Source of the DNA: Sphaerolaimus hirsutus
Lineage: Eukaryota; Nematoda; Chromadorea; Monhysterida; Sphaerolaimidae
Direction of reading: 5' to 3'
Length of the DNA: 64,000 nt
Assembly: GCA_964036195.1 (NCBI GenBank)
Contig: OZ038459.1
Span: 17,047,206 to 17,111,205, forward strand
Part shown: piece after piece, positions 1-64,000 of the stretch
Numbering within the stretch: the first letter of the stretch is position 1
Layout: every line of letters begins with the position of its first letter
The notes under the pieces: generated by a model
The model's input: the letters and a program-made list of their open reading frames with translations, nothing else
Databases searched by the model: none
Told to the model about the DNA's origin: nothing
Made by a program: the position numbers and the translations under genes

Positions 1-116
1 GGAAATTTTGAGGGGGGTTTTTCGAGGGGGGTGTTTTTTCGCCAGTAATTTCCGTGAAGGATCGTAGTAAAGATGGGCGAGAACCCGGCCGTAAAGTAAA
101 TCCGGCCGTGAGGCAT

Positions 117-405
117 AGTTGTACAAACGTATTTACGTTTACTCGAAAAATACCTATACTCGAGTGCTGCGTAAATACGTTTACGTTTCCTCCCGAAAAA
201 ATACCTGTACTCAGTTACTCGAGTACTTTTTGAAAGTACGCGAGTACAGAGAACGAGTATTTACAGATATTCACGTTTACTCACCTTTTACACAGCGTAA
301 AAGCAGAAAATTTTTACTTTACGTTTTCTGTATTCAGGTGTGACTAAAAATAAAATACTTTACGTTTACGTTTACTTTGAACAAAGTTCAGTACTTTAAA
401 CAACT
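117..405. repeat. hAT-like MITE, AGTTGTTAA family
   Basis: The ends read AGTTGT...AACAACT and the interior is rich in TTTACGTTTACTCGAAAAATAC motifs. Related copies lie at 4370-4871 and 18409-18940, with fragments near 9670 and 35862. The first 600 bases otherwise hold only repeat fragments (a GGGG/TTCGAGG tract at 1-50) and no exon that I can support. Confidence 0.6.
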
Positions 406-800
406 CTGCCGTTATGATGCCCGGCCTAAAGTAGCACCCTGTACTTTACGGCCGGGTTTACTTTACGGCCGGACCATCCCCGTAAAGATGGGCTTTTACA
501 TACCCAAAACTAAACGTGAAAAACGGGATATTTATATTGAGACACATCAACGTAGGTAGATGCTACACAACTTTATGTGTAGTTGCGATGCATATTGACA
601 GCAAATACATTATGTAGGTATTTTACCTTGCACACATGATGACGATGTACAAAAGTGCAGAGGGGGGTATTTCGAGGTGGCGGTTTATTTTTTCCTCCGC
701 TCGAAAAGACCTGGGGGTATTTCGAGGAAATATGGTATTATAACTACGAATGTTGTCATTGTATTGCATTAATTCAGCCTCTCCTCAACTCTTACTACAG

Positions 801-3800
801 AAACCACAATTGCTCGGGCAGTTTGGCAAGAGTCCTTTGGATGCAACTCGTGAAGGGCCAGTGTGCATTCAATTTCCAATGGGTGGCATTGATTTTGGAA
901 CGCCGAAACCGGAATCCGAGGATTGTTTATCATTGAACATCGTCACACCCGACCTTAAGAACGTGGTGAGTTTCTGTAGTAGTTACAATTAGTGGTGGAA
1001 AAGTGCCTGGAAAAATGACGTCATGGCGATAAAGTCGATAAAAATAGATCTATTATAGATTAAAATAGGCATCCAAAATTTTAATTTCTAGGTATTTTTT
1101 TTTTCATGATGTGCACTTTACTCAGTTCTCAAGGAGAGTCAAAAAATAGCGCCAAGCGCCATGGCACCATTCAAAATAATCGCGCCGGGCACCAGAGGGC
1201 GCCACGACGCCATTCCATCACTAGTTATAATCTAAGCTTTAAATGTCATCAAAAATTTTTTATGTGTCATTTCAGTCATCCGGTGGCTATCCTGTAATTG
1301 TTTGGGTTCACGGTGGTGCCTTGACTATGGGAGACGGAAATGAACAGGGCTTTGATGGTATCATTGACAATTATGCCACCAGAGGCGTGGTTTTCGTCAC
1401 TGTTCAGTACAGATTGGGACCACTTGGTATGGAAACACAATTGTAGTCTTTCAAAAGCTTCCTTTTTGATCCATTTTAACCATGCTTTATTCCCCTACTC
1501 CCCAAAACAGGCTTCCCTTTTTCATCGAATGCCGAATCAAGTTTCCTCAACCTCGGTCTGTATGATGCGGACACCGCAATCGAATGGGTGCTGCAAAATG
1601 TGGCTGCATTTGGGGGTGACCCCCAGAGAATCACTCTGATGGGGGAATCGGCGGGAGCCCTGATTGTGTCACTTTTGCACATCAAAAATCCAGGTGTGAA
1701 CCTGAAATGCATTTTTCCTCATTTGAGCCATTTTAAAATATAATGTTAAAATGAACAGTTAAAATGAACTGCACACCAGGGTTGTTAAAAGAACCAAAAA
1801 AATTTACAAAGTATGCGTATGTGTAAAGTATTTTGTTTTTACTCACCCCAAGTACAGAAGCGTAAAGTAAAAAATTTTTACTTGCGAGCAAGGATGTACG
1901 CAGGGGGGGGGCGGCCGCCCCCCCCCCCCTTCCGAGGCCGGACATAAAAATGTGCCAGAAATGGCACTATTGTAAACCGATTTTGCAGGCACTTTGAAAA
2001 AATTATGCGCGGAAAACGTAAAATTGAGTAAAATTACCTTCTCTTTCTGGAAAATGTTGAAGGCAGTTGATAGGATAACAACAACACTACCATATAGAAA
2101 GTGTGAAATTTCTGTTGAACACTCGCAGTTCCGAAAATATCTGGCGCTGTGATCATGAGTGGTTCTTCACTGGCATCGGTAGATTGGTGTGACAATCAGA
2201 AATCATCCTTTGAAGGGTTTGTCGCCAATGCAGGCTGTTCTGATTCAGATGTGAATGCCACAATTGAATGCTTGAAATCAGTGAACATCTCTAAAATCAA
2301 AGAATCTGCTATATTAAAGGTCTGTTAGTCTGCATACCTTTAACGCATAGGTAATTATGTCCGACAGCTATATTCTAGTGTTTTTAACATCAATAGATCT
2401 AAGTCTAAGATCTCACTTAATTGAAATTTTTCTCAGGGAAATAATGCAGTTAGTATGGTGTATTGTCCAGTTCCAGATGGCATTGTTCAGCCATTTAATA
2501 CCACTCAATCTTTGCTAGAGACTAGAAGAAACATCATGATTGGAACCACTGCTGATGAGTATGCAATACTGGGTATTTTTTATTAAACCTCTTTTATTCA
2601 GCATTTTTTCCCAATGATATACCTGTGTTGTCTGGTCCAGGTCTTCTAAATGACGCAATGCAACTACAATTCACATTTGACACTTTCAAAGCAGCAATTG
2701 AGGTGCGGCCCACAATCAAATATTCTGCCAATCCCACTCTGTTGACAACATTGGTCATCTACCAGTTTGTGGATTTACCAGGGTTTGACAGAGAAAATTC
2801 TGCTGAGCTACTGAGAGCTTATGCTGATGTGCGATTTTTGATTGCTAGTGTTAAAAATATTATAATTTAACATAATACCTAAACACATAATTGGGTATAG
2901 GATGTTTTGTGTTGTTACCTTGGGAGAGCCACCAAGTCACTAGCTTTTTATTTCGAAAATATGCTCAAAACAGGCCAAGTGTTATTGATAAAATACAACA
3001 GGAATTTTGAGCAAATGGAAAAGATTCAGTGCAGGAGTAATCTGCCAAGTGGCTTGTGATCCCTAAAAACATCAGGGTTATTCCTACAAGCAGCCTTGAG
3101 TCAATCTTTGCTTACCTGCTCCTGTATGTAACAAATCAGCCCAACAATATCAGCCCCCCCATATCACCAAAACTTCTGCGTTTGACTTCATGTTTGACAT
3201 GCCGTTATTCAAGTGAACGCATTTCTAATCCAGGCGCGAGCCAGCCTAGAGTTCTACATGCCATCACTAAGAGAAGCTCAACTGACTGCTGAACTTCCTG
3301 ACAATGCTGTGTGGCTGTATCAGTTTTCTATGGGCAACCCAAGACTCTCAAACCCTGTCGTACCAGGTAAATTGGACTTATCAACCTTGCTGGAGATTTC
3401 CACAACTGACTTTTGCTAGATACAACATGGTCTATTGACTTTTCCCTGGCAATTTTTTTGGACATTTGTTCAAATTGTTTGTAAAGTGTTCAAATTTGAC
3501 ACTTTCAAAGGTGTAAAGTGACATACTTACCGTGGTATATTCTATGGTAAATTCTTTCGCTATTGGAAGACTTGATACTTTTAGAAGAAGTAGATGTTTA
3601 AATTGTTTTTTTTAGCTACATATAAGTAGAATGTGTTTAATACTTTAATTCGTATTTTTTGCGATTCCAGGATTTATTCAGCGAGGGCCGCCGCATACTG
3701 GCGATTTGGTGTATGCTTTTGCGAAACCATATGTAGCAATTATTCACAACACTAGTTATGAATTCGATCAAGATGATTGCAGGGTAGCTGATGGATTTTC

Positions 3801-4317
3801 TGGCGTTATTTCCAACTTTGCCACAACTGGGTTAGTTTTTCTAAATATCTTTACTTGGCGGACCACATGCTATACATTTTTCTGAACGAAACACTTATGA
3901 CGTCATACTTGATCAAATGAAAATCGTTTCAAAATGAAAAATACATTCGACCTTCAAACATTCGTTTGTATGTGACATCGCCTTTTTCTTTTCCAAATAT
4001 TTTATTGTGAAAGTATGGGTGCATAAGTATCGCATTGGCGTGTAAGACATAAGTAGATGTGTGTGAATATAAACTGTTGTCTGTGGAGAATATTGAGGGA
4101 AAAATTGTATGTGTGGATCATACGCATTCGTATTTACAGGTTTCCAAATTCAAGTGTTCCATCAATGCCAGTGTGGCCAAAAGTCAGCAAGCACTCAGCG
4201 TCAACATTTATGAATTTCAACAGTACTTTTAGTGTTGAGCAAGGCTATCACCATGAAGAAAGTACTTTTTGGATGAAATTGATCCCTGAATTAACGGAGT
4301 GTCTCCCTACTGTGTGA
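801..4317 (+). CDS. Type-B carboxylesterase, gene 1 (5' end outside window)
   Basis: Secreted alpha/beta-hydrolase of the carboxylesterase/cholinesterase family, expected to hydrolyse carboxylic esters. Nine exons fit: 801-965, 1276-1426, 1511-1693, 2129-2319, 2437-2572, 2641-2849, 3234-3366, 3671-3830 and 4140-4317 (TGA). Phases match at every junction and give about 501 residues. Visible family landmarks are SEDCLSLNI, the oxyanion-hole HGGAL, the nucleophile motif GESAGA (exon 1511), the acidic-residue region GTTADEYA (exon 2437) and the catalytic His in HTGDLVYAF (exon 3671). The signal-peptide exon and the GVPYA-type exon seen in gene 2 are missing, so they probably lie left of the window. 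The 2849 donor (GTTAAA) is weak. The next exon seems to have lost the acceptor used in gene 2 and may start about 15 codons later, at 3234. No C-terminal membrane segment is seen. The substrate cannot be told. Confidence 0.85.
2850..3233 (+). other. Esterase 1 intron with altered 3' splice site
   Basis: The equivalent exon of gene 2 starts at 10100 after TTTGAACAG. Here that stretch (about 3193-3204) is 13 bp shorter and the AG is gone. The nearest in-frame acceptor is CTAATCCAG at 3225-3233. Using it would remove about 15 residues. Confidence 0.5.
3855..4139. repeat. Fragment of TATACTCGGCGGACCGCA MITE in esterase intron
   Basis: The intron carries CTTGGCGGACCACATGCTATAC followed by a TGACGTCATA tract. 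It matches the left end of the element that is complete at 25393-25649. No matching right end was found here. Confidence 0.4.
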
Positions 4318-4369
4318 TGTGATTTTCACTTTTTAGTTTGGATTTGACGAATATTCATGTGGATTGCAT

Positions 4370-4871
4370 AGTTGTCAAACATTTACTCAAAAATACATAT
4401 CATCGAGTATCGCATAAATATGTTTTTGTTTCCTCTGAAAGAAAGTACCCGTGATCACCTTCACACATACTTTTTGCATAAGTACTTGAGTACAGGAAAA
4501 GTATTTCGTATAGGCTTTTATATCAGCTTTTTCAAGGCATAGAAGTGTAAAGGGAAGAAGAAAACCCTAAAAATATGGAAAAATAGTCATACTAATTTGG
4601 TAATTAAACACATAGTTAGGAACAGATGAAAATTTTCAAAAAGCAGATGAAATACTGAATTTGAAGGTGAAAATGCGGAAAAAAGGTTTGAAAATGAGTA
4701 ATTTTGGTTGGAAATTGGGGCAAAATTTCTCAAAAAAAACAGTCACTTATGTTTTTCAGCAAAAAGTACTCATTTTTACTCATGAGTAAAGGTAATAACT
4801 TTACTTTATGTTTTCTGTAAATACTTTATGGTTATGTTCACTCCGAAAAACATTCAATACTTTTAACAACT
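4370..4871. repeat. hAT-like MITE, AGTTGTTAA family
   Basis: Starts AGTTGTC, ends CTTTTAACAACT, and shares the TTTACTC/AAAATAC interior with 18409-18940. It lies just downstream of the esterase 1 stop codon. Confidence 0.55.
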
Positions 4872-4912
4872 CTGGTTGTTTGAGTGACATGGTGGTATCA
4901 TTATACTTTAAA

Positions 4913-5523
4913 TATACTCCGGCAACATTACACCTTACAATGAAATCTACCATATCCCACCTGAATAAAAGAACAAACATAAAAATTTTTATCATCATAT
5001 TTATCAAATTGCTTTGATATAAATACCGCAAATCCTCGAATAAGACCCCCCCTCGAATAACTCCCCCCCTTGAATAAGTCCCCCCTGCTGGCGCGGTGAG
5101 GAAAAAATAACTCCCCCCCTTGAATAACTCCCCCCTCTTAGAAACTCCTCCCTCGGATGAAAAGAATACAATACAAAACTATAAGAATAGTAGCCTATGA
5201 CAGCAACAGCAGATACATAATGTGTATGCAGTGTATACACATCGTTTTGTTGTTATTGGACGGTGAAATACCTGAATTTAACGAGTTTACATACTGCATC
5301 AATACAATGAATCAAGTCCAAGTTTCCTGAGGAAATAATAACTCCCCCCCTCGAATAACTCCCCCCCTTGAATAACTCCCCCCTCCAAAATGTCTGAGGA
5401 AAAAATAACTCCCCTGGGGTCTTATTCGAGGATTTAGGGTATGATGTAATTTTTTTATGTTTGTTCTTTTATTCAGATCGGATATGGTAGATTTCATTTA
5501 AGGTGTAATGACGCTGTAGTATA
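4913..5523. repeat. Long-TIR MITE split by a nested MITE
   Basis: The left arm (4913-5020, TATACTCCGGCAACATTACA...) and right arm (5441-5523) are inverted copies of each other. An uninterrupted copy is at 38483-38671 and a single arm is near 45490-45565. The interior is interrupted by the element at 5024-5441. Confidence 0.7.
5024..5441. mobile_element. Nested TA-flanked MITE (CCGCAAATCCTCGAATAAGA ends)
   Basis: Imperfect inverted ends, TACCGCAAATCCTCGAATAA at the left and TTATTCGAGGATTTAGGGTA at the right, both bordered by TA. The interior is C-rich (CTCCCCCCTTGAATAA repeats). It sits in the loop of the 4913-5523 palindrome. Confidence 0.65.
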
Positions 5524-6477
5524 CAATGTAGGTTTGCATAATAAACCTAAACTGACTTTTAATCTTATTATTTTTTCAGTTATTAGCTTATTAGTTCAAA
5601 TCAATGTTTTGAAGCTGAAATGGTATTTATATTTTAGTGAAACCAACACACTTTTCCGCGGCCCTGTATACCTTTTTTGTAACCAAAGAAGTAAACACCC
5701 GAACTGTTTAAAACAAACAATGATGGAAATGATACACTAAATATTTAAATTTAAAATCTACACCCTCAAACGGCTTTATCTGTTCAAAACTTATAATAGT
5801 TCATAATAGGCTAGATTTCTCGTTGGCAATGAATGAAATAATTTAATATGGTGCCCAGAACTTTCTACATTGTACTGGTGGCTGTATTCGCATCGGCTCA
5901 AACCAATGATGAGTTCATCTGTTCGTCGCACGTGGACACAAACTACGAACAATCTGAGAACGTGCTCACATCTATCCCGGTCAGAATCCGGTTTTATTGT
6001 GTGAATTTTTTGTGAACTGGGGCACTGACAAATTTATCAGAGATTCGGAAACACATTTCGGCTCCTGGGCGATGTGAAGGGCAAGATCTTCCAAAATGGT
6101 AATGGCTTCAGAGCGCAGGTGTATAGACATAGAGGCGTGCCCTACGCCACCGCGGGCAGATTCGAGGTATGGAGTGGGGGTTGTGCTGTGCCAAGTACTC
6201 AACTCTTGGATACTAACTGTAGGAACCTGTGCAGCTTGTAGGGGAATTCTAATTTTTTCAATTCACGATTTTCAATTCAAGAAAATTCACATGTTCCCAG
6301 TGCCAGCACTGAAGAGTGCCAGCAAAATTGGCACCGCACAGCACGAGCACAGGCACAAAAGGCACCAGCACCAAGGTGGCACCTCTGATAAGTACAAAGG
6401 CACCGCAGCGCGCTGGTGCCCTTCGGTGTCTAGCACTGGTGCTCTGGTGCCTTTACACCCCCTTCCCAGGTGCCACT

Positions 6478-6560
6478 TCCAGGCGCTGTAAAATGTCAAA
6501 TGTCATGCAAAGTTCAAAAGTCATGGAAAATGCCCTGCAAAATGGCAAACGTTACAGGCA
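6478..6560 (+). mobile_element. Foldback (introner-like) element, half copy
   Basis: GTGCCACTTCCAGGCGCTG followed by TGTAAAATGTCAAATGTCAT and the GGAAAATGCCCTGCAAAATG arm. Only the left arm is present. It lies in an intron of the esterase pseudogene. Confidence 0.6.
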
Positions 6561-7384
6561 GGGCTTTTTACAGTGTCAGGGAGTGCCCCAGGTTGTGTCT
6601 AGAGTCGAGTTACGTCAGCTACTTTGCATAAATTTTATGAACTGATTCCTCTGCCGACGGCTTCACTCGTATTTTTTATACCGCGTCTGATTTTTAAGTC
6701 TGAATTTTCGCGGCTCATTTTGATATCTAAATCTAGCTAGCCAAGCCACCCAAAAAGTTAGCACTGTAAGTGTGAATATTTTCACTATTTTCTGGGCTAA
6801 CTGAAATGATAAATACTTTTTTACAAATCTGATTTGAAAATACTTGTCATATTTTACTACCTATTCTACAAATTCTGGCTCTCAACTCTCAATACAGAAA
6901 CCACAATTGCTTAGGCAGTTTGCCAAGAGTCCTTTGGATGCAACTCGTGAAGGGCCAGTGTGTAGTCAATTTCAAATGATTAGCATGGAATTTGGAACAC
7001 CGAGACCGGAGTCCGAGGATTGTTTATTATTGAACATCATTGCACCCGATCTTAAAAATGTGGGCAATTTTTGTATTAGTCACAATCTTGACTCGGAATT
7101 TGATCAAAAAAAGTAATTTCAGTCATCTAGCGGATACCCTGTAATTATTTGGGTTCACGGTGGAAGTTTGTGTGTGGGACCAGAGGCGTGGTTTTCCTCA
7201 CCGTTCAGTACAGACTGGGACCACTTGGTATGGAAACGCAAATGCAGTTTTTGTAAAGCTTTAATTTTTGATTAATTTTCATCATGCTCCCCAAAACAGG
7301 CTTCCCTTTTTCATCGAATGCTGCATCAAGTTTCATCAACCTCGGTCTGTATGATGCGGACACCGCAATCCAGTGGGTGCTGCA

Positions 7385-7934
7385 TAGGGTGTCAAATTTC
7401 CGTTTTCCGTTTTCCGTTTCCGTTTTCCGCAGGCAAATTTTTTCCGTTTTCCGTTCCGTTTTCCGGCCGCTGAAATTTTTTTTCCGTTTTCCGTTCCGTT
7501 TTCCGGCCACCTTTTTTCCGTTTCCGTTTTTCCGGCTCATTTTCCGTTTTCCGGTTCAATTTTCAGTTTTTCTGCTTTTTTTCCGTTTTCCGGCTCAATT
7601 TCCAGTTGTTCTGCCTTTTTTCCATTTTCCGCCTCAATTTTCTGCTTTCCGCCTCATTTTACCCTTTTCTGGCTCAACTTTCTGTTTTCTGTTCCAGCCA
7701 AACTGGTAAACAGTCATGCAGATTGTCAATTATGTAAAAAAAATTCTGTTTCCAGCAAAATTTCAGCGAATTTTATTGTTTTTTTTGGCAAAATTTCAGC
7801 AAATTTTTCCATTTCCATGCAAATTCCATTTTTCCGTTTCCGTTTTTCCGGCCCCTTTTTCCGTTTTCCGGCCACTGAAATTTTTTTTCCGTTTCCGTTT
7901 CCGTTTTCCGTAAAAAATTTGTTTTGACACCCTA
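7385..7934. mobile_element. hAT-like MITE (TAGGGTGTCAAA) inside esterase 2 exon
   Basis: Perfect 12-bp inverted ends, TAGGGTGTCAAA left and TTTGACACCCTA right. The interior is TTTCCG/CCGTTTT-rich. It is flanked by GTGCTGCA (7377-7384) and GTGCTGCT (7935-7942), an 8-bp duplication with one mismatch, as expected for hAT insertion. A second copy of the family with a perfect 8-bp duplication lies at 24677-25321. Confidence 0.85.
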
Positions 7935-8534
7935 GTGCTGCTGCTGCAACATGTCGCTGCATTTGGGGGTGACCCGCAGAGAATCACTCTGATGGGAGAA
8001 TCGGCGGGAGCCCTGATTGTGTCACTTTTGCACATCAAAAATCCTGGTGTGGTTGACGTTACAATACATTATAACTATTTACTGTAAACAATACAAGTTA
8101 CTACTGTTAACAAGTACTTCTCATACTTCTCAAGTATGGAAAATGTAGAGAAATTCATGCACTTTTCAAAATGTCTTGTGCAAGGGTTGTTACTCAAAAA
8201 TTGGCCGGTTGAGCTGCAAAAAAACCCCTAAAATGATGGAGATACCGACATTCGGATTCCTAGATTCCTCACTTTTTCTCGCGATTTTTCATCACCACGG
8301 TATACGTATCAAGAAACTCGCAGTTCCGAGAATATCTGGCGCCGTGATCATGAGTGGTTCTTCACTGGCATCGGGAGATTGGTGTGACAATCAGAAATCA
8401 TCCTTTGAAGGGTTTGCCGCCAATGCAGGCTGTTCTGATTCAGATATGAGTGCCAACATTGAGTGCTTGAAATCAGTGGATATCTCTAAGATCAAGGAAT
8501 CTGCTGCATTACTGGTGTGTTAGTTAGTCTGCGC

Positions 8535-8662
8535 TAGGATGCCAAAACATGTGTCAAAAATGGAAAGGTAAAAATTTTTCAGCTGCTAGAAAACAGAAAA
8601 TGGAAAGGTAAAAACGTTTGCTTTGCAACATGGAAACAGAAAACTAAAAAGTTGACACCCTA
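8535..8662. mobile_element. Short TAGGRTG...CACCCTA element
   Basis: Starts TAGGATGCC and ends GTTGACACCCTA. Esterase 1 lacks this insertion at the equivalent intron position (near 2330). TCTGC is repeated on both sides. Probably a degenerate relative of 7385-7934. Confidence 0.45.
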
Positions 8663-9060
8663 TCTGCATACCTTCAACATGTATGTGTTTATGTCTTCAA
8701 TGGTTGGGCATCTAATTCTGGTGTTTTCAACATCATGAATTATAATATCACTGTAACTATCTTCTTTGTAACTTCTTTCAGGAAAATAGTGTAGCTGGTA
8801 TGGTATTTTGCCCGGTTCCAGATAACATTGTTCAGCCATTTAATACCACTCAATCACTGCTAAAGACTAGAAGGAACATTATGATTGGAACCACTGCTGA
8901 TGAGAATTCACTAATTGGTATCTTTCATTAAACATACTTTTCCGCTGTCTTTTTTCAATGACATATTATTAATATATATTTATTTAATATATAGATATAT
9001 TTTTTTAATATATAGATATTTTTTAAGATGTATATTTAACTATTATTTCCATGGAAAAGG

Positions 9061-9148
9061 GTGCCAGGCGCCAATGGCGCCATGGCGCTGGCGCCCTTTG
9101 GCGCCATTAAAGGGCGCCAGCGCCATGGCGCCATTCCATCACTACTCA
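9061..9148. repeat. GCGCC-rich hAT-like MITE fragment
   Basis: GGCGCC/GCGCCATGG repeats ending in ATTCCATCACTA, the terminal motif of the TAGTGATG family. The left end is not recognisable. A similar fragment is at about 1150-1220. Confidence 0.5.
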
Positions 9149-10519
9149 GTACTCGAGGATTACGTATTTTTGAAAATGCAAATATGTTTTAACAACTATG
9201 GTCAACACCATAACTCCCCAACGAACCCATATTTGATGATTGGTTCAAACGTACTGAAAAATGTAAAAGCATTTTCCTTCCTGATAGCTTTTCCCTGAAG
9301 TATCTTTAAATAGACATTTTTTTATTCAGCTGTCTCTTTCAACGATATATGTTGTGTGTTCCAGGCATTTTACATCACGGAATTCCATTTGAAATCTTCA
9401 AAGCAGAAATTGAGATGCTGCCCATTGTAAAATATTCTGCCAATCCCACTCTGTTGACAACATTGGTCCTCTACCAGTTTGTGGATTTACCAGGGTTTGA
9501 CAGGGAAGATTCTGCTGAGCTACTAAGAGCTTATGCTGATGTGCGATTTTTGATTGATAGTGTTAAGAAATATGATCAATCAACATAATGTATTTAACAA
9601 TAACATAACATTATGACTGGATGTTACCACTACCAGGTGGATAAAAAGTTACTAAATTTTGGTTTTGAAAAATCCAGAGTTGTTAAAAGGTACGTACGTT
9701 TACTCGAAAAATACGCGTACGCGAGTACGCGGTAAATACGTTTACATATACTTTTTTTAAAGTAACGTACTCACATGTACGCGTACATTTTTGAGGCATA
9801 TGCGTAAAGAAAATGTATTTCTGTGAATTCAATTTGGGACATATTTATAAGGTCACTACGCTGCAATTTACTCTATTTCCTCGAAATACCCCTGGTAGTG
9901 ATTGTTTTATAGTGAAATTTTTGAGGGGAGTTTAACAAGGGCAGGTATTTTGAGGGGGTATTATTTCGCCAGAATATTTCAGAACTCTCAGCACTTATTT
10001 GTTGTTTGTAACGTACGCTGAGGTAGAAAAATGCAACATGTATAAGAGTACATTTTTTGAGTGTTGAATAACTGACTTGAAATCTTCATGTTTGAACAGA
10101 TTGTTTTAGAAACAGTTATTCAAGCGAATGCATTTCTAATCCAGGCGCGAGCCAGCCTAGAGTTCTACACACCGGCTCTAAGAGAAGCTCAACTGACTGC
10201 TGAACTTCCTGACAATGCTGTGTGGCTGTATCAGTTTTCTATTGGCGACCCTAGACTCCCAAACCCTGTCGGGCCTGGTAAGTAATTGATTATTTGGCTA
10301 GAATGTTTTAACTACTGCTCAATTGTGTTGTTATATAATTGTAGGATTTATTAGGCGAGGAACTAGTCACGCTGGTGATTTGGTGTATGCTTTTGCAAAA
10401 CCAATTATAGCAGCTCTTCACAACACTAGTTATGAATTTGATCAAGATGATTGCAGGGTGGCTGATGGATTTTCTGGGGCTATTTCGAACTTTGCCACAA
10501 CTGGGTTAGCTATCCTATC

Positions 10520-10786
10520 TAGTGACAGAAATGCGCCATAGGGCTGGTGCTTGGCGCTAGCGACAAAAAGTGCTATGGCGCTGTTGGCGCTTGACGCTAT
10601 TTCGCTGTGGCACCATTGGCGCAATGCTCCACACCCATAAAAAGCGTAATTGTCGCTATTTCTGCCTGGCGCTACGCTTGGCGCCATTTTGCTCTGGTGC
10701 CATTGGCGCTTGGCGCTGGAATTTGGAAAAGCCCCATGGCGTTTTTGGCGCTTGGCGCCAAAGTCCTGGCACTTTTTCCATCACTA
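10520..10786. mobile_element. GCGCC-rich hAT-like MITE with perfect 8-bp TSD
   Basis: Ends are TAGTGA...TCACTA. Flanked by ATCCTATC at 10512-10519 and again at 10787-10794. The interior is made of GGCGCTTGGCGCC-type palindromic units. It lies in the last intron of the esterase pseudogene. Confidence 0.85.
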
Positions 10787-11260
10787 ATCCTATCTCTTTA
10801 AGGATGATTTCAAAACTTTTGCATTTGTGCAGGTTTCCAAATTCAAGTGTTCCATCAATGCCACTGTGGCCAACAGTCAGCAAGCATTCAGCGTCAATAT
10901 TTATGAATTTCAACAGTACTTTTACTGTTGAGCAAGACTATCACCGTCAAGGAACCACTTTTTGGATGAAATTGATCCCCGAAATTATGGCGTGTCTCCC
11001 TACTGTGATGTGATTTTCACCTTTTGTAGTCTGGATCTCACAAACTTTCATATGGTTTGAGTGACATGCTAAGCTTTACAAGATATGCTGTAGCAATAAA
11101 CATGACAATCTTGATTTCAGATAACCATATATCATTAAATAAGACCCCAGGGGAGGCAGATATCATTCTACCCACAATGTAGTAGGTTTGCACAATAAAT
11201 ATAAACTGACTTCTACTTTTATTAGTTAGATTGTTTTCAGCTCCTTTCATAGAATTTACT

Positions 11261-14200
11261 TTACTTACTAAAATACATTGGCACCAACAAATATATAGAC
11301 CAGTAGAATATATTAAAAATCGCAAAGACACCGGGGAACACAAAAAATGATATCCTGTCAATATTGTTCAGCGTAATTTCACACCATTTCTTTGCAATGC
11401 GGCCGCCGGGACACTGGGGTTGAATTGTTGAAAATGAGCATTTACATTTAACTTGTATCTTGTGTTTAAATTAAAAAACACAAAACTCACGACGCAGGTG
11501 AATAATTTTGGATCATTGATTTTGTCTCCACTGTCGAGGGACTCTGCGAATGTTGTTTCTTGTTCTTTGTGGGTTAAGCACTGAACGAGCGCTTTTGATT
11601 GTGTTAAGTATGTTGGTAGGCAAAGACAAAAACAACAAGGTGCTTACAAAAGAGCCTGCTCTTGACACCAGCATGCAATAAAGACACGGTCAATTTAATG
11701 AGGCTTTTATTATTTACTATTAAAAAACAACAAATTTCTTCTCAGCTCTAGAAAGAGTTTGAACCGAGATTTTTAGAACCTTGGATAGCCCCAACATTTC
11801 TCTAAATGCATCCCCAAAGAGACACCTGCGCCTGCCCCCCCCCATGGCCACACAGGCACCTCAAATGTCTGTGTGCGAGAAGCCACAGCATTCCCTCCTG
11901 GGGGTGTATGTAGAGAAATGTTGGGGCTCTCCAAAACCCCGATTGTCTTTACTCAAATTCTCCCCTGAGCTGAGAGAAACAGTGTTTGGGATTTTTTTGA
12001 CTTAAAGCCAGATTAAGTTGACCAGATTTTTATGCAGTGTGTTTCTGCACTTTTATTTCATCAGTAATTTTTGATAGTATGGACTACTGGGGCCAGTTCC
12101 GCAAGTAGCAAAGTACTTAACTCTCAACTACATCTTTACTCGTAACTTTCTGTTTATCATTTTAGTTTATTTTTACGTTACTTTTAACTTGGCTCTTTAC
12201 TTTGCCACTTGCGGAACCGCCACCCGGACTGGACATTTTTCAATCTACCCTTTATTTAGAAATTGAACTGAAGGAAGCATTCTTAAAGGCTGTTAAAGAT
12301 TCTGTCATGTTTCCCTCCCAAAAACACTCACTCCCTTCCCGAAGACCAACCAGTGTTCAACATTTTCCTCCTGTGTCTGCTTCTACTTTTTCTAAAATCC
12401 TTCCCAGTCAAAACATCATCCTCATGTGCACTGCTTTGATCAATGTCAATTTCCTGGTCACTGCCATGGTCCATCATTGAGAGAAGCTGTGGTGAATTTT
12501 GATGATCACCTGGGGGCAGTCTCAAACCCTGTAAAATGCCCGGTAAAATGTCAAATGTCATGCAAGGTGTCAAAAGTCATGAAAACTGCCCTGCAAAATG
12601 GCAACTGAGTTGCCATTTTGCAGTAAGTTTTCCACCACTTTTGACACTTTGCATGACATTTGACATTTTACAGGGTGTTTTAAAAGGTCTAAAACTGGCA
12701 CCAGGCACTTGCCATTGGCTGACATTGTTGGATTGGGACATGGCTGATCTGCCAGATCTGGGTGGTGTGCTCCATGGTCTCTGCCAGCTGCAAGGGTTCT
12801 TTGAAACTGTTGTTTTTTGGATTTATAAGTGAAGTACAGTAAAAAATGAGTGTGTGAATGCACGGTGAAGCGTCGTGAAGTGACTTCACACCGACATTTC
12901 ATCTCGCCATCGCGCTGGCACGTAAATGTATACAATAGTGAGGCGTGTCGTGAAGTGTCTCAACATGGTGAAGTGTCGTGAAGTGTCTTGACAATTTTGG
13001 ATGCATGTGAAGCGCATGGTGAAGCATGTGGAATACACTTCACCTGAAATTTCCTGATGCTTATGAAAGCGTGTAGAATCGTGTGGAAAGCTTCACGCGC
13101 ATCCAGCCCGCTTCAACACGCTTCACGAACCCATTTTTTGCTGTGTGTGCAGTTTGCTGTATATGTATTACGTTCTGCTGTTTTCCGTCGCGATGGGTCT
13201 ATCCTGTCTTGTCGTGTCGGCTCTGTCATGAAATACCATTATGGGCGATGTTTCAAGTGTACCGACTCTTCTGAAGCCATGCACTGCGCAATATATGAAG
13301 CCGGGCGGACTATTGATCATGGAAGCCTGGCAAAGGGTGACATTTTTTATGGAATAAAATTTTTGCAGAAAAAATCTGGTGCCAATCCCAGACGCTGTAA
13401 AAAGCCCTGTAAAATGTCAAATGTCATGCAAAGTGTCAAAAGTCATGGAAAATGCCCTGCAAAATGGCAACTCGGTTGCCATTTTGCAGAGCATTTTCCA
13501 TTACTTTTGACACATTGCATGACATTTGACATTTTACAGGGCTTTTTACAGGGTCTGGAAGTGCCCCCAAACTTAGCAACAAATCACCTGCTGTCTACTT
13601 GTGAGCGTCTCGAACGGTTGACTAGAACCTGGCGTATTTTCCATTCTGTTTAACCTGTCAGCATGTGCTTGTCCTGCAGACCCAGCTGCCATTTGACCAT
13701 GTGCAGGACAATGTGGGCTGGGCATCAATGGCACAGTTATGGCAGTATCTGCCATGTTGGACTGATGCTGTGGACAGATAGGGTGGTGCCTTCGTCTCGA
13801 CACTGCTGGTGTGCTGGGCCACAATGCCTCTGTTGATGAGTGTTGCTGAATCTGTGTGGGGTGGATGGGTTGTGGGATTGTTCATCATAACAATTTTTCA
13901 ATTTAGGGGTTAAGAAGTCCAGAATGGCAGCTGACATTGTGGCCAGTGACTTGCAGGGTTAAATGTGGTGAATCCCCATAGCTGCAAGGCACTGCCAAAC
14001 TGCTCGCACTTCTGCCAGATGTCGCTGGAGGAGATGGCATGCGCCTACTTTGATGCTGGTTGATGGTAGGATGCACCAAACACGTTGAAGCCTGGAAGGC
14101 ACAAAATGGATTCATGCATCAAAGCGAGTTGTATTATATTTGACCAGAAGTGAATGATTACCTGCTGCACTGAGCCATTTTTTTCATTTGCTTCCTTGTT

Positions 14201-15933
14201 TTCTGCCCGTGCACTCATTATACCTACAGCTGCCAATTCAATCAGGCTCAGAAATATCATTGTAAGGCAAAACAGCATCCAAACGTCCAATGCTTTGACG
14301 TATGATACCCTGGGCAGATTTCTCATGATATTGCCAAATTGAAATGTCAAAGCTAGAAGAGAATTGACACCAAGCATTGTTCTGGCTGGAATCATCCTGG
14401 GTCCTAGACAGAAGCTGATCCAGCTGAAAGATTTTACCCATTTTCTGCAGTCTTCAATAAAAACACTTTTGATGATAATGTACTGCATGCAGAACTGTCC
14501 CTGTTTATTTTTACCCAAAAACTTATAAGGTGAACATCTTTTCAGTCTTGTTTGTGTACCCAAAGCATGTGAAAGTACATGAATACAAGTCCTGTGCGTT
14601 GTACATTATCAGGAGTGTAAGGTGACTAAAGTGTAGAACCTTATGAAAATTGTGAGGTAAGTGGGCACATAAGCCTGCATCATATACCAGCCATATCTTC
14701 TCTTGAATTCAAATGACATTGTCAATTCATTCCAGATCCCTGCCGGATATGGCTGGAAATTTCAGTGAGAAATGACAGAAATCATATTAGGTCCTATGCA
14801 ACACTCAGAGCAACAAACCACATGGGACAGGTGTGTTCCATATTTTGTCAAAGTAAAGTCTGGCAACTCAATGGGCACCTGCAGCAGGGTGATTGGGCTG
14901 TTCTCCAGCCAGCGCATGTCCACCTCCTGTCTGTTGTAGTTGAATGATTCCAGTGACAGTGAGCAGTTGTGCTCGTCCATTGGGAAACTGCTAAAGTCCA
15001 TCACACATGGGCCCTTGACTCTTAACCTGTTTAATTATTTTATTTTGAATATTCTTCAAATTTCTTTCAATTTTAAATGGGTGAAGAGATTTTAACCTGA
15101 CCTGTAATCCACCCAAACTGTGCCATTAGGGTATATCATCAGAAAGACATTTTCAAATGGTGATCTGTGAATAGTGGCCACCTTACTATTTATAAACACT
15201 GTGTTTGGCTTCCAGATCTGTTTTAGAACTTCATTACTGAGAGAGAGATTATGCTTGCATGGATTCTCCTGAAAATTTTGAATTTGTTTTAAATTCACAT
15301 ACAATGAAACTAAAAGGTCTGTAACTCAAAATAAATTGTTTACCTTTTCATAATTCAGGGCATCATCTACCCATAATTCATTTATATAAATGTCCATTTC
15401 AAAATCACTTGTCAACTCATTGAGTGAAGTAACTGATTGCACCCATACCTTGATATATTTGATGAAATTGGAGGATGTTTTGAGAAATGAAACACGATAT
15501 ATTAAATGGAATCGTAGACTTCTTTCCAAATACAACATGAAAAGTGGTAACCACTCACCTCAATTTCGACCACAACACCCAATTCTGAAGGTCTTCTGTG
15601 GTCTTTGTAAGCCTCCAAAATTCTCTCAATTATCACCTGAAAATGGAAATAAGATAAACAAAGCCACACTCTGATGGTCAGCTTACTCTAGTGTGATTTG
15701 TATGCTACTGTTGTAGTGTGTATGCTTACCTTGTCTGATGTGCAGTTTCTGCTAATATTTTCTGCTTTTTGCCTTCTTCCAGGCACAACATGCTCAGGGT
15801 GCTTTGGAAATGCTTCTAATAAATCATCATCATTAGGTTTGTCCCTTTTACCTTTTAGATAGGAATTGAATGCTGCAGATTGATTGAATGTGAAAGTTGT
15901 GAGTAAGGCAAGTGGTAGAATTAACCACATCAT
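11261..15933 (-). CDS. Cys-loop ligand-gated chloride channel, paralogue A (pHCl-like)
   Basis: Pentameric plasma-membrane channel subunit. Exons: 15933-15730 (ATG; hydrophobic [11 protein letters not shown]), 15636-15559, 15448-15344, 15268-15102, 15026-14819, 14752-14640, 14423-14162, 14091-13951, 13851-13655, 12787-12702, 12509-12332, about 11543-11491, and 11413-11261 (TAA). Landmarks: a Cys-loop of two cysteines 13 residues apart around [10 protein letters not shown]1 ([10 protein letters not shown]), M2 with the anion-selectivity motif PAR and [17 protein letters not shown], then [16 protein letters not shown], a Ser/Pro/His-rich M3-M4 loop, and M4 ([16 protein letters not shown]). M2 resembles arthropod pH-sensitive chloride channels, but the ligand is unknown. 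An acceptor at 15953 allows an upstream exon. The joins between 12332 and 11543, and the loop frame, are the least certain parts. One intron (12510-12701) is exactly a foldback transposon. Confidence 0.8.
11787..11930. repeat. 144-bp hairpin with ~29-nt arms
   Basis: AGCCCCAACATTTCTCTA at the left is repeated inverted as TAGAGAAATGTTGGGGCT at the right; the loop is C-rich. The region 11640-12230 around it holds no exon that I can support. Confidence 0.6.
12513..12701 (-). mobile_element. Foldback introner-like element that is an entire intron (copy B)
   Basis: In gene sense it starts GTGCCAGTTTTAGACC and ends GAGACTGCCCC, with long inverted arms (TGTCAAATGTCATGCAA and complement). Flanks in gene sense are CTG before and CAG after. 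The intron 12701-12510 is the element plus that CAG. It joins exons in phase 1 (CCT G | GT GAT) and leaves the M3-M4 loop frame open. Confidence 0.85.
12845..13130. repeat. GTGAAG/CTTCACG inverted repeat
   Basis: Many copies of GTGAAGCGTCGTGAAGTG in the left half and CTTCACGCGC/CGCTTCACG in the right half. A shorter relative is at about 35345-35470. No coding signal. Confidence 0.5.
13379..13567 (+). mobile_element. Foldback introner-like element, antisense in intron (copy C)
   Basis: Starts GTGCCAATCCCAGACGCTG and ends CTGGAAGTGCCCC, with flanks CTG and CAA. The long arms pair around GGCAACTCGGTTGCC. It lies in the intron 13654-12788 of paralogue A, in the orientation opposite to the gene, so it is carried as a passenger. 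Confidence 0.8.
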
Positions 15934-16664
15934 AAATAAGTTGTTGTTCCTGTAAATGAAAATGTGTGATGAAGTCAAGATCAGGTAAATATAATGTGAA
16001 TGATAGCCCCACTTGAGGTGTAATTTTTAATGTAAAGTAAGGATCTGGAGAAAAACATCCACTGAACTGTACCTGTGTAGTTGTTGATTGAACTTACTAA
16101 AACTTGTTTTAAGTTCAATCAACTGTTATACTACACCTGGACACCAGACATCATGTGGTAAAAATGACACCTTACTTGGCTTGAACAACAAAAACATGCA
16201 GGGGAAAATATATCAGAACTGTAAATTATGAGCGTAGGTATAAAGTTTATAGGTACTAGCTAACTCTAAATTCATGTTTATCGCTAGACAATTAAAATTA
16301 TTGTAAGAATGTATTTAGGTCTAATTTTTTCAGCGATCTCATTACTGATAAAGTAAGTGTCTTTACATTGGTTACTCGTCCCGTCCCTTTCTGAGGCACA
16401 CATTTTGTCGGATGCAAACATAACTTGAGAATTAAATCAAATCAAATAATGTTTGATTATTTGATTATTTGATTTGAGAATTAGATGCCTCAAATTTGAT
16501 TAGAGAAAAAATCCGTGTACCAGGTTCAATAAAAACGCCAAATGGTCAAATGAAAAGGCGCATTCTCACCACTACCCGGGTGATTTGTGATAAATAAAAG
16601 TGATTTTTCATGCCCGCCATCCGAACAAAAAAGGTGTTAGCTACCGTCCATTGTACTCTATCAG

Positions 16665-16855
16665 GGGGCAGTCCCTGACCCTGTAAAATGCCCTGAAAAA
16701 TGTCAAAGGTCATGCAAAGTGTCAAAAGTCATGTAAAATGCCCTACAAAATGGCAAACGAGGTTTGCCGTTTTGCAGGGCATTTTACATTACTTTTTACT
16801 TTTTGCATGACATTAGACATTTATCAGGGCACTTTACAGGGTCTGGCACTGGCAC
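16665..16855 (-). mobile_element. Foldback introner-like element, intergenic (copy D)
   Basis: Starts GGGGCAGTCCCTGACCCTG and ends GGCACTGGCAC, with flanks CAG (16662-16664) and CTG (16856-16858). The arms pair around GGCAAACGAGGTTTGCC. Confidence 0.8.
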
Positions 16856-17154
16856 CTGGCCGCATTTTCAACGAGCTCGGAACCTGAACACAGAAACGCG
16901 TATAGGCCGAGGCTACGAAAAGCTGAAAGGCTACAATCTGCGATCATAAATTAGGGAGTCTGGCATCGGACTCGAAATGTTCGCATGCGCCGAGTGAAGT
17001 CCCCGCTGTGGGCGAGAGTGAACCGTTGTTTCACCTACCCGATATTTAAGCTCTCGGTTTTTAAGCCAAGCTACATCGATAGGTAGGCATATAAGGTGCG
17101 ATAAAATGGTATTCTGAATGTATTCACAGAGCTATTTTCATTTATTTGTCTGAT

Positions 17155-17335
17155 ATACTCGGCGGACGCAAAGTATGTGCAGAATCCTACATACCTAATT
17201 CAATGAAAAAATCAATTAATGAATTAATTATTCTATAGTAAACACAAAATATTATGATGAAAAAGCTGTAAATTTTTGGTTAATTACTCAGGTTATAACA
17301 GATTTCCATACTAAGAGTGATGTCAGCTGAGTATA
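17155..17335. repeat. TATACTCGGCGGACCGCA-family MITE
   Basis: Left end TATACTCGGCGGACGCAAAG; right end CAGCTGAGTATA, diverged. Shares interior with 30492-30682 (CTGTAAATTTTTGGTT). Confidence 0.6.
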
Positions 17336-18408
17336 CCTAAAATACCTATAAATACAACCTATCATTTCCAGGGGGTTTTTGGAGTGGGAAATTCCATCAA
17401 ACACACACATTTATATATTTATGTCGATATAGTGGTTTTCACAACCATCGAATAAATTAGTTTGCTTACAAATCAAATACGTATATTCTAAAAATGCCGC
17501 CGTGGCTTCAAAAAATAAGGCAGGTAAAAATACTTCGTTTGAAGTTGAGCATAAACCGACAAACCTCAACTTGAGAATCGAGAGCTTACCAATAGGGTTT
17601 CCCTCCCGATTGGCAAGCCAGTGGCTACGGAAAAGGTGCATGCTCAGCTCTCATTTACTATGGCCATTAGATTCTAAAAATAGACCAATATCGTGCGTGC
17701 AAACGAGTGTAATGGACACAAAACACCTGAATTCGGTAAAAACTACTGGCGGGCAAATTTTGGGCACCACTAAATGAAGCCACTCTTAAAAGATTTTTTA
17801 TCAACTGGCGTGAAGAATAAATACGCGCACATATATTTATCTTGCTTACTAAATCTTTACCTAGGTACATCTATTTATTCAGGCATTCCATAAAAAATAA
17901 GTAAATTTTGCGTGTTTTTTTTGCAGCGTGTGAATTGTGTAGGTGCGCATTAAGCCGCATAAAATTGATGTAACGTTCAAAGTAATCGTTCAAATGGCAC
18001 GGCAGCATGTCAGCTTCTTCCTCGTAGTATAGAAAAATGGATTGTCTCACCCAGAGGTGGAAATACGCGAGGGCGTCTTCCGAGGGCACCGGCAAAATCA
18101 GTGATCAAATTTGCGATTTCAATTGTCATCAGATAGGTACCTGATGCAGTCAAACCGATGGAACCGTAAAAACAAGGCAGAATTTATTGTAAGAAGGCAG
18201 AATTTATTGTACCGTACGCGACAGTTGTGCAACATGGGTGGAAGTTCTCCGCACCGTACCGTTTACCGACGTACCGTACAGTTCGTCCCATTTCCGGTAG
18301 CCTGACGGGCACATCTAAAAATCACAAAAGCTCTACACCTGAACCGGTGCCGCTTTACACCGGTGATTTTCGATCACTATTTAGTCTCGGCCGCTCAGGG
18401 TCATACCT

Positions 18409-18940
18409 AGTTGTTAAAACGTATTTACGTTTACTCGATAAATACGTATACTTGTGTACTGCGTAAATACGTTTACGTTTCGTCCCGAAAACAATACCGG
18501 TATTCACATACTCGCGTACTTTTTGAAAGTACGCGAGTACATAAAACGTATTTTAAGGATACAGAAAATTTGTCATTTTGCCAAACAGAAAGTGACAAAC
18601 ATAGTACAATTTCCTAAAAAAATACTTATCAGGAGAGAAAAAAACACATCTTTTAAGTATTTTAGAGCAAAAATTGAAAGAGACACCTATTTTTACGTTA
18701 TTTTTGTGAGAAAAATACTCACTTTTACGTTTTCTGTGAGAAAAAATACACATTTGTACGTCTTGCCTGGAAAAAAACACTCAGTTTACGTTTTCTTTGG
18801 TAAAAAGTATTTTACTCACCTTTTACGCAGTGTAAAAGTAAAAATAAAATGCTTCACGTTTTCTGTACGCAGGCGTGAGTAAAATAAAAATACTTTACGT
18901 TTACGTTTACTTTTAAAAAAGTTCAGTACTTTTAACAACT
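18409..18940. repeat. hAT-like MITE, AGTTGTTAA family, longest copy
   Basis: Terminal AGTTGTTAAAACGTATTTAC and ...AGTACTTTTAACAACT. The interior holds repeated TTTACGTTTTCTGTGAGAAAAA modules. No transposase coding. Confidence 0.65.
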
Positions 18941-19522
18941 TTGCTCGGGGTACCTGCCTGCACGCGCGCATGGAAGCCACTACATAACGCGTTTGCATGC
19001 CCACTCCTTAGGTGGCAGTAATTCCATGACTTCATGCTATGGAATTTTCATTGTTGCGCCAGCGTTGTATTTTATCACCCTTCGAGGTGCTTGTAATTTA
19101 AATTTGCATGCATTCCTGAAAAACTGTTTTCAGTGCGGTGCAAACCGAGGAAACTGGGCTGTAACAATGTGCCCTGGGCCATTGAAAGCGTATTTGTAGT
19201 GTTTTTTGCATATGGTTCCATTTTCATTGACACTGGACTGGAGGGAACAGTCCAAAAATCTTTGTATGGGAGGTTTGCATTATAAAAAATGTAAGAAAAT
19301 GACAGCAAATATTTTTTTTATTCAGGTTTTTCCAAATGGTATCTAAAAGTCTATAAGCAACGAAAATGCATTTTGAAAAATCGCATTTAAAGTTCCAACT
19401 TTCTGCAACATTATGTTTGTCCAATACAGCTGCGCACTGATATTCCAAGTGCCCGAACACTTTTTTATTGAACACTTTTTGTAAAGTGTCAAATTGTCCA
19501 CCCTGCTCTTAATATAAGTACC

Positions 19523-19827
19523 TACCGTATTTACTCGAAATACCCACCTCCTCAAAATATGCCCCCCTCCTCAACAGGGGTACTATGAATTAATGACCCC
19601 CCCCCCTGTAGTAGGCACTAAGGCTGTAGACTCTTATACATGGTGGTTTTTGTTGCATTTTCAACGTCTGCGTTCGTCTGCGTACGCCATTAGTACTGGG
19701 AGTTCAAAACATTTCTGGCGAAATAATAAACACCCCTCGAATTACCGCCTCCCCCTCGAAATACCCCCCTCAAAATTCTCACTCTGGAAAAATAAACCCC
19801 CTGGGGGTAATTCGAGAAAATACGGTA
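19523..19827. repeat. TACCGTATTT...AAATACGGTA MITE
   Basis: Starts TACCGTATTTACTCGAAATA and ends TTCGAGAAAATACGGTA, with C-rich subterminal blocks. Shares the interior ACTCTTATACATGGTGGTTT with 27212-27636. Confidence 0.7.
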
Positions 19828-22800
19828 TATGAGAGATATTTAAGAAGAGATTTTAGAATGCTTAGAGATATTTATCAATCCCTAAAGTGTCATGCTTGAA
19901 ACCACTGACAGATATATCTATATCGTGTCCAAAACTTATACAAAAAGTTCCAACAATTCCAACAGTTCCAGGCAAATTACTGTCCAGATTTGACAATTTG
20001 TTTGTAGACAACATTTTTCATTGGAATTGTTGACATTAGTCATGAATTTTACGCTCCACAGGGTGAGGCGTCACATTTTTCTTAGCGCTGTAAGTTCAAA
20101 TTTATGATCAGCTGATGGACCTATCCTTTTTTTCCACTTTGTTCAACTTGAGTGTCCACAATGGAATTATTTCTCTACTTTCATACCAGATGTTTCCATG
20201 AAAAAATGCTACAAAAGTGAACTTACCAACTTTTGCTGAATACTGCATCGACTCCTTGCTAGAAATTTTTCTGGAAATTGTTTCTAATTGTTCGAAAAGT
20301 GTCAAATTTGACAATTTCAAAGAGCATCGACATCCAAGCATTATGAAAAATGTTTATAAATTGGCTGGACCAACTCTAGATGGCATTTCTGGGATTGTTT
20401 TTTTGAATTTTTGGAGGTTTAGACTGCTATGCTCCGATCCGATTATAACTATTTTAGGAGAAAATATCAGGATTCTTGCGAAACCGGGGGGGGGGGGGGG
20501 GTATAAGAATCACTGATGTCAAAAGCTGTCAAATCAAGAGATAACAGACGCTACTTGACAAGCATTTTATGCCAGGTAACAGTTGGTAGCTAGCGGGTAC
20601 TACTTTAAGAGCCAGACAAAAACTTCACAGAAATTCCGGAAACCAAAAGCTTAGGTTTCAGAATCGAGTTTGCAATGTCCACTGGCCAGTCGTCTGACTT
20701 TCAGTTGCGTCACTGGATATGTTTTATTTTATGTTCATATCATACAATTATCTTCCAGACTTTTGTGTATAAAAGACACATATTACAATTAGTCACATGG
20801 GTAGTCAAATACCCGAAAAATACCTACCCGCATTGGCTGCGAGTACAAAAATCGAGTGCGCAATTGATACACGGATGCATCTTATGCATTAAAATCTCAT
20901 GCCTCAATACCCGCGGACCCGCGCCGGGTATCTTTCACGTAGAATGCAAACTTCCGCTCCGCTGATTTCTGCATATGAAAAGCGATCGACCCCTTTTATT
21001 ATTGTATTACATGCCACTTGCAAGCGGGCACTCTGGCCCCCCGAGTGCGTTTGATGCGACCAGAAGTGCTCTCAGAGTGGGCCAGGAACCAATTTGGAAC
21101 CCTGTCAAGTCGCGGGGTTTGGGTAAAGTGACGATTTTAAGTGACGATAAACTTGGACTGCCGGTAAAGTGTTTTGAGAGCCCTGTTTTGAGTTTTGGAT
21201 CTCCTGAAAGGGCAGCTAAAATTGGTTTGATTTTTATCACTTGACACGAAACAAAATCAGTGACAGTTCATCTTTGCGGATGAAATAAGTAGTTTCTAAA
21301 TGCAGAAAAGGTATGGGGGTTAATGGATATCTAGGTAAATTAGGGTATTTTCTGGCGATTTCTGACACTCCATTCAAAGGAGTTTTTTTGTATAAGCGCA
21401 GACATAAAAAATATTTTCTTTTAGGTAGATAGGTAACATAAAATTATGTGGGTAATCCGGTAGGGAAATAAATATCTGTGCACCATTTTTATTAATATTT
21501 ATAATATTTTATGTACATTCTTGGATTCCAGGGCGACTGGATTCTCAGCAGCTGTGAAAGAAATACTGAAAGAAACACAATTAAAACAAAGTACAGTAAT
21601 CTATTTACAAAATTGTCACAAAAATATCACACAATTTCAAATTCCTGCATAACGCAAAAACTTATTTCAAACAACACTCGACGCTGGGCCAACACAGTGA
21701 TCTGAGCAATTACAACAACTGTGGAGATAAGAGGAAATCCATTTCCCATTATGTATGTTTGTTCCAAAATGTCCCATTGTGGTAGGGTTCGAAACGCTAC
21801 CCGACGGAACTCGAGTCAAAAAGATGCGGGTCGGGTCGGCACAGAACTAGTGATGGGATGACGCTGCTATGGCGTTGGCCTTGGCGCATTTTACGCGGAC
21901 TATTTTTGCTGGCGCTGCCTTTATTCACTGTTTATTTAGCAGAAAAAACTATTATTCGAGGGGGGAATTATTCGAGGGGGGATTATTCGAGGGGGAAACC
22001 ATTCGAGGGGGAAAATTACTAAAGGGGAAATTGTTCAAGCAAATACGGTATCTAGGTATCTACACACATCTTTATCCGTAGGTAAATGTATGTAAAAAGA
22101 TGAAATGTGTATCTTACTTTCACCCACACGAATATCGAGTCGAGTCAATATCGGTTAGCTCGAGTCTACTGTCGAGCCTCAGGCACTGGAGCACGAGAAC
22201 TGAAACGCACTGGAATTTCATGCAGCGGCCGAGCGCCGTACATATTCCAAAGTACCTATATACACACGTACCTAGGCATGTTGACCGAGCAAAACATGCT
22301 TTTATTAAAGCAAACACAAAGCCACTAGGTATACTTTGGGCGACGGCCCAAGTTCATCCGGCGGGCACACTCCCGTGTAATGATATGCTCCTATGAAATG
22401 CACTTTATCCATTCTGTTCTGCAAGGGGGCAGGGCGGAGCCACTCAGTGATTTTGAGCTTCAATTCAAACGCGTGTGCATCTGCATTTTTTGGTTTAAAA
22501 AGTTGAAGGGTTTCATTCCAAAAGTGCATAAGCACCAAATCCATAAAAATTTAGTTAAGCATAGTTTTGGAATTCATATAAAGTTTTTCTCATTTTAGAA
22601 AAAATAGTATATATTCTGTATTTCATTTCCGTGATACATTGGTACCGATTTTCAGAAAAATCACGATTTTCACATTTGAAATGCATAAGTACACCGTGAA
22701 AATGGGACTTTAACATTAAAATATGCATAACTCCATCTCAGACTGCTTGAGGTTCATTTCGAAGGTAGGTAAATCCAACAAATAGTTTTATTTTCAAAGG

Positions 22801-24676
22801 AGCACACATGCTCCTAGTGCCAGTCCCAGCCCCCATAAAATATCATGGGTGATGTAAAATACCCTGTAAAGTAGGATTTGTATCTCAATGTTATTCTATA
22901 GTATCCAATTCATATGTTTTTGTATCCAAATGTTACATTTGGACATCACTTGCAATGTTTACAAAATTTGTGAACTTGCGCACTTTTGGAACGAACTTTT
23001 CAAGTAACAAGCTGTGATTTGATTTGAAGTCAAAGATCAGAAATTAGGATACCTAAATATTAAGAAAAGGTCAGAATTTGATATTTTTAATAAGATTGAC
23101 CTAATCTGTAAAACCTGCCATTGTATTTTCCTAGACCTAACTTGCAGCAGACAGTCAAATTAAACAATGAATGTTTATCCATCAGGAATGCATGCGGCGT
23201 TGCGGAGCAATGCGCAGCGTTTCACTTTGCACGCTTTCCTCGTACTCGCCACTTGCGTAGCGGTGATGGGAAGAAAAATATTTAAATTATTTTTTATATA
23301 CCTAGGTATCTCAACTATGTTTTTATGTTTTCCTTTTTCCATGAATTGTTGAACTTGTTTAAAATTCCTGAAGGGTTGGTTGTACTGAATCTTTATACTC
23401 ATTTGTGTTTGTTATCTATCGAAATTTTAAAGCCCCTGGGTGTATTTGAAGGAAATACGGAACTTCGAGTAATTAGCTACGTTATAAATAATAAAAATAA
23501 TAATAATTACGTTATATATATAAAAAACAATAACAAAAATTTTATATTTTCGAAAAATAAATAAAAATTGTCATCTGCCTTGAAAACAAGACAATCGAAA
23601 ATTTTCGAATTTACCCAAAAAATTACCCAACAATTCGAAAATCGCCAATACTCTCCGAAACCCTAAAAATTAATGTAAAACAAAACATATTTTAAAAGTA
23701 TTTCCCATCGCTGCACGACCGAGGTGTGCGGGGCGGCGCGCGTCACGCTTTACCCATTCAATTGATCCAAACTCCATTGTAATTGCCCAGCCAGTGTCGC
23801 CGTGACGTTAAACGGGGCAACTGACAGTGACAATCAGCCAATGGGGGAGGCAACGATCTCTACTCTGGATTGAGTTTTAGTTTGAGATGAACTCGAATAT
23901 TTACGTGTTAAAAAATGCATACAGGTAATATAAACCAGAGTACGCTGGTACATTTACGTTTTCGAATTACGAACCGTATTTCGAATCGTTTACGAACCGT
24001 ATTTCCTCGAAAAACCCTCAGGCTCAGGGGTCGAGGGGCCGGCTTATTCGAGAGGGTATTATTTCGCCAAATTCTTTTTGAAATTCCACATACGCAGAGA
24101 TAGCAAAATTCAATAGTTACAAAAATGTATAACTTTTTATCGACATATAGAAGTAGTATTTTTACCGTGTGAAATGTGCCATAATGCAACATATTTATTA
24201 TTCTTAACATGTGTTCAGCTTCACATATACAAACGACCGCAATTTTGTCATACATATTCTCTTTACATTGAAATCGGGTGGGGATTTCCCCAGATCGATC
24301 AAACCTGTGGTATTTTGAGGGGAGTCAATTCGAGGGTGGGGGGGGGGGGGGGTTAATTCGATGAAATGCGGTAAATATCATACCGAAAATGTCTGTGTCA
24401 TACTGTCTGGTTGTAGCACAACACTGTTTCAATGCAGACGCTCCGCTCGTGAAAACCATTTTATTTCTGCCTGCCGTTTTCGCTGAATGGCAGTGGCGTG
24501 CAATGTGCGCGTTGATAAATGACAGCTCATTACCACGTTCAGGTAGATGGGCACCCTCTGATGGAACGGCGCAGGCCCGCTTGGCATCCAACCCACTTGG
24601 CATCTAGATCCGTTGCGGGGGTACCATGGGGGGGATGCTCGGCTAGCTACCTATCCCGAGGCTACTATCCCCTGAT

Positions 24677-25321
24677 TAGGGTGTCAAATTTCCGTTTTCC
24701 GCAGGCAAATTTTTTCCGTTTTCCGTTCCGTTTTCCGGCCACTTTTTTTCCGTTTCCGTTTTTCCGGCTCATTTTCCGTTTTCCGGCTAAATTTTCAGTT
24801 TTTCAGCTTTTTTTTCCGTTTTCCGGCTAAATTTTCTGTTTTTCCCCCAGTATTTTGCCAACAATGTGTTTTAGCTATTCTTTCAGTGTATTTTCGTTTC
24901 ACTTCACTAAAACAACACCTTTGCCTATCATATTTTGCAGTTTAGCTGTTTTGTGCCGCTTCTGATCTATTTCTATGTATCCAAATCGAATGAAAATATT
25001 ATATAAAAAAACTAAAAAAATCGTTTCGTGTTTTAAGGGTAGCGGACTGGCAGGGGTGGGAGTTGCACGCGCGCTGAGACGTTTCAGCAATTTTTCCATT
25101 TTCCAGCAAAATTTCATCGTTTTTTTTTTCCATTTCCATGCAAATTTCATTTTTCCGTCTCTGTTTTCCAGCCCATTTTTCGGTTTTCCGGCCGCTGAAA
25201 ATTTTTTTCCGTTTCCGTTTTCCGCCAAGTGCAAATTTTTTTTCCGTTTTCCGTTCCGTTTCCCGGCCGCTGAGATTTTTTTCCGTTTCCGTTTTCAGTA
25301 AAAATTTTTGTTGGCACCCTA
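24677..25321. mobile_element. hAT-like MITE (TAGGGTGTCAA), perfect 8-bp TSD
   Basis: Starts TAGGGTGTCAAATTTCCG and ends GTTGGCACCCTA. CCCCTGAT flanks it at 24669-24676 and at 25322-25329. The interior is TTTCCG-rich like 7385-7934, and it includes a unique AT-rich centre (about 24845-25080). Confidence 0.85.
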
Positions 25322-25392
25322 CCCCTGATACCCCCACAAATCGCTCAACTATCTAGGTATCTATGTGGAGCAAACTTTGAGCAATTTTTTAC

Positions 25393-25649
25393 TATACTCG
25401 GCGGACCGCAAAGTATGCGCCCAAAATTATTTATGTCTTGGTCGATAACGCGTGAGCTGGATACTTATGTATGCACTTTCACACAAAGAAAAATATTTTT
25501 AAAAAGAAAAAGGCGGAGTCGCGTACTAACAGGGAATGTTTTTCCCCGTCATGTTTTTTTCTTTTTTGCTGGAATTATTTTATAATTGATGACGTCATGA
25601 TGGAGTGTTTCCTTCAGAAAAATGCAAAGCATGCGGTCCGCCGAGTATA
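25393..25649. mobile_element. TATACTCGGCGGACCGCA MITE, complete copy
   Basis: TATACTCGGCGGACCGCAAA at the left is matched inverted by GCGGTCCGCCGAGTATA at the right. TA borders suggest a TA target. The interior is non-coding and contains TGACGTCATGATGGAGTG. Confidence 0.75.
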
Positions 25650-27211
25650 AAAAAGCTAAATTTTGATTAATTTTGTCAATTTTGCCATATCATTTATGTT
25701 TTAGCCCCAGCGAGCCCTCAAAATAATTTTCAGCTATCTATTCCTCTGGAGGAGGGATTTACTATATCTATGAAGCCCCCCCCCCCCCGAGGGTCAAAAC
25801 CTTGAAAACCCCTGATCCGCTGTCTAGATGCCAAACGGCCAACAGGCACAGGCCCCTGACGGAACTACGTATCTTTTGCTCCTATCATTTGCTATAAAAA
25901 CGTTTTGCGGTAATGCTAAACGCGCATCGATGTTTCATTTCGGTCGATCCGTTTACTCGTAATAAACATTAATTAAATCAGTCGGGCCGAGAAAAACTTG
26001 TCCAATTCAATTTTGTCTCTGACTAAATATTACCGTACTTTCTCGAAATACATCCCCCCCTTCGAAATACCCCTCCCCCCCCCTTCAAAACCAGCACTCT
26101 GAAAATACCCCGCTCCCGCGAAATACCCTTCCCTTACCCAAAATGAGTGTAGAGAGAATGTAATTGCCAAAAACAGCAGTGTGTGATCTGTTATGCAATC
26201 TCAACGAGAAATGCTGCCGACAAAATAGCGAAATTTTAGTTTTTCATTGATATCTCAAGAACCACTGGAGCGTTTTGAATAATTTTTAGACACAATGAAG
26301 ATATCGCTTAGTGCTTTCAACGTGTCAATTTAGGGATGGATACCTTCAAGCGTTCTTGAGTAATCGAATTTGCGGCTTTATGCGGGTATTTCGAGGAAAT
26401 ACATAAATAAATACATAGGTACCTATCTAGAATAAAAACTGTGTATATGCGCGAAGGCGCTGTCCAAGACCATTATAACGTTTGGTGGACTCACTTGCAT
26501 AAGTGATAGAATACCGCTGTGTGATAAATAGCGGGCGCTGGGAGAACACTTCGAAACACAAACACCACGTAAATTTTAATCACTCAACCACTTTAATCCG
26601 AAGATCTCTTTATTTCTGGTAGGAGGAGGTTGTGTGATTTTGTACCCTTGACGCGCGTCGCCAGTTGTGGTAGAAGGTTGAAAATGAAATGAAATGAACT
26701 CAACTTAAAAAAGCACATCGCCTACAGTTATCGTCCCGTCTAGATGGTAAATAATTGAAGCCGGTCGAACGAATGTGAATGGCTTCAAGCGGTGTCAATT
26801 GCAGTTTGTGCCATATGCATTGATAAATGGCAGCTCATTAGCGCGAGTTTACATGGCAACTCATTTCGCAGCGAAGCGATCGGCCGGTCCTTGGGGATAC
26901 CGGTGACATTTTCATATGGTCTGGAGTGGCGCTTGAAGCTGGTAATTTCGCCGCGCCATACCGCTGGCGCTGACGCCATTGCACAGCGCCATCAGCGCCA
27001 GATGAATTCTGGCGCTTGGCGCTGGCGCTCGTCTGTTTAAACGCTGTCAGTTAAACATGTGTACCGGCCAGATCGCGGCGATCAAAATTTTTCTGCCTAA
27101 ACAATTACATTTGATTTACTGAGTTAAATTTGAGTTTGTAATTGAAATTTCAATGAAGAAATCCACATGAAAACGCTTTTTTACTAGTATTCTCACAAAA
27201 ATGAAAGAAAA

Positions 27212-27636
27212 TACCGTATTTCCTCGATATACCCCTCTCGAAATACTCCCTCAAAATGGACACTATGAGTTTTATAAACCCCCCCTCGAAATACCCCCCC
27301 CCAAATATAGTGTATAGAGAACGTAAATGACAAAAGCTACGGTTTGTGATCCGGGAAACGTAGAACACACGTAAAAACAATGACTGTGTTACGTTAGTAC
27401 AGGGTTTCTACCGTCTACATACACATATAAGTCTATAGAGTCTTATACATGGTGGTTTTTGTTTGCATTTTTCGTCGTCTGTGTACGTTACAGACAACAA
27501 TTTAGTACTGGGATTTCAAAAAAAATTCTGGCGAAATAACAAACCCCCTCGAAATACCCTCCCCCTCGTTTAACCCCCCCCCCCTCAAAAATCTCACTCT
27601 GAAATATAAACGGGGGTATTTCGGGGAAATACGGTA
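27212..27636. repeat. TACCGTATTT...AAATACGGTA MITE, 425-bp type
   Basis: Terminal TACCGTATTTCCTCGATATA and GGGGAAATACGGTA, C-rich subterminal blocks, interior GTGTATAGAGAACGTAAATG. The same interior appears inverted at 42399-42847. Confidence 0.75.
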
Positions 27637-27960
27637 GGTAGGTAGGTAGATTGCAAAAGATGAAAACTGATTTACACCGCATTGATCGTAAATAGGTGCA
27701 GATGCAGTGCAAAGCAGCGAATATTTTCACTACAAATCTACTCTGGCCGACAACATATCCCCACCTTTTAGTCCTTTCCATTTCGCTTCTGTACTGATTA
27801 GTCAACTCACATTAACATTGCTGTCACTTAGAGTTGACTGGCGCTGAGGGGAAACGGACCATCATATTTGCGCCATACATCTTGATTCTCAATTAGCGAT
27901 AGAAAAGCGCCTGAACAATTTGGCGCCAGGTTGGAATTTTTTGATTTTTGACAAACTAAA

Positions 27961-28002
27961 AATTTGGCTCTATTTGTAATTTTTGACAAATAGAGCCAAA
28001 TT
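27961..28002. repeat. Perfect 17-bp hairpin
   Basis: AATTTGGCTCTATTTGT and its exact reverse complement, separated by 8 bases. Not linked to a gene. Confidence 0.7.
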
Positions 28003-28221
28003 AAAAATACGCACACAACTGACGCAATTGGCTGAGGGGCTCATGCCAAGGGTAGCACAGAAAAATGATGTTGCACAAAATTATCCGAACATTGGCGCCC
28101 TGAAACGCAACCAGAAATGGCTCCATTATATCACTATCCTCGATACATGAAACACAAAAACATGATCTGCATGAAAGTCTACTCGGCGGAATTCGAACTC
28201 TGCACTGGCACTTATTTATGT

Positions 28222-28400
28222 CTCACGTTGGAAGCGTGCCAATGGTAATTAAGGCATGCAACTTTTGTAAAAAAATTTTTTTTTAATATTCATTGTTTTG
28301 AATACGTTAACATATAATGTTATATAATAACAGCTATGCGTTTTTACTGCTTTTCATGAAAATCACATGCGTTATATCGTTGGCACGCTTCCAGCGTGGC
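28222..28400. repeat. Solitary ~180-bp TIR element
   Basis: CACGTTGGAAGCGTGCCAA at the left and TTGGCACGCTTCCAGCGTG at the right form inverted ends with one mismatch. I recognise no other copy in the window. Confidence 0.55.
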
Positions 28401-28502
28401 AAGGTATAAAGTCGCAAAAGTATACCTCGTGTTACCAAATAGGTGAATTCAGGAGCACAAAATATTTATACCTTGATCAACGCCCAAGTTATTTATAAGA
28501 TA

Positions 28503-28939
28503 TACCGTATTTCCTCGAAATACCCCAGGGGGTTTATTTTTTTAGGGTGGAAATTTTGAGTGGGGGGGGTATTTCGAGGGGGGGGCTTATTCGAGGGTGG
28601 GGGGGGGGGTTTATTATTTCGTCAGAAATTTGCGGGAAAGTCATACTAAAGAAGACGCTTTTACATACCCCAAACCGGTAATAAACGTGACAAAATAGTG
28701 TATAAATATAAGGACACAACAGGGACGTAAACGTACATCGCTACACAAACTAGCGTATACGTATAACTGCGATGCAAAGTGGTCGCAATAAATACATCAT
28801 GTTCCTTGCATACATGATGTACCTTACTCCAGAGGGGGGTATTTCGAGGGGGGGTTATTTTTTCCTCAGCTCGAAAACACCTGGGTGTATTTCGAGGGGG
28901 GTTAATTTAAGGGTGGGGGTAATTCGAGGAAATACGGTA
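28503..28939. repeat. TACCGTATTT...AAATACGGTA MITE
   Basis: TACCGTATTTCCTCGAAATA at the left, GAGGAAATACGGTA at the right, with G-rich TTCGAGGGGG blocks. It may be two adjoining copies. Confidence 0.65.
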
Positions 28940-29247
28940 CCTAAAATAATAAGCTGTTTAATCTCAACCTTACACATTCCAGTCAAAAATAATCAAACTT
29001 CACAAGCAGCTGACTGGATATGTAAAATACATACAGGCACTTATCTTAACATGCTTTCAGTCGAATAAATACCTAGGTACTCTGAAGTCTGAACTCTGAA
29101 GTGCAGATTTCACATGCGGTCGAGATTTAGATCAGTTCCGCATAACCAATCATGCTTGATATCAAGATTGCGATCGGAAGGTAATTGCTCACTAGGAGGA
29201 AGTTATTCCTTCTCTAGCCCATAATGTGGCACGCGAAACTCGACCCG

Positions 29248-29385
29248 GTGCACTCCCGGACCCTGTAAAATGCACTGTAAAGTGTTGAATTTCATGCAGT
29301 GTCAAAAGTCATGTAAAGTGCACTGTAAAATATCAAACGTTCATTTGCTTTTTTACAGGGCATTTTACAGGGTTTGGGATTCCAC
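29248..29385 (+). mobile_element. Foldback introner-like element, diverged (copy E)
   Basis: GTGCACTCCCGGACCCTGTA at the left, CAGGGTTTGGGATTCCAC at the right, with shortened arms. Intergenic; flanks CCG/CCC. Confidence 0.6.
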
Positions 29386-30491
29386 CCCCCAGACCCCCTG
29401 AGCCCGAGTTTCCATCAAAAATTGCCGTCAGAACCCGTATCTTTGTACACTTTGGATACCACTAGGTAGACGGCTGCCAAACTGAACCACAACAACGTTG
29501 AATCTCGAGCGCAAAATTTCTGATAAAGATCACAATGCTCGCAAAAAAAGTGTCGGTCAATACAATTTGATCATACTTTCGGTTCGGGTTTCAAGCGAAA
29601 ACACAGCTATCAGGCGTCCCATTAGCTTGACAATCACGCTTCTCGAGGAGTCGAATAAATCTGCATTCCGCTGATTTTGATTATCTAATTGAAGTGGTTG
29701 CAGCTAATTTTCATGGCGTCGGGAAAATAAATCCTTCACAAGAAATTTAGGCGGCATCGTTTCGTGGCGTCAAAAATTCAATCTAGATGATTGAAATTGG
29801 TTATAAGCTGCAGCTAAATATTCCGATTTACGACAGCTGAACTCGAACATTTATTTAGGTAAATCAACGTCGAAAGAGACATGTCTATTTGAAAGAATCT
29901 CCAATTTCAAATGACTAACGTAAATTTTTAAAAAGCGATTCTATCCCCTTCACAAATTCATCAAAGTCAGCAAAACTGTGCAAGCTCGATTACTGATTTG
30001 TCAGCCTGGGGTCAGATCCAATTCTAAAGAAAAACGGCCGACACGTGACACGGATGTACACAATTTCAGCGCTTCCTCGCGTGTCGGGCGCCTTACGCTG
30101 GGATTGAATTTGGGCCCTGGAATATATAAAATAAAATACCTAGAACATTGATCTATTTACCTATTTAAAATAATATAGGTAATAACACGGTATTTATATT
30201 AATACGGTAACAATGGAATGCATTTTGCAAAATTCATTTAAGATTTAATTTATTCATGCTGGTAATTTTTCAATTAGACACCGTCGATGTGTAATTTTTT
30301 ACGTTTTCATTACTATTTAGCAAAAATATTTACATAAAAAAGCTAAAATTCGCGACACGTCTGATAATTCTTTTTTGTAAACACCAATGATCAAAGAAAG
30401 ACAATAATCGAGCTTTTACGTGATTGAAATATGGTTGTATTAAAGGCTCTAATAAATAGGTTATGGTAAAGGTATATACCCCTAGTTATGC

Positions 30492-30682
30492 TACTCGGCG
30501 GACCGCAAAGTATGTGTAGAATCTCACCACAATTTAATGAGTAAAATGTTGGGATAAATTTCGAAATTAACTATTCCATAGTAAAAACGAAATGTTATGA
30601 CGAAAAAACTGTATAATTTTTGGTTCACTATTCAGATGGGTTATGGTAGGTTTCCATACTAAGGGTCATGTCCGCCGAGTAT
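30492..30682. mobile_element. TATACTCGGCGGACCGCA MITE
   Basis: Left end TACTCGGCGGACCGCAAAG and right end CCGCCGAGTATA. Interior matches 17155-17335. Confidence 0.7.
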
Positions 30683-31264
30683 ACCACTGCGTTGACCTTT
30701 ATTTATCATTAGGTATGTATATTGATATTCCAATCTTAGGTGCAGATCCAAATCCCCATGCTAGGTAAATTAACACTGGACAGACTTTTCAAAACTGAAT
30801 CAAATTAAAAATACTTCTAAATTGAAAGTAATCCCTGGAACCAAATTCTATTGGTCCGACAATTTTTAAATACTTGGGGTCTACATAATCCAATGGTAAA
30901 ATGTACTGTAAATACGCCTTTTCTATCATGATCTGCACCTTGCATACTATTTAGGTATTTATATTTTGATATAATGAGCAAAAAACTAAAAAACAGCAAA
31001 AAAATAAACAAAACCTGAGATCATTATAAAAGTAGAATCGACATGCTAATGCTTATTCAAACTGATACGTACAAAATTTTCTGTTTATGTAAAAAAATTT
31101 CAAATCACATTAACATATTTAACATGGAAGAAACAAAGTGAATTGTTACAACTTTCCATTTAAATGTAAACATTTAGCAATGGACGGTATACGGCGCTGA
31201 GCTGAGCCCCCCGCTAAATGAATGTTTGTCAGGAAAAATTGTAGGAAAAACTTGAATCCACCAG

Positions 31265-31617
31265 GTGCCACTCCCAGACCCTGTAAAAGGCCCTGTAAAG
31301 TGTAAAAACCTGTAAAATGTTGTGTCATGTAAAAGACCATGTAAAGTGTCAAATAACATGTGATTTTATTTTATCATATCCAAATCTTATGTTTTCATAT
31401 CCAAATATTTCTTTTTGACATAATTTGGATACAAAAACATAAGATTTGGATACGATAAAATAAGATTTGGCTACACATGGCACATGACAGGGTTTTTACA
31501 TGACATTTGACACTTCACAGGATTTTTTACATGACACATGACATTTTACAGGGTCTTTTACACTTTACAGGGTCTTTTACACTTTACAGGGTCTTTTACA
31601 GGGTCTGGGAGTGGCAC
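31265..31617 (+). mobile_element. Foldback introner-like element with nested palindrome (copy F)
   Basis: GTGCCACTCCCAGACCCTGT...GGGTCTGGGAGTGGCAC, flanks CAG and TTG. The centre (about 31375-31475) is an unrelated palindrome of ATATCCAAATCTTATGTTTT units, probably a nested insertion. The right arm carries a GGGTCTTTTACACTTTACA triplication. Confidence 0.75.
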
Positions 31618-32491
31618 TTGGTGGTTTTTCCTGCAATTTTTTCATGGCAAACATGACTCCGTGCCCCCAGAATAGACCTGTTGATAACGATGGTTGAAGG
31701 CTCTGAAGAAAGATGTTTTAATTGTTATAATAAGTGCTTTTCCAAAAAAAAAATTCATGAATTTCAGATTTTTTTGCAAATAGTTGCCAAATTTTCGAAT
31801 TCATTGAAACGTTTTAGAATTTAGTTTTGTTCCTATTATACTTGATTCTGGATTTTAGAATTGTTGGTCCATTTTGAATAAATCTTTGTGCTTTAAAAAG
31901 TGATTTTGAGTCGGCGGTGCAGATTTTTCTCCGTATTTTCCGCTACCAAAGCATCCATGTGAAAATGAAAATTTCTTTTTTCTATTGGCGTCATAAACAG
32001 ATGCATTTTAAACCAATAAATTTTAAACAATTTTTATCAAAAACTACAAAAAATTCTCAAATTTCGTTTTTCCATCGTTACCGGTGAGAATACAGTAAAG
32101 GCTTGGATGGATGCGCAGCGCAAATTGGGTCACAAACAATTGGATACTGTCAGAAATCAGCAGAACTAATGGAGCGATTACAGCTCGGGCGTAAAATTCC
32201 AGCGTAAAATAGAAATTTTTGAATTTCCACAATCAAATTGCAGTGACTGTGGATGATGACTCTCGGACACAATGAAGGTATTGATAAACATATTCTCCAT
32301 GAAAAATTGCAGACCTGTATCATCATCCACTTTTATGTAATCAATTTTGCGATGGAATTTTACGCTGGAATTTTACGCCCGAGCTGTAATCGTAGCATAA
32401 GAAACAATTCTGCGCGCCACAATGGCATATTTCTACTTTCCATACCTTGAAGCGGTCATTGCGATGAACCAAGTCTTTGCAGTATTCAATA

Positions 32492-32674
32492 GTGCGGCAC
32501 ACCCTTAGTTTACCGGCTCAGTAAACTCGGGTTTGGTAAACTCATAAATCGACATTGAATGCATCTGAGTTTACCAGAATGGGGTATCCTGGTAAACTCA
32601 GATGCATTCAATGTCGACTTGTGAGTTTACCAAATCCGAGTTTACTGGGCCGATAAACTAGTGTGTGCGGCACC
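32492..32674. repeat. Palindromic MITE with AGTTTAC-rich ends
   Basis: Near-perfect inverted repeat: GAGTTTACCA, then GATGCATTCAATGTCGA in both arms; ends GTGCGGCAC...GTGCGGCACC. Related copies at 46314-46546 and 46970-47171. Confidence 0.7.
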
Positions 32675-32859
32675 AATAGGTATAAACTAAATACAGTATT
32701 ACCTCGAAATACCCCAATGGGGGTTTATTATTTCGCCAACAAAATTTGAAGGGGGGGGGCAATTCGAGGGGGCGGGGTTAATTCAAGGGGGATAATTCTA
32801 GGTAATACGGTATACAATCCTCGATTATGTCGCGCGCGACTCGACCCGGCCCAATTCAA

Positions 32860-35800
32860 TCAAATCAGCTTATACGGCTTCACTTGAGTACTGTAGATAT
32901 CCGACGAAAGCATTTCCTCGGAAAAGGCGGGCTTATTCAAATAATACGTCCAATAAACCAAATTGAACACAGAAAACAAGGTGGGAAATATGACGCATGA
33001 CGCTTGGTCGATTTTGTCCGGTTGTATGGAACAAGACCGACTGCTGCAGAATACCGGGCAACATAGACGGCAGCCAGCAAAGCCTGCGTGTATGTAAGTT
33101 TTTGGAAGGTTATGTTGCACAGCAAAAACAGTGCGCGTGATCTGCCGTTATCGTTCCCCCCCCCCCCCCCCTTGAAAAACACCCCCGTAAGAGACTTGCT
33201 CAGTCTGTTGACTGTTGAGCCCAATTCTAACACAAATGGGACGTTCTTGTGTTAACAAAGCATAGTACGTGAAATGAGTTGGTAGACATATGCTCGAAAA
33301 AAAAATTTACGAAATAATAATTCTTCTCCTTGAATATGTCCCCTCTAAAAAGTCTGACGAAATAATAATTCCCCAGAGAAATTATTCAAGCCACAAATCG
33401 AACCACAAAAAACACACGCATCTCAAACCTGCCACCGCCCACTCACAATCAAGAGCTTCTTCCCTCTCCTCTGGCTCCTTAAAAACAGCTTCATACCTTC
33501 TGACATCCCTCGAATACCTCCTACGGAACTTGTCGCTCTGCATGGGCATCAAAGTGTTGCCGCTGTTCGTTCTCTGCGTCACGCTAGCGGTCGAGTTCGA
33601 GTCCGGCAGCACTCTGGGGCGCCAGTCCCGGACCCTGTAAAAGACCCTGTGAAATGCCAAGTCGTGTAAAAAGCCCTGGAAAATGTCAAGAGTCATGTAA
33701 AAGATCCTGGAAAATGTAAAATGGCATGCCGTGCCAAAAGTCATTGAAAATGCCCTCGAAAATGGCAAACACGTTGGCCATTTTGCAGGGCATTTTACAA
33801 GACTTTTGACACTTTGCATGGCATTCGATATTTTCCAGAGTTCGCTTCCAGGGAAAATTGTTCCATCACTGACACTTTACAAAGCCATCACTTCACGTTT
33901 CCATCACTTTACACTTTACATTTTACAAGGCCTTTGAACTTGACTTGGCATTTTCAAAGCAACTTGACATCCCACAGGCCCTTTCACAGGGTCCGGGACT
34001 GGCACCTGACAGGTCGCCCCTGGGTCTGAGTATTCTCAGTCGTAGTTACACTGCTCGACGTGCGATGGGCGGACGCCAGGGGGGCACTCCCAGACCCTGT
34101 AAAAAGCCCTGTAAAATGTCAAGTGTCATGCAAAGTGCCAAAAGTCATGTAAAATGCACTGGAAAATTGCAGACACGTTTGCCATCTGGCAGGGCATTTT
34201 CCATGACTTCTGACACTTTGCATGACAATTGACATTTACAGGGCTTTTTACAGGGTCCGGGAATGGCACCCGATCGGCGTGCTGCCGGTGCGATTGATGC
34301 GGCGCGGCTGCGGGCGCCAGTCCCGCGTGTTTGTGGTGCGGATTGGAGTCGTTCGGCTCGCACGGTTCGGACACGGAAATGTCCGCTGAGGTGATTGAGG
34401 AGACTGGTCGAAGGCGGATGCGAGGACTGTTGCTGAACGGGCGGTTTTGGGGTGTTATTTGAAGTTGGTGGCATTTAAAATGTTCTGTTGTCATAGCTCG
34501 ATGGCGACAGCGACAACACTGCGACGACAAATGTTTTTGAAAAGCCTATAACTTTTGAGCGACAAGTACAAATTATTTGTAACTTGGGATGTGTGTGCAC
34601 TCACGTATTCTAGTAGTAGTGTATACACTGCCTTTTCTATCAAATACGGAGCTTTTTCCTTGAAATATAAAACATTAACGAAATTTTTTTGTCATTACAT
34701 TTTTTCTGTAAACACCGCCTAATGAGCACCTTGCAAAAACTGAAAAAATAATGACATTTGCCAAAAACTTGTCAAAAGCTCAATTTTGAAATTTCAACAA
34801 AAAAAACATGACAAAAAACATTGAATCTGCGCAGAACCAGTGAAACAAAAACAACAAAAATTATGAATAAACAACCACAAAAACAAACAAAACAAAACCA
34901 ACGTATAACTATGAACCTCTCTGTGCTGCGAATCGTCACCAAACTGAAACTGATGTCTAGAAGACAACCCCCTATCCGGTCCGCTATGATAGCCGGTGCC
35001 TACAGGCCCGGGGCTTAATGACTGGCCGACTTCAAATGTGGACACTGAACAGTCGGCTAGTGTTGCCGCGTTTCTGTTAAAATGGGGGGTGGGGGGTTAT
35101 TGGGGTGTTTTTGGGGTTTTAAGGATTTTAGGATTTTGAGAGGATGTGATCTTGAATCTTGGTGTTGATGATTAATAATAATAATTGTAATGAATCGTAA
35201 TGGATAGTGATGTAAAAACGGGCAAAACTTTGGCGCCGAGCAATGAATTACATGTGAGGCGTAAGCAGAAGATCATAGCTGATAGTTGAATCTTTGGCGC
35301 AATCTATGATCATTCTTAATTTTAGACATCAAAAGGCAAAAAAATGTGCGGGTGATGTGCGGTGAAGCATTATGAGGTGTCTTCTCGCATGACATTTCAA
35401 GATCCATGCACAGTATGCACGTGGTTCATGGAGTGCGCTTCAACAAATTTAGTGTGCATGATGCTTCACGTATCTTTATTCTTGAACATAATAGTGTTAA
35501 AATATTGCCATCCAACATCTAAATGTAACACATAAAATTGACGTACTTTTGCTGCAGCCGTCTGTGGGGACTCTGTCGCAGGCTGCCCATTATTTGTCGC
35601 GTTAAAAAGTGACGCGCCCGCGTGCTTTTGCTCATGCGCCGGTTTTTGCGCGATGCCTGTGCAGTGCAAATCGAATCAAAATTAAAGAGACAAATACCTA
35701 CCCAGTAAAATGACTCAAAGTTACCTTTTTCTTTTTTGCTGATAATGTTACTTTTATGTAGGTTTTTTACTTATGATAAAGATACAAAATCGCAGGGGAA

Positions 35801-38800
35801 GCGTCCCCAAACCGCAATGATTACGTACATAGACCTTAAAAATACCGAGTACCATGGCTGATAAAACGTATTTACGTTTCCTCGAAAAATACCTGTACTC
35901 TAGTACTGCGTAAATAGGTTCAAGTTTTCTCCATAAACATATTCATGTTTACGATAAGTCAAGTGATATGACCTACCGTATTTCCTCGAAATACCCCCCG
36001 GGGGGTGATTGTTTCATAGTGGTCTCAAGAGGGTGGGGGGGGGGGGTCAAACGAGTGGGGGGTATTTCGAGGGGGGGTATTTCGAGGAAATACGGTAGAT
36101 AAAAATGAGATTGAATGCGATCATTTCTTCTTTATAAGTTCACCCGAGTTTGCACTCATATTTACCCTACCTAACACTATACTCTGCTTATCACTTGTCT
36201 ACTCGGACACCTTTCATCGAAATACCTAGTATTTATTGTATCTGAACCAACCTTGTCCATGGGGTCGTCCGGCGGGGCGGTGGGCAGGTCGCGCACGATG
36301 TAGCCCACCACGGCGAGCTCGAGCAGGCTGGCGAAGATGAACGTCATGCACGCCAGCATCCACACGTCTGCACCAGATGCCACATGGATGGTAGTGATCG
36401 AAGGTTGCCAAGAAAATGCTACTGAACGTTAAAATTAACTGTTTTGTGTAAAACGTAGTGTATTTGCCTGACTTTTATTCTGTAATTTTTATTCAGACTT
36501 TGAGGGGGAGACATTCAAGAGGTGGAATTATTCAAGGGGAAACATTTTCTCCTGACTCTTGTAACTGGGGAAATTATTCAAGTAGGGGATGATTCAGAGG
36601 GGAATGATTCAAGATGGGGATAATTCAGAGGGGAACTATTTAAGCAACTGCGTTTTTTTTAGAAAAATTGGTGCGCGGAACTGAATGGTGCCGGAAAAAA
36701 ATGGGTCAAAAATATCGTTTACGACAGTTCTAAATGCACTGCAGAGGAGAAAGTGGTGTGAAGCTTCATCGATGACATCGTTTCCCTGCACAACACAGTT
36801 CAGCGCCTAGCGCGACCCTGTGTCATAAAAAATATAAAAATAAATTGACAACAAACCAATGGCTTTGACATAAGAAACCCGCGGCAAATTGCGCATAATA
36901 TTGCCAAACTGGAAAATCATCGCCAGCAGCGCGTTGACGCCGAGCATCGTCCTGGCGGGAATCGCCTTGGCGCCCAGTGCGAAAGACACCCAGCTGCGTA
37001 GGGAATTGAAGGGTATTGAAGGGTCTCGTTACAGAAGTAAATACCGTATTTCCTCGAAATACCCCCTTGAATTAACCCCCCCCTCGAAAAAACCCCAGGT
37101 GTTTTCGCGCTGAAAAAAAAATTGACCCGCCCCCCTCGAAGTACCCCCGTCTGCAGTAAAATACATCATGTACATGATGTATAGATTGATGTCAATTTGC
37201 ATCGCAGCTACACATATACTACTATATTTATGTGTAGTTATCAATGTGATGTCTTATAATATTTATGTAGGTCTTTATATCGTGTTCGGTCACGTCTATT
37301 ATCAGTTTGAGATATGTAAAACGCCACTATTTACTACGATCCTTACCGAAAAGTTCTGGCGAAATAATAACCCCCTCGAATAAGCCCCCCCCCTCAAAGT
37401 TTCCACTCTGAAAAATAAACTCCCTGAGGGTATTTCCAGGAAATACGGTAAATGCCAAATCCACAAAAATCGAGTTAAGCATGGATTTCACACCCACGTG
37501 TAGCTTTGCACATTTTAGAAGAAAAAGATTAGTGGTATAGTCCATGTCGTTCTGTAGATATAGAGATATACATTGATACCGATTTTAAGAAAAATACATT
37601 GAAGGTACATTTCCACGATTTTGAAAAATCGGAATTAGTGTAGATTCGTAGTTTTGGACACAGACTCTTCAAATGAGCTATTTTTGTGCGTGAAAGTGTG
37701 TGAAGTAAAATGAACTATGAAAATTAGACTCTTCAAAGTTACCTGATAAAAATAGTCAAATAAGTGGGTATGTAGGCCTGTAGAAAGTACCAAACGTAAC
37801 GCCGCTGGAAGGTGATGTGCAGGTGGAGTTCGTCCCACATGCCCGCCGGGTATTGCTGCGCGATTGGGTAAATATTGGTAGGTAATATATTACCGTATTT
37901 CTTCAAATAGAAGGGCGCCCTTCAATTTTTCCATCAATTTTTTACCAGCTCTTTTCTGTTGAAGACGCCCTTCTATTGGAAGAAAAACGGTAATTGAGTA
38001 CTAGGGATGACGCCCCCCCCCCCCGTCACCGTTTATCTCTGTAAATATTTTTCATCCGAATGTATCTAAGAAATTGCAATAAGCAGATGGACGAAATATA
38101 AATAAACGGGGCAAAATGACGCACATTTTTCTGTAAATATGCCGTTACTGTTTGTACCGTTTTTATTACCGTTTGTACTCGAAAGATCCCCTTGAATAAA
38201 CCTCCCTTGAAATACCACCTTGAATTAAACCCCCTCGAAATACCACCTTGAATTAAACCCCCTCGAAATACCACCTTGAATTAAACCCCCTCGAAATACC
38301 GTAAGTTTGAGTGATCTCGGAAAATTCCATCCATAATTGAGTGTAAAGCGAGTGCAGTGTTTCCCTTTAAATACCTAAGATATTTATTGTATCGGTATTT
38401 TTAAAAACCCATCGCTTATCGCTTATCGATTACAGAAACAGGTCTGTTACTGTTGAATTTTTCTAAATCCGGGTACCTACCTATGCTCCTGCGACATTAC
38501 ACCTTACAACAAAATCTACCGTATCCCATCTGGATAAAAGAACAAACAAAAAAATTCATCATATTTATCAAAACAATTTTATAAATATAATGAAAATATT
38601 TTTATGTTTGTTCTTTTATCCAGATGCGATATGGCAGATTTCATTGTAAGGTGTAATGTCGCTGGAGTATATGTTACAAACAATGAACAAATAATAGAAG
38701 TTCATAAAAAATGTGGCGAAATAATATCCCCTCGAATAGGCCTCACTTGCATTAACCCCCCCCCAGAAAAAAAAATTCCTGGCGAAAAAACGAGCCCCAG

Positions 38801-41800
38801 TAAATACGGTATACGGTAAATACGGTAGACCTTTATGGGACTTATGGCGTATTTATGGGACTACGACAATTGAGGCGTCTAATTCTAAAAGTCGACAAGT
38901 CCACAAAATGCGATTTTGAGTAAATCTCTTTTTAAGTTTCATTTCCAATTCCAGGTCCGTGGTGCGTGTCCAATGGGGCTCTCTCATGCTCAACATTAAG
39001 TTCCAAATGTTAACAATAAAGTGTCAAATTTTCAGCCCTTGCTCTCAACGTATCATGGAAAAATTGGGTGTCTATAAAATTCTACTCAGACAGAACAAAA
39101 CCGTTTTGGGGAGGAAAATGCACTTGTCGACGTCTTGCACTCGAAAACATTTGTGTTCCCGCCCGCATCCTGCCTGCCTTATGGGAAATTTATGGACTTG
39201 TCGACTTTTATAAATCAGTGTCCATGATGGACTTATCACATTTCTTGCGTTTTTTCCATAAAATAAGGCTGCGGAAGGTGGACTAGTCGACTTTTAGCCC
39301 AAAACTAACTGGACTTGTCGACTTCTTGCCCAATTTTTTTGCATTTTTCTCTGAAAATGTCAAATTTGGCACTTTGCCATATGGGCATGTGAGGTCAAAA
39401 AATTTATGGAAACTGATGAAAAATGTGCGGGAGAAGCCCCAGATGACGTTTCCGGGCTTAACTCAAAATTTTCATATTTTGGACTTTTAGAATTGGACGC
39501 CTCAATTCTATTGCAGATACTTAACCCGGCCGACAATAACATAAAAAATACATCCGACAAAAATTACGTGGGTTTCTTCCTTGCTCCCACCACCCACCTC
39601 AGTCTTATTCAGCACTCTCAATTCGATCACATCGAAATCGGGCAGCCTCAATTCCTTCAAATTGTACACGCTGTACGGCTCCGTGTGCGGGTTCCAGCGC
39701 ATGCGCACCTCCTCGCTATTGTAGTTGAACGATTCGTAGATCAGGGGGCAGTCCCAGACCCTGTAAAAAGCCCAGTAGAATGTCAAATGTCATGCAAAGT
39801 GTCAAAAGTCATGGAAAATGCCCTGCAAAATGGCAACCGAGTTGCCATTTTGCAGGGCATTTTCCATGACTTTTGACACTTTGCATGACATTTGACGTTG
39901 CCATTTTGCAGGGCATTTTCCATGACTTTTGACACTTTGCATGACATTTGACATTTTACAGGGCTTTTTACAGGGTCCGGGAGTGGCACCAGATTGCACC
40001 GTTGCGAGTCCATGGGGAACTTGGACAGGTCCATGTCGCACGGGCCGCGCACTTTCACTCTGAGAGGATGAATTAGTTTATGGGGGTTTGTTGGAAGGTT
40101 AGATTCGTGCAAGTACGGTAGCTGTGTTTTATATGGGTGTGTGATAAAAATCGTGAAGAGGGTATGGTTGGTAATTTCAGGGTTTTTTGCTTTCAAATTT
40201 CTCCAAATTATCGGTTCGGGTATCAGTTCCGGGTATCGAATTCGGTTCCGGTTCGGTTCTTCAGTTCCATAATGTCTCAAATAAAAATATCAAATCTGGT
40301 TCACATGACATCACGCTGTTTGAAAATTACATTGTTATTTTTGTTACCATTGTCAATTGTGGTATTTGTAATTTCAAATGGAACCCTTAAAGCAGCACAT
40401 AAATGCCTATTAAATACCTACTGTGTTCTCCAATCCAAACGCCTGAAATAAAAACAAATCCAGCAGGGAGATTTTTCAGATTTTTTAAGTATGGGAGATT
40501 TCCTCAGAGCTTTTATTATATTTTCCAAATGAAAGGAGACATTCCAATTAATGACATCCTACTAAGACCGTAATTAAGGGTAGCTGACGGGTGTATGCCG
40601 TTAATTTTACTTGCATTTTATTTTTTTTTTACTTGAAAGGCTGCTCCAAGTAAACAATTGAATTGAATGAGAGTTTTCATTATATTTTATCTTTAGACAG
40701 ATTTTCCGAGATTTTATTAAACTTTTTTTTGAAAATCTACCACAGTAACCACCAGGTAACCACAATGAAAACAGCGTTACAAGAGCTGAAACCTTCTCCC
40801 TCAAAAAATCCCCACTGATCCAACCTGTAGTTGACCCAAACGGTGCCATTGGGATAAATCATCAGAAAGACATTCTTGAAAGGTGAGTCATGAATAGAAG
40901 CAATTTTACTGTTTATAAAGCAAGAATTTGGTGTCCATAATCTCTCCAAAACTTCATGTGACAAGCTCAAATTCCTTTTGCACGGATTTAAATGTTCATA
41001 TCTGAGCGCGGAATCCAGCCACATCTCATTGATGTAAATGTCCATTTCAAAGTCGTTAGTGAATTCTGAGATGCTGGTAATTTCCTGGATCCAGAACTCC
41101 ACATTGACCAGAGTTCCTTGAACGCCTTCGGTTACTGAAATTAGGGGGGGGTTAAAATTTGGAATTATGACGCAAAACAATGAGTGACAAGAAAATGTTA
41201 ACCGGAGTGATAATACATGGCACATTAGGGGGGGGGGGTATCAATCATGGAAAATACTTCGTATGGTATTGAAACAAGGAAGGGCGAACCTATTTTGGTA
41301 GAGCCTATGATCCACGTAACTCCAAAATAAAAATAAAATAAATGAGAAAATAGGCGTTTTTGAGGTCCATTTTGCCTGGAGCTTGAATGGCGCCATTTGG
41401 GTGCGCCAACTCGGTTGCCATTTTGCAGGGCATTTTCCATGACTTTTGACACTTTGCATGACATTTGACATTTTACAAGACATTTTACAGGGTCTGGGAC
41501 TGGCACCTGGTCTTTCAATCCCCCACTTCCGACTCACCCGGTAATTTGTGCTTATTATATCCAGTCCCATTGAGCAACTGATCGACCACACTCGTCCCAT
41601 TAGCGCAGCCACTTTTTTCCCCACTTGAATCTGCAACTTCATCTACATTGCCACCACTTCCCCCAAAAAGGAAATATGGCGGATTTGAAGGCAGTTTGTA
41701 GTCTCCCTCCCCATCAACAGTGTGCATAATTTGTTGATTCTCAGTTGAATATATGGACGCAGTTCTGATCGGGCCATAGAGGTGATCAGGTACGTTCGGA

Positions 41801-42320
41801 CGATCACTCGCGGTTGGGGGTTCAAAAGTGTTCGAGTGTTCATTTTGGGGTTGGGTTTGCGGAGACAGTGACATTCGACGTTGGCGCGCTGTGCTGCTGA
41901 TGGCTGACGCCTATGGGGGTGGTGGTCGTTTAAAAAATGAGTGGACTCGAGGTTGACCATTTTACTCACTTTAGAAGCATAGGATCCCTCCATACTTGAA
42001 AGCTTGTTCAGTGTTGGCAACTCGCCAACGACTCCAGATATTAAAATCGCATTGAAGATCATGGCTAGAATTGTAAATCGATGCAGCAAAATCCTCTTCA
42101 AAATCGATCTTCTCACGACTCTCCGTCGCATTTTCAATTTCGAGCTCTTGGAACTGTGCCAATAATGTTGACAATCGTAATAGAACGTGTCAAATACAGA
42201 GACAGTTTTCTTCATAGGATTACTGTACACGGCGGCACTGTACCGCTTGCGAGTGTATATAGGTTTAAGATTACTGGTAGACGGTTGAAATTTGAGGTCG
42301 GCACTTTGAAATGATGTCAT
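32860..42320 (-). CDS. Cys-loop ligand-gated chloride channel, paralogue B (pHCl-like)
   Basis: Exons: 42320-41970 (ATG), 41910-41538, 41134-40825, 40059-39990, 39741-39598, 37855-37743, 36993-36857, 36367-36252, 34518-34270, 34076-34006, 33613-33447 and 33083-32860 (TGA). The lengths sum to 2325 bases and the frame stays open for 774 residues. Landmarks: a long basic N-terminus before a hydrophobic segment ([18 protein letters not shown]), a Cys-loop of 13 spaced residues (LSKFPMDS inside), M1 ([10 protein letters not shown]), M2 with PAR and [18 protein letters not shown]3 ([17 protein letters not shown]), a Ser/His-rich loop, and M4 ([15 protein letters not shown]). It is the same strand and architecture as paralogue A, but A's third and fourth exons are fused here. 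Foldback elements exactly fill the intron 34005-33614 and interrupt codons at 39742-39989 and 34077-34269. Those two need GT-TG splicing or are disabling. The start of exon 34518 is tentative. Confidence 0.8.
33617..34005 (-). mobile_element. Foldback introner-like element that is an entire intron (copy G)
   Basis: In gene sense GTGCCAGTCCCGGACCCTGT...GGACTGGCGCCC. CAG flanks it on both sides (34008-34006 and 33616-33614). The intron is element plus the second CAG, phase 2 on both sides (GTC AG | A GTG). Longer than average (389 bp) because of extra arm repeats. Confidence 0.85.
34080..34269 (-). mobile_element. Foldback introner-like element in M3-M4 loop (copy H)
   Basis: In gene sense GTGCCATTCCCGGACCCTGT...GGGAGTGCCCCC, flanks CGG before and CTG after. 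Removing element plus CTG (34269-34077) joins HADR to ASAHRTSSS in phase 0, but the 3' border is TG rather than AG. Confidence 0.8.
34531..36251. other. Intron of paralogue B with scattered repeats
   Basis: Contains a CTTCACG/GTGAAG fragment (about 35345-35470), an AGTTGTTAA-type fragment (35862-35960) and the TACCGTATTT element at 35974-36097. No extra exon is supported. Confidence 0.5.
35974..36097. mobile_element. Short TACCGTATTT...AAATACGGTA MITE (124 bp)
   Basis: Perfect 20-base inverted ends, TACCGTATTTCCTCGAAATA and complement, bordered by TA. The smallest clean member of the group. Confidence 0.8.
37042..37450. repeat. TACCGTATTT...AAATACGGTA MITE
   Basis: TACCGTATTTCCTCGAAATA at the left, CCAGGAAATACGGTA at the right. 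Lies in an intron of paralogue B between the M1 and M2 exons. Confidence 0.7.
37891..37992. mobile_element. TACCGTATTTCTTC...GGGCGCC variant MITE (~100 bp)
   Basis: TACCGTATTTCTTCAAATAG and GCGCCC arms pair with GCGCCC/CTATTGGAAGAAAAACGGTA. A diverged relative is at about 43786-43880. Shares only the outer bases with the longer TACCGTATTT group. Confidence 0.65.
38483..38671. mobile_element. Long-TIR MITE, uninterrupted copy
   Basis: Arms of about 80 bp (GCGACATTACACCTTACAA... and ATTGTAAGGTGTAATGTCGC) around an AT-rich loop. It lies in an intron of paralogue B and shows the pre-insertion state of 4913-5523. Confidence 0.75.
39745..39989 (-). mobile_element. Foldback introner-like element inside the Cys-loop exon (copy I)
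   Basis: In gene sense GTGCCACTCCCGGACCCTGT...GGGACTGCCCC. CTG is duplicated on both sides (39992-39990 and 39744-39742). The right half carries a duplicated arm (TTGCCATTTTGCAGGGCATT twice). Removing element plus one CTG gives a Cys-loop that aligns residue for residue with paralogue A. Confidence 0.9.
41405..41513 (-). mobile_element. Foldback introner-like element, truncated (copy J)
   Basis: In gene sense CAG|GTGCCAGTCCCAGACCCTG and the arm up to GGCAACCGAGTTGG; the other end is missing. Passenger in the intron 41537-41135 of paralogue B. Confidence 0.65.
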
Positions 42321-42398
42321 GGCTGGCGGCGTAGATTGAGCACCTGGCAGCTGGCACCTGTTTATGATTTTTGCATCGTATAGGTAAATAGGTAGGTA

Positions 42399-42847
42399 GA
42401 CCGTATTTCCTCGAAATACCCCCAGGAGAGTTATTTTTTCCTCAGACGTTTTGGAGGGGGAGTTATTCAAGTGGGGAGTTATTCGAGGGGGAGTTATTCT
42501 AGAGGGGTTTTTATCGAGACGGAGTTATTTTCTCCTCGCCTCGCCAACCGGGGGGAGTTATTCAAGGGGGGGGGGAAGTTTTTCGACGGGGGTCTTTTTC
42601 GAGGATTTTCGGTATGTAAATATGTACGTAGACAGTATAAACCCTGTTCTAACATACCACAGTCATTGTTTTTAACGTGTGTTCTACGTTTCCCGGATCA
42701 CAAAGCGTAGCTTTTGTCATTTACGGTCTCTATACACTAATTTGGGGGGTATTTCGAGGTTTTAAACTCATAGTGTCCTTTTTGAGGGAGGGGGGGTATT
42801 TCGAAGGGGGTATTTCGAGGGGTGGGGTATATCGAGGAAATACGGTA
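42399..42847. repeat. TACCGTATTT-group MITE, inverted relative of 27212-27636
   Basis: Ends GACCGTATTTCCTCGAAATA and GAGGAAATACGGTA. The interior AGCTTTTGTCATTTACGGTC is the reverse complement of the 27212 copy's interior. Confidence 0.7.
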
Positions 42848-43076
42848 TTTTGAAATCCCATTGCGTTCTGATGACAGTTATATGTATTAAAAAAATTTGT
42901 TTTTGAAGTTTTGAACACCTTCTCGGGTGATAAAATTGCAGTTACGATGTAAAAAATCAGACGTAAATAAAGGTACTTAACCCGAATGCACAAAAAAATG
43001 AAGCTCTGAATATGATAGCCATAGGCAATGGTCGATATACGCAAAGACAAACAATGTTTATACGCGTGTGTTAAAG

Positions 43077-43499
43077 TACCGTATTTCCTCGAATTATCCC
43101 CCTTCTTCCGAAATACCCCCTTGTCTGAGCGAGCTGAAGAAATAATAACCCCCACGAAATATGCCCATCCAAATTGAGTGTAAAGGGAATGTGCGTGACA
43201 AATACTACACTTTGTGGTCTGTGTAAGGCAGAACACGTTAAAACCGATGATGATCAAGTTACGTTAGGAACTTAGAACAGTCTTATACGAATATATTTCC
43301 ACGTATGTATATTTTATCTATAAACACTTACCTACACATCTCTCTGATTGTTAGATTGTTCTAGGACTGAGAAGAATGTGGAATTTCATAATTTCCGGCG
43401 AAATAATAGACCCCCTGGAATAAGCCCCCTTAAATTACCCCCCTCACGATTTGCAACCGAAATAATACCCCCCTGATGGTATTTCGAGCAAATACGGTA
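43077..43499. repeat. TACCGTATTT...AAATACGGTA MITE
   Basis: TACCGTATTTCCTCGAATTA at the left, TTCGAGCAAATACGGTA at the right. Same interior type as 27212-27636 (TTGAGTGTAAAGGGAATGTG). Confidence 0.7.
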
Positions 43500-44367
43500 T
43501 ATATGTACTAGCATAACTATATTAACTATCATATACCACATACACTAGCAAACTGTCATCGAAGCATAGCAGCGGTTCTTTCATTCTTGCAGCTTAGCAA
43601 AAGCACTGCTCCGTGATTGTAACTACACTGCCGCTGTCTGGCCCCAGTCTAACTGGGGTTGTGGTCTACATTGTCATGATGACTGATAGAAATATTTATG
43701 TGGACATATTTGCATGTTTTTAATATTCGAGCAGCGCTTTTAACTATCCCGATTCCCGACACATTGTTTTCGGGCGACCCGATTACCGTATTTCTTCGTA
43801 AGGGCACCTCCAATAGAATGATAGGTAAAAAGTTGACGAAAAAATCGAACGACGCCTTTTTATAACGAGAAGTACGGTATCGTGTGTGGAGAATTGCGCA
43901 GCCCGATTTATTGATCGGGTTGCCCGAAAAAATTTATCGGGTAATTTCGGTATATCGCCCTGTGTATGGCTTTGTAGTAACGCGCAAGCGCAACACACGA
44001 ACTATACTGCAAAAAAAATTATCAGGACTGGAATAAATACGTAATTGAGACTTATCCGCCGCTGCAGCCCACATGAAAGCGGTGATGAGCACAATCTAAA
44101 TATATTGATTAGCGCACTAGCGTTTATGTCACTTGGAAGAAGTGCCGTTGTGCCGCAAGTGCGACTTTTGGGGTTCTTGTAGCAGCGGTGGCTGCAAAAT
44201 ATGCGTATACCTACTTTTGGAAAACCGTCTAAAACCGAATGGGAACCATAGGTTCCGACGAAAAAATAACTCCCCCGGGGTCTTATTCAAGGACATACGG
44301 TAGTGAGAGGCGCAATTGTAACAACGAAGACAATACTAAAGCTACACAATCAACAGCAAAGTTCGAC

Positions 44368-44712
44368 ATGTCCGTCGCGCGTGAAAACGAGTGTGAGAAA
44401 GCAGGCGAAATGGACAACCATAAACAACCGCCTACCTACTCGGAAGACGTTAGCTCACAGCGGCCCGGTGTCACCTACACGCGGCGGCGACCTTACTCCA
44501 ACCTGCGAGAATCGCGGTGCACCGCACTCGCGCTGCACTGCGCAGACGGCATTGTTGTCGGTCGGCCGGCGAGCGCCCGTGACTCGACTCGACTTTTGAC
44601 TCGAGATTTGACCCGGGTCCGAGAGTCGGGCAAAGTGTTGAGTAACGAGTTTTGGATCAATATTACCGGTAAACCGGTGTTGAAGGTTACGAATGCACCT
44701 TCATTCAACTGA
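44368..44712 (+). CDS. Unrecognised ORF, doubtful
   Basis: A 114-codon ORF after GTTCGACATG. The first part is hydrophilic with a PPTYSEDVSS stretch and a basic YTRRRPYSNLRESR stretch. From about 44580 it runs into a TCGACTCGAC simple-repeat tract, so the C-terminal third is probably not coding. It could be one exon of a larger gene or chance. I recognise no family, and there are no linked exons. Confidence 0.2.
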   Translation: MSVARENECEKAGEMDNHKQPPTYSEDVSSQRPGVTYTRRRPYSNLRESRCTALALHCADGIVVGRPASARDSTRLLTRDLTRVRESGKVLSNEFWINITGKPVLKVTNAPSFN

Positions 44713-46313
44713 CAGTTACAGTGTCGGGTAGCCAGAAAACCTTTTACCGGTAATTTTACAGTGTGAAATTGGTCCTGGTTAGACGGACGATCTTTACAGT
44801 TTCCGACCCGAAGGAATTCGCTCAGGTAGCCGAACCAATACGCATTCAGACACTTACGGTAGTCGCTCGGAAAAAAGTTGAAACCCGATACGAATCCGGA
44901 TCCGGGTTTTCCCAAGCACCGAGTCGAGTCTTCGAGTAGCGCCGCCAGCGGTAGAGCAGGCGACCTAATTACATTTCAAACGGGCGAGTGACGTTATAAC
45001 GACCCTTTGTGGAAGCGTGCGGCGACCGCATACGCTCTAGCGTATAGGCTACTGAAGTATCAAACAGTTGATGTCTAGCTAGACGTTCGCCGCTTTGTAT
45101 AGTGTTAAGAAGTCTGCAAAAGTGTAAATACACGGAAAAGTTGGGCCTCGAAAGATGACAAAAATGTGACAGAAATTGCAACAATTTGAGTGGTGGTGAG
45201 CAGAGTGAGTGCTCTGTGTGATCCCTGCGCCAAGTTCTGATCTTTGGCAGTGAGTTTGCAAAGATTTGATTATGCAAGAAGCTTTGCGGCTGAATATTCA
45301 CCAAAGGAATGGGCAGTGGCGGAAAAATTATTCAATTATTGATTGTTTGAATTCGGAAATTAAATGAATACTGGACAGACAGATCGCCTGACAATGAATG
45401 ATACCATTTTTTGATGAATAAGGTCACATAAAAACTGCACCAAATTCACCCAAAGTAGAAGCAATTTTGTTAATATAATGAAATAAAAAAATCATGTTTG
45501 TTCTTTTATTCAAATGGGATATGGTAGATTTCATTGTAAGATGTAACGTCGCTGGAATATATTAAATATGCACAGAAGTGAATATGAATGCTGAATTCAT
45601 TATCAGTAATACTTCAACGTTATAACTCATCAAATGAATATTTAGGTAGGTAACAAGTTATCATTTCCTATCCAACGAAGTAAAATTTCAGTAAAATAAA
45701 TACATCTACATTTCCAGCCAAAACGTTCACTAAGGGATTTGTGGGAAAATTGCCAGGAACGCACGGATTGCAACACGTTCCCACGTGGCTTCGCAAAATG
45801 TGCAGAAAAAGGTTGAAAGAACTAAGAAGTACAGTTTGAGCATTGCTAAAAGTCGTAGTTTCAGGAGCTTATTTGCTTAAAATATTCAGTGTAGCATATT
45901 GGCTATAGGGGTGTAGCTTGGGGTGTAGCTTGTTGATTAAAGCAACTTGCAATGTGTCCTAAAGATATTTTCTAAATTGTAAAATGATTCAATTTCAAAT
46001 TTAAGACTTCAAAACATCTACACATGTCTTTAATTTACTCGACAAAACCGATTTTAGCGCGCTGATTATATTCACCGGAGCATGCAATAATAATTATTAC
46101 AATGCAAGTGGGCGCAGAAAAGTTATAGAACTGGGTGAAGTCAATCGTGAAGCGGCTGCAAGAATCGCAATACATACCTAAATAAGCCTTTGCATGGGCG
46201 CGCTTCAAATGCAGACATGTTGAAACGATTTGGAAATTCGCGACAATAAATTTGATCAGGAAAGTCGGCTGGTGTATATTTTTTATCGTATCTCTGCGGC
46301 TGAACAAAAAGCA

Positions 46314-46546
46314 ATGTCGCAGCACACAGATGTTTACTTACACCAGTAAACTCTACTTTGAGTAAATACTCATAAATCAGCCGTCAACCTGTTTGAGTTT
46401 AATTTTGAGTTGAGTTCACCTAGTACTCTCCGTCAACTGAAGATTACAAGGTGAACTCAATATCAAACTCAAATATGTTCAAAGCTGATTTATAAGCACC
46501 ACACATAGAGTTTACTGGTGTTAGTAAACTAGTGTGCGCAGTGCCA
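46314..46546. repeat. AGTTTAC-type palindromic MITE
   Basis: CAGTAAACTC, ATAAATCAGCC...GCTGATTTATAAGC and GTAAACTAGTGTGCGCAG make inverted arms. Related to 32492-32674. Confidence 0.55.
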
Positions 46547-46618
46547 ATAGCTATTTAATTCAGACACGAAGTAGGCACCTGCGGCTGCTTTCACTACACA
46601 ACTCAAGCATTTCAAGTA

Positions 46619-46785
46619 GGGCTCGAACTCGACTCGACTCGACTCGACTCGACTCGTGACTCGAGGGTAAAACAGTGTACCGACTCGACTCGTCTGACTC
46701 GACCGGAAAAATATGGCCCAAACTCGAGACTCGAGGTTTTTGCCCGACTCGACTCGAAATTTTGGCAAATTTCGAGTCAGGGTTT
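46619..46785. repeat. CTCGA/ACTCG simple repeat
   Basis: Tandem CGACT units (about six perfect ones in a row) then degenerate ones. Similar tracts at 44575-44625, 47448-47464 and 47900-47935. Confidence 0.8.
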
Positions 46786-46969
46786 CCATTGAATAATGCC
46801 TGAAAAATTCAATTTTGATATGAAATTTTGAACATATTTTTCAAAAATTTTGCGTGCGAGCGCGCATTTCCACACCACATGTGTGATATATTGTGGATTG
46901 GCTTGGCATATGTATTGAATGGTGTTAAAACTCAAATTTCTCATTACCAGACAATTCTACATAATGTGC

Positions 46970-47171
46970 ATGTGCACGCTAGTTTAGCGCCAGATTTTGG
47001 TAAACTCATAGATCGGCTTTGATAAAACGCATTTGAGTTTACTGAAATGAGTTATTCTTAATCCTCTTCAACTGCAGTTTAAAGATATGTCATTCTGGTA
47101 AATTCAAATGCGTTCAAAGCCGATTTATGAGTTTTCCAAAATCTGGCAGTAAACTAGCATGTGCAGTGCCA
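46970..47171. repeat. AGTTTAC-type palindromic MITE
   Basis: CACGCTAGTTTAGCGCCAGA at the left pairs with TCTGGCAGTAAACTAGCATG at the right. AAATGCGTTCAAAGCCGAT sits in the right arm. Confidence 0.6.
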
Positions 47172-47464
47172 CATGTGAAAAACACACACACACCACCTCA
47201 AATGCATGACACAATGTTGGCACTGATTCAAAAACATGTTGTAAAAGATGTTGATTTTCCATCCCTAGGATTTTATTTTTGCAACTTTATTTTTAGCAAC
47301 ATGAGTGATAAAAACTTCTATTTTTGCTTTATCTTGATATTTGAATGAACTGTTGGCATTTAGACTTCATTACGTGTGTGTGAAAACATTGGTAGAGAAA
47401 CCAGTATCAAAAATTACTGCAAGAGTCGTATCAAAAAGTAACAGATCCGACTCGACTCGAGACT

Positions 47465-47664
47465 NNNNNNNNNNNNNNNNNNNNNNNNNNNNNNNNNNNN
47501 NNNNNNNNNNNNNNNNNNNNNNNNNNNNNNNNNNNNNNNNNNNNNNNNNNNNNNNNNNNNNNNNNNNNNNNNNNNNNNNNNNNNNNNNNNNNNNNNNNNN
47601 NNNNNNNNNNNNNNNNNNNNNNNNNNNNNNNNNNNNNNNNNNNNNNNNNNNNNNNNNNNNNNNN
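47465..47664. other. Assembly gap (200 N)
   Basis: Exactly 200 undetermined bases directly after a CTCGACTCGAGACT tract. The round length suggests a placeholder rather than a measured size. Confidence 0.99.
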
Positions 47665-48194
47665 AATCCATTCTCCATTCAACAAGTCACCAACGTCACA
47701 CTCGCACAACCTCCATGACGCATTTGCATACCTAGCAAAAGCAGCCAATACCAAATCGGCAGAGTTTCTTCGACTCCAGCGCGCCGCCCCAGCGGCCAGA
47801 GTAGGTCCACAGTTGGTGCAGTGCACCGCGCACGCAATACAGCACGTAGTGCGCTGCGGACGGAACGCGCGAGAAAAGGCGGGTCGGCGCGCGTGCCAAT
47901 GCGACCCGACCCGACTCGACCCGTCAAAAGTGTCGGGTCAGATTGACAATGGTTTAGGGAAGCAATAGCCGGGGTCTCGTAGATTGAAGGGATTCACACA
48001 GGTTATGGATGACTTTCCGGGGGGGGGGGTTCGGGTGGTAGTCAACATTTTCACCGCGGATTAGATTGAGGGTTTTTCCACCCACCCCTGTGGGCTGCTC
48101 ATCATGTTGGCATTACGACAGGATTTGACTTTCAAATACTTTTTCACCACAAAGTTAAGGGAAGGCAATATTGAACAGCGCAGTACCAGCAGGT

Positions 48195-48347
48195 CCCAGT
48201 CTCAGACCCCGTAAATGTCAAGTCTTCTAATATGCCCTGTAAAACGTCACGTTGTGTAAAATGGCAAACCTAGATTTAGAATTTTCCAGCGGATTTTCAA
48301 TTATTTACTTGAGGCACTTTGCATGACATTTTTACATGGTCTGGGAA
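48195..48347. mobile_element. Foldback introner-like element, degenerate (copy K)
   Basis: TCCCAGTCTCAGACCCCGTA at the left, CATGACATTTTTACATGGTC at the right; arms strongly diverged. Intergenic. Confidence 0.45.
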
Positions 48348-49058
48348 CAACCTCCAGCTACAAACGCGCGGGCTCCATTCAGCATCAGACATATTTGGTC
48401 ACGCCGGCGGCACGGACAGAATCGGAACGACACCAATCCCGAAACCAGTCACACTACGCGGCGATGAGATCCGGGTCGGGGCCAGGATCCGGGTCGGGTC
48501 CAGTATCCGGGTCGGGTTCGCAGCGCCGCGGGGCGGCCTCAATCGATGACGTATATGATGATACCCGGGCGGCGAGCAGCGCTGATTCCGTTATACATAG
48601 TAGCTAAGGGCGGGAGGGAAGCGACTCGAAGACGCTATGAATGCCTCTGGTGGCCGGCTGTCATTTGATTGGCTGCCGGTGTGACGCAACGAGATGCATT
48701 ACAGCCGCGCAATGCAGGGACTCATAAATGCGTGTTACTTTCGTACCGAAAATTGAGATTGAATAAGTGAGTCGACATAAAATATGTATTATCGGTTCGG
48801 GGGGAAACAATGAAAGTGACACGAACGAGGCGAGGATTGGCACACGCGACTAGCTGCAGGTGGGACAGACTTCGGAAATGTAAATATACACGGCAGACCG
48901 CATGCTATCCGTTTTTCTGACGGAAACACTCCATCATGGCGTCATCATTAATAAAAAAATTTTTCTCCAAAAATGACAATGATTTCAGATATGTTGGTCA
49001 ACTCGATTCCACCTTTCTCTTTAAAATATATTTTTCTTTTATTTTGTGAAAGTGCATG

Positions 49059-49253
49059 TACTCGGCGGTCATCACACTTAGTAAGGAAACCTACCATAAC
49101 CCATCTAAAAAATGAACCAAAAATCATACAGTTTTTTAATCAAATTATTTGGTATTTACCATGGAAGAAATTTGAAATAATTACGAAACCTAACAGATTT
49201 TTTTCATCAAATTATGGTAGGATTCTGTACATACTTTGCGGTCCGGCGAGTAT
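49059..49253. mobile_element. TATACTCGGCGGACCGCA MITE
   Basis: TACTCGGCGG at the left, TTTGCGGTCCGGCGAGTATA at the right. Interior ACCTACCATAACCCATCT is the inverted form of 30492-30682. Confidence 0.65.
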
Positions 49254-49450
49254 ACATAAGTATCAGGCTCGCGCGTTAACGACAAAGACATAAGTAGTTC
49301 TGAGAGCATACCTTGCGGTCCGCCGAGAATAAATACGTGCGCATAAATATAACTCGGTTCGCTAGTGCGAAATTCTGGGAAATAGGTGCGCGGGGATTTG
49401 CTCTGATGTGAGTTAAACGAAGCTATCCACACTTCTACAGACATTATAGT

Positions 49451-49742
49451 TAGTGATGTAAAAGCGCCATGGCGCTGGCGCCAAACCAAAAAGCGCCATG
49501 GCGCTTTTGGCGCTTGGCGCCTTTTTGCAGTGGCGCCATTGGCGCTTGGCGCCGAGACCTCCAAAAGCGCCATGGCGCTTGGCGCCATAATGCCGTGGCG
49601 CCATTGGCGCTTGGCGCTCACACTTTAAAAAGCGCCAAAAAGCGCCATACAATCTGTGTACGATTTCGATAGGTGGCATCAAATATGCCAACAAAATATG
49701 AGATGATTGTTTTTTTGTTCCATCCAATTTTTCCATCACCTA
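49451..49742. mobile_element. GCGCC-rich hAT-like MITE
   Basis: TAGTGATGTAAAAGCGCC at the left, TTTTCCATCACCTA at the right, with repeated GCGCCATGGCGC and GGCGCTTGGCGCC palindromes. No target duplication could be read. Confidence 0.7.
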
Positions 49743-50189
49743 ACAATTATGGTTCACACATCCAAATTTCATAATTTTAATATAAATAGCACAACTTCAC
49801 TTGCTTTAAAAGAGTAACCTACTGAGACTTTTTGCATTCAGAATAAAACTACCTATATAGCACGCTGAATGTACACGTTAAAACAATCTATCTATCATAT
49901 CACAACTAGGTATTTTTCCCCACGGTAACCCTCCGCCCCAAACGATCCAGCTATCATCTATCCCCGAAGCGATTTTTGAGATATTTTGTCCCAATTTGAG
50001 GATATACGGCACTTGCAATTGCAAGTAATGCACTTGCGAGTAATTTTTTGCACTAATTTTCACGCAGTTTCATTTATCAAGTAGAGGAACAGCTTTGTGT
50101 ATTGAGCGTCCAGTTCGATCCATATACAACGTGCCATGTAACTTTTAACACTGATGTACATGGCTAATTGTAAATCGGACGAGAAATTT

Positions 50190-50359
50190 TTGGCGCTGGC
50201 GCTATTGGCGCCATTGTCCTCTGGCGCCATTGGCGCTTGGCGCTACGGTCTGGAAAAGCGCCATGGCGCTTGGCGCTAAAATGGTTTGGCGCCATTGGCG
50301 CCGCAATGATGGCGCTTTTGGCGCTTGGCGCCAAAACTCTGGCGCTTTTCACATCACTA
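50190..50359. repeat. GCGCC-rich hAT-like MITE, left end missing
   Basis: GGCGCTGGCGC units ending CTTTTCACATCACTA. The other terminus is not seen. Confidence 0.6.
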
Positions 50360-51115
50360 ATTATAGTACACAGGAAATGTGAAAAAATGTAAGCCTAGCA
50401 GTATTACAGTGGTAAAAAGGGAACGCTTTACTCCACACCCGACATAACAGGAAGTGCAGAATTAATAACTGTCAGTGAGGCAAGATTTTAACCTAAACCT
50501 ACGTAAAATGCTAGTAAACATTGAATTTCAGCATTGAACGCGTTTGGTGAAAATTTCACATGCAAAATGCCAGTGAACTGAAGCGCTCATGGAATTGTGG
50601 TGCCTTAACAAAAAGTCATGCAATCCAGTACTCTTAACGTTAATTAGGATAACATCGAGTAAGTCTATAAATAACTACTGGGGGTTGTAGCCAACAATTT
50701 TGTCTCGGGATAGATAGATAGCTGAGCGGCCTCCGGGATAGATAGATAGCTGACGAATTTGGGCAGCCCCCCCCCCCCTAGGAGACCCCTAGATGAGGTT
50801 CATATTCAGCGTCCAGATGTCCAATTCCACATAATTTCAAGAATCGCGAAATGTAACAAACAAGTGAAGTGTCGATAAAAACACTATGTGCGCATTGTCA
50901 GTATTTCTTCATTTTTAACCCAGGACAAGGCGCGGAATTTAACCCTGAAAGATGTAAATAAACACTATCGAAAAACCCACAAAGCGTAAAAGAATCAATC
51001 AAACGCAAAAACAGCGTGCAGCAATAATCACGACAAACACCAGATTTGTATCAAAACCGTACGTACGGATCAGCGTTTCATTGGACTGATAGGGGGGATT
51101 TATTCGGTATTCTAA

Positions 51116-51276
51116 GGCCCCACACACGCTAGTTGACATTGACACAAATGTCAGCTGGTTCTGATCCCAATTCAATCCTTGCGTTCGAGCCAACGATCGA
51201 CCTTCAAATACAAGCTTGGAATTGGGACCGGAACCAGTTGACATTTGTGTCAATGTCAACTAGCGTGTGTGAGGCC
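51116..51276. mobile_element. Palindromic MITE with 46-bp arms
   Basis: GGCCCCACACACGCTAGTTG at the left and CAACTAGCGTGTGTGAGGCC at the right. Arms continue through GACATTGACACAAATGTCA with few mismatches. Shares its ends with 51925-52716 and with a fragment ending near 54727. Confidence 0.8.
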
Positions 51277-51423
51277 TAAAAGAGTGGACCAGTGCGCAAT
51301 GGACCGGAAAGTGGACAGCTTTTATACATGTCATACAGATGTATTGTATTTGTTATGTAGACATGGAATGAAAGATGCTACGCGCGGATTATGGGCCAAA
51401 GGCATAGCGAGCCAACTTTGCGG

Positions 51424-51728
51424 GTGTCACTCCCAGAGTCTGTAAAATGTCAATTGTCATGCAAAGTGTCAAAAGTCATGTAAAATGATTTGGAAAATGT
51501 CAAGTGCGTTAAAGACAAGAAAAATGGTCATTTCTTGGGCATTTTACACGACTTTTGACACTTTGCATCTGCATGACATTTGACACTATGCATGCAATTT
51601 GACATTTTCCAGGGCATTTTACACGATTTTCGACATTTTGCATGACATTTGACATTTTCCAGGGCATTTTACATGATTTTTGACATTTTGCATGACATTT
51701 GACATGTTACGACGGTTGGTAGTGCCCC
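51424..51728 (+). mobile_element. Foldback introner-like element, expanded (copy L)
   Basis: GTGTCACTCCCAGAGTCTGT...GGTTGGTAGTGCCCC, flanks CGG and CAG. The right half holds three tandem TTTTGCATGACATTTGACA modules. Confidence 0.65.
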
Positions 51729-51924
51729 CAGGCGATAAGGAATCCACGTTGCATTTCTGATGCTCGACAAAGCAAATACTATATTAATATTTTCAAGATA
51801 TGATGGAATCGAAATATTTTAATACTATACGTATGCTAAAACATTCTGACTGCGCAACGTATTTTGCATTAGTATGGCTGCGATGAAAAACACCACCCAC
51901 ATGTAATATTTAGAAGTATTGATA

Positions 51925-52716
51925 GCCTGCCCGCACACAAGTTGACAAATGTGTGTCAACTGAAATTTCGGCTTCGCGAGCGCTCTCCAAATGGAGTCTG
52001 CATCAAAATCCAAACAGCGCATAATCCAAACAGCATAATCCAAACAAAAATGAGGCATAATCCAAACGAAAATGAGGCATAATCCAAACACTTTTTTGTG
52101 CCCCAAACTGCAGCATAATCCAAACAAAAATGAGGCATAATCCAAACGCTGTCCAAGCACTTTCCCTCAATGACGTGTACACCACATATTATGTTCTGTT
52201 TTCATTTCCAAAATTCATTTTCTTCTATATGTAACTTGTCCTGTATGTGCCACAATTTGAAAATATAAGCCATGGGTGTGGATGCGTGTCACTTATTCTG
52301 TTGCAGGCCAATAACAGGCAGTGATTTAAGAGGCTGATTTAATGTGAAAATGACTTGAGTTGTAGCATTGAAGTGACCGACCAATATGCAATGTGAGTGT
52401 TTGGATTATGCCTCATTTTTATTTGGATTTTGCCTCATTTCCGCTTGGATTATGCTGCAGTTTGTGGCACAAAAAAGTGTTTGGATTATGCCTCATTTTC
52501 GTTTGGATTATGCCTCATTTTTGTTTGGATTATGCTGTTTGGATTATGCGCTGTTTGGATTTTGAGCTTTCCCCCTCCAAATGCACATGTGACAATGTTG
52601 AAAAATGAATATTACGGCAAATGCATATTGTGGAGATCGCTCTGCGACACGTGAGGTCGAAATCTGAGTTGACACAGACCAGTTGACACGCGTGCGTCAA
52701 CTAGTGTGTGGGCCGC
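51925..52716. mobile_element. ~790-bp element carrying a giant minisatellite palindrome
   Basis: Outer inverted ends GCACACAAGTTGACAAATGT and TAGTGTGTGGGC. Inside, 52004-52165 is a minisatellite of GCATAATCCAAAC units, and 52395-52564 is almost exactly its reverse complement, around a ~230-bp unique loop. No transposase is seen. Confidence 0.65.
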
Positions 52717-53226
52717 CATAGTTCTAGTTCTAAAGTCAGGGTTCATAAATATTTATTATTTATCAATGAATCATGGTAATAATAGAAACGGTGGATCTGT
52801 ACAAATGCGAGAAAATAGTTTAGCTGCAAAGCGGAAGTTCAATGTTGCTTGAAGACAACTAGACAAACACAGTAACACTGTAATTACCATAAAAATAATC
52901 ATTTTAACAAGAAATATACTCGGCGGACCGCACGCTATACATTTCTCCGAACGAAATACCATGACGCCATCGAAAATGAAATCAAAAGTTTCAAAAAAAA
53001 TTTGTATTAATAAATAAGTATGTGCGCATGTAGACTGTGCTGTCCGCAGAGTGTAGCTAATATTCGTCTCTCGTGTCTCAGAGTCAGAATGTAAATAATT
53101 GCTTTTATGATGATTGATAATAGTAATCAGAAAACATTCGCAATTAAACTCTATTCATATCGTTACCGGAAGCATTTCCACAAGCAAAACATATCCGATC
53201 ACTCAATTGAGACCGATCAAGCCAAA

Positions 53227-56200
53227 TTAATCCCCAGTTTTCCCTCTAACATTAACAGCTAAATTTTTCCGCTTCTTAAACACGACCACCTTAGATTTTT
53301 TCACCGGTTTCAGGCTAAAAGTCAACTTTTTCTCTTCAAATTTACATTCATCAGCGTCATCCTGATTAGCTTTGGCATCGAGATCGTCGAGCTCTTCGAG
53401 TCGTTTCTCATCTCCGCGAAATTGAGTGCATTCGGGCAGATTTAGATCCGGTTCCGGTTCGGGTCTGAAAGTTCGGGTTTGTAAGGTGTATTTTCAGGGG
53501 CCAATGGAAGTTGAAAATGGAATGAAAAAAGGAAGGTACGAAAATTAACGATTTTGGGAGACAACTGGAGATAAATTCATAAAAAATCGCTCCAGATCGC
53601 TGGTACCAAAATAGTTGCCAAGATATACATAGATAGCTGAGCGGCCTCCGTGATAGATATGTGGCGGGAACGTTTATTGGGTAACCCCTCCCCAATAGAC
53701 CCTGACGCAACCCAATATTTTATTGCGGATAGGAAAGTCAGTGGAACCCAGGATTAGGGTTGGGATCCCGAACCGAACCGCGGTTCCAAGCCTGTTTTGG
53801 AACCGAGAATCGGAACCGTAAATTTTGAACTTTCCAACCAAACACAGAATGGAGACGGAACTCGGAACATCTGCTTCTAGAACACCCAAATAAATAGTTT
53901 TCACTCGACAAAATTCGCGCAGCTCCACTTCCCATACAAAACAGCAGCGCATAGAATCCTAAACTAGACTAGACCCCTGAAGTGGATCCAGGTTTTTATT
54001 TACCCGGCGGACAAGCGAATTTAGAATCCTGAAAACGTAAAAATATGTTGAAAAATCTATACGCGACTTACTCGACTGTAACGGTAGTCCAAGCGCCGTA
54101 TGGATTGTTTCGTTTGGACTTTTTTGTGTCCGGCTCGTCAGCTTCTACTTTGGCTGCGGACGATCTGCAAAATTGACATTATTGGTATATTATTTGACAT
54201 GTTGGTATGTTATAACGTTATTGACATTGGTAACAATTGGTATTAGCTAGCGCATTGGTTTAAGACTACAAAAAAATTTCCGGATATGTATGTATGATGT
54301 GATAGTAATAGTTTATCTTTCTCTGAAAATTTTTTGCCAGGATGGACTAGGGATGCCGGTGTTGTTTAATAAAAAAACGGTCGTAAAAAAACATTTTATG
54401 GCCATTCCTAGATGGAACATTGACCAGCGGGGATATCGGCCCTACACACACTTTTTGTCAACGACACTTAATGTCAACCACTTCCGATACCAATTCAAAG
54501 ATTGCTGACGAGAAACACTACACATTACTGTAAATATATACCTACACATATTCTTCATGCCGACCTTGTATTTGCATCGCAAATACCGCAATATTTTTTT
54601 CAACACCACAGCTAATTTGTTAAAGATTCAACACTTTTGCAATTTGAACGGTGTTTGCCGGCTCGTCAGCAAGCTTTGGATCGAAACCAGTGGCCATTTT
54701 ATGTTGGTATCAACTAGTGTGTATGGCTAGGAACGTAGCCATAATTTTTGAGCGGGGGTGGCGGGATAGTATACGGAGCCCGGTGAACGGAGGGGGGCGG
54801 CGCCACCCCCTAAAATTTTGCCCCTGTAGTAATGGATGGCGCCATGGCGCTACTGGCGTTGGCGCCAAAACAGCTGTATATATCCGCTGTAACCCGTCCC
54901 TGGATACGTCCTTGATGTTGTGTGACGGCAAAGTGCGCGCTCGCGCGCAATTTTTTCTCTCCAAATTGTAATAAAATCGTCTTGTGGAAGTGCCATTTCT
55001 AGCACATTTTTTGGTCCGCCCCGGCAAGGGGGCGCCCCCCCCCCGCCCCCTGGCTACGTCCTTGTGTAGGGCTATTAGAAAGCATATTCGTTTTCCCTGT
55101 TAAGGTCAGTCCCACAAAAAAGCAAACTCCCAAGCCCACTTTTTCGCCGCCTGTTCCTTGGCAGCACTCTGCACTTTCTTCAATCGATCCTTCAACTGTT
55201 TCTTCTCAATTTCCTCCATAACAACCGATTCAGGTATCGGTGCAACATCGGCTGCGTGCATCACAGTGTGTTGATGTTCAAATGGCGCTGCATTAGATTT
55301 TGGCACCTCGCCAACTGAACGGTGGCCCACTGAACTGCCGGTGAAGGCACCTGGATGGAACAATGACAACGATTAATCAAATAGCCGACATAACACATAC
55401 ATAAATTTTTGCCTTTCACAAAACGTGTTTACATGTTTCAGGCGCGAACTATTTGTGTCCTGGTGTGATATTTTTAAAGATGTTGAACTTTTTTTATTTT
55501 AAAAATTAAGAGATTCACCAGAAAAAAATGCAACTGCAGAATAAAAATAAAAAAAATATAAAAATTGGGCAGCATAAAAATAGATTTTTGTCCATCCACC
55601 GGTAATCAAAAACGAAAGCAAATTAACGATAACCAACCAAAAATAGACCCCATAGCCCCGGCCTCTTTCCGTTCATTATCCTGCAATGCGGCAGCTAGTT
55701 CAGGGTCAACTTGGGCGGCTTGCTGCACAGCGCCACCACCAGATTTTGTCGCAGGTTCTTTTTTCGCAGGTTCGATTTTTGCACTACTTGTGCACTGTTT
55801 ATCATTTAGTATTTTGTTATTCAAGGCGTCCCACTCGGCCATCGAGTAATAACCCCCTGGCGGGGGCTCCCAGGTGGTCACTGCAATGTTTACAATTTTT
55901 GGGGGTGGGGGTATCATATTTAGAAGTAGATAAGTAGTCGAATTTAACTGTGATCTCAAGTAAATCACCGAAAACTGAATATTTTATTAGAACTTTTTGT
56001 TACGCAATGCAAGAACGGTACGTTCAAAAATACGGTACGGTACGTTTAGTAATTCTTGCGTTAAACAGTGAAAAAAGTATGTGAAGCAGTCGCAAAAACC
56101 AACAAAGCCCGCAGCCCCCCCCCCAAAAAAAAACACTCACCCCCAGTAATCGCGTTCCAAAAATACGTGCGTCCATTCTCCTCCGACAGGGCCTCGACCC

Positions 56201-57604
56201 AATGTCTCTCCCCGTCGCCCATTCCGCCCATGATCAACTTGGCACTTTCCGGTAGTACCGTGCCGGTGTAGGCGGGCTTGATGACCGCCTTGCTGACGCC
56301 GCGCTTGGAGTTCGTGCTGGCATCAACGCCTGGGTGCTAGGGGGTGGGTTTGTGGGGGGGTTTGGGGGGTTGGGGAAGGGTGATGTGTTTTTTTGGCTAG
56401 TTTCCAAGATGTGGATGGTGCGGATTTTCGCACAAATACCGTATTTGCTGGAATAATTCCCCTGGGGATTTTTTTCCTCGGAAATTTTTGAAGGGAGGAA
56501 CTATTCAAGGGGGAATCATAATTTTAATAAAATTTTAAAGCACGTTTCTATCAGCTCATTTCACAAAATGTTTTATTAACAAAATAACATTCCATTTTTT
56601 TTTAAATTGGACATTCAATTGGTCAATGCCTGAAGGAGGGGAGTATTCGACAAGGGGAATTATTTTTCCTCACTCGTCTAACGCGGGGAATTATTCAAGA
56701 GTGGAGAAGTTTCAACGGGAAATCATTCGAGAAAATATGGTAGTGAGCGTTTGGGCGAAAGCCGAAAATGTTGAAGTGTTTTGAGTGTCGAGTTTAAAAA
56801 AAAGTGAAAAAAACGTCTGACGCGTTGAGGGGAAATGGTGGTACCCAGGGGTCTTCTAGATTTCGTCTCTCCGGGGGGTTGGATAGATAGCAAATCGCTC
56901 CTCCGGAGGGATAGATAGCTGAAAAATTTTCTGGGGGGGGGTTTGGGGGGGGGGGGTTCACGGGGGTTAACCCACGAGGGTTCACGTACCCCCCCCTTTT
57001 CCTACCCCTGGTGGTACCAAAGTAACATCTAGCAAACAGACCAACGACATTAGCCATGCGATAATCATAGGCCATAGCCAACTGCGGCGACATTTTTGCA
57101 TCACGTTTGGCAGCCTTCACAGCTCCCGCTTCCATCATTTGCAGGGTTTTGTTGAGTTCAAAGTTACTTTTCTCCTTGTCGGAAGCCTTCTTACCGATCT
57201 GAAATTTGTTTCGTTTTTTTTCGTTACGGTAGGATAGGTGATGTGGGGATGTTTAACCATCTGATTAGGTTTGTAAGGCGACATTAAAGCTGATAATTTT
57301 GTGTGTTGTTCTGAGTAGTGTGTATGTGTCTGGATGCATGCATCAAAAAGTAGTGACTTGTCTCTTTCCATTGAAATTTACCATATCAGATCTAAATAGA
57401 CAACAAAAATTGTAATGTACTTTTTGCAAACCTAATTTTGATCAATTCAGAAACCACCCACACACAAACCTCTTTTATTTTCAGTTCCACATTTCGCTTG
57501 TGCCTCTCTCCGCGCTCGTGGTGGATCCGACATGCCTTGTTATTTTGAACCCAACACTTGCAAATATCACAGTGGAACATGTCATCTTTCCAGTAGGCCG
57601 GCAT
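53227..57604 (-). CDS. WBP4: WW domain-binding protein 4 (WBP4/FBP21-like splicing factor)
   Basis: Nuclear spliceosome-associated protein of the WBP4 family. Exons: 57604-57470 (ATG), 57198-57042, 56329-56141, 55880-55638, 55350-55140, 54164-54072 and 53464-53227 (TAA). All junction phases agree; 421 residues. Residues 1-45 form the matrin/U1-C type zinc finger: MPAYWKDD, CDICKCWV, then HHERGERHKRNV. A WW domain starts at HWVEALSEENGRTYFWNAIT and closes with TTWEPPP. Near the C-terminus come NNPYGAW and a basic VVVFKKRKN tail, both family hallmarks. Vertebrate WBP4 has two WW domains; only one is visible here. An in-frame ATG 25 codons upstream (57679) would add a basic leader, but I chose the start matching the family. 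The gene is head-to-head with RPB2. Confidence 0.87.
54725..55070. repeat. Possible GCTACGTCC-ended MITE with GCGCC core
   Basis: GGCTAGGAACGTAGCC at the left and CTGGCTACGTCC at the right bracket a G/C-tract-rich stretch that holds a GGATGGCGCCATGGCGC palindrome. It lies in the WBP4 intron 55139-54165. Confidence 0.4.
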
Positions 57605-58198
57605 GTTGAAACGACTTTGGATAGATTGAACTTCGCGATTTCTGCGGCGACTTCTCAGACTCTTTTCTTTTTCATCCAATATTTTCTAGTCCTTTTCACA
57701 AGTTGGCAGTCGGCCAAAAATGTCGAAATCGCCATAAATATGAATAGGAACGGTTTAAAGTTGCTAAAAATAGGTATAAAACCAAGTATCTAGACGAAAA
57801 AGCTATCATGCAAAATATTGGCAAAATGGAGCCGATTTCAGCGATTTTGAGCAAAAATTAAGTAACAATTGCTCAAAATACAATACGCAGCTTATAACTT
57901 GGACGTTGGCCAACATTTCATATATGACCCGATCAGTGCGAAGGTTGAGGTATGAAAGTATACGACGTTTTTTGCAACCGTATTCTCTGACTGTTATGCT
58001 ACTGATATGATAATTCGTGAACACAAATAACATTACGACGTGAAATTCTTGTAACTACATTTGACAACAATTTGCAAACAGCGATTCAGCACACTTAATT
58101 TATTAATGATTCATGCAAAACATAACAAAATAAAAAGCGTATAGCTTTCGCCCCAACTTTTTCTGCCATTTCGAAAAAAAATCCGCCTGAGATCAAAC
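57605..58198. promoter_or_regulatory. Presumed shared promoter region of WBP4 and RPB2
   Basis: The 594 bases between divergent start codons contain no recognised MITE, unlike almost every other non-coding stretch of this length. I see no clear TATA box. Assignment rests on position only. Confidence 0.4.
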
Positions 58199-63988
<5,790 letters not shown>

Positions 63989-64000
63989 GTTGGTTGATTT

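Follow-up and report, generated by a model that had tools for sequence, protein, structure and literature searches.

A palindromic element with a CWG target duplication splits a Cys-loop receptor exon and may be removed as a GT-TG intron

The 64-kb window (the whole stretch of DNA that was analyzed, to which all positions refer unless a locus is named) contains a Cys-loop receptor gene, gene B, in which one exon is split on the minus strand by 248 nt (39989-39742) lying between the codons for CNL and those for IYESF. Judging from the letters of this insert and its relatives, it is almost certainly a mobile element with a CWG target duplication, and its most likely fate would be removal from the pre-mRNA, mainly as an intron with GT and TG ends. 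The element family as a whole probably acts as an introner. The more specific reading, in which the insert is an introner of a NuwaI-like transposon and its GT-TG ends are a built-in by-product, is offered tentatively, and we are a shade more tentative still about GT-TG splicing at the gene B locus itself. The sequence supports the family, the palindrome, the CWG duplication, the placement in conserved exons and the orientation trend; splicing, the use of TG and a role for the hairpin are inferred.

The conserved part of gene B, a channel of the LGC-49/ACC type, covers 32860-41134 on the minus strand (extent judged by eye from the open reading frames). The upstream piece of the split exon (39990-40059, minus), which encodes part of the Cys-loop, ends in TGC AAT CTG with its last base at 39990, and the downstream piece (39598-39741, minus) begins with ATC TAC GAA at 39741 and reads to ...NKTE. 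The last codon of the upstream piece, CTG (39990-39992, minus), is the 5' copy of the target duplication, and the CTG at 39742-39744 (minus) is the 3' copy, the TG of which (39743-39742) is the candidate 3' splice site. The palindromic MITE-type element itself occupies 39745-39989 (minus), with one end, termed D, coming first as GTGCCACTCCC and the other, termed A, coming last as ...GACTGCCCC. The GT at the 5' border (39989-39988, minus) is a donor lying within the D end, where the second base of the family consensus is T versus G at the opposite end. Near the 3' border the insert reads TTTTTACAG to 39761 and then GGTCTGGGACTGCCCCCTG; TTTTTACAG (39761-39769, minus) looks like a canonical acceptor. 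When the 248 nt were deleted, the codons TGC AAT CTG ATC TAC GAA TCG TTC (CNLIYESF) were joined in phase 0, and when the insert was read through as if unspliced, the frame entered the element and reached a stop (ORF end 39783). A sequence-only reading had earlier reported the coordinates of the insert, its GT and TG borders, the CTG duplication and the phase 0 restoration of eight codons, and re-reading of the minus strand bore out all of these. It had also claimed that paralogue A is continuous at the homologous place, and there the exon (ORF 14762-15034, minus, CSLSLESF) is indeed uninterrupted and represents an empty site. The exact restoration of the frame was rejected as proof of splicing, because the target duplication alone guarantees this outcome: once an insert is taken out together with one copy of its duplicated triplet, the frame is always recovered.

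The protein obtained by joining the gene B exons by eye matched PF02931 (E 1.1e-43) and PF02932 (E 4.4e-22). A search returned 639 relatives, with a best identity of 77% among the 120 listed; as far as their names show, these 120 are nematode proteins, many of them LGC/ACC channels and four of them nameless, which suggests that the host is a nematode. The Cys-loop had 13 residues between its cysteines in 115 of the 116 relatives from this list that could be scored, and after exact excision of the insert gene B likewise has a Cys-loop of 13 residues together with its ligand-binding and membrane domains. Two more copies were placed in this gene by eye. The second (34077-34269, minus), in the region of the M3-M4 loop, has the borders CGG/GT...CTG/GCG (slashes mark possible splice junctions) and would leave phase 0 if cut as GT-TG; its flanking triplets differ, and its coding status is that of an open frame only. 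The third (33614-34005, minus), a longer form with the borders CAG/GT...CAG/AGTGCTG, offers a canonical GT-AG intron that keeps the frame. Gene A has a sense copy too, placed by eye at 12510-12703 in its 3' portion; the flanking triplets of this copy differ, one being CTG and the other CAG.

The recurrence of the insert far exceeds chance: it is repeated within the window, and a DNA search of the genome with it gave at least 85 matches, the best non-self match having an E value of 2.5e-87 (40 of 1160 candidates were scored). The 348-Mb genome contained 1,324 exact copies (683 forward and 641 reverse) of a 27-base pattern from one end with CAG before it, a count that covers CAG-preceded ends only, compared to 0 copies of the reversed control pattern. 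Thirty loci were cut out, corresponding to 25 distinct places since five repeat a place on the opposite strand; this is a small sample, picked for similarity to the gene B copy. All copies were read from the GTGCC (D) end to the GCCCC (A) end. The same triplet flanked the element on both sides at 16 of these 25 loci, being CAG at 11 (L006, L007, L008, L012, L014, L017, L018, L019, L020, L021 and L026) and CTG at 5 (L001, L010, L016, L025 and L029). Locus L018 holds two copies, and it was the searched copy that had CAG on both sides; if the second copy were counted instead, the number would be 15. L006 and L007 share the same exon and may stem from a single insertion event. The remaining nine loci (L002, L003, L004, L005, L009, L011, L013, L015 and L027) lacked identical triplets, the copies being decayed, composite or different from side to side. 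Because every identical pair of flanking triplets was either CAG or CTG, the target duplication of the family is CWG.

The family is of the MITE type, about 190 bp long and palindromic almost throughout. In the consensus of a 23-copy alignment the first 80 positions of the two arms contained 3 mismatches. Two of these fall within bases 1-4, where one of the pair turns GG into GT. The D end starts with GTGCCA and the A end with GGGGCA. The gene B copy had none of the 189 singleton sites in this alignment, the members of which were chosen for their similarity to that copy; an age estimate based on singletons was dropped as a test due to this bias. Elsewhere in the window, a 353-bp relative (31265-31617) has GTGCC at both ends rather than one GTG and one GGG, and decayed copies were seen at 60356-60551 and 61600-61755, apparently in introns of an RPB2 gene (borders by eye).

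The flanks of the 25 loci were joined, and ten joined translations that appeared coding-like were chosen for comparison with Pfam. Eight of these matched above the family cut-off, the families being Neur_chan_LBD, Glyco_transf_7C, SNF, EGF_laminin, Ank, Propep_M14, SLC12 and, at an antisense site, AAA. The SNF match crosses the junction with a length that is off by one position, and the Propep_M14 match of L020 lies downstream of the junction only. A BIG2_C match was below the cut-off alone and reached 102 bits on the larger protein joined across two insertions and an ordinary intron. The joined translation of L012 had no Pfam match above a cut-off, and neither did ten more ORFs taken from seven loci (L003, L008, L011, L013, L015, L019 and L021), one of which hit DUF2633 with an E value of 0.12; eight of the 25 loci, including L007 with the exon that it shares with L006, lay outside the Pfam comparison. 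Nine of the 25 sampled loci were thus Pfam-supported coding sites with open frames on either side. Eight of these nine were in the sense, splice-competent orientation (two-sided p 0.039): gene B and the genes for a galactosyltransferase (L006), an SLC6 protein (L010), a laminin EGF protein (L014), an ankyrin protein (L016), a carboxypeptidase propeptide (L020), an SLC12 protein (L026) and an ARFGEF/BIG protein (L029). The ninth, in an AAA ATPase gene (L025), was antisense. Adding the second BIG copy and the two further gene B copies gave 11 of 12 in sense orientation (p 0.006), although these three copies were included only later and come from genes already represented among the nine. The eight sense sites were divided equally between CTG and CAG (four each), and CTG is therefore not depleted in this small sample.

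An arrangement with CTG like that of gene B was found in three more conserved genes (L010, L016 and L029). The ARFGEF/BIG gene carries two copies, one flanked by CAG (L029:662-831) and one by CTG (L029:1497-1683), and the BIG2_C match crosses both junctions; this gene provides a natural matched pair for comparing AG with TG. The galactosyltransferase exon and its insertion were nearly identical at L006:1340-1775 and L007:1340-1775 (approximate positions, on contigs C3 and C14), with unrelated introns on either side, and the likeness may be due to an exon-limited conversion or duplication. The view of this pair as an old shared insertion was set aside, as the likeness ends near the ends of the exon and may reflect recent conversion.

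These features suggest a way in which the element could make introns. A non-autonomous palindromic DNA transposon would cut into CWG and duplicate it, and the GTG of one terminal repeat would set a GT donor directly behind the upstream CWG, with the second CWG, at the far end of the element, serving as the 3' splice site. Insertion into CAG would give CAG/GTGCC...CCCCAG/, an ordinary GT-AG intron whose removal would restore the exon exactly. Since the final triplet of such an intron is the target duplication, a CTG target in the sense orientation ends in TG, and exact excision from a CTG target, as in gene B, would be a GT-TG event. As RNA, the gene B copy was predicted to fold into a hairpin with an energy of -171.4 kcal/mol (z -18.8), in which TTTTTACAG was paired along its whole length; within the terminal CCCCCTG, pairing took in part of the C run and the G and left out the T. 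Such a hairpin, pairing nearly the whole element, might hide the internal TTTTTACAG and draw the two ends close to each other. The AG of TTTTTACAG ends 19 nt upstream of the TG, within the 28 nt noted below for human TG sites, and may still aid early recognition of the 3' end in the manner of known TG-AG pairs. A NuwaI-like autonomous partner would be expected to encode a DDE transposase and a Myb/SANT protein and to have GGGGCAGTCCC-like ends and CWG duplications. Somewhat doubtful is the broadest form of this proposal, in which a MITE family turns exonic CWG into introns and a sizeable TG-ending class is routinely spliced, with the hairpin and not a terminal AG setting the 3' end, so that a constitutive, transposon-made GT-TG class would exist.

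The sequence-only reading had offered a choice between GT-TG splicing and a recent disabling insertion, having judged that other acceptors break the frame. That judgment stands for AGs within the element when they are paired with the CTG/GTGCC donor, every one of which shifts the frame, but it fails for a second donor, the exonic GT at 39998-39999 (minus; ACG/GTGCAA). Splicing from this donor (39999) to TTTTTACAG/GG keeps the frame and is free of stops, so that an in-frame shifted GT-AG option had been overlooked; some AGs in the downstream exon are also in frame, at the cost of skipping at least 10 codons. The GT-TG alternative that the earlier reading named is what the anatomy of the family predicts. 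What it had missed was the mobile nature of the insert, with CAG insertions giving GT-AG, and the CTG parallels at L010, L016 and L029.

Shifted canonical splicing of this kind appears rather improbable at gene B. It would use what looks by eye to be the strongest acceptor, and similar in-frame options were seen elsewhere: at L029 an analogous shifted GT-AG intron would change APHL to WDCPL, at L010 an AG 12 nt upstream of the CTG, off the consensus, would add DCPL, and at the antisense L025 a GT-AG option would keep the frame with 6 additional residues. However, the shifted product would lose the original cysteine codon, for which a TGC of the element would substitute, and its Cys-loop would have 16 residues, three more than the 13 that nearly all scorable relatives have. 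In addition, L016 has no shifted option milder than changes of about 60 nt, TTTTTACAG is entirely paired in the predicted hairpin, and a frame-compatible exonic GT close by is not unlikely by chance. The AG of L010 was considered as a compensating change, but this idea was weakened because the same non-consensus A recurs in L019, a CAG copy that has no need of such an AG.

It is also unlikely, though less so, that the insert is recent and unspliced, so that the sequenced animal carries a null allele of gene B, or one that is spliced poorly and retains part of its function. Consistent with this, the copy may be young, given that it has none of the 189 singleton sites in an alignment biased toward it, its donor is weak, it has no terminal AG, and the retained element leads to the stop at 39783. 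Against it, the visible exons of gene B are open and the joined protein is up to 77% identical to the listed relatives, and the same CTG arrangement recurs in exons of three other genes (SLC6, ankyrin and ARFGEF/BIG), of which the ARFGEF/BIG gene also has a CAG copy. A still weaker case, which we consider improbable, is that of a passive MITE with no role in splicing, its coding copies having landed by chance in paralogues, pseudogenes or heterozygous alleles. Copies do occur in apparent introns or intergenic DNA, as in the RPB2 introns at about 60.4 and 61.6 kb (by eye), and ten ORFs from seven loci had no Pfam match above the cut-off, but this explanation accords poorly with the nine of 25 loci that are coding by Pfam with open frames on both sides, eight of them in one orientation.

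The element and its predicted splicing were compared to known systems. The introners of a published survey (PMC9860276) resemble this family, according to the available text, in being repeated elements in coding exons with terminal repeats and target duplications, and in that the element brings one splice site and the target duplication the other, a mode given there for Chrysochromulina. Here, by comparison, the target is a triplet, CWG, whose middle base would determine an AG or a TG acceptor, and the palindrome takes in almost the entire element. In the available text of that survey the animals with introners belong to only two groups, and the host here is apparently a nematode. We found no report of introners in nematodes, or of GT-TG introners, in the open-access literature. 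The available account of NuwaI, of the PHIS superfamily (PMC4482050), describes a CWG target duplication and animal hosts, as here; its terminal repeats usually begin with GGG, as does the A end of the element, whereas the D end begins with GTG, and they measure 12-61 bp versus about 90 bp here. The 16 animal genomes named in that account include no nematode. The introner elements of Amoebophrya (PMC7789003) are described as sharing with this family inverted repeats that form hairpins, direct repeats of 3-5 nt at the exon borders and non-canonical ends. Their splicing is backed by RNA-seq and more than 60% of introns there are non-canonical, whereas the present family is known from DNA and the five ordinary introns of gene B (borders placed by eye) are all GT-AG.

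Human U2 introns with TG 3' splice sites (PMC2374985) have the form GT...TG with an AG within 28 nt, compared to 19 nt here; as far as the available description goes, these sites are alternative sites only, in host introns, and not a class made by mobile elements. Mutants with AG changed to TG were spliced, in the cases described there, at neighboring AGs and never at the TG. Published precedent runs the other way in Caenorhabditis elegans, which is described as tolerating some mutated 3' sites without AG (PMC10946897, with reference to Aroian 1993 and to Zhang and Blumenthal 1996). Fritillaria borealis (PMC13326754) offers a likeness in that the U2 spliceosome of an animal accepts non-AG ends; about 95% of its introns are said there to escape GT/AG, in contrast to the five GT-AG introns of gene B, which leave a Fritillaria-like, genome-wide non-canonical spliceosome unsupported here.

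How introns originate is still debated, as is how strictly the spliceosome requires AG at the 3' end. If the element acts as proposed, one mobile element makes matched new introns that differ at a single base, the middle of CWG, the genome is a natural experiment on AG versus TG acceptors, and introners extend to an apparent nematode. A study of intron gain in nematodes (PMC9169325) mentions, in its available text, unseen source sequences, introners for example, as something that might account for intron gains without a known origin.

Other features of the window were recorded as well. A region at about 47440-47670 is masked and appears as X in the ORF list. Two tandem esterase-like genes (by eye) lie on the plus strand at 784-11059 and have in common eight exon-sized direct repeats of 82-95% identity. 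A foldback at 52003-52565 has short TTTGGATTATGCC-like repeats and two 144-nt arms that are 97% complementary and separated by 275 nt.
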